Of a stretch of DNA of 64,000 nucleotides, positions 1 to 64,000 are shown in pieces. Position numbers and translations under genes: made by a program. Position 1 is the stretch's first letter. The number at the start of each line of letters is the position of its first letter. This DNA is from Thermomonas sp. Its GTDB lineage: Bacteria; Pseudomonadota; Gammaproteobacteria; Xanthomonadales; Xanthomonadaceae. Below the pieces are notes generated by a model that was not told where the DNA came from, searched no databases, and saw nothing but the letters and a program-made list of their open reading frames with translations. The stretch covers positions 1 to 64,000 of the forward strand of contig NZ_JAMLIW010000004.1 in the NCBI RefSeq assembly GCF_023953935.1, given 5' to 3'.

Positions 1-1295
1 GCATCGCCAATATCGCATCCAGGGATCCGAACGAAATCCGCAAAGGCTACGAACGGGTGATCCGTCCGCGCTTTGCCGACGCCAAGTTCTTCTTCGACGA
101 AGACCTGAAACAAGGTCTCGAAGCGATGGGCGCAGGCCTTGCGACGGTGACCTATCAGGCCAAGCTGGGCAGCGTGGAAAGAAAAGTGGCACGAGTCGTC
201 GCACTCGCAGGAATAATCGCTGAACAGATTGGAGCCGATGTGAAGTCGGCCAAACGCGCCGCGCAGCTCGCCAAGAATGACCTGCAATCGCGCATGGTCA
301 ATGAATTCCCCGAACTGCAGGGCATCGCCGGCCGCTACTACGCGCAGCGTGCAGGGGAGCCGGACGATGTTGCGCTAGCTATCGACGAAGCCTACCGGCC
401 GCGGTTTGCCATCGATGACATCGCCGCCTCAAGCGCGGGCAAGGTGCTGGCGATTGCCGAACGTCTCGATACTCTGGCGGGCGGCTTCGCTGCGGGCCTG
501 AAGCCCACCGGCAACAAGGATCCGTTCGCGCTGCGCCGAAACGCACTGGGGTTGGCGAGGACGATTATCGAAAGTGGCTTTGAACTAAAGCTCCTCAGCC
601 AACGCGACCCGCAAGACAGCTTATCTGGCGATGGACTGCTTCAGACTGCATATCGTCAAGCATTTAACGCGATGGCAAATGCAGCAATGCACGGCGTCAA
701 GGTCGCTGCCGAACATGCAAAACATTCCGGTGTAAAGGTATCGGAGACTCAAGGTGTGGGCGTACCTTTGGACAAGAATGTCCCAGAGGACCTCTACACC
801 TTCATCCTCGACCGCCTGCGCGGCTACTTCGCTGACCAGGGCGTGCCGGCCGCGCACTTCAACGCGGTGGCAGAGTTGAAGCCCGCCTCGCTCACCGATT
901 TCGCCCGCCGCCTCGACGCCATCGGCACCTTCGCGCAGCTTCCGGAAGCCGCCGCGCTGGCCGCCGCCAACAAACGCATCGGCAATATCCTTAAAAAAGC
1001 CGACATCGACATCCCGCTGCAGGAAGACGCGGCCCTGCTGCGTGAACCGGCCGAGCTGGCATTGGCCGAAGCGGTGGAAGCGGCTTATGCCGAAACCGGC
1101 CCGGCGCTGGCGCAGGGCGACTACGTCACCGCACTGACCCGGCTGGCACAGCTGCGCGCGCCGGTGGATGCGTTCTTCGATGCGGTGATGGTCAATGCCG
1201 ATGACCCGGCGATCCGCGCCAACCGCCTCGCCCTGCTGCAACGCCTCGCGCAGCGGCTGGGCAGCGTGGCGGCGATCGAGCATTTGTCGGGCTGA
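1..1295 (+). CDS. glyS: glycine--tRNA ligase beta subunit, 5'-truncated by window edge
   Basis: This is the C-terminal part of the beta subunit of the tetrameric (alpha2beta2) glycyl-tRNA synthetase, which charges tRNA-Gly in the cytoplasm. The frame is already open at position 3 and reads [17 protein letters not shown] then [11 protein letters not shown], a characteristic GlyS beta segment, so the true start lies upstream. The C-terminal part ends in the DALR-like anticodon-binding region ([19 protein letters not shown]) and the typical terminus AAIEHLSG. Between about 550 and 790 the protein runs through a long poorly conserved linker with visibly lower GC and different codon use than the flanks. 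Family identity is firm; the meaning of the linker is not. The tam genes follow after a 67-bp gap. Confidence 0.95.
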
Positions 1296-1362
1296 CCCTG
1301 ACGCGCGCCGACGTTCAGCATTGATCGTGCCGCCGGCGCCGATCGCCCGCTATCCTGCGCGC

Positions 1363-3309
1363 ATGTCCCCCGCTGTTTTTCGCCTCGCCCTGGCCGGCGC
1401 CCTGTTGTTTGCCTGCACGCCGGCGCTGGCGGTTCGGGTGCAGCAGGTGCGGATCGAAGGCCTGCACGATCCGGCCATCGAGGCCAATGTCCGCAGCGCG
1501 CTGTCGCTTGAGGCTGAGCTCGACAAGGAGCTGCGGCCGCGCCGGCTGGCTTATCTGCTGCGCGTGGCGCAGGACGAAACCCGGACCGCACTGGAACCGT
1601 TCGGCTATTACACGCCGACGATCACGCTGACGCGCAGCGATCGCAGTGGCAGCGCATGGCCGGAACCCGATGCCGACGAGGACGACACGCCTGACGATGC
1701 AGCGACGACGGACGTCGCCAGCGGTGGCGAAAAATCCGCCAGCACGCTGGACGATGCCGATGCCGATTCGACCCGGGCTGATCCGACGGCGCGGGGCACC
1801 ATCCGCGGTCGCGCCGATGCCCTGACCATCACCCTCACGATCACCCTGGGGCCACCGGTGCGGGTGCGCGGCTTCGATCTGGGCATCGATGGCGCGGCCA
1901 GCGCGGACGCTTCGGTTGCGGCAGCCGTTGCCCAATTCCAGCCGCGCGCGGGCGAGGTGTTGAATCACGCGCTCTACGAAGACGGCAAGGCGCGGATCGG
2001 TCGCGCATTGACCGAACATGGCTGGTTCGATGCCCGCATGGCCGAGCATCGCATCGAGGTGACGCGCGCGGCGCAGGCCGCCGACATCGCACTGCGCTGG
2101 AGCAGCGGCCAGCGCTACACCTTGGGGGACGTGCGCTTCAATCAAACCCCCGAACCGTTCCTGCGCGACGCCCTGCTGCACAAGCTGGTGCGCTGGCAGC
2201 CGGGTACGCCGTTTGACCAGGCCGAACTCGAGCGCCTGCGCAGCGCGCTGGTGGCGCTGGATTACTTCGCGCTGGTCGATGTGCAGGCCGCGCCGGAACA
2301 GGCGGTGGATCGCACTACGCCGGTGCTGGTCGAACTGACGCCGGCCAAGCGCAGCATCTACAGTCTCGGCCTGAGCTATGCCACCCTCGACGGCCCCGGC
2401 ATCAGCGCCGGGGTTGAGCGTCGCTACCTCAATGCGCGCGGACACAAGGCGCTGGCGCAGATCGACTGGGCGCGCCTGCGCAAGACTGTCACCCTGCAAT
2501 ACCGGATCCCCGCCTTCGCCTGGCTGGACGGCTGGTACACCGCCAGCCTGCAGGCCAGCGACGAGCTGACCGATTACGTCAACAGCCGCCGCCTGGAACT
2601 GGTGGCCAGTCGCAGTGGGCAGGTCAACGATCACCTCAATGTGGTCGCCTCGCTGCACCTGCTGCGCGAGCGCTGGGCTTATCGCACGATCCTCAAACCC
2701 GTCGAAGAGTTCCGCTTTGCCAGCTTTCTGTTCCCGGCACTGCAAGCCGAATACATCGATGTTGATGATCGAATGGCACCACGCCGTGGCATGGGCGCGA
2801 GCCTGATCCTGCGCGGCGGCAAGGGTGGCAGCAGTGGCGACGCCAGCTTCGCCCAGCTTTACCTTTCCGGGCAATGGTTCCACGGCTTTGACGCCGACAG
2901 CCGCCTGATCGTGCGCGGCGAGCTCGGCCACACCTTCACCGACGATGTGCTCGATCTGCCGCCCAGCCTGCGTTTCTACGCCGGTGGCGACCGCAGCGTG
3001 CGCGGCTACGGCTGGCACGAGATCGGTCCGCGCATCGTCACCAGCGGCGGCGATTACTTCACCGGCGCGCCCAATCTGCTGACCGCCAGTCTCGAATACG
3101 AGCGCTATTTCAACGGTCCCTGGGGCGCGGCGGTGTTCGTCGATACCGGCAGCGCGTTCGAAGGGCGTCGCCCGGATCTGCACACCGGGATCGGGATCGG
3201 CCTGCGCTGGCGCTCGCCGGTCGGCCCGGTGCGGATCGATATCGCCCATGGCCTCAATGCACCCGATTCGCCGGTGACCTTGCACCTCAACATCGGAGCG
3301 GATCTGTGA
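1363..3309 (+). CDS. tamA: translocation and assembly module outer-membrane protein TamA (Omp85/BamA superfamily)
   Basis: TamA is the outer-membrane member of the TAM complex, which with TamB helps insert some beta-barrel and autotransporter proteins and supports envelope lipid homeostasis. The 648-residue product starts with a signal peptide (about residues 1-23, ending CTPALA). POTRA-type periplasmic repeats follow, then a C-terminal surface-antigen/BamA-like barrel with the RGYGWHEIG strand and the end LHLNIGADL. I chose the ATG at 1363 because the signal peptide begins there; the frame is open further upstream into the glyS end. An acidic low-complexity insert (about residues 91-150, rich in D, E, A, T) splits the POTRA region. 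tamB follows within about 50 bp, so the two are almost certainly one operon. Confidence 0.93.
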   Translation: MSPAVFRLALAGALLFACTPALAVRVQQVRIEGLHDPAIEANVRSALSLEAELDKELRPRRLAYLLRVAQDETRTALEPFGYYTPTITLTRSDRSGSAWPEPDADEDDTPDDAATTDVASGGEKSASTLDDADADSTRADPTARGTIRGRADALTITLTITLGPPVRVRGFDLGIDGAASADASVAAAVAQFQPRAGEVLNHALYEDGKARIGRALTEHGWFDARMAEHRIEVTRAAQAADIALRWSSGQRYTLGDVRFNQTPEPFLRDALLHKLVRWQPGTPFDQAELERLRSALVALDYFALVDVQAAPEQAVDRTTPVLVELTPAKRSIYSLGLSYATLDGPGISAGVERRYLNARGHKALAQIDWARLRKTVTLQYRIPAFAWLDGWYTASLQASDELTDYVNSRRLELVASRSGQVNDHLNVVASLHLLRERWAYRTILKPVEEFRFASFLFPALQAEYIDVDDRMAPRRGMGASLILRGGKGGSSGDASFAQLYLSGQWFHGFDADSRLIVRGELGHTFTDDVLDLPPSLRFYAGGDRSVRGYGWHEIGPRIVTSGGDYFTGAPNLLTASLEYERYFNGPWGAAVFVDTGSAFEGRRPDLHTGIGIGLRWRSPVGPVRIDIAHGLNAPDSPVTLHLNIGADL

Positions 3310-3361
3310 GCCGGCACGCGCACGCCTCGCAGGTGGCGTGGCGTGTGGCGGAGGGTTCGCC

Positions 3362-6300
3362 ATGAGCGCGCCGGAAGCGAAGCCGCTCCCGCTGAAGCGT
3401 CGCTGGCGGGCGCTGATCGTCGCGCTCGCCGCGCTGGTGTTGCTTATCGTCATGGCCCTGCTGTGGCTGCTGAACACCGACGGCGGCCGCGACTTCGCCC
3501 TGCGCCAGCTCGCCGCCCGCCTGCCGACTGGCAGCACGCTGCGCTGGAACAGCGCGCAGGGCCACCTGGCGGGCCCGCTGCGGCTGGCAGGCGTGCAATT
3601 CACCACGCCGGTGCAGCGCGACGAACATTGCCAGCCGACGCCCGCCTCACCCTGCGCCACCGGCACGCTGCGGCTGGATATCGCCGAGACCCGGCTCGAT
3701 GCCGCGCTGCTGCCGCTGCTGGCGCGACGGCTGCGGCTGGACCAGCTGCTCGTGCGCGGCGCGCGCCTGGATCTGCCGCGCGACGACAGCGCGCTGGAAT
3801 TGCCGGACTGGCCGGAGGTGCTGCCCAGGCTGGATCTGCCGATCGTGATCGAGGCCGATGCGCTGACCGTCGATGACGTTCAAATCCATCGCGAAGGCGA
3901 GGCGCTGATCGCCATCCGCAGCGTGCGCGGCGGCCTGCGCGTGGGCCGGGGCATGGCGCATCTCGAGCATCTGCGCGTGGACAGCGATCGCGGGCTGCTG
4001 AGCGTGCACGGTGATTACACGCCGCGTCGCAATTACCGCACCGAGCTGACCGCCAGCGCGCAGTTTCCGGCGCGGCTTGGTCGGCCCGCAGCGCATCTGG
4101 ACCTCCGTGTTCGCGGCGATCTGTCGAAGCTGGAAGCCGCGGTCGATGGCCGCCTGCCGGAAGCCACGCATCTGCGGCTGACGCTGGGCGGCGACGCCGC
4201 GACGCCGCGCTGGCAGCTGGATGCCGACAGCGCCGGACTCGATCCTGATCTGCTTGCCGGCAACGGCAGCGGCACGCCGCTGCGTTTCACGCTGGCCGCC
4301 ACCGGCGTGGGCGGGCAGGCGCAGCTGCACGGAGATTTCGCCAGCGGTGATTTCAAGGCACGCCTGCAAGCCTCCAGGTTGCGCCTGTCCGGTCAACGCA
4401 TCGACCTGCAACCGCTGGTGGTGGATCTGCTGGATGGCCGCGTCACCGCGCAGGGGCATGTCGAACTGGCGGCATCCGATCAAGCCAGCGTCGATCTGGC
4501 GCTGGCGGCACGCGGGCTGCGCTGGGCGGATACCAACGGACAAACGGCAGTTGCCGGTGACGCCGACCTCAAACTTGCCGGACGCCTGGACCAGTGGACG
4601 CTGCGCGGACAGGCGCGCCTCACGCGTGGCAAGGAGCAAGCGACGCTCGATCTCGCCGGCAGCGGCGATCGCAACAGCGCCCGCATCGAACGACTGGATG
4701 CCGGCACCCGCGCCGGTCGGCTGTCGGCAAACGGCAGGCTGGCGTGGTCGCCTGCGTGGCAGTGGCAGGCCAAGGCCACGCTTGCCGATTTCGATCCCGG
4801 CAACTTCGCGCCCGATTGGCCGGGCGCGCTGCGCGGCACCATCGAAACCCAAGGCGAGCAAGGCAACGGCGCGCTGAGCGCCCGCTTCGATGCGCGCGAT
4901 CTTGGCGGCCAGCTGCGCGGCCGGCCGCTGTCCGGGCATGCCATGCTCGCCATTGAGGGTGAACGCTATCGCGGCGACGTGGCGTTGGCGCTGGGTACAA
5001 GCCGGATCGAAGCGAAGGGGCAAATGGCCGCGACGCTGGAAGTCGATGCCAACTTCGCACCGCTGCAATTGGAAGACCTGCTCCCCGGCGCCAGCGGCCG
5101 CATCGACGGCCAGCTTGCGCTGCGCGGTCGCCGTGACGCGCCCGATCTGCGCGTGGATTTGAACGGCCAGAACCTCGTCTGGAAGGCGTATCGCGCCCGC
5201 CATCTGCACGCCCGCGGCCAGCTTCCGTGGGCGCAGGGTGAGGGCACGCTCAATCTGGACGCTGAGAACGTGCAGGCCGGGCTCGCGCTGGCATCGCTGC
5301 ATGCCAACCTGCACGGCGCGCTTACCCGTCTGGGCCTTGTGCTCGACGCCCAAAGCGATGTCGGCACGCTGGCGCTGGCCGGCAGCGCAAGCAAGCAGGG
5401 CATGCGCTGGCAAGGACAACTCGCAAGTCTCGCATTCACCCCGGTGCAAGGCAGCGCGTGGGCCTTGCAAGCGCCCAGTGCGTGGTCCTGGGACGGCCAA
5501 CGCGCCACCCTCGCCGACGCCTGCCTGCACGCCAGCCTCGGCGGCCGCCTGTGCGCCCGCGGTGGCTGGCCGGCGCCGGGCTTGACACTTGCAGGCAGCC
5601 AATTGCCGCTGGCGCTGGTCGCCGAGTTTCTGCCCAAGCGCGAGGATGGGCGCCCTTGGGTGCTGGTCGGAAACGTGGACCTGGAGGCGCGACTTGCGGT
5701 GGCGGGCTCAGGCTGGACTGCCGATGCCAGCCTGACCTCCGCCAGCGGTGGGCTGCGCGATCGCCAGCGCGCGCGCCGCGACCTGTTCGGCTATCGCGAT
5801 CTCAAGCTGGATGTGCGCGCTAACCCGCAGCGCATCGAAAGCCACATCAACGCGGGCCTCTCCGGCGGCGGCAAGCTCGATGCCGAATTCGCCACCGGCT
5901 GGGAGGCCGCATCACCACTGACCGGCAGTCTGCGCGCCAACACCAAGGAACTGACCTGGCTGGAATTGCTGTCGCCCGATCTCGCCGAACCCGGCGGCGC
6001 GCTTTCGGTGGACGTGCAATTGGCTGGAACGCGCGGGCGCCCGCACCTTGCCGGCCGCGCGCAGCTGCAAGCTTTCAGTGCGGAACTGCCGGCGCTGGGC
6101 ATCGGCATCGAGCAAGGCGAAATCGCCCTGAACGCCGACGCAGACGGCAGCGCCAGGATCACCGGCAGCGCCAGCACCGGCAAGGGCATCCTGCGCGTCG
6201 ACGGCAGCCTGGGCTGGCTGGATGACACGACGCCGCTGCAACTGGCGATCAATGGCAGCGAGGTGTTGCTGGCCGACACCCGCCAGCTGCGCCTGCTGGC

Positions 6301-7174
6301 GTCGCCTGATCTCACCGCGCGCTGGCGCGCCGGCGCACCGATCGAACTGCGCGGCGACGTGCTCGTTCCCGAAGCCGATCTGCACCTCGAACGCCTGCAA
6401 TCGGGCGTCTCGCCATCGCCCGACGTGGTGGTGCTGGATCCCGACAAGCCGGTCGCGGCAGCCACGCCCATCGCCGTCGACGTCGACCTTGGCCTGCGCG
6501 TCGGTGACAAGGTGCGCATCGACGGCTATGGCCTGGCCGGCAGCCTGACCGGCAGCCTGCGCGTGCGCCAGCCGCCGGGCGGCGACACCCGCGCCACCGG
6601 TGCGCTTGAGGTCGCTGGCCGCTATCGCGCCTATGGGCAGAACCTGCAGATCACCCGTGGCCGACTGGCGTGGTCGAACGCGGCGATCGGCAATCCGCAA
6701 TTGGACATCCGCGCCGAGCGTCATGTCGGTGATGTGACCGCTGGCGTGGCGGTCACCGGCCGCGCCTCCAATCTGCAGGCCAGCGTGTATTCCAATCCGG
6801 CGATGAGCCAATCGGAAGCACTGGCCTACCTGACCCTGGGCCGGCCGTTGTCGACCCTGACCGGGCGCGAAGCCCAGCAACTCGGCGCCGCGCGCTCCGC
6901 CCTCAATGCCAGCGCCGGATTGCTGGCCGCCGAACTGGGCAACCGGATCGGTCTTGACGATGCCGGCGTCAGCCAGTCGCGCGCGCTCGGCGGCGAAGTG
7001 CTTGGCATCGGCAAATACCTGTCACCGCGCCTGTACGTCAGCTACGGCGTGGCCCTGCTCGGCACCGGGCAAGTCGTCACCCTCAAATATCTGCTGAAAA
7101 AAGGCTTCGACATCCAGATCGAATCCAGCAGCGTGCAAAACCGCGCCTCGATCAATTGGCGGATGGAAAGGTAG
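3362..7174 (+). CDS. tamB: translocation and assembly module inner-membrane protein TamB (DUF490)
   Basis: TamB is the inner-membrane-anchored partner of TamA and spans the periplasm as a long hydrophobic beta-groove (AsmA/VPS13-like family), with proposed roles in phospholipid transport and outer-membrane protein assembly. The product is 1270 residues, a normal TamB size. It has one N-terminal transmembrane helix (about residues 17-37, LIVALAALVLLIVMALLWLL), a very long beta-rich middle and a C-terminal DUF490 domain with the SNPAMSQSEALAYLTLGRP segment and the end NRASINWRMER. The ATG at 3362 places the membrane helix about 15 residues in, as expected. It lies directly downstream of tamA and 33 bp before the first ECF sigma gene. 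Confidence 0.94.
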   Translation: MSAPEAKPLPLKRRWRALIVALAALVLLIVMALLWLLNTDGGRDFALRQLAARLPTGSTLRWNSAQGHLAGPLRLAGVQFTTPVQRDEHCQPTPASPCATGTLRLDIAETRLDAALLPLLARRLRLDQLLVRGARLDLPRDDSALELPDWPEVLPRLDLPIVIEADALTVDDVQIHREGEALIAIRSVRGGLRVGRGMAHLEHLRVDSDRGLLSVHGDYTPRRNYRTELTASAQFPARLGRPAAHLDLRVRGDLSKLEAAVDGRLPEATHLRLTLGGDAATPRWQLDADSAGLDPDLLAGNGSGTPLRFTLAATGVGGQAQLHGDFASGDFKARLQASRLRLSGQRIDLQPLVVDLLDGRVTAQGHVELAASDQASVDLALAARGLRWADTNGQTAVAGDADLKLAGRLDQWTLRGQARLTRGKEQATLDLAGSGDRNSARIERLDAGTRAGRLSANGRLAWSPAWQWQAKATLADFDPGNFAPDWPGALRGTIETQGEQGNGALSARFDARDLGGQLRGRPLSGHAMLAIEGERYRGDVALALGTSRIEAKGQMAATLEVDANFAPLQLEDLLPGASGRIDGQLALRGRRDAPDLRVDLNGQNLVWKAYRARHLHARGQLPWAQGEGTLNLDAENVQAGLALASLHANLHGALTRLGLVLDAQSDVGTLALAGSASKQGMRWQGQLASLAFTPVQGSAWALQAPSAWSWDGQRATLADACLHASLGGRLCARGGWPAPGLTLAGSQLPLALVAEFLPKREDGRPWVLVGNVDLEARLAVAGSGWTADASLTSASGGLRDRQRARRDLFGYRDLKLDVRANPQRIESHINAGLSGGGKLDAEFATGWEAASPLTGSLRANTKELTWLELLSPDLAEPGGALSVDVQLAGTRGRPHLAGRAQLQAFSAELPALGIGIEQGEIALNADADGSARITGSASTGKGILRVDGSLGWLDDTTPLQLAINGSEVLLADTRQLRLLASPDLTARWRAGAPIELRGDVLVPEADLHLERLQSGVSPSPDVVVLDPDKPVAAATPIAVDVDLGLRVGDKVRIDGYGLAGSLTGSLRVRQPPGGDTRATGALEVAGRYRAYGQNLQITRGRLAWSNAAIGNPQLDIRAERHVGDVTAGVAVTGRASNLQASVYSNPAMSQSEALAYLTLGRPLSTLTGREAQQLGAARSALNASAGLLAAELGNRIGLDDAGVSQSRALGGEVLGIGKYLSPRLYVSYGVALLGTGQVVTLKYLLKKGFDIQIESSSVQNRASINWRMER

Positions 7175-7207
7175 CCCCGCGCCGTGGCCGCATCGCAGAA
7201 TGACGGC

Positions 7208-7780
7208 ATGGATGCCGATGCCCAGCCCACCACCCTGACCGCCACCTCGTGGTTGGCTACCACGCCGGAGGCGAAGGCCGACGCTTTCCGCGAGGCCTAT
7301 GCCACTGCTTACGCCGAGCTCAAGCGGATGGCGCGCGGGCAGTTGCGGCGGATGGGGCGCTGGTCGGAAACCACGGTGCTGGTCAACGAGGTCTACCTGA
7401 AGCTGTGCTCCGGACACTCGCCGATCCCAAGCGAGCACGGCCACCTGATGGCGCTGTCGGCCTGCGCCATGCGGCAGGTGCTGGTGGGCATGGCCCGCCA
7501 TGCCAATGCCGACAAGCGCTCGGGCCAGGCGGTCACGTTGGACGACGTGCATGCCGATCCGGCGCAATCGGCGCGTTCCGCGGTCGACGTGCTGGCGCTG
7601 GATGCCGCGCTGGAGCGGCTGGCCGAGCTTGACCTGCGCAGCGCGCAGATGGTGGAGTTGCGCTATTTCGGCGGTTACACCGAAGCGGAAACCGCCGCCA
7701 TCCTCGGCATCACCGACCGCACCTTGCGCCGCGATTGGCGACGCGCGCGCGCGTTTTTGCAGGCCGAGCTGGGTTCCTGA
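7208..7780 (+). CDS. ECF-type RNA polymerase sigma factor 1 (kinase-associated, ECF43-like)
   Basis: This 190-residue sigma-70-like ECF factor would direct RNA polymerase to a dedicated promoter set. Region 2 includes YAELKRMARGQLRRM and SETTVLVNEVYLKLC; region 4 includes ELRYFGGYTEAETAAILG and TLRRDWRRARAFLQAEL. The acidic patch usually seen in region 2.2 of ECF factors (DxED-like) is replaced by uncharged S/T residues. That is known for ECF43-type sigmas that need phosphorylation by a partner Ser/Thr kinase; its use here is inference. I chose the ATG at 7208 by alignment with its paralogue at 10493 (both begin MD and share the TLTA-SWLA segment); a GTG at 7184 is possible. The stop is followed without a gap by the kinase start (TGAATG). 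Confidence 0.88.
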   Translation: MDADAQPTTLTATSWLATTPEAKADAFREAYATAYAELKRMARGQLRRMGRWSETTVLVNEVYLKLCSGHSPIPSEHGHLMALSACAMRQVLVGMARHANADKRSGQAVTLDDVHADPAQSARSAVDVLALDAALERLAELDLRSAQMVELRYFGGYTEAETAAILGITDRTLRRDWRRARAFLQAELGS

Positions 7781-10447
7781 ATGGCCTCGGATCCGTCACG
7801 CCGCGCCTTTGAACTGTTCAACGTGCTGGTGGAACTGCCCGAGCCGCAGCGCCGCGAGCGGCTGGCGGCGCTGCATGCGGAAGACGCCGCGCTGGCGGAG
7901 GCAATCGAACGGCTGCTGGCGGCCGACGTGGAAGCAGAGGCGGCCCCCGACGCACCGCCGCTGACCCGCTGGGCGTCCGAGCTGACGCCCGCTGCGCCCG
8001 CGCCAACAACCCTGGAAGCCGGCCAAACCCTGGGCCCGTGGCGGCTGCTGGCCCCGCTGGGTGAAGGCGGCATGGGTGTGGTCTGGTTGGGCGAGCGCCA
8101 GGGTGACGGTTTCGTGCAGCGCGCCGCGATCAAGCAATTGCACCTGGTCTCGAACCGCCGCGCCGCGCACGCACGCTTCCTGCGCGAACGCGGCATCCTC
8201 GCCCGGCTTGAGCATCCCAACATCGCCGGCCTGCTCGATGCCGGCGTGGGCGAAGATGGCTTGCCCTGGTTCGCGATGGCCCACGTCGAAGGCGCGCCCA
8301 TCGATCGTTGGTGTGATGACCATCGGCTGGACGTTCGCGCCCGCGTGCAGCTGTTCCTGCAGGTGCTCGACGCGGTGCAGTACGCGCACCGCAATCTGGT
8401 CGTCCATCGCGACATCAAGCCGGCCAACGTGATGGTGGACGCGGGTGGCCACGTCAAATTGCTGGACTTCGGAATTGCCAAGCTGCTGGAGGAGGGCGTT
8501 GACGCCGGTCTCACCCGCGATGTGGCGATGACACCGCAGTTCGCCGCGCCCGAACAGCTGCTGGGTCAGGCCGTCACCACCGCCACCGACATCTACCAGC
8601 TCGGCCTGCTGCTGCACGCCCTGCTGGTGGGTGGCCACCCCTACGGCGTCACCGCGCGGACGCCGCTGGCAACGCTGGTCACCACCCTCGATCAGCCGCC
8701 GAAGACATTGGCAGCGACGGTCCGTGCAATGGACGCGGCGGCGCTGACCCAGCGCCACACCCGCCGCCACGAGCTGGTGCGCAAGGTAGCCGGCGATCTG
8801 TCCGCAGTCGTGTCCAGCTGCATCGCACGCGCCCCCGAAGCGCGTTACCCGAGCGTCGACCGTCTCGCGGACGACCTGCGCCGCTGGCTGGACGGCCAGC
8901 CGGTGTCGGTCCGCGCATCGTCACGCGGCTACCGCCTGCGGTTTTTCCTGCGCCGCCACCGCTGGGCGCTGACCAGCCTCGCCGCCGTGTTTTGCGCGCT
9001 GGCGGTCGGCCTCGGAGTCGCTCTCCACCAAGCCCAGCTGGCACACCAGCAAGCGCAGCAGGCACACACGCAGGCCGTGCGTGCGGAACAGGTCAAGGAT
9101 CTGGCGCTGTCGGTGTTCCGCGAGGAAGATCCGCTGCTGCGCGAACTGGCCAACCAGCGCACGCCGGCCCAGGTCGTGGCCGCCGGCATCGCGGCGTTGG
9201 AACAGCAGGACGTCGACCCCGCGTTGCGCGGGGCGCTGCTCGACGACCTCGGCGAACTCCAGTCCAACCTCGGCGACCCGGCCGGCGCGCGCCGTTCACT
9301 GGAGCAGGCGTTGGCATTGCGCACGCGGCAATTCGGTGCCGACAGCGCCGAAGTCATGCAGACCGAGCGCAAGCTCGCGCTCGCGGCCCACCGCAGCCTC
9401 GACCTGCGCGCGGCGACGACGCACGCCCGGCGCGCAATCGCAATTGCGAAGCGGCGCGGCACCCCGCACGCCGTCGACGCGGCGCGGGCCCGGATCCTGC
9501 TCGCTCTGGTCCACTCCGGTGACAGCCAGCGCGACCAGGCCCTGGCCCTTGCCGCCAGCGGTATCCGCGACTTGGACGCGCAGCTGGGGGCGTCCGCCCC
9601 GGAAACGCTGGAAGCGCGCCTGCGCCACGCCCAGATCCTGACCCAGCTGCGCCGCGATCCCGAAGCCATCGCCGAGCTGCGCGACGTCATTTCCGCCATC
9701 GAAACGGCCAACGGCAAGGACTCCGCACGCTTGTTGTCCCCGCTCATCGCACTGGCTGGCGTGCAGCGGCAAGCGCAGCAGCTGGAGGCCGCCGGCGCGA
9801 CCTATGCGCGCGTGGTCGCACTCGCGCAGCGCCACTTCCAGGGCAAGAACCGGCTGCTGGCCAGCGCGCTGTCCCGCTACGGGATGTTGCTGGTTGACAT
9901 GGATCGGCTTCCCGAGGCCAAGGCGCTGCTGACCAAGGCCGAACTGGCCCTGCCGGAAGGCGAAACCCCGGAATTGGCGCAACTGCTGTCCAACCGCACC
10001 AAGCTGCACCTGCAGCTGGGCGAGGCGGACGCCGCCGAAGCCGTGGCCCAGCGCGCCTTCCGGCTGCGATTGCAGGGCGGTGGCGAGCATGATGGACAGA
10101 CTTGGTACTACGCCAGCCAGTGGGGCAGCGCGCTGGCGCTGCAGGGCAAGCTGGGCGAAGCCGAGCGCGTGCAGCGCGATGCGCTGGCCAGGCTCGAAGC
10201 CCTCCTTGGCCGCAACGGCTACCAGAACGCGCTGATTCTGGATGCCCTGGCCGGCACCCTGCACCGGCAACAACGCTATGCCGAGGAGATCCCGCTGCGG
10301 CAGCGGGCGCTGGCGCTGACCGCCAGCAAGTATTCGACCGACCATCCGCTGTATCAGGGCCGGATGAAGGCCCTGCGTGAAATCGAGCAGGCCGTCACCC
10401 GCGGCGGTGCCCTGCGGCTGGTCGAGCAGGCGGCTGCCGGAGGCTGA
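7781..10447 (+). CDS. membrane-anchored Ser/Thr protein kinase with C-terminal TPR region 1
   Basis: This 888-residue Hanks-type kinase likely senses an envelope or cytosolic cue and phosphorylates the sigma factor encoded just before it (inference from ECF43-kinase pairs). The kinase domain spans about residues 86-355: glycine loop LGEGGMGVVW, lysine in AAIKQL, catalytic loop HRDIKPANV, DFGIAKLL, and the activation-segment end MTPQFAAPEQ. One transmembrane helix lies at about 395-415 (WALTSLAAVFCALAVGLGVAL). The C-terminal half is alpha-helical, TPR-like repeats. The start is fixed by the TGAATG junction with the sigma gene. It is a close paralogue of the kinase at 11057; the last ~75 bp of the two genes are nearly identical. 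Confidence 0.92.
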   Translation: MASDPSRRAFELFNVLVELPEPQRRERLAALHAEDAALAEAIERLLAADVEAEAAPDAPPLTRWASELTPAAPAPTTLEAGQTLGPWRLLAPLGEGGMGVVWLGERQGDGFVQRAAIKQLHLVSNRRAAHARFLRERGILARLEHPNIAGLLDAGVGEDGLPWFAMAHVEGAPIDRWCDDHRLDVRARVQLFLQVLDAVQYAHRNLVVHRDIKPANVMVDAGGHVKLLDFGIAKLLEEGVDAGLTRDVAMTPQFAAPEQLLGQAVTTATDIYQLGLLLHALLVGGHPYGVTARTPLATLVTTLDQPPKTLAATVRAMDAAALTQRHTRRHELVRKVAGDLSAVVSSCIARAPEARYPSVDRLADDLRRWLDGQPVSVRASSRGYRLRFFLRRHRWALTSLAAVFCALAVGLGVALHQAQLAHQQAQQAHTQAVRAEQVKDLALSVFREEDPLLRELANQRTPAQVVAAGIAALEQQDVDPALRGALLDDLGELQSNLGDPAGARRSLEQALALRTRQFGADSAEVMQTERKLALAAHRSLDLRAATTHARRAIAIAKRRGTPHAVDAARARILLALVHSGDSQRDQALALAASGIRDLDAQLGASAPETLEARLRHAQILTQLRRDPEAIAELRDVISAIETANGKDSARLLSPLIALAGVQRQAQQLEAAGATYARVVALAQRHFQGKNRLLASALSRYGMLLVDMDRLPEAKALLTKAELALPEGETPELAQLLSNRTKLHLQLGEADAAEAVAQRAFRLRLQGGGEHDGQTWYYASQWGSALALQGKLGEAERVQRDALARLEALLGRNGYQNALILDALAGTLHRQQRYAEEIPLRQRALALTASKYSTDHPLYQGRMKALREIEQAVTRGGALRLVEQAAAGG

Positions 10448-10492
10448 AACCCGCCAGTGGCGCCGGCGCGGGACAAGCCCGACAATGCGCCG

Positions 10493-11056
10493 ATGGATGA
10501 TTGCGGCCAACCTGCCACCCTGACTGCGGCCTCGTGGCTGGCCAAGGCGCCGCCCGAACGCGCGGAGGCGTTTCGGCAGGCCTATGCAAGCGCCTACGCC
10601 GAGCTCAAGCGGCTTGCCCGCACCCAGCTGCGGCGCGTGGGTCGCTGGTCGGAGACCACGGTCCTGGTCAACGAGGTCTATCTGAAACTGTGCTCCGGCA
10701 ACGTGCCCGCGCCCAGTGAGCACGGTCACCTGATGGCGCTGTCCGCCTGCGCCATGCGTTCGGTGCTGGTGGGCATGGCTCGACAGGCCAGCACCGCCAA
10801 GCGCGCCGGCCTGCACGTCACCCTTGATGACGTGCACGAGGACCGGGCGCACTCCGCGCTGGAAGTGCTGGCGCTGGACAGCGCGCTGGAGCGGCTGGCG
10901 GCGATCGACCTGCGCTGCGCGCAGATGGTGGAACTGCGCTATTTCGGCGGCTATTCGGAAACCGAGTCGGCGGCGATCCTGGGCGTCACCGAACGCACAC
11001 TGCGGCGCGACTGGCTCCGCGCCCGCGCCTTCCTGCAGGTCGAGCTGGAGTCCTGA
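10493..11056 (+). CDS. ECF-type RNA polymerase sigma factor 2 (kinase-associated, ECF43-like)
   Basis: A 187-residue paralogue of the sigma factor at 7208 with the same layout: YAELKRLARTQLRRVGRWS and ETTVLVNEVYLKLCSG in region 2, and GGYSETESAAILGVTERTL in region 4. The region 2.2 acidic patch is again absent. The ATG at 10493 was chosen because it aligns with the start of sigma 1; an upstream GTG-type start at 10457 is possible but would add a non-conserved tail. Kinase 1 ends 45 bp upstream and kinase 2 starts immediately after the stop (TGAATG), so sigma 2 and kinase 2 are translationally coupled. The pair looks like a tandem duplicate of sigma 1-kinase 1. Confidence 0.88.
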   Translation: MDDCGQPATLTAASWLAKAPPERAEAFRQAYASAYAELKRLARTQLRRVGRWSETTVLVNEVYLKLCSGNVPAPSEHGHLMALSACAMRSVLVGMARQASTAKRAGLHVTLDDVHEDRAHSALEVLALDSALERLAAIDLRCAQMVELRYFGGYSETESAAILGVTERTLRRDWLRARAFLQVELES

Positions 11057-13684
11057 ATGGCATCGGGCCCATCCAGCCGCGCCTTCGCCGAGTTCAGCGC
11101 GCTGATGGATTTGCCCGTGCGGGAACGGTTGCAGCGCTTGCAGACCCTGCGGCGCGAAGACGCGGCGCTGGCCGATGCGGTCGAAAGACTGCTGGCGGCG
11201 GCTGACGATCAGCCCGGCAGCGACGATTCCGGCGAACGGCTGGCGCGCTGGGCGGCGCATCTGTCCACCGAAGCGGGGGACGCGGATGCACTGGATGTTG
11301 GTCAGATGCTCGGGCCCTGGCGACTGCTGCGGCGGCTGGGCGAAGGCGGCATGGGCACGGTCTGGCTGGGCGAGCGGGAAGGGGATGGCTTCCGCCAGCA
11401 GGCGGCCATCAAGCTGATCACCCACGGGCTGGATTCTTCACTGGCACGCGCGCGCTTCCTGCGCGAACGCGGCATCCTGGCGCAGCTGGAACACCCCAAC
11501 ATCGCCAGCCTGCTCGACGGCGGCGTCAGCGCCGCCGGCCAGCCCTATTTCGCCATGGCCTACGTCGAAGGCGAGCCTATCGATGCCTGGTGCGATGGCC
11601 GGCGGCTGGGCGTGCGGGCCCGCGTGACGCTGTTCCTGCAGGTGCTCGACGCGGTGCAGTACGCGCACCGCAACCTGATCGTCCATCGTGACCTGAAGCC
11701 TTCCAACGTGCTGGTGGACGGCGACGGCCACGTGAAGCTGCTGGACTTTGGCATCGCCAAGCTGCTGGAGCCCGAAACTCGGTCCGATGTCACCCGCGAA
11801 CTGGCCATGACGCCGCAGTTCGCGGCACCGGAGCAGTTGCGCCACCTGCCGGTGACGACCGCCACCGACGTCTATCAGCTTGGCTTGATGCTGCACCTCA
11901 TCCTCACCGGCGACCATCCCTTCGGCGTGCGCGACGCCACCCCGGTGGGCGAATTGCTGCCACTGCTCGAAGCGCCGCCGCACAGCCTCGGGCAGGTGGC
12001 GCGGCAACTGTCCGAGGCCACCCTGGCGCAGCGCCAGAGCGGTCGCAAGGCGTTCGTCCACAGCGTCTCCGGCGACCTTTCCGCCATCGTCGCCACCTGC
12101 CTTGCGGTGGAACCGGAGCAACGCTATCCCAGCGTCGATGCGCTGGCCGGGGACCTGTGGCGCTGGCTGGACGGTCTGCCGGTGGGCGTGCGCGCGTCTT
12201 CGCGCAGCTACCGGCTGCGTTTCTTCGTGCGTCGCCACCGGTGGGCGCTGGCCTCACTGGCGGCGATCATTTGCGCGCTCGCCATCGGGCTGGGGGTCGC
12301 CCTGCAGCAGGCGCGGCAGGCGCGGCTGCAGGCGCAGCGCGCGCAGCAGGTCAAGGATCTGGTGCTGTCGGTGTTCCGCGAGGAGGACCCGTTGGCGCGC
12401 GGCACCGACAGCGCGCGTGCGCCGGCGCAGATTCTTGCCGACGGCATCCGCGGGCTGGACGCGCGACAGGGGGTCGAACCTGCGCTGCGCGCGGAGCTGC
12501 TGGATGATCTGGGCGAAATCCAGAGCAATCTCGGCGATCCCGCCCATGGTGTCATCACCCTGCAGCAGGCGCTCGCCCTGCGCACGCAGCTGTTCGGCCC
12601 CGCCAGCGCTCAGGCTGGACAGACCGAACGCAAGCTGAGCGAAGCCGCCTGGGCCGCCGGCAATCTGGAAACTGCCGAACGGCATGCGCGGCGGGCGCTG
12701 GCCGTCGCGACCGAGCTTGACGGCGGCCATGCGCCCGAAGCCGCCCGCGCACGGCTGGCGCTGGCGCAGGCCACCATCAATGGCCGACAGCGCGAGCAGG
12801 CGCTGCCGATGGCCGAACAAGCCATCGCCGACCTCGCCCTCCGCCTGGGGCGCGGTGCGCCGGAAACCACCGCGGCGATGCAGCAGCGCGCGCTGATGCT
12901 GTTGCAACTGCGGCGCGACGACGAAGCCATCCTCCAGCTCCGACAGATGGTCGCCACCATCGAAGCCGGCGCCGGCGTGCAGTCGCCTCGGCTGTTGCCG
13001 CCGCTGTCGCTGCTGGCAAGCGCGCTGCGCCAGAATCATCGTGCCGATGAAGCCGCCGCCGCATTCGAACGGGCCGAGGCCCTGGCACGCCGCTACTATC
13101 CCGAGCCCAGCGGAACGCTGGCCAACCTGCTGGCCCGCCACGGTGCGCTGATGCTGCAGCAGCGCAAATTGCCGCAGGCCAAGACGCTGTTCGACGCTGC
13201 CGCCCACGCGATGCCGGCGGGCAATGACGATGCGCTGTCCAAACTGCTGTTCGAGCGCGGCAAGCTGCACCTGATGCTGGGCGCGGGCGATGCCGCCGAA
13301 GCCGATCTGCGGCAGGCGTTCGAACTGCAGCGCAAGCTGTCCGGCGATGGCGATGGCAGTACCTGGTACTACGCCAGCGTCTGGGGCCAGGGGCTGGCGA
13401 TGCAAAACCGGTTCGCCGAAGCCGAGCGGATCCAGCGCGATGCGATCACCCGCCTGCACGCCATCCTCGGCCCCGCCGCCTACCAGAATGCGCTGCTGCT
13501 GGATGCCCTGACCGACACCTTGATGCGTGCCGGTCGGCCGGTCGAGGCGCTGGCGACGATGCGCGAATCGCTGGCGCTCACCGCCAGCAAGTATTCGACC
13601 GACCATCCGCTGTATCAGGGCCGGATGAAAGCCCTGCATGAAATCGAGCAGGCTGCCGCCGCGCAGTCCGCAAGCCGCCGCTGA
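11057..13684 (+). CDS. membrane-anchored Ser/Thr protein kinase with C-terminal TPR region 2
   Basis: An 875-residue Hanks-type kinase with the same domain order as its upstream paralogue. Motifs are LGEGGMGTVWLGE, lysine in AAIKLI, HRDLKPSNV, DFGIAKLLEP and MTPQFAAPEQ. The transmembrane helix is at about residues 395-415 (WALASLAAIICALAIGLGVAL), followed by a TPR-like helical sensor half (LGEIQSNLGDPAHG and similar units). Complete catalytic motifs predict an active kinase. Its C-terminal TASKYSTDHPLYQGRMKAL stretch is identical to that of kinase 1. It ends 46 bp before the converging lipoprotein gene, so it is probably the last gene of the run that begins at tamA or at sigma 1. Confidence 0.92.
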   Translation: MASGPSSRAFAEFSALMDLPVRERLQRLQTLRREDAALADAVERLLAAADDQPGSDDSGERLARWAAHLSTEAGDADALDVGQMLGPWRLLRRLGEGGMGTVWLGEREGDGFRQQAAIKLITHGLDSSLARARFLRERGILAQLEHPNIASLLDGGVSAAGQPYFAMAYVEGEPIDAWCDGRRLGVRARVTLFLQVLDAVQYAHRNLIVHRDLKPSNVLVDGDGHVKLLDFGIAKLLEPETRSDVTRELAMTPQFAAPEQLRHLPVTTATDVYQLGLMLHLILTGDHPFGVRDATPVGELLPLLEAPPHSLGQVARQLSEATLAQRQSGRKAFVHSVSGDLSAIVATCLAVEPEQRYPSVDALAGDLWRWLDGLPVGVRASSRSYRLRFFVRRHRWALASLAAIICALAIGLGVALQQARQARLQAQRAQQVKDLVLSVFREEDPLARGTDSARAPAQILADGIRGLDARQGVEPALRAELLDDLGEIQSNLGDPAHGVITLQQALALRTQLFGPASAQAGQTERKLSEAAWAAGNLETAERHARRALAVATELDGGHAPEAARARLALAQATINGRQREQALPMAEQAIADLALRLGRGAPETTAAMQQRALMLLQLRRDDEAILQLRQMVATIEAGAGVQSPRLLPPLSLLASALRQNHRADEAAAAFERAEALARRYYPEPSGTLANLLARHGALMLQQRKLPQAKTLFDAAAHAMPAGNDDALSKLLFERGKLHLMLGAGDAAEADLRQAFELQRKLSGDGDGSTWYYASVWGQGLAMQNRFAEAERIQRDAITRLHAILGPAAYQNALLLDALTDTLMRAGRPVEALATMRESLALTASKYSTDHPLYQGRMKALHEIEQAAAAQSASRR

Positions 13685-13730
13685 GCCGCTCCTCACAAGC
13701 ACCCGACTGCCGCCTGGAGCGTGAAAGCCG

Positions 13731-15065
13731 TCAGCGCACGATCCGCGCGCCCTTCAAGCGCGCCACGCCACCTTCGCTATCGGTCCACACCAGCCAGGCC
13801 ATGCCGTCGTCGGCCAGCAGCTTCGGGTAGCCGCTGGCCATCCCGCGCGCGCCCACTTTGGCCACTTCGATGGTTTGCAGCCGGCGCTGCAGATCCGGGC
13901 TGTAGCGCGCCACCATCAGCGTCTGCCCCTGCCCGTTCTCGCGCAGCCACGCCACCCACACCTGCTGGCCGTCGAAGGCGACCGCCGCGCGGCCCAGCAC
14001 CGGCGCGCCCGCGTCCAGCTCCACCGGCGTCGAGAAGCTGTCGCCGGCGTCCGTGCTGCGCGCCAGCTGCAGCAGCGGTTTGTCGGTGCGCTCGCTGTAC
14101 CAAACCACGATCACGGTGTTGCCTTGCGCGGCCAGCGCCGGGCCGGCCACCGGGCAGGCCTCGATCTTCCAGCCATCCGCATGGACGATTTTCGGCGCGC
14201 TCCAGGCGCCGTTCTCGAACCGCAGCGTGGCGATATCGCGGACGTTCTCCGCGCTGCGCGCGCGGTAGGCAAGCAGCGGGCCGCGCGGGGTCATCGCAGC
14301 GCTGATCTGGCAGCAGTCGCAGCTGTGCGGGTCGAGCACGACATCGGCGCCGCGGCGCAGGTTCATGTCGAAGCCGTTGACCCGCAACTGGGTGCTTTTG
14401 CCCGCGTCCTCCCCGCCATGCGCCATGCCGGCCATCGCGTGCGCGTCGGGCGCGTTGGCTTGTACGGCGGGCGCGGACTCCGGATGTTCCGTCGTGGCCG
14501 CATCGTCAACTGCACGCCCATCCAACCAGGCAATGCCGAGGCTGTCATCGCCGGTCGGCCACAGCGCCGCAAAGCCGTGTTCGGCCAGCGCCCGGTCATC
14601 GTTCACCCGGGTCATCTGCGCCCAGGTCATGCCGCCGTCGCGCGAACGCGCCAGCACCACGTCGGCATCGTGACCTGCGCCATCCGGCCGCGATTGCAGC
14701 CACTGCGCCCACAGCGCACCATCGCGCGTGGCCAGCAGGTGTGGGGCGTTGGCCCCGCTGGCAGAAAGCGAATTGCCGATCGCAATCGTGCGCGGCTGGC
14801 TCTGCCAGCCGTCCGCTTCGGTGTAGGAGGAAAACTGGAGCACGTTCCGACGCCCTTCGCGGCGGTTGATCCAGCTCAGCAGAATCCGCCCGTCCGGCGC
14901 ACGCACCAGATCCGGGGCCATCGAGCCCACTTCGGCTGGGAGCACCCAGACCTGGGCCTGGAAATTCCCGCTGGCGGGCGGTGCGGCCGGCTTGCGCCCG
15001 CAGGCGGTCAGGGTCAGGGCCAGCGCGGCAGCGACAGCAAGCGGCACTGCGATGCGTGCGTGCAT
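13731..15065 (-). CDS. sialidase-like beta-propeller lipoprotein
   Basis: The 444-residue product begins with a lipoprotein signal (ALALTLTAC, cysteine at about residue 22), so it should be anchored in a cell-envelope membrane facing the periplasm or surface. The body resembles the exo-alpha-sialidase/BNR beta-propeller fold, with Asp-box-like turns such as SRDGGMTW and STDAGDSF. Propellers of this kind need not be sialidases, and I see no proof of catalysis. An unusual feature is a Met/His-rich loop (HAMAGMAHGG) followed by a cysteine cluster (SCDCCQIS), which could bind a metal such as copper (inference). The start at 15065 was chosen for the lipobox distance; the frame extends upstream. 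It converges with kinase 2. Confidence 0.75.
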   Translation of the reverse strand: MHARIAVPLAVAAALALTLTACGRKPAAPPASGNFQAQVWVLPAEVGSMAPDLVRAPDGRILLSWINRREGRRNVLQFSSYTEADGWQSQPRTIAIGNSLSASGANAPHLLATRDGALWAQWLQSRPDGAGHDADVVLARSRDGGMTWAQMTRVNDDRALAEHGFAALWPTGDDSLGIAWLDGRAVDDAATTEHPESAPAVQANAPDAHAMAGMAHGGEDAGKSTQLRVNGFDMNLRRGADVVLDPHSCDCCQISAAMTPRGPLLAYRARSAENVRDIATLRFENGAWSAPKIVHADGWKIEACPVAGPALAAQGNTVIVVWYSERTDKPLLQLARSTDAGDSFSTPVELDAGAPVLGRAAVAFDGQQVWVAWLRENGQGQTLMVARYSPDLQRRLQTIEVAKVGARGMASGYPKLLADDGMAWLVWTDSEGGVARLKGARIVR

Positions 15066-15278
15066 GAGACTATTCCGAAGGACACTTCCGGCATTGTCAC
15101 CGGAAAACCGTTGTGCCGGAATCAACGCGCGGGCAAGGGCGGTGGTCTTTGCCGGTTTTTCGTTCATTCAAGGTTCTTGCCGGCAGGGCAACCATGGAAA
15201 CTCGAATCTGAGCGCGGTTTGCAGAAGCGTTGCGGCAGGCCCCGCTCACCCGGACAATGCGCGGCAACGGAGGAAACG

Positions 15279-15827
15279 ATGCCCGAATTGGCGGCGTTCT
15301 GGATGGCGGGCGTGCGGGCCGCGGACCCGGCGCGCTTCGATGCCGCGTTCGCCGGCGAATACGCGGCGCTCAAGCAGGCCGCGCGCGACCAGTTGCGCCG
15401 GTTCGGTGGGGATTTCGGCACCACCGCACTGGTCAATGAAACCTGGCTGAAGCTGCGCGCAGCGCGAAACTTCGACGCCAACGACCGCCGCCACTTCATC
15501 GCCCTGTCCGCCTGTGCCATGCGCCAAGTGCTGGTGGACCATGTGCGCAGCATGCACGCCGACAAGCGCGGGGCCGGGCAGCGGGCCGTCACCTTGACCC
15601 TGAGCCTGGCCGAGGGCGACAACCGCCCGCTGGACGCGCTGGAACTGGACAACCTGATCGATACCCTCGCCCGCGCCGATCAGCGCGCCGCCGAAGTCGT
15701 CACGCTGCACTGCTTCGGCGGTTACAACTTCGCTGAAATCGGCGAAGTCCTGGGCGTGAACGAACGCACGGTCCAGCGCGACTGGCGCAAGGCGCGCGCG
15801 TTCCTGCTCAGCCAGCTTGCCACCTGA
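15279..15827 (+). CDS. ECF-type RNA polymerase sigma factor 3 (ECF43-like)
   Basis: This 182-residue ECF sigma factor is a more distant relative of the two upstream. Region 2 contains YAALKQAARDQLRRFGG and GTTALVNETWLKLRAA, again without the acidic patch; region 4 contains GGYNFAEIGEVLGVNERTV and RDWRKARAFLLSQLAT. The ATG at 15279 is supported by a clear ribosome-binding site (GGAGG, 5 bp upstream). The frame is open far upstream but overlaps the lipoprotein gene on the other strand. Unlike sigmas 1 and 2 it is not followed by a kinase: the next gene is a trimeric adhesin on the opposite strand, and kinase 3 lies beyond that. Sigma 3, the adhesin and kinase 3 may form one regulatory unit (inference). 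Confidence 0.88.
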   Translation: MPELAAFWMAGVRAADPARFDAAFAGEYAALKQAARDQLRRFGGDFGTTALVNETWLKLRAARNFDANDRRHFIALSACAMRQVLVDHVRSMHADKRGAGQRAVTLTLSLAEGDNRPLDALELDNLIDTLARADQRAAEVVTLHCFGGYNFAEIGEVLGVNERTVQRDWRKARAFLLSQLAT

Positions 15828-15862
15828 TTTGCGGGCGGCCAGCCCGGACGCGGCGCAATCGC

Positions 15863-15896
15863 AAAAAATCCGGGGCGGTTGCCCGCCCCGGATTCC
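15863..15896 (-). terminator. intrinsic terminator of the adhesin gene (possibly bidirectional)
   Basis: A perfect 12-bp stem (15867-15878 with 15883-15894) and TTGC loop, in a 90-bp gap between two converging genes. Read on the minus strand, the stem is followed by a run of six T (15863-15868 is AAAAAA on the plus strand), the standard intrinsic terminator form. It therefore mainly ends the adhesin transcript and may also stop sigma 3 readthrough. Confidence 0.8.
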
Positions 15897-15917
15897 TTCC
15901 CGCCCCAAACCGCGCGT

Positions 15918-18002
15918 TTACAGGTCGAAGCCGAAGCCGCCGCCGACGCTGCTCTCGCCGCTGGCGAAGCTGGCACCGAGCGAGAACGAGCCGCGGTCGC
16001 CGATGCGCCGGCCGTAGCCGATCGACACCGCGCCCTGGCCGCCCTGCGCGCCCACGCCAATGGCAATCCGGCCGCGCGGGCTGTTGCTCATCGCCGCGTT
16101 GACCGCCATCTGGGTCATCGCCGTACCCATCGCGCCGATCCGGTCGATGCGGGTATCGGTTTGCGCGAAGCGACGATCGACCTGCTGCTGGTACTGGGTG
16201 AAGGTATCGTTCCAGGCCGCGAAGCGCTGATCGGTGTAGGCATTGGCCGCGGTCAGGGTCTGCGCCGACTTGGTGTCGGTGTAGCTGTTGGCGGCGGTCA
16301 AGGTGGCGGCGTCGCCGGCCTGCATCTGGCCGAGGTTCACCGCATCCATGGCGTCGGTGCCATCGGCCACGTTCTTGATTTGAGTGCCGTTGGCGCCGTC
16401 CAGCGTCACGCTGCCATGGCTGGGGTCGTCGTACTGGATGCCACCCGCATTGGCGGTCATCCAGCCGTCGATGGCGGCCAGCGCTGCACCGACGTTGTTG
16501 TAGGCCACGCCCTGGATGGTGTAGCTGGGCGCAGTGAACACTCCGCTGGACCAAGCCGCGCCGCCACCCAAGGCTGCCGCGAACGGTGCCAGATCCCAGA
16601 CCGGAATCCCGGCGATGGCGGCGTTGAGCTGGCCGAGGTTGACCGCATCGGTGTCATCCACGCCCGCAGCGACGTGGATCAGGCGAGCGTTGCGGTCGCT
16701 GCCGTAGGCGACGCCGCTGTTGTCCAGGTCCGTTGCCGAATGGCCAAACGACACCACGCCTTCCACGCCAGCCACTGCCTGATAGCCGATGGCGGTGCTG
16801 TAATCTGCTTCCGCTCGCGAGCTGTTGCCAAACACGCTGCTTCTAAAGCCGATGGCGATGTTGTAATTGCCCAAGGCGCTGCTCTGAGCCCCTTGGGCGG
16901 AGTTTTGGTAGCCAAATGCGCTGCTGCCATCGCCGCTGGCTTTGTTGCCAAAGCCGAACGCGCTGCTGTGCCAAGCGCTGGCCTTGTTCTGTACGCCCAC
17001 CGCGCTGCTGTTCCAATCGCTGGCCTTGTTCTGTGCGCCCACCGCGCTGCTGTTCAGGCCGCTGGCCTCGTTCTGTGACCCCACTGCGTTGCTGTTCAGC
17101 CCGCTGGCGGCATTGCTTTGCCCGAAGGCGCTGCTGCCTTCACCATCGGCATGGTTTTCGAAGCCCATCGCGCTGCTGAGGTTGCCGAAGGCCGAGTTGT
17201 TGTAGCCAAACGCGCTGCTCAAATCTCCTGCTGACTTGTTCCAGAAGCCCATCGCGCTGCTCTGAAGCCCGAAGGCGGTATTGCTTCGGCCAAAGGCGCT
17301 GCTGTCATCGCCGCTGGCCTCGTTCTGTGAGCCCACCGCGCTGCTGTTCAGACCACTGGCGAGATTGCTTCGGCCAAAGGCGCTGCTGCCTTCACCATCG
17401 GCATTGTTTTCGAAGCCCATCGCGCTGCTGTCCAGACCGTTGGCGTTATTGTTTCGGCCTACGGCGCTGCTGTCATCGCCGTAGGCCCCGTTCCGAAAGC
17501 CCATCGCACTGCTGTTGGAGCCCTTAGCTACGTTGAGCGTGCCAAAGGCGCTGCTGAATAGGCCGGCGGCCAGGTTATAGAATCCAAACGCATCGCTGTA
17601 TAGGCCGGTGGCGTCGTTAAGGGATCCAAACGCATTGCTGTATTGGTCGCTGGCCAGGTTATCGTATCCGAACGCATTGCTGCCGTAGCCGGTGGCGTAG
17701 TTGTATGCGCCAAAGGCGCTGCTGAAGGTGTCCACAGCGGAGTTGCTCAAACCAAACGCATTGCTACTTGAGCCGCTGGCGTTGTTGTTGTATCCGTAAG
17801 CCGATGCGTTTACAGCGCAAGTCGCGTTGTCGGTGCCGTGTTCATTGCCCTGATCGGTGGACGGTGCCGGCACGATGGGATCGCCGTTGGCGTCCACGCA
17901 GACCGGATCGGCGGCAAATGCCGGCAGCGCCAGCGCTGACAGCAGGGCCAGGGTGAGCAGGGAGAGCACCGGCGAGCGGCGGCGGGTCGTGGTGGTGTGC
18001 AT
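15918..18002 (-). CDS. trimeric autotransporter adhesin (YadA-like)
   Basis: A 694-residue type Vc secreted adhesin. It has a signal peptide (residues 1-30, ending ALPAFA) and a head of about 23 fourteen-residue repeats (consensus SSAFGxxNxASGxx, about residues 80-401) of the YadA/Hep_Hag beta-roll type. Two neck motifs follow (DDTDAVNLGQL, GTDAMDAVNLGQM), then a short stalk with repeated ANxYTD units, and a C-terminal YadA anchor (RGRIAIGVGAQGGQGAVSIG, ending GGGFGFDL) that forms the trimeric barrel. The ATG at 18002 has an AAGGA ribosome-binding site about 10 bp upstream. The gene sits between sigma 3 and kinase 3 on the opposite strand. TamA/TamB, encoded nearby, are known to assist some autotransporters, though a link here is inference. 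Confidence 0.93.
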   Translation of the reverse strand: MHTTTTRRRSPVLSLLTLALLSALALPAFAADPVCVDANGDPIVPAPSTDQGNEHGTDNATCAVNASAYGYNNNASGSSSNAFGLSNSAVDTFSSAFGAYNYATGYGSNAFGYDNLASDQYSNAFGSLNDATGLYSDAFGFYNLAAGLFSSAFGTLNVAKGSNSSAMGFRNGAYGDDSSAVGRNNNANGLDSSAMGFENNADGEGSSAFGRSNLASGLNSSAVGSQNEASGDDSSAFGRSNTAFGLQSSAMGFWNKSAGDLSSAFGYNNSAFGNLSSAMGFENHADGEGSSAFGQSNAASGLNSNAVGSQNEASGLNSSAVGAQNKASDWNSSAVGVQNKASAWHSSAFGFGNKASGDGSSAFGYQNSAQGAQSSALGNYNIAIGFRSSVFGNSSRAEADYSTAIGYQAVAGVEGVVSFGHSATDLDNSGVAYGSDRNARLIHVAAGVDDTDAVNLGQLNAAIAGIPVWDLAPFAAALGGGAAWSSGVFTAPSYTIQGVAYNNVGAALAAIDGWMTANAGGIQYDDPSHGSVTLDGANGTQIKNVADGTDAMDAVNLGQMQAGDAATLTAANSYTDTKSAQTLTAANAYTDQRFAAWNDTFTQYQQQVDRRFAQTDTRIDRIGAMGTAMTQMAVNAAMSNSPRGRIAIGVGAQGGQGAVSIGYGRRIGDRGSFSLGASFASGESSVGGGFGFDL
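16800..17765 (-). repeat. tandem 42-bp repeats encoding the adhesin head
   Basis: About 23 consecutive 42-bp units, each coding one 14-residue beta-roll turn. Units are diverged at the DNA level but keep the frame, with the SSAxG core nearly invariant. Some neighbouring units are much more alike than others (for example those reading SQNEASG and FEN-ADGEG), which suggests recent local duplication. Repeat number can change by recombination without breaking the frame. Confidence 0.9.
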
Positions 18003-18204
18003 GGTGTCAGGTTCCTTGGGAAGGGGGATGCAGGCCCCGCTTGTGGGTGGCCTTGTCCCTTCATTCGGAAAAACCCGGCCCAACCCGACACGGCATTGAA
18101 ATCTGCCGTCCCGGTCCGCCGCCGCATTTGCCGGGTGCCGGGCGGGGCCGCACAATTCGCCCGTGGGGAATGCGGGCCGGCCCGGCGCTGCACCTGGAGG
18201 GCGC

Positions 18205-21174
18205 ATGGCATCCGACGAGCATCTGCGGCGTGCGCTGGAGCTGTTTGATGCCGCGCTGGAACAACCCGAGCCGCAGCGCGAGGCGTGGCTGCATGCGCAG
18301 TGCGCGGGCGATGCGGCGCTGCTGGCGCAGGTGCGCGCGCTGCTGGCGGCCGATGCGCACGACAGCGCAGCCGACCTGTGCCTGAACCCGCTGGCTGCCG
18401 TCAGCGCCGAGGCCGCCACCACGGCGCCAGCGGAGGCGCTGCTGGGTGAGCGCATCGGCGCCTGGCGGATCACCGGCGTGCTTGGGCGCGGCGGCATGGG
18501 CGCGGTGTACGCGGTGGAGCGCGCCGACGGCCAGTTTGCCCAGCAGGCCGCGCTCAAGCGGGTGCGCTTCGGGCTGGATTCTCCTGCCGCCCGCGACCGT
18601 TTCCTGCGCGAACGCCAGATCCTCGCCGGATTGCACCACCCCGGCATCGCCCGCCTGCTGGACGGCGGCACCGACGCCCACAACGCGCCGTATTTCGTGA
18701 TGGAACGGGTGGACGGGGAGCCCATCGACCGTTGGTGCGACGCCCGTCGGCTGAGCCTGCGCGCGCGCGTCACGCTGTTTTTGCAGGTGCTCGACGCGGT
18801 GGCTTACGCCCACCGCAACCTGGTGGTGCACCGCGACCTCAAACCGTCCAACCTGCTGGTGGATGCCCAGGGCCGGGCGCGGCTGCTGGATTTCGGCATT
18901 GCGCGGCTTTGCGACGGTGAAACCGGCAGCGCCACCGGCACCCTGGACCGCGTGCTGACCCCGGAATTTGCCGCCCCCGAGCAGATCCTGGGCGATGCCG
19001 TGGGCACGGCCACCGACATCTACCAGCTCGGCCTGCTGCTGTTTCGCCTGCTCACCGGAGCCCATCCGCACGGAATCACCGCCCAGACCACCCTGCGTCG
19101 CCAGTTGGAGCTGCTGGGCGTTGACGCCGGGCGTGCGTCCAGCGCGGTGCTCAAGGCCGATCAGGCCCAGGCGCTGGCACGGCGCGCCTCTCCGGATCAG
19201 CTTGCGCGCCAGCTGCGCGGCGATCTTGACGTCATCCTCGCCAAGGCCATGCAGCGCGAGCCGGAGGCCCGCTACGCCGACGTGGCCAGCCTGCGCGAGG
19301 ATCTTGCCGCCTGGCTGGACGGCCGGCCGGTAGCGGCGCGCGCGCCGAGCTTCCGCTACCGCGCCGGGCGCTTCGTGCGGCGCAATCGTTGGACGGTGGC
19401 CGGCGGCGTCTTCACCCTGTGCGTGATCCTGATCGGCAGCGGCGTATCGCTGTGGCAGGCGCGGCAGGCCAAGCGCGAAGCAGCGCGTGCCGATGCGGTC
19501 AGCGCCTATCTGGCCGGCATTTTCACCAGCATCGACCCCGAGCACGGCTGGAACCGCAACGTGGGCGTGCGCGATTTGCTCGACGACGGCGCGCGCCGGC
19601 TCGATGCCGGGGCATTGGCCGACCAGCCGGCCGCCGAGGCCCGCCTGCGCGGCACCCTGGCGCAGACCTACGCCGCGCTGGGTGACTATGCCGCGGCGCG
19701 GATACAGGTGAACAAGGCGCTGAGCCTGAGCACCCACGACCCGCAGGCCACGGTGCAGCTGCGCATCCAGCAGGCCGAATTGCAGCAGCTTGCCGGCGAA
19801 TACCGCAGCGCCGCGGCCAATTTGGCCGCCCTGGAGGCCGAATTGACCGCGCACGGCACGGCCCACGCCGACGCGCTGGATCTGGTGCACGGCAAGCAGG
19901 CGGATCTGGCCGAGCAGATGGAAGACCTTCCGCGCGCGCTGCGGCTGGGGGAGGCGGTGTACCGATCCGCCCTGACCCGGCACGGGGCTTCCGATGCCCG
20001 CACCCAGGCCTACCAGCAAACCTACGCGCTGCTTCTGGGCAGCGCCGGCAAAACCGGCGCGGCGGTGCAGCTGCAGCGCGCCTTGCTGGCCACCCAGCGC
20101 ACACTGCCGGCGCTGCCCAAGGCCACCCTGGCCACGACCTTGCACAACCTGGCCACCTTGACCAACGACGATGGTCATCCGGCCGAGGCGATCGCGTATG
20201 CCGACGAAGCGCTGCGGCTGCGGCAGGCGGCTCTGCCCGCGCAGCACCCGCTGATTGCCCGCAGCCTGGCCTATCTGGCCTATCTGCAGGGGCAGGCCAA
20301 CCGGCGTGAACCCGCGTTGCGCAATTTCGCCAGTGCGGTGGCGTTGCTGGACACGCCGGCGCATCCGGACGACGAGCTGCTGGCCAATACCCACAACAAC
20401 TGGGCGGTGACCTGCTACCAATTCAGCGACCTGACCTGCGCACGTACCCATCTGGACGCCGCCATCACGCTGTGGAGCCGGCTGCTGCCGGCCGACCACA
20501 GCGACCTGCTCTCCGCGCGCAACAACCTGGCCGCCGTGTTGAATGAAACCGGCGCGCTGGCCGAAGCCGAAGGGCAGATCCGCCAGATCATCGCGGCGCG
20601 GCGGGCCAAGCACAGCCGCGCCCTGGACGATGCGCTGGGGCTGGCGGCCGGTTACAACATGCTGACCGTCAACCTGTCCAGCCAGAATCGTCCGCTGCAA
20701 GCGCTGGAAGCCGCCCAACAGGCGCTGGCCAGTCTGCAAGACGCCGGTGTCAGCGATCAGGCCGCGCTGGGTTCGGCCTGGAACAGCATCGCGTTTGCCG
20801 AATGGCGCATGGGCCGCTGCGTGGACAGCCTCGAACATGCGCGCCGGGCCATCGAGATGTTTGAACAGGCCGGCGCCCACGACCGGCTGCCGTCGGCACA
20901 GCTGAACCTGGCGCGCTGCCTCGTGCGCGACTCGGCCACCGCGCGGGCGGGCATTGCGCAGGCCGAAGCGGTGCGCAAGGCGGTGCCCGCCGGCTCGAAC
21001 ACCGGGCAGCAGGCACGCGCCGCGCAGGCCGAAGGCTGGCTGGTCCTGGGCCAGCGCAAGAATGCCAATGCCCTGGCCGATGCATTGATTGCCGAGCTCA
21101 TCGCCAGCGGCAAACCGCAGTCGCGCACCATCGTGCGAATGCAGGCAGTGCGCTCGGGTCGGCTGGCGCAGTAG
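18205..21174 (+). CDS. membrane-anchored Ser/Thr protein kinase with C-terminal TPR region 3
   Basis: A 989-residue Hanks-type kinase. Motifs are LGRGGMGAVYAVE, lysine in AALKRV, HRDLKPSNL, DFGIARL and the activation-segment end LTPEFAAPEQ. A transmembrane helix lies at about residues 395-417, followed by about 570 residues of TPR-type helices, some longer than in the other two kinases. The ATG at 18205 has a GGAGG site 4-8 bp upstream and the same MASD/MASG beginning as kinases 1 and 2. Its natural partner is probably sigma 3 at 15279, but the adhesin gene on the other strand lies between them. The region upstream of 18205 is shared with the adhesin start, so the two promoters are divergent within about 200 bp. 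Confidence 0.92.
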   Translation: MASDEHLRRALELFDAALEQPEPQREAWLHAQCAGDAALLAQVRALLAADAHDSAADLCLNPLAAVSAEAATTAPAEALLGERIGAWRITGVLGRGGMGAVYAVERADGQFAQQAALKRVRFGLDSPAARDRFLRERQILAGLHHPGIARLLDGGTDAHNAPYFVMERVDGEPIDRWCDARRLSLRARVTLFLQVLDAVAYAHRNLVVHRDLKPSNLLVDAQGRARLLDFGIARLCDGETGSATGTLDRVLTPEFAAPEQILGDAVGTATDIYQLGLLLFRLLTGAHPHGITAQTTLRRQLELLGVDAGRASSAVLKADQAQALARRASPDQLARQLRGDLDVILAKAMQREPEARYADVASLREDLAAWLDGRPVAARAPSFRYRAGRFVRRNRWTVAGGVFTLCVILIGSGVSLWQARQAKREAARADAVSAYLAGIFTSIDPEHGWNRNVGVRDLLDDGARRLDAGALADQPAAEARLRGTLAQTYAALGDYAAARIQVNKALSLSTHDPQATVQLRIQQAELQQLAGEYRSAAANLAALEAELTAHGTAHADALDLVHGKQADLAEQMEDLPRALRLGEAVYRSALTRHGASDARTQAYQQTYALLLGSAGKTGAAVQLQRALLATQRTLPALPKATLATTLHNLATLTNDDGHPAEAIAYADEALRLRQAALPAQHPLIARSLAYLAYLQGQANRREPALRNFASAVALLDTPAHPDDELLANTHNNWAVTCYQFSDLTCARTHLDAAITLWSRLLPADHSDLLSARNNLAAVLNETGALAEAEGQIRQIIAARRAKHSRALDDALGLAAGYNMLTVNLSSQNRPLQALEAAQQALASLQDAGVSDQAALGSAWNSIAFAEWRMGRCVDSLEHARRAIEMFEQAGAHDRLPSAQLNLARCLVRDSATARAGIAQAEAVRKAVPAGSNTGQQARAAQAEGWLVLGQRKNANALADALIAELIASGKPQSRTIVRMQAVRSGRLAQ

Positions 21175-21250
21175 CCGATGGCAAGCCGCGGGATGAAGCC
21201 GCGGAAAATCCGGGGCGATCGCCCGGTTGCGGGTGGCGGAAGGGGGCGGT

Positions 21251-23140
21251 TTACGCCGCGCGTTCGCGCCGCGCGCGCTCCAGATGCACCAGCAGCAGCG
21301 AGATCGCTGCCGGGGTGACACCGGGGATGCGGCCGGCCTGGCCCACGGTTTGCGGGCGCACGCGCTCGAATTTCTGCTGCACTTCGGCCGACAGCCCGCG
21401 CACCCGCGCGTAATCGAAATCACCGGGAATCGCGGTGGTTTCGTTGCGCTGCTGGCGGGCGATTTCCTCGCGCTGGCGGTTCAGGTAGCCGGCGTATTTG
21501 GTTTCGATCTCGATCTGCTCGATCACCTTGGCATCGTCCACGCCGGGGCCGAGTGCGGGGATTTGCATCAATCCGGCGTAGTCGATCTCGGGCCGCCGCA
21601 GCAGGTCCAGCGCGCTGTTTTCGCGCGTCAGTTCCACGCCCAGCTGGCGCGCGAAGGCCGCGCCCAGCGCGTTATTCGGCGCCGCCCACAAGCTCGACAA
21701 CCGCGCGGTCTCGGCTTCGACCGCATCGCGCTTGCGACTAAAGGCCTGCCAGCGCGCATCGTCCACCAGGCCCAGTTCACGCCCGATCGGCGTGAGGCGC
21801 GCGTCGGCATTGTCCTCGCGCAGCTGCAGCCGGTATTCGGCGCGGCTGGTGAACATGCGATACGGCTCGCTGGTGCCGTGGGTGATCAGGTCGTCGACCA
21901 GGACGCCCAGATAGGCCTGGTCGCGACGCAGCGTGCACGCTTCCTGTTCGCGCACGAAGCGCGCGGCGTTGACGCCCGCCAGCAGGCCCTGCGCGGCGGC
22001 TTCTTCATAGCCGGTGGTGCCGTTGATCTGGCCGGCGAAGAACAGCCCGGCCACCGCCTTGGTTTCCAGCGAGGCCTTCAGCCCGCGCGGATCGAAGAAG
22101 TCGTATTCGATGGCATAGCCGGGGCGGGTGATGTGGGCGTGTTCGAAGCCTTCGATGCTGCGCACCAGCGCCAGCTGCACGTCGAACGGCAGCGAGCTGG
22201 AAATGCCGTTGGGGTAGATCTCGGTGACGTGCAGGCCTTCGGGTTCGACGAAAATCTGGTGCGCGGTTTTCTCCGCGAAGCGCACCACCTTGTCCTCGAT
22301 CGAGGGGCAGTAGCGCGGGCCGATGCCTTCGATCTGCCCGGAATACAGCGGACTGCGGTGCAAGGAGGCGCGGATGATTTCGTGCGTGCGCTCGTTGGTG
22401 TGGGCGATCCAGCAGTTCACCTGCGCCGGCTGGTCGGCGTGGCTGCCGAGAAACGAGAACACCGGGCGCGGGTCATCGCCGGGCTGCACGTCCATTTTCG
22501 AGTAGTCCAGACTGCGCCCGTCGATGCGCGGCGGGGTGCCGGTCTTGAGCCGATCGACCACGAAGCGGCCGTCGCGCAACTTGTGCGCCAGCGCGGTCGA
22601 AGGCGGCTCGCCCATGCGCCCGGCGGCGTACCGGGTTTCCCCGATGTGGATCTTGCCGGCGAGGAAGGTGCCGGCGGTGAGCACCACGGCGGGGGCTTCA
22701 AAGCGCAAGCCGGTGTTGGTGACCGCGCCGCGCACGGCATCGCTTTCGATGACGAGATCGTCGACCGAGGCCTGGAATACCGAGAGGTTTTCCTGCGCTT
22801 CCACCGCCGTGCGGATGAAGGCGCGGTACAGACTGCGGTCGGCCTGGCAGCGGGTGGCGCGCACCGCTGGCCCCTTCGAGCCATTGAGCGTGCGCCACTG
22901 GATGCCGGCGGCGTCGGCGGCCTTGGCCATGATTCCGCCCAGCGCGTCGATTTCCTTGACCAGATGGCCCTTGCCGATCCCGCCGATGGCCGGGTTGCAG
23001 CTCATCGCGCCCACGGTTTCGATGCTGTGGGTGAGCAGCAGGGTGCGCGCACCGCTGCGCGCGGAGGCGAGCGCCGCTTCGGTGCCGGCGTGGCCGCCGC
23101 CGATCACGATCACGTCGAAGTTGTGGAAAGAATCGCGCAT
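21251..23140 (-). CDS. mnmG: tRNA uridine-5-carboxymethylaminomethyl(34) synthesis enzyme MnmG (GidA)
   Basis: MnmG acts with MnmE (GTPase) in the FAD-dependent modification of the wobble uridine of several tRNAs. The product is 629 residues, the usual length. It has the N-terminal FAD-binding motif [14 protein letters not shown] and the family signature [19 protein letters not shown], and the C-terminal helical domain ends with [15 protein letters not shown] chose the ATG at 23140 because an AGGAG sits seven bases upstream; an in-frame ATG two codons earlier (23146) overlaps the stop of a short upstream reading frame. That frame begins with a near-copy of this gene's own 5' end (see 23143-23325), so translation may be coupled. 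Confidence 0.96.
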
Positions 23141-23142
23141 CG

Positions 23143-23325
23143 TCATTCTCCTGCAGGCGGCCACTTGCGCGCACCAGGCTCGCCATTCCATGGCTCGTCA
23201 GGTGCGCCGGCCTCCGCCATCCATGGCTCCGGCGCGTATCGCCGCACGAAGCTTCGCTTCGTCAGCGCGGCGCTACGCCCGCCGCCGATCACGATCACGT
23301 CGAAGTTGTGGAAATTCTGGCGCAT
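23143..23325 (-). other. 60-codon leader reading frame containing a duplicate of the mnmG 5' end
   Basis: This short frame begins [16 protein letters not shown], matching the MnmG N-terminus [16 protein letters not shown]. At DNA level about 35 bp are identical (plus-strand 23279-23313 against 23097-23131). After the GGG the sequence departs into a GC-rich, hairpin-bearing element (short palindrome near 23250; two near-copies of a GCCATGGATGG-type motif). The frame stops at 23143 with TGA overlapping the first possible mnmG ATG (ATGA). It looks like an insertion or partial tandem duplication upstream of mnmG that now forms a leader peptide or dead reading frame. I do not claim a functional peptide. 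Confidence 0.6.
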
Positions 23326-23440
23326 CGGATCTGCTCGCCGATCTGTTTGATTGACAGCGTGACGCAATCCGCTGCGGTCATGTGGTTGCAGTCACAGTTC
23401 GCGAACCCAAGCCGGCAACCGGGCAATTTTCGCACGCGGT

Positions 23441-23456
23441 TGGCACGCTTCCTGCT
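23441..23456 (+). promoter_or_regulatory. sigma-54-like -24/-12 element
   Basis: TGGCACG-N4-CTGCT matches the sigma-54 consensus TGGCACR-N4-TTGCW at all but one position, with GG and GC at the required 12-base distance. A start around 23467 would give a transcript of about 115 nt ending at the strong terminator at 23544-23581. The match could be chance in GC-rich DNA; the terminator placement makes it more interesting. Confidence 0.4.
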
Positions 23457-23466
23457 GCTGTACTGG

Positions 23467-23581
23467 CAGCGCTCGACGTGGCACACCGCAAGGTGATGGT
23501 CGGACTGAACAGGGGCCGATCCTGCGCACGCCGAGAAAGCGACGAGGGCCGGTTGTCGGGGGACAGCCGGCCCTCTTTTTT
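23467..23581 (+). ncRNA. candidate small RNA in the mnmG / PLP-enzyme intergenic region
   Basis: The region between the divergent genes mnmG (minus) and the PLP enzyme at 23859 (plus) contains a plus-strand intrinsic terminator that neither gene needs. The simplest explanation is an independent short transcript, with a sigma-54-like element at the right distance upstream. No convincing protein frame fits: the only long frame here reads through the terminator. I do not recognise the RNA family. The exact 5' end is a guess from the promoter match. Confidence 0.45.
23544..23581 (+). terminator. strong intrinsic terminator
   Basis: A 14-bp stem (23544-23557 with 23562-23575, one T-G wobble) closed by a GGGG tetraloop and followed directly by six T (23576-23581). 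The polarity is plus strand only. It lies upstream of both flanking genes, so it must end some other transcript. Confidence 0.88.
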
Positions 23582-23618
23582 GTTCCCACTGCCTGCGCCG
23601 AGCGCTGCGGCGATGAGT

Positions 23619-23678
23619 GCCGGTGCCCGCAGGACGTGCGGAACAGGGGGGATCCGGGAAGTCCCGCCAGGCACCGGC
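23619..23678 (+). other. structured inverted-repeat region (possible RNA fold)
   Basis: A perfect 9-bp outer stem (GCCGGTGCC at 23619-23627 with GGCACCGGC at 23670-23678) encloses two small hairpins (CGCA/TGCG near 23628-23640 and GGGA/TCCC near 23650-23664). It could fold as a three-way junction in the 5' region of the downstream PLP-enzyme gene. It matches no riboswitch I can name. The rest of 23326-23858 shows nothing else I can support. Confidence 0.3.
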
Positions 23679-23858
23679 GCGGCTAGATTACATCTTTGGG
23701 CGCCGATGTGACGCCGTTCGTCAGGTTTCCGACAAGCTGCGGTTCAGACTGTGACCGAGGTCCGGTTTCCGTGCCCGTTTCGCCTTTGGAACACATCCGA
23801 AGGCCCGGTTTGGTGACGGAAAAGTCGCCGCCGCGAGGTGACGCGCTAGCATTCACCG

Positions 23859-24827
23859 ATGCATCCTGCCGATCGCCCACTCGATCCTGCCAGCGTGTTC
23901 AACGCGGCGGCGCGGCTGTCGCCACATGCGCAAGTCACGCCCGTCCTGACCGCGCGCTCGCTCGACGCCGAGGCAGGCGCGACGCTTCACTTCAAGGCCG
24001 AACACCTGCAACGCAGCGGCGCGTTCAAGTTCCGTGGCGCCTGCAATGCCGTGTTCGCGCTCGCCGAAAGCGAAGCCGCGCGCGGCGTCGTCACGCACTC
24101 CTCCGGCAACCACGGCGCGGCGCTGGCGCTGGCGGCGCGATTGCGCGGGATTCCCTGCCATGTGGTGGTGCCGAATGGTGCGGTGGAGGCCAAGGTCGAG
24201 GCCATCGCGCGACAGGGCGCCATCCTGCATCGCTGCGCGCCAACGATTGCTGCCCGCGAAGCCGGCTGTGCACAGGTGCAGGCCGGCACCGGCGCCACCG
24301 TCATCCATCCCTACACCCACCCCGACGTGATCGCCGGGCAAGGCACCGCCGCGCTGGAACTGCTGACTGCGCACCCGGACCTCGACGCGCTGGTGGTGCC
24401 ACTGGGCGGCGGCGGCCTGGCCACCGGCACTGCGCTGGCGATCCGGGCGCTGCAACGCGACTGCGCGCTGTATCTGGCCGAACCGACCGGCGCAGCCGAC
24501 GGCGCGCGTTCGCTGGCCACCGGCCGACTCGATCACGATTTCGTTCCGGACACCGTCTGCGACGGCCTGCGCGGCGCGCTGGGCGCGATCAACTTCGGGC
24601 ACCTGTCTGCGTTCGGCGCGCAGGTGCTGACGGTGGACGATGCCGACACCCTGGCCGCGCAGCGCCTGCTGCTGCAACGCATGAAGCAACTGGTCGAACC
24701 TTCCTCGGCGATCGCCTTGGCCGCCGTGCTCACCCACCGCGAAACGTTCGCCGGCCGCCGCGTCGGCATCGTGCTGAGCGGCGGCAATGTCGATCTGGCG
24801 GGGCTGGCGGGGATCCTGAGAGGCTGA
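23859..24827 (+). CDS. PLP-dependent threonine/serine dehydratase or serine racemase-like enzyme
   Basis: A 322-residue fold-type II PLP enzyme. It has the PLP-lysine segment RSGAFKFRGACNA (Lys in the SFKxRG-like motif), the substrate loop HSSGNHGAALALA, and the phosphate-binding glycine loop PLGGGGLATGTALA. There is no C-terminal ACT regulatory domain, so it resembles the catabolic dehydratase/serine racemase group rather than biosynthetic IlvA. The likely reaction is deamination of L-threonine or L-serine, or serine racemisation; sequence alone cannot decide. The start at 23859 has no strong ribosome-binding site. It ends 26 bp before the converging peptidase gene. Confidence 0.85.
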   Translation: MHPADRPLDPASVFNAAARLSPHAQVTPVLTARSLDAEAGATLHFKAEHLQRSGAFKFRGACNAVFALAESEAARGVVTHSSGNHGAALALAARLRGIPCHVVVPNGAVEAKVEAIARQGAILHRCAPTIAAREAGCAQVQAGTGATVIHPYTHPDVIAGQGTAALELLTAHPDLDALVVPLGGGGLATGTALAIRALQRDCALYLAEPTGAADGARSLATGRLDHDFVPDTVCDGLRGALGAINFGHLSAFGAQVLTVDDADTLAAQRLLLQRMKQLVEPSSAIALAAVLTHRETFAGRRVGIVLSGGNVDLAGLAGILRG

Positions 24828-24853
24828 ATCCCGCGCCTCCCCCACGCGTCGAT

Positions 24854-27217
24854 TCAATACTTCAAATTCGCCTCGAACAATGCATTGATCCGACGATATT
24901 CATCCAGCCAGCTGTCGGGGTGGACGAAGCCGTGGCGTTCCATCGGGTAGGGCGCGATCGACCACTGGTCCTTGTGCAGTTCGATCAGGCGCTGGGTGAG
25001 CTGGATCGAATCGCGGAAGAACACGTTGTCGTCGATCATGCCGTGGGCGATCAGCAGGTGGTCTTGCAGGCCGCCGGCAAACTCGATTGGTGAGGAACGG
25101 CGATAGGCTTCCGGGTCGAGCTCGGGCTCGTTGAGGATGTTCGAGGTGTATTCGTGGTTGTACTGCATCCAGTCGCTGACCGGACGCAGCGCGGCGCCGG
25201 CCTTGAACACGCCGGGCGCCTGGAACAGCGCGGTCAGGGTCATGAAGCCGCCATAGCTGCCGCCGTAGATGCCGGCGCGATCGCGGTCGCCCTGATGGTT
25301 TTCCACCAGCCAGTCGAGGCCATCGCGATAGTCCTCCAGCTCTGGCTTGCCCATCCAGCGGTAGATCGCGGTGCGCCAGTCGCGGCCATAGCCCTGGCTG
25401 GCGCGGTAGTCGAGGTCAAGGACGATGTAGCCCTCCGCGACCAGCAGGTTATGGAACATCTGTTCGCGAAAATAATCCGGCCAGTGCATGTCGGCGTTCT
25501 GCAGGTAGCCCGCGCCGTGCACGAACATCACGATGGGGTATTTGCGTCCCGGCTCCGGGTTCGCCGGCCCGTAGTACTTGCCCCAGATCACGCCGGCGCC
25601 GTGCTTGCTCGGCACCTGCACGTACTGCGGTTGAATCCACGGATGCGCCTTGAACTCGACGCTGCGGGTGTCGGTGAGCTGGCGCGACGGGCCGCCCTGT
25701 GCGGAGACGATCGACAGCTGCGGCGGCAAATACGCCGCCGAATGCCGCACCAGCAGCGCATCGCCCTGCGGCGACAGCGAGAAATCCTCGACGCCATCCA
25801 GCGCGGTCAATTCGCGCACTTCGCCGCCCGCCGCCGGTGCCGAACAGACTTCGTAATCGATGGGTTTGGCGCGGTTGCACAGGAAATAGAAACTCGCGCC
25901 GTCGCGCGAAACCGCGACCTGCGAGGTTTCCCACTGGCCGTCGGTAATCTGGGTGCGCTGCATGCCGCGCAGGGTGTACAGGTGCGACCAGCCGCTTTCC
26001 TCGCTCAGGTACCACAGCGTCGCGTTGTCCGGCAGCCAGCCGAAATCGTTGAAGCTCCAGTTGATCCAGGCCTCGTCATGCAGGCGATGGCGCGGCTGCA
26101 AGCGGGCATTGGCCAGGTCGACCGTGGCCAGCCAGCGGTCCTTGTTGTCGACCGCGCGCAGCATCAACGCCACGCTGCGGCCGTCCTCGCTCCACTGCGG
26201 CGCCGGGACATCATCGCCGGTGCCGACTTGCAGCGGCCGGTTGCCCTTCAGCGGCTCCTTGCCGGCGGCCTTGCGCAGGGCTGCCAGCGGGTCGTCCTTG
26301 ATGCCGGGCAGGCTGTCGAACTTCAGCTCGCGCACGCTGCCGGTGGCAACCTCGGCCAGCCACAGTCGGTGCGGCAGCGGATCGTTGCGGCCGACCAGGG
26401 TACGCGCGTCCTCGAATTCGCCATAGCCGGATTCGGTGACGGGCACCGGCATCTTTTCGCCACGGCCGGCATCGCCGCCCTTGGCGCGGGTCACCACCAG
26501 CAGCCAGCGCCCATCCGGCGACAGCGCCGAATCGACGATCTCCACGTCCTTGCCCAGGTGGATCGGCGCCGGTGGCCGGCTCGGATCGGCGCGCCGCCAG
26601 GCCTCGGTCTGCGCACGCGTGGCCTCGCGCCGGGCCTTGTCTGCAGCCAGGGTCGTCAGCAGGCGCAATTGATGATCGCGCAGGGAATCCGCCGGCGGCG
26701 TTGCGTCCGGCGCCTCGTCCGCGCGCGGCTGCGCCGCCACCGCCACCACCCGCCCATCCCAGCGATACCAATCCGTACCCACCCGCCAGATCAAGCCGCC
26801 GCTGCGGTTCCACTGCAGGCGATTGGCGGCCTGGTTGTCGCGGGTGAGCTGGGTCAGCGCGCCGCTCTTCAGGTCGCGCACGAACACATTGCCATTGCGG
26901 ACGAAGGCGCTGCGTGCGCCGCCTGCCTCGATCAGCGCGGCGGTATCCATGTCCATGCGGCCGGCGTCATCCACCAGCACCGGCGTGCCGCCCTCGCGGC
27001 CGACCTGCCAGATGTCGCGCAGGTTCGCGCCCTCGCGCTTGAGCATGTAGTAGGCCGACTGGCCATCCCAGCGCCACCACGCCGCATCCACCGGCGGGCC
27101 GATCCAGTCCGGGTCGGCCATCGCCTGTTCCAGGGTCACCGTCGGGTTGGCCGGGGTGGCGGCCCGGGCCACGGGCAGGCTGGCGAACAGGGCAATGGCA
27201 AGCGTGGCAAATCGCAT
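24854..27217 (-). CDS. S9 family peptidase (dipeptidyl-peptidase IV/prolyl oligopeptidase-like), secreted
   Basis: A 787-residue serine peptidase with a signal peptide (MRFATLAIALFASLPVARA), so it is probably periplasmic. The N-terminal two thirds are a DPP4-type beta-propeller (segments such as SPDGRWLLVVT and SPQGDALLVRH). The C-terminal alpha/beta-hydrolase domain has the nucleophile elbow GIYGGSYGGFMTL (Ser near residue 655), Asp in HGMIDDNVFF (near 727) and His in ERHGFVHPDSW (near 764). It would cleave proline- or alanine-containing peptides, supporting peptide scavenging common in this family. The ATG at 27217 begins the signal peptide; the frame is open upstream without a better start. 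Confidence 0.93.
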   Translation of the reverse strand: MRFATLAIALFASLPVARAATPANPTVTLEQAMADPDWIGPPVDAAWWRWDGQSAYYMLKREGANLRDIWQVGREGGTPVLVDDAGRMDMDTAALIEAGGARSAFVRNGNVFVRDLKSGALTQLTRDNQAANRLQWNRSGGLIWRVGTDWYRWDGRVVAVAAQPRADEAPDATPPADSLRDHQLRLLTTLAADKARREATRAQTEAWRRADPSRPPAPIHLGKDVEIVDSALSPDGRWLLVVTRAKGGDAGRGEKMPVPVTESGYGEFEDARTLVGRNDPLPHRLWLAEVATGSVRELKFDSLPGIKDDPLAALRKAAGKEPLKGNRPLQVGTGDDVPAPQWSEDGRSVALMLRAVDNKDRWLATVDLANARLQPRHRLHDEAWINWSFNDFGWLPDNATLWYLSEESGWSHLYTLRGMQRTQITDGQWETSQVAVSRDGASFYFLCNRAKPIDYEVCSAPAAGGEVRELTALDGVEDFSLSPQGDALLVRHSAAYLPPQLSIVSAQGGPSRQLTDTRSVEFKAHPWIQPQYVQVPSKHGAGVIWGKYYGPANPEPGRKYPIVMFVHGAGYLQNADMHWPDYFREQMFHNLLVAEGYIVLDLDYRASQGYGRDWRTAIYRWMGKPELEDYRDGLDWLVENHQGDRDRAGIYGGSYGGFMTLTALFQAPGVFKAGAALRPVSDWMQYNHEYTSNILNEPELDPEAYRRSSPIEFAGGLQDHLLIAHGMIDDNVFFRDSIQLTQRLIELHKDQWSIAPYPMERHGFVHPDSWLDEYRRINALFEANLKY

Positions 27218-27403
27218 CGAAGGTTCCGTCAGTATCCGCAAGCCTCGCAGGGTAGCAGCCCGTCGCGACGCGGCCCGTGCCGGAGGTCCCGGCCCCGTCG
27301 GCAGGTGGCGGGCAATCACGTTGACGCGGCTGTGCACGCGGAAAGCGCAGACTCGGCGCCGGGCCGGGGCGTGATCCGGCATGTGAGTGCGAGTGAGGCG
27401 ATC

Positions 27404-27739
27404 ATGAACACCGAGGTGGAGGGCGCGTCGGCGCAGTCGACGCGGATGCGTCAGGCCGTGGCGGATGCGGTGGCGGTGGGCCCGCGGTTTTTGCGCGGCG
27501 AAGTGGATGCCGACCACATGGCCAAGGCCATGGTGGCGGCCGTGCAGGGCTATCTGGCCAAGGAACAGGCGCTGGGCAGCGATGGGCGGCCGCAGGATCG
27601 TCAGAGCGCGGCGCTGTTCCCGGTGCTGGGGGAGCTGATGGCCTGCGGCTCGGGCTATCTGGCCGGTCGCTGCGACGGTGCCTGCGTGGCGCGGACGATG
27701 ACCGAAATGGTGCGGGAATTCGGCGACAAGGCCGGTTGA
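27404..27739 (+). CDS. conserved small protein of unknown function
   Basis: A 111-residue soluble, alpha-helical protein beginning MNTEVEGASAQSTRMRQAV with a central DADHMAKAMVAAVQGYLAKE helix and two cysteines (LMACGSGYLAGRCDGAC). I do not recognise the family. The ATG at 27404 has a GAGG-like site 8 bp upstream. It stands alone between the divergent peptidase gene and pssA, with about 100 bp to pssA. Codon use matches the neighbours, so it is likely a real gene. Confidence 0.6.
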   Translation: MNTEVEGASAQSTRMRQAVADAVAVGPRFLRGEVDADHMAKAMVAAVQGYLAKEQALGSDGRPQDRQSAALFPVLGELMACGSGYLAGRCDGACVARTMTEMVREFGDKAG

Positions 27740-27838
27740 TGTCTCTTGCCGTCGGCTGGCCGGGCTTGGGTCGCCGCGTCGATCGGCGCCGGTTCAACCC
27801 GTTGGAACGCAGGGCGAGCGTTGCCTTACACTGCCAAC

Positions 27839-28624
27839 ATGGATGACAACGAGCTCCAGCAAGATGTCCCCCGGCGCAGTCGCGGCATTTATCTGCTGCC
27901 GAATTTGTTCACCACGGGCGGGTTGTTCGGCGGTTTCTTCGCCATCATCGCCGCGTCCCAGGGCCGTTTCGAGGCCGCCTGCGTGGCGATCTTCATCGCC
28001 GCCGTGCTCGATGGCCTGGACGGGCGGGTCGCGCGGTTGACCAATACGCAAAGCGAGTTCGGCGTGCAGTATGACTCGCTGGCCGATCTGATCAGCTTCG
28101 GCATGGCGCCGGCCATGGTGATGTACTACTGGGCGCTGCTGGCGCTGCGCGGCGATGGCACCACCCTTGGCAAGATCGGCTGGCTGGCGGCGTTCCTGTA
28201 CGCGGCCTGTGCGGCGCTGCGGCTGGCGCGCTTCAACTCCCAGGTCGGGATCGTGGACAAGCGCTGGTTCATCGGCCTGGCCAGCCCGGCCGCGGCCGGA
28301 CTGATGGCGAGCTTCGTATGGACCTGTGAACGCGGCGGCTGGGATGGCGGCGAGCTGCGATTCGTGGCGCTGGGGCTGACCATCATCGCCGGCCTGCTGA
28401 TGGTCAGCCGGATTCGCTACACCAGTTTCAAGGGCAGCGGCAAAGGGCCCAAGTCCGACCGCGTGCCCTTCATCGTGCTGCCGCTGGTGCTGGGGCTGTT
28501 GATTGCCCTGTGGGTCGTGCCGGCGGAAACCCTGCTCGTCGCCAGCGTGCTGTATGCGTTGTCGGGGCCGTTGCAGGGCCTGTGGCGGCGACGCAAGCCG
28601 GGCGGCCCGGACCCGGCGGCGTGA
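27839..28624 (+). CDS. pssA: CDP-diacylglycerol--serine O-phosphatidyltransferase
   Basis: A 261-residue integral membrane CDP-alcohol phosphatidyltransferase that makes phosphatidylserine, the precursor of phosphatidylethanolamine. The catalytic motif D-G-x2-A-R-x8-G-x3-D-x3-D is present in two short stretches, DGLDGRVARL and GVQYDSLADL. About eight hydrophobic helices are visible, starting with LPNLFTTGGLFGGFFAIIAA. This is the membrane-embedded type of PssA, not the E. coli peripheral type. The ATG at 27839 was chosen because the conserved region begins soon after it. The stop overlaps the GTG start of the next gene, so pssA, the holD-like gene and rimI form one operon. Confidence 0.93.
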   Translation: MDDNELQQDVPRRSRGIYLLPNLFTTGGLFGGFFAIIAASQGRFEAACVAIFIAAVLDGLDGRVARLTNTQSEFGVQYDSLADLISFGMAPAMVMYYWALLALRGDGTTLGKIGWLAAFLYAACAALRLARFNSQVGIVDKRWFIGLASPAAAGLMASFVWTCERGGWDGGELRFVALGLTIIAGLLMVSRIRYTSFKGSGKGPKSDRVPFIVLPLVLGLLIALWVVPAETLLVASVLYALSGPLQGLWRRRKPGGPDPAA

Positions 28625-28872
28625 ACCTCGATCCGCTGCAGCGGGTGGTGCTGGCTGAACTGGGCCTGGTGGCCTATCGCCGGGCCGTTGTCGGGCCGGC
28701 GGCGGGTCTGCCGCCGGAATTGCTGGGACAACTGGCGCGGGCGGCGGGCCTGTCCGCGGACCGTCTGCTGGAGCATCCGCAGCTGCTGGCGCAGGCCACG
28801 CGAATGGGCCGCGATCCGCGCGCGCGCCGCGCCCTGTGGACGCAGCTGCGCGCGCTGCGCAAAGGTGCGTGA
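28621..28872 (+). CDS. holD: short DNA polymerase III psi subunit-like protein (HolD candidate)
   Basis: An 83-residue protein with a GTG start overlapping the pssA stop (GTGA) and its stop overlapping the rimI start (TGATG). In E. coli holD lies directly upstream of rimI. Although shorter than the 137-residue E. coli psi, both ends resemble it: the N-terminus LQRVVLAELGLVAY corresponds to the chi-binding LQQLGITQW segment, and the C-terminus DPRARRALWTQLRAL to NPTARAALWQQI. The middle of E. coli psi is largely missing. Function (clamp-loader/SSB bridging) is inferred from synteny and these short matches, so the assignment is tentative. Confidence 0.6.
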   Translation: MNLDPLQRVVLAELGLVAYRRAVVGPAAGLPPELLGQLARAAGLSADRLLEHPQLLAQATRMGRDPRARRALWTQLRALRKGA

Positions 28873-29357
28873 TGAACGCCAAGCCGGCGGAGGCGGCGGA
28901 GCCGGGGCGGCGATCCAGCCTGCGGCCGATGCGCGAATTCGACCTGGATGCGGTGATGGCGATCGAGCTGCGCGCCTATCCCTTCCCGTGGACCCGCGGC
29001 ATCTTCCGCGACTGCCTGCGCGCCGGCTATTCGATGTGGGTGCACGAACGCGGCGGCGCCTTGCTGGGCTATGGCGTGCTCAGCGTGGCGGCGGGCGAGG
29101 CGCATGTCCTGAACCTGTGCACGGCGATTGGCCACGAAGGCGAGGGCCTGGGGCTGCACATGCTGCAGGCGTTGCTGAAGATCGCACGCGGGCAGCGCGC
29201 GCAGCGGGTGTTCCTCGAGGTGCGTCCCTCCAACCCGCGCGCGATCGACCTGTACCAACGGGTCGGATTCAATGAAATCGGCCGGCGCCCGCGCTATTAC
29301 CCGGCCACCGGCGGGCGCGAGGATGCCATCGTGATGGCGATGGAACTGCTGGACTGA
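28872..29357 (+). CDS. rimI: ribosomal-protein-alanine N-acetyltransferase
   Basis: A 161-residue GNAT acetyltransferase that acetylates the N-terminal alanine of ribosomal protein S18. The core GNAT motifs are present: the beta4 strand EAHVLNLCTAI, the acetyl-CoA loop GHEGEGLGLHML (Q/RxxGxG/A-like) and the C-terminal NPRAIDLYQRVGF with the catalytic Tyr. PFPWTRGIFRDCL is also typical of RimI. The ATG at 28872 overlaps the preceding stop (TGATG), indicating translational coupling. Confidence 0.9.
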   Translation: MNAKPAEAAEPGRRSSLRPMREFDLDAVMAIELRAYPFPWTRGIFRDCLRAGYSMWVHERGGALLGYGVLSVAAGEAHVLNLCTAIGHEGEGLGLHMLQALLKIARGQRAQRVFLEVRPSNPRAIDLYQRVGFNEIGRRPRYYPATGGREDAIVMAMELLD

Positions 29358-29452
29358 GCCGGTATCCGCGACCGGCAGGGTCGGAGAATCGCGCGCGTCA
29401 CCGGCCTTCCCGCGATCCGGCGCTGGCGGCGAACCCGCCGTAAAATACCGGC

Positions 29453-29809
29453 ATGGAAATCTTCAAGGCGTTCACCTTCGAGGCCGCGCACCGGCTGCCG
29501 AATGTGCCCGATGGGCACAAGTGCGCGCGCCTGCACGGGCATTCGTTCCGGGTCGAGCTGCACGTCGCCGGCGAACCCGACCCGCACACCGGCTGGGTGA
29601 TGGATTTTGCCGATCTCGGCCGCGCCTTCCAGCCGCTGCTCGAGTGCCTCGACCATCACTATCTCAACGACATCCCGGGGCTGGAAAACCCGACCAGCGA
29701 GCGGCTGGCGCAGTGGATCTGGACGCAGATGCGGCCGGTCCTGCCGCAGCTGGCCGAGGTCGTGGTGCGTGAAACCTGCACCTCGGGCTGCCGCTATCGG
29801 GGCGAATGA
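29453..29809 (+). CDS. queD: 6-carboxy-5,6,7,8-tetrahydropterin synthase
   Basis: A 118-residue QueD/PTPS-family enzyme that converts dihydroneopterin triphosphate to 6-carboxytetrahydropterin in queuosine biosynthesis. It has the catalytic cysteine in [11 protein letters not shown], zinc-binding histidines (AAHRL, HGHSF) and the conserved GWVMDFADL and LDHHYLND. The length is typical. The ATG at 29453 aligns with the family start [13 protein letters not shown]. It lies about 95 bp after rimI; I see no recognisable preQ1 riboswitch in that gap. Confidence 0.93.
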
Positions 29810-29823
29810 GACAGCAGGCATAG

Positions 29824-29852
29824 TTGACTATCGTTCGCATTTGCGATTGAAT
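29824..29852 (+). promoter_or_regulatory. predicted promoter with overlapping Fur-box-like site for bfd
   Basis: TTGACT (29824-29829) and TTGAAT (29847-29852) with a 17-bp spacer form a reasonable sigma-70 promoter; transcription would start near 29859, 25 bp before bfd. Bases from 29825 on match the Fur consensus TGATAATCATTATCATT at about 12 of 17 positions and cover the spacer, where repressor binding would block polymerase. Iron repression of bfd is known in other bacteria. The site here is a prediction. Confidence 0.45.
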
Positions 29853-29883
29853 CGCAGCCTCTGGAAGATCTTCCGGGTGTGCG

Positions 29884-30102
29884 ATGTACGTCTGCATTTG
29901 CAATGGAATCACCGATCGGGTAATTCGCGAGGCCGCCGAAGCGGGCTGTCAGAGCGTGGCCGAGATGACCATGCGCACCGGCGCCGGGTCCTGCTGCGGG
30001 TCCTGCCTGGGGCTGGTCGGTGAGATCATCGCGGAGGTGAAAGCGCGCAAGGCGCTGGACCTGCCGGTCCTGACTGAGCTTGAGCTGGCGAACGCGGCCT
30101 GA
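29884..30102 (+). CDS. bfd: bacterioferritin-associated ferredoxin
   Basis: A 72-residue [2Fe-2S] ferredoxin of the BFD family that reduces ferric iron in bacterioferritin so it can be mobilised. Four cysteines are arranged as expected: MYVCICNGIT near the start and GSCCGSCLG around residues 36-42. The C-terminal ~20 residues are a less conserved tail. The start follows directly from the family N-terminus. bfr lies 112 bp downstream in the same direction, so the pair is functionally linked and possibly cotranscribed. A promoter with a Fur-like box lies upstream. Confidence 0.93.
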   Translation: MYVCICNGITDRVIREAAEAGCQSVAEMTMRTGAGSCCGSCLGLVGEIIAEVKARKALDLPVLTELELANAA

Positions 30103-30214
30103 ACCGGGCCGGTCGCGCCGCGCGCGCGGCGACGGAAAGCGCGGACGATTCGCGTTCTGCCCGAGCCTTGCCCGGGCGCGCTAAAGTGAGCCCAATTCCG
30201 CACGGAGCGCAGCC

Positions 30215-30688
30215 ATGAAAGGCGACGACAAGGTCATCGGTTATCTCAACAAGGCGCTCTACAACGAGCTCACCTCGATCAACCAGTATTTCCTGCATGC
30301 CAAGATGCTGAAGAACTGGGGCCTGCACGCGCTGGCCGCGCACGAGCAGCACGAGTCGATCGACGAGATGAAGCACGCCGACCTGCTGGCCGATCGGATC
30401 CTGTTCCTCGAAGGACTGCCCAACTTCCAGGCGCTGGGCAAGCTGCGGATCGGGGAAACGCCGACCGAGATGTTCCGCTGCGATCTGGCGCTGGAGATGG
30501 AGGCGGTGCCGGTCCTGCGCGAGGCCATTGCCTGGTGCGAGTCGATCGGTGACATCGGCAGCCGCAAGGTGTTTGCCGATATCCTGTATTCCGAAGAAGA
30601 GCACATCGACTGGCTGGAAACCCAGCTGGACCTGATCGCGCGCGTGGGCGAACAGAACTACCTCGCCCAGTCGATGGAAGCGTCCTGA
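30215..30688 (+). CDS. bfr: bacterioferritin
   Basis: A 157-residue haem-containing ferritin that forms a 24-mer and stores iron as ferric mineral. The ferroxidase ligands are all present at canonical positions (Glu18, Glu51, His54, Glu94, Glu127, His130), as is the haem ligand Met52 in IDEMKHAD. It should therefore be a fully active haem-type subunit. The ribosome-binding site is GGAG about 9 bp upstream of the ATG at 30215. It converges with the histidine kinase gene, whose stop is 57 bp away. Confidence 0.97.
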
Positions 30689-30745
30689 GCGTTCACGTCG
30701 CCTGCCCGCCTGGCGCGCCATGGCGCCGGGTCGGCCGGCGCCGCC

Positions 30746-33021
<2,276 letters not shown>

Positions 33022-33025
<4 letters not shown>

Positions 33026-34737
33026 AGGGTTGCGCTCCGGAAGTCGAAATCGAGGGTCTGTTCGGGCCGATGGACCAGGTTGCCCTGGATGAAGTCGATT
33101 CCACCGATCCACAGCGCGGCCGCGGCCTGCGGGTCCTCGACGTTCTGGGCGATGACCTGCAAGCCCTGGCGGTGCGCGTACTGGATGGCCTCGCGCATCT
33201 CGTCATGCAGGGTCTGCGGCAGCGGCAGTTGGGCGAAATCGGCCGCCAGGCGCAGGTAGCCGAGCGGCAGCTGGTCCAGCAACTGCGCGGCGTCCAGCGT
33301 ATGCCGATACTGGCTGAGGGCAAACTGGACGCCGGAGGGCACCATGACCCGGCAGAACTCGCGCAGCAGGACCGAGTGGACCTGGGCTTCCTCCAGGCGC
33401 AAATCGATGATCAGCGATTGGCCTTCGATGTTGGCGGCCCCGATGGCCTGCTGCAGCCAGTCGGCGTAACCGTCCTGCGCGAGCGTGCGCGGTGACTGCG
33501 AAACCACCAGCTGGACCGGGCGCGATGCCCGATTGCGATCGCGCAGCAGGTCGAGCGCGTGCTGCATCACCCAGCGGTCGACCTGCGGCAGCAGCCCGGC
33601 GGACTGGGCGATGTCGAGGAACTCCGCGGCCCGGCGCACGCTGCCGTCCGGCCCGCGCATCCGCACCAGGACCTGGTAGCGCGCTTCATCACCGCCGGCC
33701 ACCGCGACCACCGGCTGGAACACGAGGTAAAGCGTTTCCCCGTCGGGGGCCAGAGCCGCGCGCAGCTCGTCGACGATCTCGTTGGCGGCGAGGCGGTCAG
33801 GCGGAACATAGCGGGCGAATCCCACCGGCGCGCCTCGCGCCTCGCGCAGCGCATCGTCCACCGCGGCCAGCACATCGCCCGAGTCCTTGAAGCCGTGCTC
33901 GAAGGTGGTGTAGCCGATGGTGCAGCGCAGCCGCAGGGCGGTGTCGTCAACCTTGAAATCGGTGCGGCCGATGCCGTCGCGCAGCTGCCGCGCATAAGCC
34001 TCCAGCCAGCCGGCGTCGCGCCCGCTGACGACCACGAGGAAGGCGTTGTCGCTCAGCCGCGCCGCGGATTCGCTGGCGGTCAGTTCTTTCAGCTTGCGGC
34101 CCGCCGCATTGATCAGGTCCTCGAATTCGGCGTAGCCGAAACGGTCATGCAGCGCGGTGGCATTGCCCATCTCGATCATCAGGGCGCCACCCGCTACGCC
34201 CGAAGTGGCCTTTTCCAGCAGCAGATCCATCAGCGCGGGCCGCGTGAGCAGCCCGGTGATGGGGTGCAGGATCGGTTCGACGGCCGTCTGCCTGACTTGG
34301 CCGATCGCGCGCGCGCGCCGGATCCGGCTTTGCACCGACACCACCAGATGCCGCGGCCGGACCGGCTTGACGATGTAATCGTCGCCGCCGTGCTCGAGTG
34401 CGTCCAGTTCGCTGTCCGGATTCTGGTCGCCGGTCAGGAACACCACGGGGATGTTCTGGAACAGCGGATGTTGGCGAATCTGTTCGGTCAGCGAGGTGCC
34501 GCTGATGCCGGGCATGTGCAAATCCATCAGCACCAGATCCGGCGCGAAGCGCTCCAGCGTGGCCATCATCTGCTCGGGGATGGCGACCACCTCGGCCTCC
34601 ATGCCGGCGCCGCGCAGGATGGCTTCGGCGAACAGGGCCTGGCTGCGGTCGTCTTCGACGATCAGCACTCGGAAGCGATCGGCGCCAGCCGGTTCCGGCT
34701 GTTCCGATCGGGTCGCTTCGTTGGGCGCGTCGTTCAT
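33022..34737 (-). CDS. response regulator with degenerate GGDEF and EAL domains (REC-GGDEF-EAL)
   Basis: A 571-residue protein with an intact N-terminal receiver (VLIVEDD; phospho-acceptor Asp near 72 in [10 protein letters not shown]; Lys in IVKPVRP), followed by GGDEF-like and EAL-like domains. Both output domains have lost their catalytic signatures. The GGDEF loop reads [12 protein letters not shown] and the EAL motif reads YQVLVRM (Glu replaced by Gln). The later DDFG and LKID-type EAL motifs are replaced by LSQYRH and LRLAADF. It is therefore unlikely to make or degrade c-di-GMP. It could act as a phosphorylation-controlled adaptor or binding protein, in the manner of FimX-type degenerate proteins (inference). 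It is coupled to the hybrid kinase gene downstream. Confidence 0.88.
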
Positions 34738-34930
34738 CCTTGCCTCCTGAGGCCGGGCGTGGTCGCAGCCGGAGACAGGCCTGCGGCAAACGACAGCCGG
34801 CGGTTGGCGGGTTCCCCTGACCCGTCATGAGGGATTCTGCCGCAAAACGCGGGCGATAGGGCCCCGGTTTCGCCGAATTCGTGACCGCGTGCGCTTGACG
34901 CCGGGCCCGCGGGGGTGCGATATCCGGAGC

Positions 34931-35677
34931 ATGACGGATCCTGCGGCGACCACCGCTCGAAAAACGGGCCATCCGCGCCTTGCCATCGTTGTGCTGGTGG
35001 CCGGGGCGCTGCTGCTCGGGCTGTGGGGCGCATGGCGCAGTTTCGGCCCGATCCCGCCGAATGCGCGTGAACGGCTGGAGAGCCAGGCCCGGAAAATCGA
35101 AATGCTGGAGCAGCAGAACATCACGCTGGCGCGCTCCGACCAGATCAGCCGCACGGCGAATCAGGATCTGCAGGGCACCCTGGCCGATCGGGACGAGGAA
35201 ATCGCCGGCCTGCGCACCGACATCGCCTTCTACGAACGCTTCGTCGGCGCGGCCGGACAGCGGCACGGGCTGAGCGTGCACGACCTGCAGCTCAAGCGCC
35301 AGGGCGGCCCAGGGGTCTGGCACTTCGTGGCCACGCTCACCCAGAACATCAACCGTGATGCGATCAACAGCGGCCGTCTCACCCTGGCCCTGGAAGCCAG
35401 CACCGACGGACGCATGCGCACCCTCGATTGGAACACCCTGCGCCAGCAGCCCAGCGCCGCCGGCGTGGACTACGCGTTCAAGTATTTCCAGCAGGTCGAA
35501 GGCGACATCGTGCTGCCGGAAGGCACCATGCCGGTGCGGGTGAGCGTGCATCTGCGTCCCAAGTCCGGGGCCGCGGTCGAGCAGTCGTTTGCCTGGGCGG
35601 TGGCCACGGGCGGAGCCGACGCGCCGCGTGCCGCGGCCACTACAGTCGAATCGGGCAGGCAAAAAGGCGGCGGTTGA
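34931..35677 (+). CDS. membrane-anchored coiled-coil protein (DUF6776-like)
   Basis: A 248-residue protein with one N-terminal transmembrane helix ([19 protein letters not shown]), a heptad-rich segment (about 50-100, [19 protein letters not shown]) and a beta-rich C-terminal domain containing [16 protein letters not shown] and [16 protein letters not shown] recognise it only as a conserved uncharacterised family in this group of bacteria. Topology predicts a periplasmic C-terminus. The ATG at 34931 gives the helix a short cytoplasmic tail. It is followed closely by erpA, and the gap upstream (34738-34930) holds the divergent promoters for it and the response-regulator operon. Confidence 0.75.
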
Positions 35678-35708
35678 AACGCGGCCCGCAACGCGCGATC
35701 CTGCGCGG

Positions 35709-36077
35709 GTGGATACAACTGCCCTGGATTTCGTCCGTTCGGTGATGCCGGCGGCGCCGATGGTTTTCACCCCCGCGGCCGCGGCCAAGGTGCATGAGTT
35801 GCTGGCGGACGAGGGTGACGCCGACCTCAAGCTGCGCGCCTGGATCCAGGGTGGCGGCTGCACCGGCTTCCAGTACGGGTTCGAGTTCGACGATGGCCAG
35901 AACGACGATGACGTGGCCATCATCACCGACGGCGCCACCCTGCTGGTTGATCCGCTCAGCCTGCAATATCTCGCCGGCGCCGCGGTCGATTACGTCGAAT
36001 CGCTGACCGGCGCGCAGTTCGTGATCCGCAACCCGAACGCGAAGACCACCTGCGGCTGCGGCAGCATCGAAGACTGA
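35709..36077 (+). CDS. erpA: iron-sulfur cluster insertion protein ErpA (A-type carrier)
   Basis: A 122-residue A-type Fe-S carrier that passes clusters to target proteins such as the isoprenoid enzymes IspG/IspH. The three cluster-binding cysteines are present ([11 protein letters not shown] and the C-terminal [10 protein letters not shown]). [19 protein letters not shown] and [11 protein letters not shown] are family-typical. I chose the GTG at 35709 (VDTTALDF) because relatives in this family begin MDT-like; an ATG at 35745 would give 110 residues and cannot be excluded. nudC starts 5 bp after the stop. Confidence 0.9.
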
Positions 36078-36082
36078 ACGGC

Positions 36083-37000
36083 ATGCGCGATCCTGCGACC
36101 TCGCCGTTTGCCTTCGTCGACGGCGCGCTGGACCGGGCCGACGCTCTGCGCGATGACCCGGATGGGCTGACGGCGCTGTGGCCGGCAGCGGGGATCATCG
36201 CGCTGGATGGCCAGGGCCGTGCCCTGGTCGATGCCGACGCCGGGCTGGCGGAATTCGCGCCTGCCGCGATTGCGGGTGACCCGCTGACGCACACGTTTCT
36301 GGGGCTGCGGGAGGGACGCGCATGGTTCCTGGTCGAGGCCGCCGAGGCGGGCCTGGACGCATCCGGCCGAATCGACCTGCGCAGCGCCGCCGCGCAGTGG
36401 CCACGCTGGCAGGCGACCTTGTTCGCGCAGGCGCGCGCGCTCCAGCACTGGCACCGCCAGCACCGGTTCTGCGGCGCCTGCGGCGGCGCGCTGCGCTACG
36501 TCCGCGCCGGTTGGCTGGGGCGCTGCGATGCCTGCGCCAGCGAGCACTACCCGCGCACCGATCAGGCCATCATCGTGGCGGTCAGCGACGGTGCGCGGCT
36601 GCTGCTGGGGCGGCAGGCCAGCTGGCCGCAGCGGCGCTGGTCGGTGATTGCGGGCTTCGTCGAGCCGGGGGAAACGCTGGAGCAGACCGTCGCCCGCGAG
36701 GTGATGGAGGAAACCGGGATCCGCGTCGATCCGCGCAGCGCCCGTTATCTGGCCTCGCAGCCGTGGCCGTTTCCGAGCGCGCTGATGCTGGGCTTCATCG
36801 CGGCCGCAGCGCCGGACGTGCCGCGGGTGGGCGACGAGCTGGAGGCGGCGCGCTGGTTCAGCGTCGAGCAGGTGCGCGAAGGATTGGCTCGCGACTGGAG
36901 CGCAGCCGAGCGTGAAGGCGAGGGGATTGTTTTGCCGGCGCCGCTGTCGATTGCACGCCATGTGATCCAGGCGTGGCTGGATGGCCAGCCGGCGGGATGA
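36083..37000 (+). CDS. nudC: NAD(+) diphosphatase NudC (also NAD-decapping type)
   Basis: A 305-residue Nudix hydrolase that cleaves NAD(H) and can remove NAD caps from RNA in E. coli. It has the NudC zinc ribbon (FCGACGG and RCDACASEHYPR), the Nudix box (GFVEPGETLEQTVAREVMEE, then TGI) and the NudC-specific SQPWPFPSALM motif, which separates it from other Nudix enzymes. The start lies 5 bp after erpA, implying cotranscription. Confidence 0.94.
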   Translation: MRDPATSPFAFVDGALDRADALRDDPDGLTALWPAAGIIALDGQGRALVDADAGLAEFAPAAIAGDPLTHTFLGLREGRAWFLVEAAEAGLDASGRIDLRSAAAQWPRWQATLFAQARALQHWHRQHRFCGACGGALRYVRAGWLGRCDACASEHYPRTDQAIIVAVSDGARLLLGRQASWPQRRWSVIAGFVEPGETLEQTVAREVMEETGIRVDPRSARYLASQPWPFPSALMLGFIAAAAPDVPRVGDELEAARWFSVEQVREGLARDWSAAEREGEGIVLPAPLSIARHVIQAWLDGQPAG

Positions 37001-37015
37001 TCGTACCGGCGGCGC

Positions 37016-37522
37016 TCAGCCCGGTGCCAGCAGGGTGAACGGTGCCCACGGCAGGTTGCGCAGGAAAGCAAACCCCAGCAGCAGGACCAGCCACAGCTTG
37101 GGTGCCGCCAATGCGTTGCGCAGCGGCAGCAACCGCTGCGGCAGCAGGCCGGCGCCGTGCAGCACCAGCACCGCCAGCGGCAGCAGCGAGAGCACCAGCA
37201 GCGGGTTCATCGCCATCGCCCCGGCCAGATCCAGCTGCGTCAGCGCGTGCAGGCAGCGGGTGCTGCCGCAGCCGGGGCAGTACAGCCCGGTCAGCGCCTG
37301 CAGCGGGCAGGGCGGCAGCGGATTGCCGACGACGTTGGGGTCGATCCGGCGCAGCACGCCGAAGGCAGCTGCGCCCAGCACCGTCACCGCTGCCAGCGTG
37401 CCATAGCGGCGCCATTCGCGTCGCCAGAGCGCGCCGCCGCGCAACCGGGCGAACCCGCGCGCGTCCGCGACGCGCCTGACTGGTACTCGCCGCGGCACGT
37501 CATTGCAGCCCGCTAAGGCCAC
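37016..37522 (-). CDS. DUF2752 membrane protein
   Basis: A protein of up to 168 residues with the DUF2752 signature (CPLQALTGLYCPGCGSTRC, a short cysteine-rich loop) between hydrophobic helices (TLAAVTVLGAAAFGVL, NPLLVLSLLPLAVLVLHG, KLWLVLLLGFAFL). Its function is not known. The start is uncertain: a GTG at 37522 overlaps the end of the upstream gene, and a GTG at 37498 lies one base after that gene's stop. Neither has a strong ribosome-binding site, so translation is probably coupled to the dispanin-like gene upstream. Confidence 0.85.
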   Translation of the reverse strand: MALAGCNDVPRRVPVRRVADARGFARLRGGALWRREWRRYGTLAAVTVLGAAAFGVLRRIDPNVVGNPLPPCPLQALTGLYCPGCGSTRCLHALTQLDLAGAMAMNPLLVLSLLPLAVLVLHGAGLLPQRLLPLRNALAAPKLWLVLLLGFAFLRNLPWAPFTLLAPG

Positions 37523-37772
37523 CTGCGGACATGCCGACCATCACGAAGAAGATCACGTAGAGAACCATCAGGATCACAAAGGCACCGGCGGCCCACATCG
37601 CCCAGGACTTGGCTTTGTCCGCGGCTTCCTGCGCGGCAGCGTAGTTGCCTGCCGCCACCAGCCCATCGACCTTGGCGGCGTAGATGATCGAGACGATGCC
37701 CAGCGGCAGGCAGCAGAACAAGGTGGCGAGAATCGCCCAGATCAGGTTGTTGGAAATCGCGGGACTATTCAT
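37500..37772 (-). CDS. CD225/dispanin family small membrane protein
   Basis: A 90-residue two-helix membrane protein of the CD225 (interferon-induced transmembrane-like) family. Helix 1 is followed by the conserved FCCLPLGIVSIIYAAKV, then a short loop with AAAQEAADKAKSWA, and helix 2 is FVILMVLYVIFFVMVG. The bacterial members are uncharacterised. The ATG at 37772 has a CGGAG ribosome-binding site. It is the first gene of a two-gene unit with the DUF2752 gene. Confidence 0.88.
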   Translation of the reverse strand: MNSPAISNNLIWAILATLFCCLPLGIVSIIYAAKVDGLVAAGNYAAAQEAADKAKSWAMWAAGAFVILMVLYVIFFVMVGMSAGGLSGLQ

Positions 37773-37963
37773 GCGTGGCTCCGGCGGAAAAGTCAGTGTG
37801 GCGTGGTGCCGGCGCGTTCCGCAGGGCCGCGGTCGCGTTCGGACACGATCGAATAGTCGCATGGAATGGGCGGAGTGCGCGGATCGCTCTGCGCGATCGG
37901 CGTTGTCAGCAGGCGAGTCCGCTATCGTGGACGGCAGGACTTCCAGGGTGGCGGAGGCAGGCG

Positions 37964-39250
37964 ATGGCGGAGACCCGATGTGCGCTGGTGGTGGGTGGCC
38001 GCGGCTTCCTCGGTGGGTTCATGGTTGCCGCCCTGCGCCGGCGCGGCTGGCGCGTGCGCGTGCTGGCGCGGCCGCAGGGGCGCCGGATGGATGCGGATGA
38101 AGTGCCGGGCGACCTGACCCGGATGCTGGCCGAGGATGACTGGGCGCAGGCGCTGGACGGTGTGTCCGTGGTCGTCAACGCCGCCGGGATCCTGCGCGAG
38201 GAAGGCCGGCAGACCTTCGTGGACGTGCACGAGCGCGCGCCGCTGGCGCTGGCGCACGCCTGTGCCGCGCGCGCAATCCGCTTCGTGCAGGTGTCCGCAT
38301 TGGGACATCCGGAGGATGGCGGGTTCATCGCCTCCAAGCACCGCTTCGATGCGGCCTTGCTGGCGATGCCGATCGAGGCGATCGTCTTGCGGCCTTCGGT
38401 GGTGTATTCGCTGCGCGGTTCCTACGGTGGCACTTCGCTGCTGCGGGCGCTGGCCGCGTTCCCGTGGCGGATGCTGCTGCCGGGAGACGGGCATTGGACC
38501 TTCCAGCCGCTGTGCGCGGAGGATCTGGGTGAGGTGGTGGCGGTTGCCTGCGAACGCGGCCCGCGCGGGGTCTACGCGGTTGGCTGCGAACATCCGCTTG
38601 CGCTGCGAGATTACCAGTCGAACTGGCGGCGCTGGCTGCAAATTCCCGGTCACGGTGCCTGGCGGATGCCGCTGCTGCTGGTACGCGCCCAGGTGGCGCT
38701 CGGGCAGTGGTTGGGGCGCGGCCCGGTCAACCGCACCATCTGGAACATGCTGCTGCGCGGCAATCGCACCGAGGCCGGCGCACATCAGCGCGTGCGGGAC
38801 ACCTTTGGTGTGCGGGTGCGCGCTCTGGACGAAGTATTGCAGAGCGAGCCCAGCCAGATGCAGGACCGCTGGGCGGCGCAGCTGTATTTCCTGGCACCGT
38901 GGTTGAAGTGGAGCGTGGTGCTGGTGTGGCTGGGTTCGGGCGTGGTCGGGCTGGTGACGCCGGCGTCCGGGATCGAGGCGATGGCGCAAGGCAGCGCGCT
39001 GGCCGGGCTGTCCCCGGTGCTGCTGGCGCGTGCGACGGCGCTGCTGGATATCGGCTTGGGGCTCGGTCTGGCGTTGGCGCGCCGCCCACGCGGCGTGGTG
39101 CTGGCGATGCTGATTTGCGCGCTGGCGTATCTGTTGGCGTTCGGCGTGGCCAAGCCGGCGCTGCTGCTGGATCCGCTCGGTGGTTTGCTCAAGAACGTCG
39201 TCTTGATCCCGGCGCTGGCGCTGCTGTGGGTGTTGGCGGATCGGAGGTGA
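37964..39250 (+). CDS. SDR-family NAD(P)-binding protein with C-terminal DoxX-like membrane domain
   Basis: A 428-residue fusion. The N-terminal ~280 residues are an atypical short-chain dehydrogenase/NmrA-like Rossmann domain (VVGGRGFLGGFMV; NAAGILRE; FVQVSALGH). The C-terminal ~120 residues contain four hydrophobic helices of the DoxX-like type (LKWSVVLVWLGSGVVGLV and following). The combination is known, but its substrate is not. The ATG at 37964 has a GGAGG site upstream. The DUF2269 gene begins 1 bp after its stop, so they are coupled. Confidence 0.85.
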   Translation: MAETRCALVVGGRGFLGGFMVAALRRRGWRVRVLARPQGRRMDADEVPGDLTRMLAEDDWAQALDGVSVVVNAAGILREEGRQTFVDVHERAPLALAHACAARAIRFVQVSALGHPEDGGFIASKHRFDAALLAMPIEAIVLRPSVVYSLRGSYGGTSLLRALAAFPWRMLLPGDGHWTFQPLCAEDLGEVVAVACERGPRGVYAVGCEHPLALRDYQSNWRRWLQIPGHGAWRMPLLLVRAQVALGQWLGRGPVNRTIWNMLLRGNRTEAGAHQRVRDTFGVRVRALDEVLQSEPSQMQDRWAAQLYFLAPWLKWSVVLVWLGSGVVGLVTPASGIEAMAQGSALAGLSPVLLARATALLDIGLGLGLALARRPRGVVLAMLICALAYLLAFGVAKPALLLDPLGGLLKNVVLIPALALLWVLADRR

Positions 39251-39251
39251 G

Positions 39252-39717
39252 ATGGATTACCTGACCTTGAAATGGATCCACATCCTGTCGTCGACCCTGC
39301 TGCTGGGTACCGGGCTCGGGCATCGCATTCTTCATGTGGATGGCGCATTTGACGCGGGATCCCCGCCAGATCGCCACCACCGCGCGGGTGGTGGTGATTG
39401 CCGACGCGCTGTTCACCGCGCCGGCGGTCATCGTCCAGCTCGGTAGCGGCCTGTGGCTGGCTTGGCTGCTGCACCTGCCACTGACCGTATTCTGGGTAGG
39501 AACGGCTTTGCTGCTGTTCTTCGTGATTGGCGTCTGCTGGCTGCCGGTGGTGTGGTTGCAGGCGCGGGCGCGCGATTTGGCCCGTGCCGCGGCCGAAACT
39601 GGCGTGCCGTTGCCGCCTGCCTACGCGCGCGTGATGCGCTGGTGGTTCTGGCTGGGCTGGCCGGCTTTCATCAGCGTGATCGCGATTTTCTGGCTGATGG
39701 TGAACAAACCCATCTGA
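39252..39717 (+). pseudogene. DUF2269 membrane protein gene with a +1 frameshift
   Basis: The frame starting at 39252 gives a good DUF2269 N-terminus (MDYLTLKWIHILSSTLLLG TGLG split at residue 19 here) and then runs into nonsense. From about 39320 the family sequence continues in another frame (IAFFMWMAHLTRDPRQIATT, later VGTALLLFFVIGVCWLPVVW, ending IFWLMVNKPI at 39717). Removing one G from GGG at 39318-39320 restores a single frame of about 154 residues with four helices. This could be a real frameshift, phase variation at a short G run, or a sequencing error. The intact protein would be a small integral membrane protein of unknown role. Confidence 0.8.
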
Positions 39718-39754
39718 GCAGGTTCATTCGAGCGGGCGCATTTGTCCCTCCCGC

Positions 39755-41659
39755 TCAGGCCTCGCTGCCGCGCAGCACCCGCACCTGTGTTTCCATCCGC
39801 GCGGCGCTGGCTTCGCCGCCGGGCACCGGCACGCCGGCCAGCACTTCGATCCGTGCCCGCAGGCGGCGCGGCAGGCGCGCGCGGTGCAGGCGCGAGGCCT
39901 GATTGCTCCACATGCTGCCCCACATGTGCTTGAGCGCCAGCGGGACTACCGGCACCTGTTGGCCGCGCGCGGCGGCGCGTTCCAGGATTTTCTCCATACC
40001 GGACTTGAACGGCGCGATGCTGCCATCCTTGGTCAAGGCACCCTCGGGGAAGATGCAGACCAGCTCGCCCTCCGCCAATGCCGCGTCCACGGCATCGAAC
40101 GCCCGCGCCATCACCTCGGGGTTCTCGCGCGCACCGGCGATCGGGATGGTCTTGGCGGTCTTGAAGATCCAGCGCAGCACCGGGAGGTTGAAGATCTTGT
40201 AGTACATGACGAAGCGCGCCGGCCGCGGGATGCAGGCCGACAGGATCAGCGCGTCCATGTAGCTGACGTGGTTGCACACCAAAAGAGCTGCGCCTTCGTC
40301 CGGCACGTTGTCCTCGATCCCGTGCAGTTTCAGCCGGTACAGGCTGCGCACCAGTAGCCAGCTGAGGAAGCGCATCAGGAATTCGGGGACGATGGTGAAG
40401 ATCCAGATCGCCACCAGAGTGTTGGCGATCGCCAGCGCCAGGAACAGCTGCGGGATCGTCCAGCCCAGCACGCGCTGCACGAAGATGCCGATCAGCGCCG
40501 CCAGCACGATGAACATCGCGTTCTGGATGTTCATCCCGGCGATCACCCGCGCCAGTTCCGACTTCGGCGTGCGGCTCTGGATCAGGGCGAACAGCGGCAC
40601 CACGAAGAAGCCGGTGAACAGGCCGACGCCGACCAGGTCCAGGATGATCCGCCAGCTTCCCGACGCATTCGCGAATTGCTCGATGGTCATTCCCTGCGCC
40701 AGCGCCTGCCCGGGGCGGGCGAAGTACAGATCGAGCAGGAAGGCACTGATGCCGAATGCGCCTAGCGGCACCAGGCCAATTTCGACCGTGCGCCCGGACA
40801 GCTTTTCGCAGGACATCGAGCCGATCCCGGCACCGACCGAAAACAGCGCCAGCGCGAAGATGTACAGATTCTGGGTGCCGCCGAGGTTGTCCTGCGCGTA
40901 CACCGGCAGCTGCGCGGTCAGGATGGTGCCGACGAACCAGAACCAGCTCACCCCCAGCACCGCATTGCGCACCGCCAGCCGCTGGCGGGTGAGTTGCCAG
41001 ATCTGCCAGCTCACTCGCAGCAGGTTCCAGTCCACCTTCAGTTCAGGATTGCCGGCATCGACCTTGGGAATGCGCCGCGCCACCGTATTGCCGGCGATCG
41101 CCATCAACACCACCGCCACCGCGGCCACCTGCGGGCCGTGGCTGCCGGCGAGCTGGAAGATCAGCCCGCCGAAGATCATCCCGATCAGGATCGACAGCGA
41201 GGTGCCCATCTCCACCAGCCCGTTGCCGCCGGTCAGTTCCTCGGGCCGCAGCACCGAAGGCAGGATCGAATATTTCACCGGCCCGAACAGGGTGGACTGC
41301 ATGCCGGTGCAGAACAGCGCCACCAGCAGCACCGGCATGCTTTGCAGCAAAAAGCCCACCGCCGCCAGCGACATGATCGCGATCTCCATTGCCGTGGTGA
41401 TCACAATGAGTTTCTGTTTCTCCAGCCGCTCGGCAATCTGCCCGGCGCTGGCCGAGAACAGGAAGAACGGCAGGATGAAGATCGCCGGCGCGAGGTTCGC
41501 GTACAGCCCCATCTCCTTGCTGCCCACCGCCATGAACGCCAGCAGCCCGATGATCGCCTGGCGGTAGACGTTGTCGTTGAACGCGCCCAGCGCCTGCACG
41601 ATGAAATACGGCAGGAAGCGGCGCTGGGTCAGCAGGTTGAATTGGCTGTGGCCGGACAT
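39755..41659 (-). CDS. MFS transporter fused to 1-acylglycerol-phosphate acyltransferase (LplT-PlsC type)
   Basis: A 634-residue two-domain inner-membrane protein. Residues about 1-405 form a 12-helix MFS transporter resembling the lysophospholipid flippase LplT (FIVQALGAFNDNVYRQA near the start). Residues about 435-600 form a PlsC acyltransferase domain with NHVSYMD (NHx4D, near 460) and FPEGALTKDG (near 536). Together they fit import and re-acylation of lysophospholipids, which E. coli does with LplT and the Aas protein. The start at 41659 matches the family. It converges with the DUF2269 gene (37 bp gap). Confidence 0.92.
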   Translation of the reverse strand: MSGHSQFNLLTQRRFLPYFIVQALGAFNDNVYRQAIIGLLAFMAVGSKEMGLYANLAPAIFILPFFLFSASAGQIAERLEKQKLIVITTAMEIAIMSLAAVGFLLQSMPVLLVALFCTGMQSTLFGPVKYSILPSVLRPEELTGGNGLVEMGTSLSILIGMIFGGLIFQLAGSHGPQVAAVAVVLMAIAGNTVARRIPKVDAGNPELKVDWNLLRVSWQIWQLTRQRLAVRNAVLGVSWFWFVGTILTAQLPVYAQDNLGGTQNLYIFALALFSVGAGIGSMSCEKLSGRTVEIGLVPLGAFGISAFLLDLYFARPGQALAQGMTIEQFANASGSWRIILDLVGVGLFTGFFVVPLFALIQSRTPKSELARVIAGMNIQNAMFIVLAALIGIFVQRVLGWTIPQLFLALAIANTLVAIWIFTIVPEFLMRFLSWLLVRSLYRLKLHGIEDNVPDEGAALLVCNHVSYMDALILSACIPRPARFVMYYKIFNLPVLRWIFKTAKTIPIAGARENPEVMARAFDAVDAALAEGELVCIFPEGALTKDGSIAPFKSGMEKILERAAARGQQVPVVPLALKHMWGSMWSNQASRLHRARLPRRLRARIEVLAGVPVPGGEASAARMETQVRVLRGSEA

Positions 41660-41822
41660 GCGGGCGCCGCTTGGGAGACTGCCGGAGTGTACCGGCTGGC
41701 CGTGCCGCGTTCAGCCCACCGCTGGCCGCCGCTCGCGTTTGCCTTGATTCCATCGTGACGGTTCCGATGCGAAGCTTTGGACTTCGCGCTGCGCGCAGCG
41801 GGCGTGCGCGCTAGGAGGATCC

Positions 41823-42350
41823 ATGTCGGAACGCGCCGTGCGCTGCACGATGGTCTCGGTCCTGGCGCTGCGGCGTGGAGCCACGCCGGCGGATGCGCGG
41901 GTGCTGCTGGTGCGGCGTGCCGGCAGCACCATGGCCGGTACCTGGACCTACGTGGCAGGGCATATCGAAGACGGCGAAGCGGCCTGGCAAACCGCGCTGC
42001 GCGAGCTGGGCGAGGAAACCGCGCTGGTGCCGCAGTCTCTGCACGCCACCAGCTTCTGCGAGCGCTTTTATGACGCCTCCGCCGACTGCATCCAGATCGT
42101 GCCGGCGTTCGTGGCACAGATCGCGCCGGATGCGCAGGTGCGCCTCAATGCCGAGCATTCGGAGTTCGCTTGGCTGCCGCTGCCCGAAGCCCGCGAGCGG
42201 ATGCCGTTTGGCGAACAGCGCCTGCTGCTGGACCACCTGCGCGAGGAATTCATCCTCCGCCGCCCGCATCCTGCCCTGGAAATGGGGGTGGGGAGGCAGG
42301 GATTGGGAATTGGGGATTCGGGATTGGCAAAAGCCGCGGACAGCGGGTAG
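41823..42350 (+). CDS. Nudix hydrolase, C-terminus running into a G-rich repeat
   Basis: A 175-residue protein with an AGGAGG ribosome-binding site upstream. The Nudix box is complete (GHIEDGEAAWQTALRELGEE plus TAL), so it should hydrolyse a nucleoside diphosphate-X substrate; a dihydroneopterin triphosphate or dATP-type substrate is possible but not shown. The catalytic domain ends near residue 150. The last ~20 residues (MGVGRQGLGIGDSGLAKA) are encoded by the G-rich intergenic repeat at 42284-42322, suggesting the original stop was lost and the frame extended into repeat DNA. Confidence 0.85.
   Translation: MSERAVRCTMVSVLALRRGATPADARVLLVRRAGSTMAGTWTYVAGHIEDGEAAWQTALRELGEETALVPQSLHATSFCERFYDASADCIQIVPAFVAQIAPDAQVRLNAEHSEFAWLPLPEARERMPFGEQRLLLDHLREEFILRRPHPALEMGVGRQGLGIGDSGLAKAADSG
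42284..42322 (+). repeat. G-rich repeat with G-quadruplex potential
   Basis: Six or more runs of three to five G separated by one- to five-base loops. The clearest core is GGG at 42299-42301, 42305-42307, 42312-42315 and 42320-42322 with ATT, AATT and ATTC loops. It forms the 3' coding end of the Nudix gene. Similar ATT-spaced G runs are common intergenic repeats in Xanthomonas relatives. Confidence 0.7.
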
Positions 42351-42381
42351 CCTTCATCGGATACCGCCCGAATCGCCAAAC

Positions 42382-42840
42382 ATGCCCCTCGCTAGACGCG
42401 CCAGCGTGCCCCATGCCGCGATGCTGCTGATCTTGGCTGCCGGCGCGCTGCTGTACGCCTTCCTCGGCTACCACAGCGCGCTGCGTGAGTATGACGACGC
42501 GGCTGCGGCGCCGGTGGCGGACTATGTCGTTGCGTCCAAACACCAGGAGAAGATGGGGAGTGGCCGAACCCAGCGCACGGCCAGCCTGCTCGAACTGCGC
42601 TTGGACGGGCCGCCCACCGCTGCACCGCAGACGGTGCAGCTGGCCGTCACCGGACGGGTGTACCGGCGCAGTGCGACCGGCGACCGCTGGCCGGCCCGCA
42701 TCGTCAACGGCCAGCCGCTGTTCAACCCGCTCCTGATCGGCATCGCAAGCGAAAATCGCCTGCTGCTGGTGGGGTTTGGCCTGATCCTCGGGCTCGGAGG
42801 GGGATTGGTTTTGCGCAGCGCTTTGCGCAATCGCGGCTGA
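42382..42840 (+). CDS. membrane protein of unknown function (DUF3592-like topology)
   Basis: A 152-residue protein with an N-terminal helix (AAMLLILAAGALLYAFLGY), a beta-rich middle (LLELRLDGPP, PQTVQLAVTGRVYRR) and a C-terminal helix (LLLVGFGLILGLGGGLVL). This layout resembles DUF3592 proteins, but the match is weak and I assign no function. The NERD-protein gene starts 10 bp after the stop with its ribosome-binding site inside the overlap region, so the two are likely cotranscribed. Confidence 0.55.
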   Translation: MPLARRASVPHAAMLLILAAGALLYAFLGYHSALREYDDAAAAPVADYVVASKHQEKMGSGRTQRTASLLELRLDGPPTAAPQTVQLAVTGRVYRRSATGDRWPARIVNGQPLFNPLLIGIASENRLLLVGFGLILGLGGGLVLRSALRNRG

Positions 42841-42850
42841 GGAGGATTTG

Positions 42851-43735
42851 ATGGGTCCTGGAAGCATGGCGGCGGTGGCCTTGATCGCGACCAGCCTGCC
42901 GCTGGCGCTGGCGCTGGGCGTGGTGTGGTGGCAGCTGCGCCAGGGGCGGCTGTTGAATGCGCAGGATGAAGCCGACGACGTGGCGGCCAAACTGCCGGCC
43001 GAACGCCAGCGCCGGCGGATCGAGACGCGCAGCGACAAGATCCAGTGGCTGACCGTGCAGATGCTGATCGCGGGCATGCTGGCCTGGATCGCGGTGGTGG
43101 CCTCGCAAATTCCCTGGGACGAACTGCGCCTGACCTGGATCGACGGCGCCGTGCTGCTGGTGGCGGCAGGCTGGGTGGTGATGACCCTGCGCCAGCTGTC
43201 GGTGCTGTGGGAAGAACGCCGCGGCGGTGGCGATGGCGTGCGTGCCGAGGTCGCCGTGGCGCGCCGGCTGGACGGGCTGCAGGCGCTGGGCTGCCAGGTG
43301 TTCCACGAGGTGCCGGTGCGGGATTTCGACATCGACCACGTGCTGATCGGCGCATCGGCCGTGTTCGCGATCGAAACCAAGGCGCGCCGCCGCGGCAATG
43401 GCCTGTCCGCCGAAGTGCGCTATGACGGCCAGACCCTGCACTTCCCGCACTGGGCCGAAACCCGGCCGCTGGAACAATCCCGGATGCAGGCACAGTGGCT
43501 GGCCGAGTACCTGCGCGAACAATTGGGGCAACCGATCCCGGTGGTGCCCGTGCTCTGCCTGCCCGGCTGGACCGTGCTGGACGAACCGGGCGCCGAACAG
43601 GCTGAAACCCGGGTCATCGACCCGAACGCCGAACCGCGATTCCTCGCCGCCGACCGTCATGCCGCTTTCGACCCGGCGCTGCGAACCCGGGTCATCGAGA
43701 CGATCCACGGCCTCTACCGAAAGCTCGCCACCTGA
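42851..43735 (+). CDS. membrane-anchored NERD-domain protein (copy 1)
   Basis: A 294-residue protein with an N-terminal helix, a second hydrophobic pair at about 55-115 (IDGAVLLVAAGWVVMTLRQL) and a C-terminal NERD (nuclease-related) domain. Nuclease-like landmarks are DIDHVLIGASAVFAIETKAR (Asp and E-x-K of a restriction-endonuclease-like core) and RPLEQSRMQAQWLAEYL. NERD domains are predicted nucleases, but activity is rarely shown. The ATG at 42851 has AGGAGG five bases upstream. A clear paralogue is encoded at 60516-61391 in the accessory region. Confidence 0.82.
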   Translation: MGPGSMAAVALIATSLPLALALGVVWWQLRQGRLLNAQDEADDVAAKLPAERQRRRIETRSDKIQWLTVQMLIAGMLAWIAVVASQIPWDELRLTWIDGAVLLVAAGWVVMTLRQLSVLWEERRGGGDGVRAEVAVARRLDGLQALGCQVFHEVPVRDFDIDHVLIGASAVFAIETKARRRGNGLSAEVRYDGQTLHFPHWAETRPLEQSRMQAQWLAEYLREQLGQPIPVVPVLCLPGWTVLDEPGAEQAETRVIDPNAEPRFLAADRHAAFDPALRTRVIETIHGLYRKLAT

Positions 43736-43896
43736 GGCTCAGCGCGGCCCCCGCAGCCGTGGGGCTTTCGAGGGTGACTTTGCCGGCGGTCGGGGGTACT
43801 GTTCGCTGGCGGGCGGGAATGCGGCGGTTGGCCACGGTAACCTGCGTTTCCCGGAGGTTGAGGCGAGGGTTGAAACGGGGTGTTCCGGGGGGAACC

Positions 43897-44118
43897 ATGT
43901 CGAAACTGTTGATGCTGATGCGCAAGCTCGGAAGCGATGCGGCGCTGGCCGAGGAATATCGGCGCGACCCGGACGGGGTGATGCGGCATGCCGGGCTGTC
44001 GGACGAAGAGCGTCGCGCCATGCTGGACAAGGACATCGAAGCGATCAAGCGGCTCACCGGGCTGGCGGAGGGAAAATTTGCCGTCATCCAATCCACCATC
44101 ACCGCCTACGGCGACTGA
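43897..44118 (+). CDS. split-borosin precursor peptide (LigA-like binding domain plus C-terminal core)
   Basis: A 73-residue peptide. Its segment LGSDAALAEEYRRDPDGVM and the following RHAGLSDEERRAML have the LigA-like helical pattern of the borosin-binding domain of split borosin precursors. From memory it closely resembles Shewanella SonA (LGQDAQLMEDYKQNPEAVM and so on). The C-terminus after LTGLAEG reads KFAVIQSTITAYGD, a short beta-branched, hydrophobic tail like known methylated cores. In split borosins a separate methyltransferase N-methylates backbone amides in this core, and such a domain lies 1.8 kb downstream. The ATG at 43897 is preceded by a GGGGGAA site. No LigB dioxygenase partner is present, which argues against the LigA enzyme reading. 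Confidence 0.78.
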   Translation: MSKLLMLMRKLGSDAALAEEYRRDPDGVMRHAGLSDEERRAMLDKDIEAIKRLTGLAEGKFAVIQSTITAYGD

Positions 44119-44134
44119 ACCTGCTGCCCCCTGA

Positions 44135-45370
44135 ATGTGCGGGCTGCGTCTCGCTTCGCTGATTCGAAACGCATTGCTGGCACTGCTCATGGCCGGTGCG
44201 CCAGCGATGGCTGCGGGCGATCCGGAGGCCAAAGTCAGGGAAATCGAACGCCTCGCGATTACCGCGCCCGTCGCGGAATCGAATGCCAAGATAGCGGAGC
44301 TTGCGCCGGACATGGGCACATTGACGCCAGGGCAGCGCCAGCGCGTCGAATATGTGCGGCTGCGCAATCTGGCCATCGTCGGTGATCAGGCTTCCGCATT
44401 GACCGGATTGCAGGCATTGCTGCAACAGCAGCTGCCGGCCCCCTTGCGGGTGCGGATTTACGCAACCGCGACGTCCATTGCCGCCAACATCGGGCAATGG
44501 AAACTGGCCTATCAATGGTTGAACGACAGCCTGCCCTATCTGCCGACGGCGGGTGACGATGCGCCGCGGATGCTGATGACCGCGAGCTACCTGAACGGTT
44601 TGGTTGGCGAAGATGCCTTGTCGCGCGAATTCGCCACCAAAGCGCTGCATCTGGCCGAGCAAGGGCGCGATGCGTTGAGCTTGTGTCGAGCTGTCGCCGG
44701 CATGGCGCAGATCGAGGAACATGCGCAGGATTACGCCGCGGCCGGACGTTGGCGCATGCGCCAAATCGAAGATTGTGGCCTTGCCGGGGCTGGGGACAAC
44801 CTGTTTGTCGGCGGCGCTGAAGCCGGAATGGGCAAGGTTGAAATGGAGCGTGACAACCCGAGTGCGGCCCTGGGTTGGTACCGCAGCGCGCTGGCACGAT
44901 TCCAGCGTGCAGGTTACGAAACGGGTATCCAGGATGCCGGAATCGGACTGGCCTCCAGCCAGATCGCACTGGGCGAGGATCTGGATCAGGCCCGCACCCT
45001 GCTGCAAAACAGCGCGGTGTATTTCCGCGAACAACAGGCGTCGCTGGCAGTCGAGGAGGCCGAACGCCAGCTGGCCGCGCTGGCCGAACGCGAAGGCGAT
45101 GCCAGTCTGGCGCTGGTGCATTACAAGAATGCGATGGCGGCCGCGGTCGAGACCCAAGAAAACGGCGCGGGACCGCCTGATCGCCTACCAGCAGGTGCAG
45201 TTCTCTACCCGTCTGAAGCAGCAGCAGATCGACCTGCTGCAGGCCCAGCAGGTGATCGCCCAGCTGCAGATCACGCGCAAAGCGGCGGCAGTGGCTGCTG
45301 GTCGCGGGCGGCGCTTTGCTGTTGCTGTTGGTGGCGCTGCTGGTGGTCCTGCTGCGCGCTCCGCGCGTGA
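44135..45370 (+). CDS. TPR sensor half of a diguanylate cyclase, frameshifted before its membrane helix
   Basis: The frame starts 16 bp after the precursor gene with a signal peptide (NALLALLMAGAPAMAAGD), then periplasmic TPR-like helices (about residues 30-345). After about 45165 it becomes low-complexity nonsense ending at 45370. The expected continuation appears in other frames: the coiled coil RLIAYQQVQFSTRLKQQQID in frame 0 (from about 45171), the helix QWLLVAGGALLLLLVALLVV in frame 1 (from about 45284), and YRWQSEHDGLTRLL of the GGDEF entry in frame 0 (from about 45380). Three single-base changes (one G near 45166-45170, one A at 45281-45283, a missing C near 45371) would join them. The intact protein would be periplasmic TPR-TM-coiled coil-GGDEF. 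Confidence 0.7.
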   Translation: MCGLRLASLIRNALLALLMAGAPAMAAGDPEAKVREIERLAITAPVAESNAKIAELAPDMGTLTPGQRQRVEYVRLRNLAIVGDQASALTGLQALLQQQLPAPLRVRIYATATSIAANIGQWKLAYQWLNDSLPYLPTAGDDAPRMLMTASYLNGLVGEDALSREFATKALHLAEQGRDALSLCRAVAGMAQIEEHAQDYAAAGRWRMRQIEDCGLAGAGDNLFVGGAEAGMGKVEMERDNPSAALGWYRSALARFQRAGYETGIQDAGIGLASSQIALGEDLDQARTLLQNSAVYFREQQASLAVEEAERQLAALAEREGDASLALVHYKNAMAAAVETQENGAGPPDRLPAGAVLYPSEAAADRPAAGPAGDRPAADHAQSGGSGCWSRAALCCCCWWRCWWSCCALRA

Positions 45371-46709
45371 CCGCCAGCGCTACCGCTGGCAGTCGGAACA
45401 TGACGGCCTGACCCGCCTGCTCAGCCAGAAGCAGATTCGCAAACTCGGTCAGGCGGCGTGGGAGCAGGCGCGTCGACAGGATCGGCCGATCAGCGTGGTG
45501 GTGCTGGATGTCGATTACTTCAAGCAGGTCAACGACCGTTACGGCCATGCCGCCGGCGACGAGGCGCTGCGCAAGCTGGGTGGATGGATCGAGCAGGCGG
45601 TGGGGTCGGAGGATTTGGCCGGTCGCAGCGGTGGCGACGAATTCACCCTGCTGATTGCGGGAGACGCGGACCGCGCGGCGGCCGTGGTCCGGGAGATTCG
45701 GGATGCGATCGAACCGATCGCGGTGTTCGATGACAGGATCGGGATCAGCATCAGCGCCGGCATTTGCGCGGACAGCGCCGCGTTCGACAGTCTGGGTGCG
45801 CTGGTCCATGCCGCCGATGGCGCCTTGCGGCGGGCAAAGCAGGAAGGCCGCAACCGCGTGGTGCTTGCAGGCGCGGATGCGCGCGCTGCGCCCGACGCGG
45901 GTGGTGCTGCTGTTGACCCGCATGCGGATCGCCTCGTCGTGGTCGGCTGCGGCATCCAGATGGGTCGCCACATGAGCCCGCGCTGCGAATCCGAAATCCG
46001 GTTGGCCGACGTGGTGATGTGTCTGGTCGATCCGTTCGCGCTGGCGATGATCCGCGCGCTGCGCCCGGATGCGGTGAATCTCGGCGAGCACTATGCCGAT
46101 GGCAAGGATCGGCGCGACAGCTACCGCGAGATCGACGCCGCCATCATGGCGCAGGTGCGGGCCGGCAAGCGCGTGTGCGCGGTGTTCTACGGCCACCCCG
46201 GCGTGTTTGCGGACGTGCCGCACCGGGTGGTGCGGCGGGCGCGTGAAGAAGGCTTCAGCGCCCGCATGGAGCCGGGAGTTTCCGCCGAAGCCTGCCTGTA
46301 CGCCGACCTCGGCATTGATCCGGGTCGTCACGGCGTGCAGTCGCTGGAGGCCACCCAGTTCCTGCTGCAGGATCGCGTGCTGGATCCGGCCGGCCTCGTG
46401 CTGCTGTGGCAGGTCGCGCTGGCCGGGGATCTGACCTGCACCCGGCGCCAGGCCGATCGTGCCCAGTTGCAACGGCTGGTGGACAAGCTGCGGCGCTGGT
46501 ATCCGGCCGACCACGAGGTGATTCTTTACGAAGCGGCGCGGCTGCCGATCGAAACGTCGCGGATCGATCGCCTGCGCCTGCTCGACTTGCCGGAGGCGCA
46601 GTATCAGGAATTCACCACGCTGGTGATTCCGCCGCTGGCCGCGGTGCGTGAGCCGGCAGACCGTCTGGCCGTGGCTCCACTGGCGGACGCGAACCCCGCG
46701 ACAGGCTGA
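45171..46709 (+). CDS. GGDEF domain in frame with a borosin-type alpha-N-methyltransferase
   Basis: This frame carries an intact diguanylate cyclase domain (SVVVLDVDYFKQVNDRYGH; active site GRSGGDEFTLL; ending RRAKQEGRNRVVL near 45875). After a ~18-residue linker an OphMA/SonM-like tetrapyrrole-methylase-family domain begins at 45927 (DRLVVVGCGIQ). Methyltransferase landmarks are HYADGKDRRDSYREID (Tyr/Arg/Tyr like the OphMA catalytic set), CAVFYGHPGVFADVPHR, RMEPGVSAEACLYADLGIDP and LVLLWQVALAGDL. It should use SAM to N-methylate peptide-backbone amides of the precursor at 43897. No start codon separates the domains, so as written they are fused. A missed indel near 45880-45920 could hide a stop and start. 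The N-terminal part is broken by frameshifts upstream. Confidence 0.8.
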   Translation, partial: DRLIAYQQVQFSTRLKQQQIDLLQAQQVIAQLQITRKAAAVAAGRGRRFAVAVGGAAGGPAARSARDRQRYRWQSEHDGLTRLLSQKQIRKLGQAAWEQARRQDRPISVVVLDVDYFKQVNDRYGHAAGDEALRKLGGWIEQAVGSEDLAGRSGGDEFTLLIAGDADRAAAVVREIRDAIEPIAVFDDRIGISISAGICADSAAFDSLGALVHAADGALRRAKQEGRNRVVLAGADARAAPDAGGAAVDPHADRLVVVGCGIQMGRHMSPRCESEIRLADVVMCLVDPFALAMIRALRPDAVNLGEHYADGKDRRDSYREIDAAIMAQVRAGKRVCAVFYGHPGVFADVPHRVVRRAREEGFSARMEPGVSAEACLYADLGIDPGRHGVQSLEATQFLLQDRVLDPAGLVLLWQVALAGDLTCTRRQADRAQLQRLVDKLRRWYPADHEVILYEAARLPIETSRIDRLRLLDLPEAQYQEFTTLVIPPLAAVREPADRLAVAPLADANPATG

Positions 46710-46721
46710 AACGCCGCCGGC

Positions 46722-47750
46722 TCAGGGCGTGATGACGATGCGGCCGTGGCCGCGGAAGCCGGCCAGCGCATCGAGACGGGCGTTGATGGCATCGGCGTCG
46801 AGCGGAATGGTTTCGGTGACCACCGATTTCAGATCAAGCTGGCCGCGGCGGGTGAATTCCATCAGGGTCACCAGCTCGCTGCGCAGGTGGTCGGAGACGC
46901 CGATCACTTCGGCCTCACGGCAGATCAAATCGCCGAAGCTGTCGATCTCGAAGGCGGCGTGGGTGATCCCGGCGATCGCGGCGCGGCCTTGCACCGCCAA
47001 CGCCGCCACCGCCTGGCGCTGGGTGAGCGGCAGGCCGGCGAATTCCAGCGCCACTTCCACGCCATCCCCGCCGGTGGCCTCGCGCAGCTGCCGCACCGGC
47101 GCGCCATCGGCCGGATCGACCGGAATTGCGCCGTAGCCGTGCGCGGCGGCAAGCTTGCCGGCGTCGATGTCGATGCCGAACACCTGCGCCGCGCCGCAGG
47201 CGTGGGCGAGCTGGATGGCCGACAGCCCGAGGCCGCCGCAGCCGAACACCGCGACCCGATCGCCGGGCGCGATGCGCGCCTTGCGCAGGGCGTGGAAGGC
47301 GGTGGCACTGGAACACATCATGATGGCCGCCTCGGGGGCGCTGATGCCGTCGGCTATCGGGATGGCGTTGCGTGCTGGCGCCAGCGCGTACTGCGCATAG
47401 CCGCCGTCGCGGTGCTTGCCGAGCATCTGCCCGTGTTTGCAGAACTGTTCCAGCCCGCGCGCGCAGGCGTCGCAGCGGCCGCAGGTGACAAGATAGTGCA
47501 GGGCGACGCGGTCACCGATGGCCAGCTCCGTCACGCCTTCGCCGAGGGCGTCGACGCGGCCGGCGATTTCGTGGCCGGGCGTGATCGGCAGCCGTGCGAC
47601 GCTGGCGACGCCGTCGCGGTAGTGGAGGTCGGAATGGCAGATGCCGGCCGCCTCGACCCGCACCCGGATTTCACCCGGGCCGGGTTCGCGCAGCGCGGTC
47701 TGGCGCAGTTGCAAAGGCTTGCCGAGTTCGACGATCTGCACGCTGCGCAT
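46722..47750 (-). CDS. zinc-dependent alcohol dehydrogenase
   Basis: A 342-residue medium-chain dehydrogenase/reductase. It has the catalytic-zinc Cys in AAGICHSDLHYRDG, GHEIAGRV, the four-cysteine structural-zinc loop CGRCDACARGLEQFC and the Rossmann motif VFGCGGLGLSAIQLA. It oxidises alcohols or reduces aldehydes with NAD(H) or NADP(H); the substrate is unknown. The ATG at 47750 matches the family start. It converges with the borosin-type methyltransferase frame (12 bp gap) and lies 23 bp downstream of purD in the same direction. Confidence 0.9.
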   Translation of the reverse strand: MRSVQIVELGKPLQLRQTALREPGPGEIRVRVEAAGICHSDLHYRDGVASVARLPITPGHEIAGRVDALGEGVTELAIGDRVALHYLVTCGRCDACARGLEQFCKHGQMLGKHRDGGYAQYALAPARNAIPIADGISAPEAAIMMCSSATAFHALRKARIAPGDRVAVFGCGGLGLSAIQLAHACGAAQVFGIDIDAGKLAAAHGYGAIPVDPADGAPVRQLREATGGDGVEVALEFAGLPLTQRQAVAALAVQGRAAIAGITHAAFEIDSFGDLICREAEVIGVSDHLRSELVTLMEFTRRGQLDLKSVVTETIPLDADAINARLDALAGFRGHGRIVITP

Positions 47751-47773
47751 GGGGATTTCCCGGTCTTGGAGGT

Positions 47774-49060
47774 TCAACTGCGCTCGCGCGCGATCGCGCG
47801 CCAGCCGATGTCGCTGCGGTGGAATGCGTGGGCCCAGTGGATGCACGCCACCCCGGCGTGGGCGTTGCGCTGCGCGTCCTGCACGCTTGCGCCCAGTGCC
47901 GTCACGCACAGCACGCGGCCGCCGCTGCTGAGGATGTTTCCGCTTGCGTCGAGCGTTGTGCCGGCGTGGAACACCTTGGCTGCTTCGGGCACGGCATCCA
48001 GCCCGCTGATCACATCGCCGGTGACGGGCGCTTCCGGATAGGGCCGGGACGCCATCACCACGCCCAGCGCCGGGCGCGGATCCCAGTCCGCGACCACGCC
48101 ACCCAGCCTTCCGTCGATGCCGGCTTCGATCAGATCGACGAGATCCGAGCGCAGGCGCAGCAGAATGGGCTGGGTTTCCGGATCGCCGAAGCGCACGTTG
48201 AATTCGATCACCTTGGGCGCACCGCTGGCGTCGATCATCAATCCTGCGTAAAGAAAACCGGTGAACGGCGCGCCGTCGGCGGCCATGCCGGCCACGGTCG
48301 GTTCAACAATCTCGCGCAGGATCCGCGCGTGCACTTCGGGCGTCACCACCGGAGCCGGCGAGTAGGCGCCCATGCCGCCGGTGTTGGGGCCGGTGTCGCC
48401 ATTACCCACCCGCTTGTGGTCCTGCGAGGTGGCCATCGGCAGCGCGGTCTTGCCGTCGACCATGGCGATGAAGCTGGCCTCTTCGCCGTCCAGGAATTCC
48501 TCGATCACCACCCGCGCGCCGGCGTCGCCGAAGGCATTGCCGGACAGCATGTCGCGCACCGCGGCCTCGGCCTCGGCCAGGGTCATGGCCACGATCACGC
48601 CCTTGCCGGCGGCCAGCCCGTCGGCCTTGATCACGATCGGCGCGCCCTGCTCCCGCAGATACGCCAGCGCGGTGTCGAGGTCGGAATGCACGGCGTAGTG
48701 CGCGGTCGGGATGCCGTGGCGGGCGAGGAAATCCTTGGCGAAGGCCTTGCTGCCTTCCAGCCGCGCGGCGGCGGCGCTGGGGCCGAAGATGCGCAGGCCG
48801 GCAGCGCGGAAACGATCCACCACGCCCGCCACCAGCGGCGCTTCCGGTCCGACCACGGTCAGCGCCACGCCTTCGTCCTGCGCCAGTTGGAGCAGACCGT
48901 CGAGATCGGTGGCCTTGACCGCCAGGTTGCGGCATTTGGTTTCGGTCGCGGTGCCGGCGTTGCCGGGGGCGATGAGCACTTCCGATACGCGGGGTGACTG
49001 CGCCAGCTTCCAGGCCAGCGCGTGCTCGCGGCCGCCGGAACCGATGACGAGGAGTTTCAA
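47774..49060 (-). CDS. purD: phosphoribosylamine--glycine ligase
   Basis: A 428-residue ATP-grasp enzyme (GAR synthetase), the second step of de novo purine synthesis. It has the N-terminal [20 protein letters not shown], the ATP-grasp segment [18 protein letters not shown], the [12 protein letters not shown] loop and [12 protein letters not shown]. The length is standard. It lies in the run prmA, DUF3426, fis, purH, a lipoprotein gene and purD, all on the minus strand with short gaps. Confidence 0.97.
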
Positions 49061-49070
49061 GGCGATGTCC

Positions 49071-49517
49071 TCATGGCGCCGGTGCGCCTGCGTTCGTGGT
49101 GGCCGCTGGACAGGCGCGTGCAGCCATTTCGACTTCGAAGAAGACCCCGCCGTTGCGATCGACGAAACGCCGTTTCAGCGCGGCGTCGGTCTTGAGCAAC
49201 GGCTGGATGACGGGGTCGCTGCACCAGCCGCGCAGTTCGATCGCCTCGGCCTGGCGCAATTCGTTGAAGCGCGGATTCGCGCGGGTCTTGGCGGCGGTGC
49301 CGAGCGGGCTGCGAATCACCTCGACCAAGGCGTTGCCTTCGACCGCCACCGATTCGATCACCAGATCCTCGATGTAGGGCTTGGGCAGTGTCGCCGCCAG
49401 CTTGGCCTGCACCTGGGCCAGCGTTTGTGGCGTCGTGCTGCCGCCGCTGCACGCGGCCAGCCCCGAGGCGACGCAGAAGGCCAGTGCGGGAACGCTGCGG
49501 ATGGCGGATCTGCGCAT
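49071..49517 (-). CDS. small lipoprotein of unknown function
   Basis: A 148-residue protein with a lipoprotein signal ([13 protein letters not shown], lipobox LAAC). The mature part has a conserved-looking middle ([36 protein letters not shown]). I do not recognise the family. It lies between purH and purD with 10-11 bp gaps, so it is in the same transcript, but nothing links it to purine synthesis. Confidence 0.75.
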
Positions 49518-49528
49518 GCGCGTGGCCT

Positions 49529-51130
49529 TCAGTGCCGGAAATGGCGCACGCCGGTGAACACCATCGCGAGGCCGTGTTCATCGGCCGCGGCGATCACCTC
49601 GGCGTCGCGCATCGAGCCGCCGGGCTGGATCACCGCCTTGATTCCTGCCTGCGCGGCGGCGTCGATGCCGTCGCGGAACGGGAAGAAGGCATCGGATGCC
49701 ATCACCGAACCGGGCACGACCAGGCCTGCATCCACCGCCTTGATGCCGGCGATGCGCGCCGAATACACCCGGCTCATCTGTCCGGCGCCCACGCCAATCG
49801 TGCGGCTGTCTCTGGCGTAGACAATGGCGTTGGATTTGACGAACTTGGCGACCTTCCACGCAAACAGCAGATCGGTGAACTGCGCATCGGTCGGTGCAAG
49901 CTTGCTCACCACTTTCAGTTCGTCGCGGGTCACCACGCGGTCATCGGCGGTTTGCAGCAACAGGCCGGAGTTGACGCGCTTGCTGTCGATGAAGCCGGGT
50001 GATGGCGCGGCCAGCGGGATGCGCAGCACGCGCACATTGGCTTTCTTCCTCGCGTAGTCCAACGCTGCGGCATCGAAGTCCGGGGCGATCAGCACCTCGA
50101 CGAATTGGCGGTCGAGGATGGCCTTGCAGGTGGCGCCGTCGAGTTTGGTGTTGAAGGCAAGGATGCCGCCGAATGCCGAGGTCGGGTCGGTGGCGTAAGC
50201 GGCTTCGTAGCTGTCACCGCAGCCGCTGCCCACCGCCACCCCGCAGGGGTTGGCGTGCTTGACGATCACGCAGGCCGGTGCATCGAACTGGCGCACGCAT
50301 TCCCAGGCGGCATCGCTGTCGGCGAGGTTGTTGTAGGACAGCTCCTTGCCCTGCAGCTGGGTAAAGGTGGCCAGCGACCCCGGCGCCGGATACAGGTCGC
50401 GGTAGAACGCGGCCTGCTGGTGCGGATTCTCGCCGTAGCGCAGGTCCATCACCTTGACGAAGCTGCCGTTGAGCTGGGTCGGGAACGCGCTGCGTTCGGG
50501 CACGGGCTGGGTGGCGTCGGTGATCGCCGACAGGTAGGTGCTGATCGCATCGCCGTACTGTGCGACGCGGTTGAACGCGGCGACCGCCAGCCGGAAGCGG
50601 GTCGCCGCCGACAGCGCGCCATCGCCGGCGTCCAGTTCGGCCAGCAGTTCGGCGTATTGGTCGGGCGACGTCACAACGGCCACCCGGGCGAAGTTCTTGG
50701 CTGCGCTGCGCAGCATCGCCGGCCCGCCGATGTCGATGTTCTCTACCGCGTCGGCCAGAGTGCAATCGGCGCGCGCCGTCACCGCTTCGAACGGATACAG
50801 GTTCAGCACCAGCAGGTCGATCCGCTCGATGCCGTGCTGCGCCATCACTGCGTCATCCAGCCCGGCGCGGCCGAGCAGACCGCCGTGGATCGTCGGGTGC
50901 AGGGTCTTGACCCGGCCGTCCATCATTTCCGGGAAGCCGGTGACATCGCTGACGTCTTGCACCGCCAGCCCGGCCTCGCGCAGCGCCTTGGCGGTGCCGC
51001 CGGTGGAGAGCAATTCGACGCCGCGCGCGGCCAGCGCGCGGGCCAGCTCCAGCAGGCCGGTCTTGTCGGAAACGGAGAGCAGGGCGCGGCGAACGATTAC
51101 CGGCGCGCCGGAAGGGAGTGCGGCAGACAT
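49529..51130 (-). CDS. purH: bifunctional AICAR formyltransferase / IMP cyclohydrolase
   Basis: A 533-residue enzyme performing the last two steps of de novo IMP synthesis. The N-terminal MGS-like cyclohydrolase domain has [30 protein letters not shown] and [16 protein letters not shown]. The C-terminal AICAR transformylase domain has the conserved [14 protein letters not shown] and the end [19 protein letters not shown]. It is in line with fis upstream and the lipoprotein and purD downstream. Confidence 0.97.
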
Positions 51131-51195
51131 GCGCGGAAGGCGGGCGGGAGGAAACCGGAATTATAGCGGTGCGGCGCCTGCGGGCCTCGCTTGCC

Positions 51196-51459
51196 TCAGC
51201 TGGCCATGCCGTAGTCGCGCAGCTTCTTGCGCAAGGTGGCGCGGTGGATGCCCAACAGGGAAGCCGCGCGGCTCTGGTTGCCCTCGCAGTGCTGCAAGAC
51301 TTCGACGAACAGCGGGATTTCCAGCTCGCGCAGCGCGATGGCGTACAGGTCGTTGGCCTCGCAGCCGTCGAGATCGCGCAGGAAGCGCCGCACCGAAGTG
51401 GCGACGTGCTCACGCAGCGGCGTGCGGCCGGCGTTGGGGCGGGAGTCGGGGAGGTTCAA
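51196..51459 (-). CDS. fis: DNA-binding protein Fis
   Basis: An 87-residue nucleoid-associated regulator. The C-terminal helix-turn-helix [20 protein letters not shown] and the preceding [16 protein letters not shown] are typical of Fis. The start appears to be a TTG at 51459 (reading as MNLPDSRP) with a GAGGA site about 8 bp upstream; no ATG is available at a sensible place. purH begins 65 bp downstream in the same direction. Confidence 0.92.
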
Positions 51460-51558
51460 ACGGCGGTCCTCGCAGCAACCGCGTCGCGGCAGTGCGGCGG
51501 GCGGTCGGCCCAGTCTAGCGCGTTGTGCGCCCGCGTGGTGCGGCGCGCCGGCATGCGC

Positions 51559-52077
51559 TCATTCGAAGCGGAAATCGAAGGCCACCACGTTGGGCGCCGG
51601 TTCGACGATGTCGAAGGCGATCGAGACCGCCTGACCGGGTTCAAGCTGCAACGCATGCGGGGCATTGCCGAGGTATTCGGCGGGCTGGAAGCGGCGCGCA
51701 CCGAGCAGGCGGCCGTTGACGTCGGACAGGCTCAGCGCCAGCGCCGGCCACGGCTGCGGCCAGCGGGCGTCGTTGCGGAAGCTGGCCTGCACCCGCAGCA
51801 CGCCGGGGCGTTCGGGCTGGGCAATCACGTCCCGCGCCAGCATGGTGATGGCCGCCGGTTCGTGCCACGCGGGCAGGCTGCAATGCAGCGGCCCGCACAG
51901 CGAAACCAGCAGCGGCCGCAGCTGCGGGTTGGCGGCGATGCGCGCACGCTCCAGCCAGCCCAGCTGCGCCAGCAGGGCCAGCACCAGCACGACCAGCGCC
52001 AGCCATTCGGCGCGGCGATGCGGTTTCGCGCGGCCGTCGCGAGAGCCGGAATGGGCGAAGCTGGGCGCGTGGGTCAT
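51559..52077 (-). CDS. DUF3426 protein without the usual zinc ribbon
   Basis: A 172-residue protein with a single transmembrane helix ([19 protein letters not shown]) and the DUF3426 domain ([47 protein letters not shown]). Relatives commonly carry an N-terminal zinc-ribbon with CxxC pairs; here the N-terminus ([18 protein letters not shown]) has none. The ATG overlaps the prmA stop (ATGA), so it is translationally coupled to prmA. The function is unknown. Confidence 0.85.
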
Positions 52078-53006
52078 GACGGCACCGCCTGCGTGTTGCG
52101 CACGCCGTCGATGCGTATCCAGTCATCCTCGCGGGCGACCTGCAAGGCGTCGAACCACGGCGCGTAGCGTTCCAGCAAGTCGGCTTCCTGCCCCGAGAGG
52201 ATGCCGGACATGGCAAGGCGCCCACCTGCCGCGGTGCGTGCGGCCAAGGTCTCTGCCAGTGCATCCAGGGCGACCGCGAGGATGTTGGCAACGACGACCG
52301 GGTAGGTGGCTGCGGTCGGCGCATCCTGCGGGAGATGGGCATCGATGTGCAGGCCATTGCGCCGCGCGTTGTCGGCCGTGGCGAGCAGCGCCTGCGGATC
52401 GGTGTCGATGCCGCAGGCATGCGCCGCGCCCAGTTTCAGCGCCGCCAGCGCGAGGATGCCGCTGCCGCAGCCGAAGTCGAGCAGACCGCGACCCTGCAAG
52501 TCGCCACGCACGGCCAATTCGTCCAGCCAGCGCAGGCACAGCGCGGTGGTTGGGTGGGTGCCCGAGCCGAAAGCCAGCCCCGGGTCGAGGCGCACGATGG
52601 CGGCATCGGCCGCGTCGGCATCCTCAGGCAATGCGTGGTTCCACGGCACGATCCAGCAGCGTGCGCCAAAGCGCATCGGTTGGAAGGTGTCCAGCCAGGC
52701 GCGCTCCCAGTCCTGATCTTCGACTGTCTCGAAGCGGGCCTGCCTCCAGTCCAGCTCCGGATCGAAAGCGTCCAGCGCTGCCAGCAGGACCAGCGCGTCG
52801 GTGTCTGCCGGGAACAGCGCGCTGAGGGTCATCTCGTCCCACAGCGGCAGTTCGCCAACGCCCGGCTCGAAGATCGCCTGTTCGTCGGCGGCATCCAGAT
52901 GCGCGTCCTGCAGGGTGACGGCCAGCGCGCCGACATCCTCCAGCGCGCGCTCGAAGCGCGGCTGCTGGTCCTGGCGGCAGGGAACGGCAAGCTGCAGGTA
53001 GGGCAT
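52074..53006 (-). CDS. prmA: ribosomal protein L11 methyltransferase
   Basis: A 310-residue SAM-dependent methyltransferase that trimethylates ribosomal protein L11. It has the family N-terminal domain ([19 protein letters not shown]) and [20 protein letters not shown]. The SAM-binding motif is [19 protein letters not shown], and [14 protein letters not shown] corresponds to the NPPY-like loop. The ATG at 53006 was chosen because the conserved N-terminus begins there; the frame is open upstream. It is the first gene of the prmA-DUF3426-fis-pur run. Confidence 0.95.
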
Positions 53007-53116
53007 GGTGTACGGGCGCGTCACGAACGCGCCCATTGTCGCAGGTTCAACCCACCCGCGCGGCGCCTGCCCGGCCGCCATCGCCGCCCATCGGCCAGGC
53101 GGGCCGACGCGGGTGC

Positions 53117-54430
53117 TCAACCGCCGAGGATGCCGTTGAGCAGGCCGCGCATGCCGCGCCGCTGTTGCTGTTGCGGCTGCTGCGGGTCATCGTCGTCCTC
53201 GTTCTGCATTCCGCCCATGTCGAGGCCGAGGATGGCCGATGCGGTCGAGCGCGTGCGCAGGCGCACGCTCCATTCCGGATTCCAGGCCTGCTTCGGATTG
53301 GCGGGCTTGGGCGGGTAGGTGATGAAGGTCTCCGGCCCGAATGCGGACATCTGCAGCATCGCCGGCATGCCGGACTGTCGGCCGCCCCCGCCGGCGAAGA
53401 TCCCGCGCGGAATCACGCAGCTGGTGGAGGTGGCCGGCAGGAACACCTTGCGGCGCAGGAGGCCGTTGACGTCGTTGTCCGACATCGACACATGCAATGC
53501 CGCGCCCGCGCCGGGCAACTCGGCGCTGCTCCACGAGGTCATCTGGTAGGCGCGCTCGCCGAGCGGCTGCATGCCGACGGCCGAGATGAAGTAGGCATTG
53601 CTGTGCGCCACCGTCGGCCAGCCGAGGTAGACCGCATCGGTCAGCTCGCCTTGCGTGCGCAGGCCGATTTTGGCCATGAAGTCGGAGGCATCGCTGACCT
53701 GGAAAAGCATCGAGGCCGGGATGCCGTCGCCGCTGATCTGGTGGTCACCGGCCAGGCGCGCGCCGGTGGGGACCTTGCGGCCATCGCGGGGATTCGGCCA
53801 GTACACATAACCGGGGCGCACCCCAATCGTGCTGTCGGGCACCGAAATCCCGCGCGATACCTGGCCGCTTGCCTGCACGCCGAAGCCCTGCATGCCCATC
53901 GGCCCCTTGCTGGGGTCGAAGGTGCCGCCGCGGATCTTGATGGTGGTGACCTTCGGCTGGCCGGGACGCACGGCCGCGCCGCAGCCCCAGTATTCGACGA
54001 TCTTGATTTCCATGTCCTCGGTGCTGACTTCGCGCGGTGCGTCCGGGCGAGTCGCGCGATCCGGGCGCTGTTCGGTGATCGGCAGCAATTGCAGTGAGCG
54101 ACCGAGGTTCAGCCCGGACGGGATCTGGTCGGCGGCTTCGGCGCCGGGCTTGTTGGCATTGTGCAGGGCCAGGTCGAGGTACTGGCCGGTCGTGACGCCG
54201 GTGCGGGTGGTCGGGTAGATCGTGTGGCCGCTGTCACCGCCACCATTGCGGCGCGCCATCATGCCGGCGAGGCCGCCCATCATCCCACCCATGTCCGGCA
54301 TCCCGGCCATGCTGTGGGTGAGCGCTTCGACGTACAACGTGACCGGCGGGGCCTTGCCCTGCTGGCTGGCGGCGGGCAGCGCGGCAAGGGCGCTGAGCAG
54401 GGTGACGAACAGGAGGTTGCGGCGACGCAT
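53117..54430 (-). CDS. large secreted protein of unknown function
   Basis: A 437-residue protein with a signal peptide ([19 protein letters not shown]) and a Met/Gly-rich segment just after it ([20 protein letters not shown]). The body includes [37 protein letters not shown] and [20 protein letters not shown]. The C-terminus is a low-complexity acidic and glutamine-rich tail ([12 protein letters not shown]) before [13 protein letters not shown] do not recognise a family; relatives seem likely among Xanthomonadaceae. The ATG at 54430 begins the signal peptide. It is separated from prmA by 110 bp and from trpE by 93 bp, all on the minus strand. Confidence 0.75.
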
Positions 54431-54523
54431 GACGGGCTCCGGAGTCGGGGTGAGACGTTGATGACAACACAAGCGGAATCCGGCAGGCAAACCGGACAAG
54501 CCCCGGAGCTGCCCGGTTCAGCC

Positions 54524-55999
54524 TCAAAGCCCCTTCGCCGCCTGCGCCACCGCCCGGAACAGGGCGCGGCCCTTGTTCATCGTTTCCTCCCACTCTTTTT
54601 GCGGGTCGGAATCGAACACGATCCCGGCGCCGGCCTGCACGTGCAGGCGACCGTCCTGGATCACGGCGGTGCGGATGGCAATGGCGGTATCGGCATCGCC
54701 GTGCCAGCCGATATAGCCGATCGCGCCGGCATAGACATTGCGCTTGATCGGCTCCAGTTCGCGGATGATTTCCAGTGCGCGGATCTTCGGCGCGCCGGAC
54801 ACAGTGCCGGCCGGGAAAGTGGCGCGCAGCACATCGGCATAGCTCAAGCCCGGCTGCAATGCGCCGGTCACTTCGCTGACGATGTGCATGACATGGCTGT
54901 AGCGTTCGATCACGAACTGCTCGCCCACTTCCACGCTGCCGGCCACCGACACCCGCCCGGCATCATTGCGACCCAGGTCAATCAGCATCAGATGCTCGGC
55001 GCGCTCCTTCGGATCGGCCAGCAATTCCGCTTCCAGCGCCTGATCTTCTTCGACGGTCTTGCCGCGCGGACGGGTGCCGGCAATCGGCCGCACCGTCACC
55101 TTGCCCGCCTGCTGGCGCACCAGGATTTCCGGCGATGAGCCGACCACTTGCGTGCCGCCGACATCCAGAAAATACATGTACGGCGAAGGGTTCAGCGCAC
55201 GCAGGGCGCGGTACACGTCCACTGGACGCGCCTGGAAGGGCACGCTCATGCGCTGGCTCAGCACCACCTGGAAGGCATCACCACTGCGGATGTAGTCCTG
55301 CGCTTTCTGCACCGCATCGATGAAGCCCTCGCGGGTGAAGCCGCTGACGAAATCCGCCTCGTCCAGCGCCGCCGGTTGCAGGGTTTCCGGATACGGCGCG
55401 CCGCCGTGGCGCAGCCGATGGGTCAACGCATCCAGCCGCCGGTTGGCCTGCGCCCAGGCTTGAGGCGCAGTCGGATCGGCATGCACGATCAGGTACAGGC
55501 GGCCTTTGAGATTGTCGAACACCGCCAGCTCATCGCTTTGCATCAGCAGGATGTCGGGCGTGCCCAGCTCATCAGGCTTGGCGTTCACCTTCAAGCGCGG
55601 CTCGATATATTCGATGCACTCGAAGCCGAACCAGCCCACCAGCCCGCCGTTGAAGCCCGGCAGGCCATCGATCTGCGGCACCTTGTGGGCAGCGCGCAGG
55701 CGCTCGACTTCGGCCAGCGGGTCGGCCACCTCGCGGCTCTCGATGACTTCGCCGAGTTCGCGCACGCTGAGCGTGTGGCCACGAAATTCGTACACCCGCC
55801 GCGCCGGCAGACCGATGATCGAATAGCGACCAAAGCGCTCGCCACCTTCCACCGATTCGAACAAATACGTGTGCGGGCCATCGGCCAATTTCAGATACAC
55901 GGACAGCGGCGTATCGAGGTCCGACAAGACCTCGCGCACCACGGGAACCAGGGTGAAACCGTCAGCGGCGTAGCGCTGGAATTGGGCGTGCGACAACAT
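54524..55999 (-). CDS. trpE: anthranilate synthase component I
   Basis: A 491-residue chorismate-binding enzyme that makes anthranilate, the first committed step of tryptophan synthesis, with a glutamine amidotransferase partner (TrpG) not in this window. It has the feedback-binding region YLFESVEGGERFGRYSIIG and the catalytic domain motifs GDAFQVVLSQR, SPEILVRQ, PIAGTRPRGKT, LIDLGRNDAGRV and GTVSGAPKIRALEII. AAGGAACTGCCCG precedes the ATG at 55999. I see no clear Trp-rich leader peptide upstream. Confidence 0.96.
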   Translation of the reverse strand: MLSHAQFQRYAADGFTLVPVVREVLSDLDTPLSVYLKLADGPHTYLFESVEGGERFGRYSIIGLPARRVYEFRGHTLSVRELGEVIESREVADPLAEVERLRAAHKVPQIDGLPGFNGGLVGWFGFECIEYIEPRLKVNAKPDELGTPDILLMQSDELAVFDNLKGRLYLIVHADPTAPQAWAQANRRLDALTHRLRHGGAPYPETLQPAALDEADFVSGFTREGFIDAVQKAQDYIRSGDAFQVVLSQRMSVPFQARPVDVYRALRALNPSPYMYFLDVGGTQVVGSSPEILVRQQAGKVTVRPIAGTRPRGKTVEEDQALEAELLADPKERAEHLMLIDLGRNDAGRVSVAGSVEVGEQFVIERYSHVMHIVSEVTGALQPGLSYADVLRATFPAGTVSGAPKIRALEIIRELEPIKRNVYAGAIGYIGWHGDADTAIAIRTAVIQDGRLHVQAGAGIVFDSDPQKEWEETMNKGRALFRAVAQAAKGL

Positions 56000-56320
56000 C
56001 GGGCAGTTCCTTCAAGACAGGCATGGGGACGATCGCGGCGGCATCGCCACGCCACCATCGCCAGCCGTGCACGGAAGGAAGGATCGCCGGGTTCATGCGG
56101 CCTAGCGTAAGCGGCGAGGTGCAGATCAGGCAAGCCCGCCACCCGCCGTCCGTTCGAGGCGAATCCGGATGCCCCATTCGTGGCGAGCCTACCCAATTCC
56201 GTTCGTGGTGAGCCTGTCGAACCATGAACGGAACCTGCCAACACCGCCCGTGGTTCGACAGGCTCACCACGAACGGCGACAGGCTCACCACGAACGGCGT
56301 TGTGGACGCACCACGAGCAG
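56000..56320. other. intergenic region between trpE and a small membrane protein gene
   Basis: This 321-bp region holds the trpE promoter region, not resolvable by eye, and a repetitive palindromic element at 56201-56297. I see no RNA gene and no convincing reading frame; the frames that cross the repeat give the familiar spurious VSLSNHER / VRQAHHER peptides. Confidence 0.6.
56201..56297. repeat. repetitive palindromic element (24-bp perfect inverted repeat plus partial third copy)
   Basis: 56201-56224 and 56251-56274 are perfect reverse complements (arms begin GTTCGTGGTGAGCC), separated by 26 bp. A third partial copy of the right arm follows at 56278-56297. This GTGAGCCTGTCGAACC-type element is a widespread extragenic repeat in proteobacterial genomes. 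There is no T tract, so it is not an intrinsic terminator. Confidence 0.85.
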
Positions 56321-56461
56321 CTACTCCAGGCTCCGCCACACCGCCGTGAGCCAAACGATGCCAAACAACGCGAACACCACGCCCCACGCCGCCCACCAGA
56401 ACGACTCCATGGACAGGCACGCCACCGTCAGTAGCGCCAGCAATTTCACAAGCTTTCCCAT
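56321..56461 (-). CDS. 46-residue membrane protein of unknown function
   Basis: This is a tiny hydrophobic protein with two helical stretches (LVKLLALLTVACLSMESFWW and AWGVVFALFGIVWLTAVW) and a short polar end (RSLE). The ATG at 56461 has an AAGGAG site 7-12 bp upstream, which is the main reason to believe it. It lies 31 bp downstream of the PcfJ-like/HIRAN gene in the same direction and may be cotranscribed with it. Confidence 0.55.
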   Translation of the reverse strand: MGKLVKLLALLTVACLSMESFWWAAWGVVFALFGIVWLTAVWRSLE

Positions 56462-56492
56462 CGCAGACTCCTTGCCTCGGGCAGGGAAGCAC

Positions 56493-58496
56493 TCACTCCA
56501 GTTCGATCTCGATCTCCACCGGCGCCCAGTCGTTGTCCAGCAGCGCGTGCACCCTTGCCGACGCCGCGGCGCCACGGTCGAGTGCCTGCGCGAGCGCCGC
56601 GTTCTCTGCGCGCGGCACGTAGCCCAGCTTGATCCGGTTCCATTCGATGCGCACCGCCCGCTGGTCGTGCGGATTGTCCGGCTCGCGTACCAGCCTCAGT
56701 ACGTCACCGATTTGCAGATCGTCGAGGACGTCTTCACCCTGCCCGTACTGGAACCCGGCCACGGTCACGCGCAGCGGGCGATGGATTGGCAGCCGCCAAT
56801 CGTCCTGCGCCTGGGCATAGGCCAGCACCTGCGCCAGTTGCGTGCGCAGGCGGGCATCGAGCTGGCGTCGCGGTGGCGGAGGTGGCTGGCGTTGCGCATC
56901 CTCCTGCGCCCGAAAGGCGCGTGCTTGCGCGGCGATCAGCGTCATCTGCCCACGAACAGCGTCGGCTTGCTCGGCAAGCTGGGCAAGCACCGCCTCCGCC
57001 AATTCGCACAGGGCTGGCGAGGGGTCTGCATTGTAGCGACCGCGCAGCTGATCGTTGCGAACTTCGCTGCTGAAGCCGGCGAGGTCGAACCCCAGTTGCA
57101 AGGTGGCCGCCGCCCCGGCCACGGTCTCCAGATGCACGATGCGGATGCCGCCGCGTTGGCATTGGTGCCAATAGTCGGCGACGCAATGCGCCATGGTTTC
57201 CCCTTCCATGTACAGCGCCTCAGCGGTCAGCAGTTCCCTGGCATGGCCTTCGGCAACGTCCATCTCGCCAAACAGCGGCACCAGTGGCGCATCGGCGGGG
57301 ATTGCCGCGGGGATTGGCGTGAGTGGTAGTTGCACCATGGGCAAACCATGCCAATGCCGTGACGCCTCCAACAAGGCAGCAATACCTTTGCGTGCGATCC
57401 ACGCCAGACCCAGCCGGTCGACGTCCAGCTCGATCTGTTCCGGTGGTTGCCGCAGCGACGCCAGTACGGCATTGAGGAGGTCCCGGCAGTCCCGGATCGC
57501 TTGCGGGAGGTTGGGGTGTTCGCGTTCACAGGTTTTCCAGACGCCATTCCAGCCACGTTTGAACGCCGCCGCCAGCCGCGAAACATCGGCCGGTGAGCGC
57601 AGATGTACCGGCAATGCCTGGATGGCGGCAAGACGCGGCTCCACCTCCTTGCGCTGGCGCGGACGGGCATGCGCGGGCAAGGCTTGCAGCAACGACACGA
57701 CGGCCTCCGGCATGGCGCCCCTCTGCCAAGGCTCGCGGCCCAGCGGCGCACGCACCAGGGCACGGTCGACCCGGTAGAAGTGCGCGATGGCGTCGATCAG
57801 ATCGCGACCTTGGTCGATCACGTCGAGCAATGCATTCAACGCCTGCGGCGGCATGCCCCGCCCGCGACGCGACGCCAACAGGCTATGCAACGGCACCGGC
57901 GCATGTCGTCGATAGCGGTCATTGTCGTCGTCCCGATCGCCGAACATCAGCGGCCGCTCGACCGGCTCCAGCAGCACCGGCGCCAGCCAGGCCGGAAACA
58001 GGGCGAGCGCTTGCAGGCGTCGTGCCCGCACCGGCGGTGGCACACGGATGAGGCGGTTGTAATTGCGCACCGTGCCGAAGCACGCGCCCTGCACCTCCAG
58101 GTCGCCGAGCGCCTCCACCACCTCCCGATCCAGCGCCTGCGCGAAGGCGCGGATGCCGCGTTGCAGCGGGTGCCCCCACGACACCGACCAGCGCGGCAGC
58201 GGCACGATCGGCGCATTCGGCAGTGCCACTGTGGCATCGGCCGCAGGCGTCGTGTTGGAAACCGCATCGTCCGATCCAAATTGGCGAAGGAGATCGGGCA
58301 GCAGATCGTCGTAATCGAGGTGATGCGCCGGCGCCAGCAGCGCGCGCACCAGCCCATCGCTGCCAAGCAGCCACAACCAGCAATGACGCTGCGCGTCCTC
58401 GCGGGAGAAAAACCACTGCGCAGGCACCCAGACGCGCGCCTGCACTCCGGTAGAGCCGGAGGCAAGACATCCAACGCTGCTATCGAACTGGTGCAT
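56493..58496 (-). CDS. PcfJ-like protein with C-terminal HIRAN domain
   Basis: A 667-residue protein. A PcfJ-like segment lies near residues 425-500 (ALYMEGETMAHCVADYW, GGIRIVHLETV, ATLQLGFDLAGFSSEVRNDQ), a family found in mobile and phage-related regions. The last ~90 residues form a HIRAN domain (VAGFQYGQGEDVLDDLQIGD, REPDNPHDQRAVRIEW, KLGYVPRAENAAL), which in HLTF-type proteins binds DNA ends. I infer a DNA-associated accessory role, not conjugation, because no transfer genes are visible. The long N-terminal part is alpha-rich and unrecognised. The start is uncertain: ATG at 58496 is used; a TTG at 58538 would add 14 residues. About 300 bp upstream (58497-58768) holds nothing I can identify. 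Confidence 0.75.
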   Translation of the reverse strand: MHQFDSSVGCLASGSTGVQARVWVPAQWFFSREDAQRHCWLWLLGSDGLVRALLAPAHHLDYDDLLPDLLRQFGSDDAVSNTTPAADATVALPNAPIVPLPRWSVSWGHPLQRGIRAFAQALDREVVEALGDLEVQGACFGTVRNYNRLIRVPPPVRARRLQALALFPAWLAPVLLEPVERPLMFGDRDDDNDRYRRHAPVPLHSLLASRRGRGMPPQALNALLDVIDQGRDLIDAIAHFYRVDRALVRAPLGREPWQRGAMPEAVVSLLQALPAHARPRQRKEVEPRLAAIQALPVHLRSPADVSRLAAAFKRGWNGVWKTCEREHPNLPQAIRDCRDLLNAVLASLRQPPEQIELDVDRLGLAWIARKGIAALLEASRHWHGLPMVQLPLTPIPAAIPADAPLVPLFGEMDVAEGHARELLTAEALYMEGETMAHCVADYWHQCQRGGIRIVHLETVAGAAATLQLGFDLAGFSSEVRNDQLRGRYNADPSPALCELAEAVLAQLAEQADAVRGQMTLIAAQARAFRAQEDAQRQPPPPPRRQLDARLRTQLAQVLAYAQAQDDWRLPIHRPLRVTVAGFQYGQGEDVLDDLQIGDVLRLVREPDNPHDQRAVRIEWNRIKLGYVPRAENAALAQALDRGAAASARVHALLDNDWAPVEIEIELE

Positions 58497-58768
58497 GGGT
58501 GAACCCAAAGGGAAATCCCGATGGCTCGCATCGTTCAACGCCGCCGTCTCACGGACTGCGACACCCGCGACGGTCTCAGTTTGTGGGACGACGACCGCGG
58601 ATGCTCCTCACGTCACCTTGATGGCATTGGGCATGGGAGGCCGCCACTGTCCATTGCGCAATCTCGCTCCCGTGGATCCCAAAGGCAGGAATCCTTACCG
58701 CACCGCGAGCGAAATCCCGATACCGCCACGCAACAGCGACGCGCACGCTTGAGCCTCTTCTTGCTTGA

Positions 58769-58786
58769 TGTATCGATATTGATACA
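58769..58786. promoter_or_regulatory. palindromic operator of the toxin-antitoxin pair
   Basis: TGTATC at 58769-58774 and GATACA at 58781-58786 form an inverted repeat with a 6-bp AT-rich spacer, ending 6 bp before the toxin ATG. Such a site is expected for autoregulation by the helix-turn-helix antitoxin. It is one of the few AT-rich stretches nearby. Confidence 0.6.
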
Positions 58787-58792
58787 ATCGCC

Positions 58793-59137
58793 ATGCCTGC
58801 AACCAAACTCGACGTCCGCTTTTATCGGTCTGCCGCCGGCAGGGAGCCGGTTCGCGAATGGCTGACACACGCACTCTCACCAGAGGCACGGCGCATGATC
58901 GGTGCCGACATCAAGACCGCTCAGGAGGGCTGGCCACTGGGTATGCCGCTGATGCGCAAGCTGGATATCGGCCTGTGGGAAGTGCGCAGCCGCATCCCGG
59001 AAGGCATCGCGCGCATCGTGTTCACGGTGGCGGGCGCCGACATGGTGCTGCTGCACGGGTTCGTCAAGAAGTCGGCCAAGCTGCCCGGCAACGATCTATG
59101 CCTGGCGAAGCAACGCAGGAACGAGGTGCACGCATGA
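58793..59137 (+). CDS. HigB/RelE-like toxin (phage Gp49-like family)
   Basis: A 114-residue RelE-superfamily toxin of the Gp49/HigB-like type. It has LDVRFYRSAAGREPVREWL, GMPLMRKLDIGLWEVRSRI and the RIVFTVAGADMVLLHGFVKK core with basic residues typical of mRNA interferases, ending in a basic KQRRNEVHA tail. It should cleave mRNA on the ribosome and be held by the antitoxin encoded next. Toxin-first order is typical of higBA. The antitoxin ATG overlaps its stop (ATGA). Confidence 0.9.
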   Translation: MPATKLDVRFYRSAAGREPVREWLTHALSPEARRMIGADIKTAQEGWPLGMPLMRKLDIGLWEVRSRIPEGIARIVFTVAGADMVLLHGFVKKSAKLPGNDLCLAKQRRNEVHA

Positions 59138-59424
59138 GCAAGAACAAACACATCGGTTCCAACTTCGACGACTTTCTGGCCGAAGAAGGCCTGTTGGAAG
59201 AAGCCAATGCCACCGCCGCCAAGCGCGTTATCGCGTGGCAGCTGGCCGAGGCCATGAAACAGGGCGGCGTCACCAAAACCGAAATGGCCGCGCGCATGCA
59301 CACCAGCCGCGCGGCGGTGAACCGCGTGCTGGACGCAAACGACACTGCGCTTACACTGGACACGCTGAGCAAAGCCGCCGCCGCATTGGGCTGCCGGCTG
59401 CGATTCGAGCTGGTGGCGGCGTAG
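59134..59424 (+). CDS. HigA-like XRE-family antitoxin
   Basis: A 96-residue protein whose C-terminal half is a helix-turn-helix (VTKTEMAARMHTSRAAVNRV) followed by LTLDTLSKAAAALGCRLRFEL. It should neutralise the upstream toxin and repress the operon through the palindrome at 58769-58786. The start overlaps the toxin stop, so the two are translated as a unit. Confidence 0.9.
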   Translation: MSKNKHIGSNFDDFLAEEGLLEEANATAAKRVIAWQLAEAMKQGGVTKTEMAARMHTSRAAVNRVLDANDTALTLDTLSKAAAALGCRLRFELVAA

Positions 59425-59440
59425 CGCCGATCGCTGCCGA

Positions 59441-59505
59441 TCAGCGGCTGAAGGGTGTCAGCGGCTGAAGGGTGTCAGGGACAAATTCCCAGGGACAAAT
59501 TCCCA
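59441..59505. repeat. two adjacent short tandem duplications
   Basis: TCAGCGGCTGAAGGGTG is repeated with a 17-bp period (59441-59477). Right after it CAGGGACAAATTCC is repeated with a 14-bp period (59476-59503). GTGTCAGGGACAAATT-type ends recur near REP-associated transposon remnants in this bacterial group, so this may be such a scar. The remaining 59506-59635 shows nothing else I can support. Confidence 0.7.
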
Positions 59506-59635
59506 CGCCATTGGCCGTGACAACACCTCGAATGATGGCCGGGAGACATGAGGTGGCCATGGCTGCGGCTGGTGACGCCTGCCTCATTGGCGCGGTGCAA
59601 TTGTCCTTTACGTTGTTTCGCAGCAAACTTCCGCC

Positions 59636-60145
59636 ATGGCCTTCAACGTCCGCCAGATTTTCGCTGCTCTCGCCCAGGCGCACGTTGACTATGTGGTCGT
59701 CGGCGGGCTCGCGGTGATACTGCATGGTTATCTGCGCGCCACTGCGGATCTTGATCTTGCGCTGGGCCTGTCCGGTGACAATCCCGCCCGCGGCATGCAA
59801 GCGTTGGCCGGGATTGGGCTGCAACCGCGGCTGCCGGTGCCGCTGGAAGACTTCGCCGATGCCGCCAAGCGCGACGACTGGCGACGCAGCCGCAACATGC
59901 AGGTCTTCCCGCTTTGGGATCCAGCCAACCCACTGCGTTCGGTTGACGTATTCATCGAGGAACCCATCGACTTTCGCAGCCTGCTGGCCGCCGCAATCGA
60001 CAAGGATCTCGACGGTGTACCGGTCAAGGTCGCCTGCATTCCCCACCTGATCGAGATGAAGCAGCGTGCCGGCCGGCCACGCGACCTGGACGACATCGCC
60101 AAGCTGCGCGAGATCATGGCGGCCACCGGAGGCGACCTTCGATGA
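59636..60145 (+). CDS. nucleotidyltransferase-fold protein (AbiEii/MNT-like)
   Basis: A 169-residue protein with the minimal nucleotidyltransferase core: VVVGGLAVILHGYLRATADL (a GG motif followed by the TADLDLAL acidic pair) and a further acidic strand (RSVDVFIEEPIDF). PHLIEMKQRAGRPRDLDDIA at the C-terminus is typical of AbiEii/DUF6036-type toxins and stand-alone nucleotidyltransferases. It may modify RNA or protein; the target is unknown. The next gene's ATG overlaps its stop (ATGA), so this looks like a two-gene toxin-antitoxin or accessory module. Confidence 0.8.
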   Translation: MAFNVRQIFAALAQAHVDYVVVGGLAVILHGYLRATADLDLALGLSGDNPARGMQALAGIGLQPRLPVPLEDFADAAKRDDWRRSRNMQVFPLWDPANPLRSVDVFIEEPIDFRSLLAAAIDKDLDGVPVKVACIPHLIEMKQRAGRPRDLDDIAKLREIMAATGGDLR

Positions 60146-60348
60146 ACCCGGAAGCCCCGCCCGAAGGAACGTCCCAGCAGGCCGAGCGCGCGCAATTGCT
60201 GGCTTGGATACGTCTGGGAACCGCTGCGAAGATCGCCTTCTTCGAGGAAATGGTCGAACTGGCCTACCTCAGCGGCGCGCTCGCCCCGGATAGGTTGGCG
60301 CTGCGCGATTGGCCGGTATCGCCAGATGCGTCATCGCAGGCACGCTGA
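60142..60348 (+). CDS. small partner protein of the nucleotidyltransferase
   Basis: A 68-residue acidic helical protein (AQLLAWIRLGTAAKIAFFEE, LAYLSGALAPDRLALRDW) overlapping the stop of the upstream gene by 4 bp. It has the size and coupling of an antitoxin or cofactor, but no family match comes to mind. Its existence rests on the overlap and on codon use similar to the neighbours. Confidence 0.6.
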   Translation: MNPEAPPEGTSQQAERAQLLAWIRLGTAAKIAFFEEMVELAYLSGALAPDRLALRDWPVSPDASSQAR

Positions 60349-60366
60349 ACAGCCGCAGCAACGTAA

Positions 60367-60496
60367 GGGAACCTCGAATAACTGGATTCTTGCTCGTCAT
60401 TCCCGCGAAAGCGGGAATCCATTGTCTTTGCATTCAATGGCTTGGTGGTGCTCGCTGGAGGTCCCGGCCAGATAAATGAGGTTATTCGAGGCTCCC
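60367..60496. mobile_element. MITE-like element, about 130 bp
   Basis: The ends are 16-bp terminal inverted repeats with one mismatch (GGGAACCTCGAATAAC at 60367 and its complement ending at 60496). Inside is a perfect hairpin near 60400-60419 (ATTCCCGC, GAAA loop, GCGGGAAT). There is no coding capacity. It lies between the nucleotidyltransferase module and the NERD gene. I see no convincing target-site duplication. Confidence 0.7.
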
Positions 60497-60515
60497 GCAA
60501 CAAACGCTTACGCTT

Positions 60516-61391
60516 CTACTCATCCAGCTCCGGATAGCGTTTGTACAGCGCATGCACGATGCGATTGCGTTGCGCGTCGTGGAATGGCGCTCTGCCGCCG
60601 GCGTCGAGGAATGGCTGCTTGAACTTCGGGTTGATCACGCGCACATCGCTGCGTGCTGCGTCCCGATCAGCACTGACGAACCAGCCCGGAAGGCACAACA
60701 CGGGCAAAACCGGAACGGGTTCGCCGGTTTCGCCGCGCAGGTAATCGGACAGCCAGCGGGCTTGGTGACGCGCCTGATCCAGCGGCCTGGTCTCGTTCCA
60801 GCCGGGGAAATGCAGGGCACTGCCGTCAAAGCTGACCTGTGCGGACGCCTTGCCGGTCCCGGGCTTGCGGCGGGATTTGGTCTCCACGGCAAACACCGAG
60901 GTCCGCCCGATCACCACGTGGTCGATGTTGAAGCGCTCCGCCGGCAAGTCGTGCAGTACCAGGCAGCCTTCAGCCTGCAAACGATCCAACAGCTGTGCCG
61001 TCGCGATTTCGGCGCGCATGCCATCGTGGCATGCCCGCCGTTCGCGCCAGCGCGGAACCAGCTTGCAGATCGTCATGACGGTGAATGCCAACGCGGCAGC
61101 CACGACGCCACCGTCCAGCCAGGTGAATGACAGCCGGCTCCACGCCACGCGCGGCAGCACCACCACCAGGGTGGCCAACGGCCCAACCACGACGAGCAAG
61201 ATCAAGTACTCGTCGATTTTCTCCGACATCACGTCCATGCGGCGACGCAGCTGCTCGCCAGGAAGGTACGCCAATTTTTCGGTCAGCGGCGAGCGTCGAC
61301 CTTCCCGCTTTTGTTGCCTGCTCAGCCAGAACACCACGGCTGCGGCACCCAAAGGGGGCAGCAGGATCGCCAACATTGCGATGAAGGGCAT
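60516..61391 (-). CDS. membrane-anchored NERD-domain protein (copy 2)
   Basis: A 291-residue paralogue of the protein at 42851. It has two hydrophobic regions (MLAILLPPLGAAAVVFWL; LVVVGPLATLVVVLP) and a C-terminal NERD nuclease-like domain (NIDHVVIGRTSVFAVETKSR, RPLDQARHQARWLSDYL, PVLCLPGWFV). The predicted active-site Asp and E-x-K are intact. The ATG at 61391 shares one base with the stop of the DNA methyltransferase (TGATG), so the methyltransferase and NERD protein are one operon. Confidence 0.85.
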   Translation of the reverse strand: MPFIAMLAILLPPLGAAAVVFWLSRQQKREGRRSPLTEKLAYLPGEQLRRRMDVMSEKIDEYLILLVVVGPLATLVVVLPRVAWSRLSFTWLDGGVVAAALAFTVMTICKLVPRWRERRACHDGMRAEIATAQLLDRLQAEGCLVLHDLPAERFNIDHVVIGRTSVFAVETKSRRKPGTGKASAQVSFDGSALHFPGWNETRPLDQARHQARWLSDYLRGETGEPVPVLPVLCLPGWFVSADRDAARSDVRVINPKFKQPFLDAGGRAPFHDAQRNRIVHALYKRYPELDE

Positions 61392-64000
61392 CACCTTGCT
61401 GCTCCGGTTTTCTTACGGGCTTTCTTTTCCTTCGCCACCGGCAGCAGGCTGGTGATGGCTTGATAGCGCTGGAACAAGAAGGCCACGCGCTCGGCGTCGG
61501 TGGTGAGTTTGGGGGGTTTACGGCCGGCGGTTTTTTCGGCGGCGAGGTAGGCAGCGTCCACCGCCTTGTCGAGCGCTGCGTGGGCTTTCACCAGCGCCGG
61601 CGGCATGGTCAGCGGGTCGTAGAGGTCGGCGAGGGTTGCATCGGGGAATTGGGCGCGGGCGTCGAGGACGGCTTGGGCGGCGGCTTCAATCGCGGCGCGG
61701 TGCTTGTTCCCCTCTCCCCCCGGGAGAGGGGCTGGGGGTGAGGGCGGCTCATGCAGGGCATTCCAAATCCCCTCCAGAACCCCCTCCAGATTCTCCAATG
61801 CCTCGTTGTTCCACACGCGCAGCGTGCGGATGCCACGCGCATGCAAAAAGGCATCGCGTCGCGCATCGTGAGCAGCAGCGTCCTCATGCTGGCTGCCGTC
61901 CAGTTCGATGCACAGCTTGGCGGCATCGCAATAGAAATCCAGCGTGTACGGTGGCAGCGGATGCTGGCGGCGGAACTTGAAGCCTCCCAATCGGCGATCA
62001 CGCAGCAATTGCCACAGACCTTGTTCGGCATCGGTGCCATGCTGGCGCAGGCTGCGCGCGAAGTCGGTGGCTTCCTTGGGTGGGTAGGGTTTGTGCGTGT
62101 TCAAGGCGCCCTCACCCCAACCCCTCTCCCGGGGGGAGAGGGGCTCACGTGCGCTGCCTGCTTGTCCTTCCCCCTCCATGCGATGGCAACACGTTTTGCC
62201 TGCTTGTCCTTCCCCCTCCGGGGGAAGGTGGCGCGCAGCGCCGGATGAGGGCGCTTTGGGCTTGTCGTCAACAGCGCCCTCACCCCAACCCCTCTCCCGA
62301 GGGGAGAGGGGCTCAAGCGCTGGCCAGGGGAAGTTGTTGTAGACGATGTTTACCGAATACTGATAGTCACTTTTTAGGCGGCCACTTGTGTATCGCGTCC
62401 ATGCCATGTGCATGGTGGAGGTGAGGATACCGAAGTCGTACAACGTGGCATGCGGAAAGATTCGCAATTTATTGCTTGCTAACGTTTCCGGGGACATGAA
62501 GCCAATCGGAATGAAATGGCGCCGCTCGGATGACACTTCCGGAATCACCAGATAATTGTCGTCCGGAATGTTCTCCACATGAAACCGCGTCGGCGTCGCC
62601 GCCAGCTTCCGCGTGGGCGCGCTCTTGCTGGTCAGCCGCAGCTGCCGCACCGCTTCCACGCGCTTCAAGCATTCCGGCATCGCCCGCAATTCCGACGGCG
62701 GGCAATCGCCCAGCCACAGGCACCAGCGTTCCCAGCCATTGATGAACTCATCCGCGCCGAGCCAGCGCCGGAACCACTTTGCCGAAGCAGGCTCCTTCGC
62801 AATGAAGGCATCGCGCTCGTCGGTGGTGAACAGGTAGTGGCCGCCGTCGATCGGCTTGTTGCCGATTCCGATTTCCGGAACCTCGCAAATCGGCGTATTG
62901 CGACTGGGCAGCAGCACATCCGCCGCGTCCACCAGATACGGGTTGATGTTCGCAACCGCCAGTTCGTGCGACTGCCCGCGAATGTCCTGATAGTCGAACA
63001 GGCGCTTGGGCGTGAGGTCGCCGCGGGCAAAGCCCACGATCACGCAATGCACCGCCGCCACGCCGCGCGCTTCGTTGTTCCATTGAAAGGTGCGGTGGGC
63101 GAAGAAGATGCGCATGCCCGCGTTCAACATCGCGCCCCACAGCACGCCCACCTGCTCGCCCTGGGTGATGGAGTTGGTGGAGACGAAGGCGCAGCGAATG
63201 GCCTTTCCTTCCCCCTCCGGGGGAAGGTGGCGCGCAGCGCCGGATGAGGGCGCTTTGGGCTTGTCGTCAACGGCGCCCTCACCCCAACCCCTCTCCCGGA
63301 GGGAGAGGGGCTTGAGATAGGCGGCTGCCTTCAGATACCAAGCGCATACAAAATCCAGCACGCCTGCGCCTTTCAGTGGGCCGGCAATTGCCAACAAATC
63401 GTCGCGCTGCTGCGCGTTCATCATCTTCGACCCCACGAACGGCGGATTCCCCAGAATGAAATCCAGCTCCGCCGCCGGCACCACGTCGTTCCAGTCGATC
63501 CGCAGGGCATTGCCATAGACAATCGTGGCGGATTTCTTCAGCGGCAGGCGCAGCACGTTTTCGCCGAACTGCTCGGCCACGCGCAGGTTCATCTGGTGGT
63601 CCATCAGCCACAGCGCCACCTGCGCGATCTGCGCGGGGAATTCCTCGATCTCGATGCCGTAGAACTGGTCCACGTCCACCAGCACGTGGTCTTGCACATG
63701 CGCCAGCACCGATTGCTGACGAGCGAACTGGCGCTCAAGCACCTGCAATTCCAGCAGGCGGATTTCGCGATAGGCAATCACCAGAAAATTGCCGCAGCCG
63801 CAGGCCGGGTCGAGGAACTTCAGGGTGGCCAGTTTGCGATGCAGCTGCGCCAGCTTTTTCTCGTCGTGGCCTGCCTTGTCCAGCTCGGCCTTGAGGCCGT
63901 CGAGGAACAGCGGGCCGATGAGCTTGAGGATGTTCTTCTCGCTGGTGTAGTGCGCGCCGAGATTGCGGCGGGCCTTGGCATCCATCACCGACTGGAACAT
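61391..64000 (-). CDS. MmeI-like DNA methyltransferase (partial) with in-frame repeats and an inserted DUF559 domain
   Basis: An 869-residue C-terminal portion; the frame is open at the window edge. The AHYTSEKNILKLIGPLFLDG entry, SAM motif FLDPACGCGNFLVIAYRE (near residue 63) and catalytic DFILGNPPFVGSKMM (near 185) identify an adenine-specific class I methyltransferase of the MmeI/type IIG-like family. The family C-terminus (AQAVLDARAQFPDATLADLY to VAFLFQRYQ) is present. Insertions interrupt it: a repeat peptide at about 229-264, more repeats at 560-631, a complete DUF559 nuclease-like domain at about 635-750 (LGGFKFRRQHPLPPYTLDFY, KLCIELDGSQH, LRVWNNE), and a further repeat to about 763. 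All keep the frame. Whether the protein works is unknown. Confidence 0.85.
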   Translation of the reverse strand: MFQSVMDAKARRNLGAHYTSEKNILKLIGPLFLDGLKAELDKAGHDEKKLAQLHRKLATLKFLDPACGCGNFLVIAYREIRLLELQVLERQFARQQSVLAHVQDHVLVDVDQFYGIEIEEFPAQIAQVALWLMDHQMNLRVAEQFGENVLRLPLKKSATIVYGNALRIDWNDVVPAAELDFILGNPPFVGSKMMNAQQRDDLLAIAGPLKGAGVLDFVCAWYLKAAAYLKPLSLRERGWGEGAVDDKPKAPSSGAARHLPPEGEGKAIRCAFVSTNSITQGEQVGVLWGAMLNAGMRIFFAHRTFQWNNEARGVAAVHCVIVGFARGDLTPKRLFDYQDIRGQSHELAVANINPYLVDAADVLLPSRNTPICEVPEIGIGNKPIDGGHYLFTTDERDAFIAKEPASAKWFRRWLGADEFINGWERWCLWLGDCPPSELRAMPECLKRVEAVRQLRLTSKSAPTRKLAATPTRFHVENIPDDNYLVIPEVSSERRHFIPIGFMSPETLASNKLRIFPHATLYDFGILTSTMHMAWTRYTSGRLKSDYQYSVNIVYNNFPWPALEPLSPRERGWGEGAVDDKPKAPSSGAARHLPPEGEGQAGKTCCHRMEGEGQAGSAREPLSPRERGWGEGALNTHKPYPPKEATDFARSLRQHGTDAEQGLWQLLRDRRLGGFKFRRQHPLPPYTLDFYCDAAKLCIELDGSQHEDAAAHDARRDAFLHARGIRTLRVWNNEALENLEGVLEGIWNALHEPPSPPAPLPGGEGNKHRAAIEAAAQAVLDARAQFPDATLADLYDPLTMPPALVKAHAALDKAVDAAYLAAEKTAGRKPPKLTTDAERVAFLFQRYQAITSLLPVAKEKKARKKTGAAR
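62208..62313. repeat. G/C-rich palindromic repeat, copy A, inside the methyltransferase gene
   Basis: An about 106-bp element nearly identical to 63207-63312. It consists of two hairpins (TTCCCCCTCC/GGGGGAAGG type and CCCCTCTCCC/GGGAGAGGGG type) flanking a variable middle. A related partial copy lies at about 62105-62145 and another at about 61710-61740. It is translated in frame as GAVDDKPKAPSSGAARHLPP plus flanks. Confidence 0.85.
63207..63312. repeat. G/C-rich palindromic repeat, copy B, inside the methyltransferase gene
   Basis: Nearly identical to the copy at 62208-62313 and read in the same protein frame. It interrupts the methyltransferase between AWYLKAAAYLK and IRCAFVSTNSITQG, which should be contiguous in the family. 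The identity of the two copies points to recent insertion or gene conversion. Confidence 0.85.

Follow-up and report, generated by a model that had tools for sequence, protein, structure and literature searches.

A Putative Split-Borosin Pair Associated with a Transmembrane Signaling Module in Thermomonas sp.

We hypothesize that a locus at positions 43897–46709 (forward strand) of the window, i.e., the whole 64,000-nucleotide stretch of Thermomonas sp. DNA that was analyzed, is a split-borosin pair built into a transmembrane signaling module, with a precursor, a TPR ORF, a membrane-helix-like stretch, a GGDEF domain and a methyltransferase in that order. Judging from sequence, borosin chemistry at this locus is predicted with near certainty, and a conserved coupling of the borosin pair to a sensor appears very probable; the whole chain, which contains both inferred and compared steps, has in our view about an even chance of being correct. 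A sequence-only reading had recognized the precursor and N-methyltransferase pair, which our analysis bears out, but it overlooked the sensor in the gap and the fusion of the enzyme to the sensor: the 1.8 kb that separate the precursor from the methyltransferase are occupied by a signal-like segment, a TPR ectodomain, a membrane helix and a GGDEF (diguanylate cyclase) domain. No promoter-like sites were found in positions 43600–46800.

In the mechanism that we propose, the borosin-binding domain (BBD) of the precursor would dock on the SonM-like domain, by which, given the strong homology, backbone amides of the C-terminal tail would be N-methylated. By comparison with intact relatives, the enzyme would work fused to, or beside, a TPR sensor with a cytoplasmic GGDEF domain or, more rarely, a histidine kinase as its output. 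The TPR sensor would then take the methylated peptide as its input, whether the peptide is cut and exported first or acts on the receptor in some other way, and would tune c-di-GMP accordingly; to this step we give slightly less credence than to its converse. More speculatively still, the SonM-like split borosins of Gammaproteobacteria and some Betaproteobacteria may be the signals of peptide-receptor pairs rather than free natural products, each consisting of a BBD precursor with its own periplasmic TPR receptor, an N-methylated peptide and an exchangeable output (diguanylate cyclase or histidine kinase).

The Borosin Precursor and Its Methyltransferase

The precursor (positions 43897–44118, forward strand) is a SonA-like ORF of 73 residues that comprises a BBD and the short tail KFAVIQSTITAYGD, as had been read earlier. 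A phmmer search of PDB sequences matched the peptide to SonA at 2.6e-9, and the LigA-like domain that had been claimed for it was recovered with Pfam LigA at 4.1e-5 and 24.1 bits, slightly below the cut-off of 25.3. Its AlphaFold2 model (pLDDT 78) has five helices and a tail helix of low confidence, and the 28 top PDB structure matches of this model are all SonA chains, the five best with rmsd of 0.6–1.2 and E-values of 0.03–0.08, none below 0.001. Based on sequence and predicted fold, the separate precursor with a five-helix BBD that marks split borosins is present here.

We infer that the core lies at residues 59–73 (GKFAVIQSTITAYGD; positions 44071–44115, forward strand), by analogy with L63/I65 of SonA and from the tail alignment of relatives. 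The earlier placement around AVIQSTITAYG is plausible, in that AY/AF and an acidic tail end are common to 25 of the 32 fused precursors (those of relatives with the GGDEF domain and the methyltransferase in one frame, see below), but the residues of the window are atypical: the window shares FAxIQ-like tail residues with its two nearest relatives, whereas (A/S)TNH is found at the same place in 22 of the 32. Within the fused group, the tail is alike across many genera.

The methyltransferase domain (positions 45927–46709, forward strand) is assigned to the SonM family of borosin α-N-methyltransferases from PDB and Pfam searches, a tree and a residue check, and the motifs YGHPGVF, RMEPGVSAEACLYADLGIDP and HYADGKDRRDSYREID, previously singled out in it, all lie inside this interval. 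Among PDB sequences (phmmer), it matches SonM at 1.3e-71 and OphMA at 1.3e-41, and its nearest non-borosin match is a precorrin-2 C20-methyltransferase at 1.5e-3; because of these PDB matches to SonA and SonM, the precursor and enzyme calls are not attributable to chance. A PF00590 profile search returned TP_methylase at 5e-20. In the tree, the enzyme clusters with SonM and other borosin enzymes, apart from the two other PF00590 proteins of its genome, which sit on very long branches and are the only non-borosin PF00590 rows, with no outside precorrin enzyme. Although the PF00590 fold is shared with tetrapyrrole, RsmI-type and similar methylases, such an identity has next to no likelihood, given the match scores for SonM and the top precorrin enzyme, the position in the tree and the pairing with a SonA-like precursor.

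Of 11 SonM residues checked, the window enzyme keeps nine, the exceptions being E173 (D here) and Q178 (R here). All four residues mutated in SonM, namely Y58, R67, Y71 and Y93, whose roles in the active site are given in the SonM paper (PMC8429565), are kept, with equivalents at codons 46092, 46110, 46122 and 46188 (forward strand). Together with F99 and W166, they are invariant over all 100 borosin rows, the window included. Three of these six positions (R, F and W) are also matched in an outgroup protein, L155.

The Sensor in the Window

The ORF at positions 44135–45370 (forward strand) combines a hydrophobic signal-like N-terminal segment, whose score of 1.56 is slightly under the 1.6 applied to relatives, with a TPR ectodomain (homology over 44156–45157). 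A membrane-helix-like stretch (RRQWLLVAGGALLLLLVALLVVLLRAPR; 45283–45366, forward strand) is readable in the third frame only, and a GGDEF domain (45396–45857, forward strand) lies in the same frame as the methyltransferase. Both the intact GGDEF motif and the DxDxFKxxN motif are present in this domain, with cyclase activity as a prediction, and no stop codon precedes the enzyme, the open frame 44679–46706 covering both GGDEF and methyltransferase. The TPR ORF ends out of frame with this pair, and the signal segment, TPR and membrane helix do not share one frame. With its parts in three frames within ~200 bp, the sensor therefore reads as broken, and it is probably not made whole unless a sequencing error is involved.

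The window locus might be a decaying remnant that has already lost its sensor and may next lose the precursor-methyltransferase pair. The frame breaks stand against a single frame of at least 816 residues in 31 of 32 fused relatives (the 32nd, L078, ends at a contig edge). Further, the dN/dS of the window GGDEF is 0.31–0.34 against two near relatives and 0.14 between those relatives, with identities of 0.60 and 0.86, respectively, which hints at looser constraint on this domain. However, the group-wide comparison points otherwise, the window GGDEF being no outlier relative to the enzyme across the fused group (mean residual −0.03, sd 0.07). Precursor (0.14–0.24) and methyltransferase (0.18–0.20) have low dN/dS and keep their key residues, and the frame breaks may be due to a sequencing error. 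We regard decay as unlikely, though worth keeping in view.

Sensors at Related Loci

Irrespective of gene order, 92 of 99 relative loci have a GGDEF on the same strand no more than 3.3 kb away (75 of the 79 named ones and 17 of the other 20), compared with 3 of 99 for the opposite strand; the named set consists of the best loci retained from at least 568 matches, which biases it toward close kin. GGDEF and methyltransferase share a single open frame in 32 of the 79 named relatives, giving a fused group of 33 loci with the window. Of the 107 nearby GGDEF ORFs on the same strand, the window counted, 85 have a BBD peptide at the expected upstream site (80 at E up to 1e-3), and for 22 none was detected; the median distance from precursor to GGDEF domain is 1.6 kb, and these precursors lie before the methyltransferase at some loci and after it at others. 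The three BBD matches with no GGDEF behind them (two at L085, one at L141) precede TPR-histidine kinases, and L212 likewise carries such a kinase. At four loci (L101, L102, L107 and L115), a second precursor-sensor pair lies next to a single methyltransferase. At all 20 Shewanella-like loci taken (of 49 matches), a GGDEF ORF adjoins the methyltransferase, with a precursor detected in 19. At L191, which shares 99% identity with SonM across 241 residues, the precursor is immediately followed by a TPR-GGDEF ORF. The only GGDEF at L138 is 3.7 kb away, and a search for GGDEF, not kinases, showed none near L142 and the distant homologues L213–L217.

Signal and membrane hydrophobic segments were both found in 88 of 105 sensors, and because the TPR domain is flanked by these two segments, it is probably periplasmic in the relatives, with the GGDEF domain in the cytoplasm. 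Topology is not settled for every relative, since one segment is missing in 17 of 105 sensors, and in 41 of 105 a further stretch, located between signal segment and membrane helix, scores at least 1.2 or is unscorable.

The TPR Domain and Its Co-variation with the Precursor

The window TPR has no other copy in its genome, where its only match is itself. At 1e-8, TPR matches occur in 15 of 99 genomes (its own included), 14 of which also carry the enzyme (Fisher p 1.4e-5, uncorrected for relatedness), and are absent from 28 of 42 enzyme-bearing genomes. Rap and NprR, both peptide-pheromone receptors, are among the structure matches to the TPR model of a relative (pLDDT 95.6), with eukaryotic TPR folds ranking at least as high. 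Because the TPR fold is common, we rejected this likeness as proof of peptide binding.

Precursor divergence tracks that of the TPR (partial r 0.66, 0/300 permutations) and not that of the GGDEF (−0.07) across 78 pairs, with precursors taken at E up to 1e-3 and the window left out. For the TPR alignment, which also leaves out the window, a length filter reduced the 105 TPR-length same-strand GGDEF ORFs to 61, of which 53 were kept after eight rows were removed by hand. The co-variation is mainly that of the BBD with the TPR; the tail gives 0.36 with the TPR, 0.27 with the enzyme and 0.22 with the GGDEF, and within the fused group it does not track the TPR (0.08, 65/200). Because the signal of the tail lacks specificity for the TPR, co-variation of core and TPR was rejected as proof of ligand binding.

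Possible Roles of the Peptide

Adjacency to a sensor is by itself as compatible with regulation as with reception, and the product could be an ordinary exported borosin (e.g., an antibiotic or metal binder), with the GGDEF sensor only timing its production or use and the peptide not being the ligand. At the Shewanella-like L203, a locus that L204–L206 resemble by eye, the enzyme is preceded by an aspartic protease (PF00026), which would fit peptide maturation, and the tail varies too, that of the window clade being unlike most of the fused group. However, no exporter- or protease-like neighbor is widely shared among the 33 fused loci, window included, where the top shared neighbor reaches only 7 of 33; the absence of an adjacent protease or exporter gene, as noted before, is thereby not contradicted. 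Moreover, the similarity of the tail across many fused-group genera is unlike that of an arms-race product, and both the enzyme-sensor fusion and the second precursor-sensor pairs are hard to reconcile with regulation alone. We find this alternative quite unlikely. PF00026 had no match in the window genome, and the control of the same profile matched nowhere either. Shewasin A reportedly acts on a borosin precursor.

Equally unlikely, in our view, is that backbone N-methylation is itself a regulatory modification, by which an uncut cytoplasmic BBD protein, binding to the methyltransferase dimer in a methylation-dependent manner, gates the GGDEF dimer. Such gating would fit the single open frame of enzyme and GGDEF in the fused group, the lack of a widely shared protease or exporter there, and the closer tracking of the sensor by the BBD than by the tail. 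Further, GGDEF domains are described as working only when paired (PMC7825114) and SonM as a homodimer (PMC8429565). However, the co-varying part is not the GGDEF but the TPR, which the two hydrophobic segments (88 of 105) would set outside the cytoplasm, and the sensor of L085 and L141 has no GGDEF and is a separate histidine kinase.

Under the reading that we prefer, with the methylated peptide as the input of the TPR sensor, the locus hints that bacterial borosin peptides may act as signals. The sensor beside nearly every SonM-like relative examined, including those in Shewanella, a genus amenable to laboratory work, offers a concrete and cheap test of the role of the peptide. If true, the link would join the fields of RiPPs and c-di-GMP signaling, give ribosomal backbone N-methylation a signaling role and represent a Gram-negative counterpart of Rap-Phr systems. 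RRNPP receptors such as Rap and NprR are cytoplasmic, belong to Firmicutes and take unmodified peptides, whereas the sensor here would be membrane-anchored with a GGDEF or kinase output, and we claim no membership in that family.

Comparison with Known Systems

With SonM/SonA, the type IV split borosin of Shewanella oneidensis (PMC8429565), the locus shares the enzyme family, the mutated active-site residues and a separate BBD precursor of matching fold (predicted here). By contrast, SonM is a separate gene before its precursor, whereas in the window the enzyme comes after the precursor, as the C-terminal domain of the sensor, and the tail sequence of the precursor is unlike that of SonA. The words GGDEF and diguanylate are absent from the main text of the SonM paper, according to which no type IV split-borosin pathway had been tied to a final natural product as of 2021 (PMC8429565). 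A GGDEF-sequence-containing domain is already among the borosin architectures in the Figure 1 legend of another paper (PMC11395268), a likeness in domain content known from the wording of that legend alone. The link of GGDEF to borosins is therefore already published, and the locus adds a further case to a kind already described; this paper was the only one joining the two in the literature searched, whose coverage lacks key borosin papers. Fungal borosins of the OphMA type have the same methyltransferase family, but their enzyme and core form one self-methylating chain, whereas the two are separate here. Finally, RcbA/RcbB of Vibrio vulnificus, whose abstract names neither methyltransferase nor precursor, combines a GGDEF-repressing TPR domain with a partner that lifts this repression, and RcbA is itself a TPR protein (PMC12282931).

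Precursor Peptide and Methyltransferase

Both elements from which the sequence-only reading had proposed a split borosin are present on the forward strand: a 73-residue precursor ORF at 43897-44118, which retrieves SonA (2.6e-9) in a search of solved structures, and a methyltransferase domain at 45927-46709, which retrieves SonM first (1.3e-71) and fungal borosin enzymes next; a precorrin enzyme reaches only 1.5e-3. SonM residues Y58, R67, Y71 and Y93, the four reported as mutated in PMC8429565, are, together with F99 and W166, unchanged in all 100 borosin rows, the window included; one of two outgroup proteins also carries three of the six (R, F and W), and the other is unaligned there. Nine of 11 SonM residues checked are identical in the window enzyme, E173 being replaced by D and Q178 by R. 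The window enzyme sits with SonM among borosin enzymes in a 103-row tree and does not group with the genome's two other PF00590 proteins, which lie apart on very long branches. Modelled with AlphaFold2 from a 48-row alignment (mean pLDDT 78), the precursor has five helices and a low-confidence helix in the tail, the predicted C-terminal core; its 28 best PDB matches in Foldseek are SonA chains, with E-values from 0.03, and DesB, LigAB and fungal borosin chains come next. The split-borosin identity holds by the available tests, with methylation predicted from sequence.

The Sensor Between Precursor and Enzyme

The gap between precursor and methyltransferase, overlooked in the earlier reading, is filled by a TPR ORF (44135-45370, forward strand; homologous to the TPR part of relatives' sensors at 44156-45157) that opens with a hydrophobic segment (score 1.56), and by a GGDEF domain (45396-45857, forward strand) sharing the open frame 44679-46706 with the methyltransferase. 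A membrane-helix-like stretch (45283-45366, forward strand) is readable in a third frame. With its parts spread over three frames inside about 200 bp, the window sensor reads as broken, through decay or sequencing error. Relatives carry intact copies, and among the other loci with GGDEF and methyltransferase fused, 31 of 32 encode the fusion in a single open frame, 816-1142 residues long; in the remaining one (L078) it is interrupted by the contig end. Against the two nearest relatives, dN/dS is low for the precursor (0.14-0.24) and methyltransferase (0.18-0.20), 0.24-0.29 for TPR and 0.31-0.34 for GGDEF; the two relatives compared with each other give 0.14 for GGDEF. The window GGDEF is not an outlier within the fused group as a whole.

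Distribution of the Enzyme and Sensor

A genome scan for the enzyme gave at least 568 matches, the best 80 of which yielded 79 loci. GGDEF lies in the enzyme's frame in 32 of these, in the gene just before in 16 and after in 27; it is absent within 3.3 kb in four, three of them at contig ends (L065, L080, L095). With 20 additional loci (17 with same-strand GGDEF within 3.3 kb), the pooled count is 92/99 on the same strand vs 3/99 on the opposite strand. In the enzyme tree, the 33 fused rows (window counted), drawn from Luteimonas, Thermomonas, Pseudoxanthomonas and Rubrivivax among others, cluster together, with two contig-end rows inside the group.

Of the 107 GGDEF ORFs lying near the enzyme on its strand, 85 have a peptide with the borosin-binding domain (BBD) at the expected upstream place (80 reach 1e-3, five are weaker); it was undetected at 22, two at contig starts (L067, L078). 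The enzyme's side relative to the sensor varies, and a detected precursor precedes the sensor. Four loci (L101, L102, L107, L115) hold one methyltransferase and two precursor-sensor pairs in about 16 kb, and L060 holds two complete fusion modules. At L195:5770-6293, two unlike precursors stand in tandem ahead of one TPR-GGDEF gene.

In a genus taken as Shewanella, since its enzymes include one with 99% identity to SonM, the enzyme occurs in 34 of 40 genomes (49 matches); among the 20 of these matches that were retrieved, a GGDEF ORF adjoins the enzyme in 20/20 and a precursor was detected in 19/20. The enzyme is uncommon in even samples of the phylum (10/299 genomes at 1e-25) and class (9/369 at 1e-20), the window's genome counted in both. 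At L138 the sole GGDEF ORF sits 3.7 kb away, and none was found near L142 or the distant homologues L213-L217, whose other ORFs were left out of the kinase search; the claim of enzyme-sensor coupling is limited to the SonM-like clade and does not extend to every enzyme of the same fold. L142:4843-8373, from another class, is a 1177-residue open frame that matches PF00590 only near its N-terminus (73-214) and may represent another kind of fused borosin. One genome without a borosin-enzyme match has a TPR-sensor match (G097:C23:101290-102144, 2e-15), possibly a relic.

In three loci, TPR histidine kinases adjoin the precursors. L085 (Natronospiraceae; 3174-10517) is without GGDEF and has a TPR-HisKA-HATPase-receiver protein behind each of two precursors; in L141 (7871-11128) the precursor is followed by a TPR-HisKA-HATPase-receiver-Hpt protein; and L212 (7477-10446) has a TPR histidine kinase behind the precursor and a TPR-GGDEF gene behind the enzyme. 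Therefore, within the SonM-like clade, the TPR sensor is constant and the output changes.

Covariation and Proposed Mechanism

Across 78 precursor-sensor pairs, precursor distance tracked TPR distance with GGDEF and enzyme distance removed (partial r 0.66, 0/300 permutations); it did not follow GGDEF (−0.07), and its value for the enzyme was 0.16 (0/300). The precursor-TPR value was 0.30 (5/300) within the fused group; the remaining pairs gave 0.57 for TPR and 0.20 for GGDEF (both 0/300). When the precursor was split and ranks were used, the BBD accounted for most of the signal (0.43); the tail gave 0.36 for TPR, 0.27 for the enzyme and 0.22 for GGDEF, and did not follow TPR in the fused group (0.08, 65/200). 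Part of the covariation may stem from rate differences and shared ancestry. It supports a precursor-sensor unit rather than tail binding as such.

We propose that the enzyme would N-methylate the precursor tail, as homology suggests, that it is coupled to the TPR sensor, as the comparison of loci shows, and that the methylated product would be the sensor's input, with c-di-GMP or a phosphorelay as the probable output. There is precedent in RcbB for the restraint of a GGDEF domain by a TPR domain, according to PMC12282931. The Figure 1 legend of PMC11395268 defines GGDEF among borosin architectures, and therefore, as far as that legend goes, the architecture is already in print; no statement of a receptor role for borosins was found in the literature covered, which did not include the main borosin papers.

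A PF00026 search of the window's genome, for which the control was weak, gave no match. A PF00026 aspartic protease lies upstream of a second-type Shewanella-like borosin enzyme (L203:7918-9789), with a GNAT acetyltransferase (PF13302) between them; L204, L205 and L206 have similarly placed DTGSST residues like those of this protease.

Other Observations in the Window

Just upstream of the precursor, Pfam identifies a NERD (nuclease-related) domain protein (42848-43735), which the ORF at 60516-61394 resembles by eye. A long ORF at 61391-64000 appears DNA methyltransferase-like by eye, and repeated GC-rich elements (62106-62320, 63196-63319) lie within its open frame. Three ORFs (7781-10447, 11057-13684, 18163-21174) resemble, by eye only, serine/threonine protein kinases whose C-terminal parts are TPR-like.
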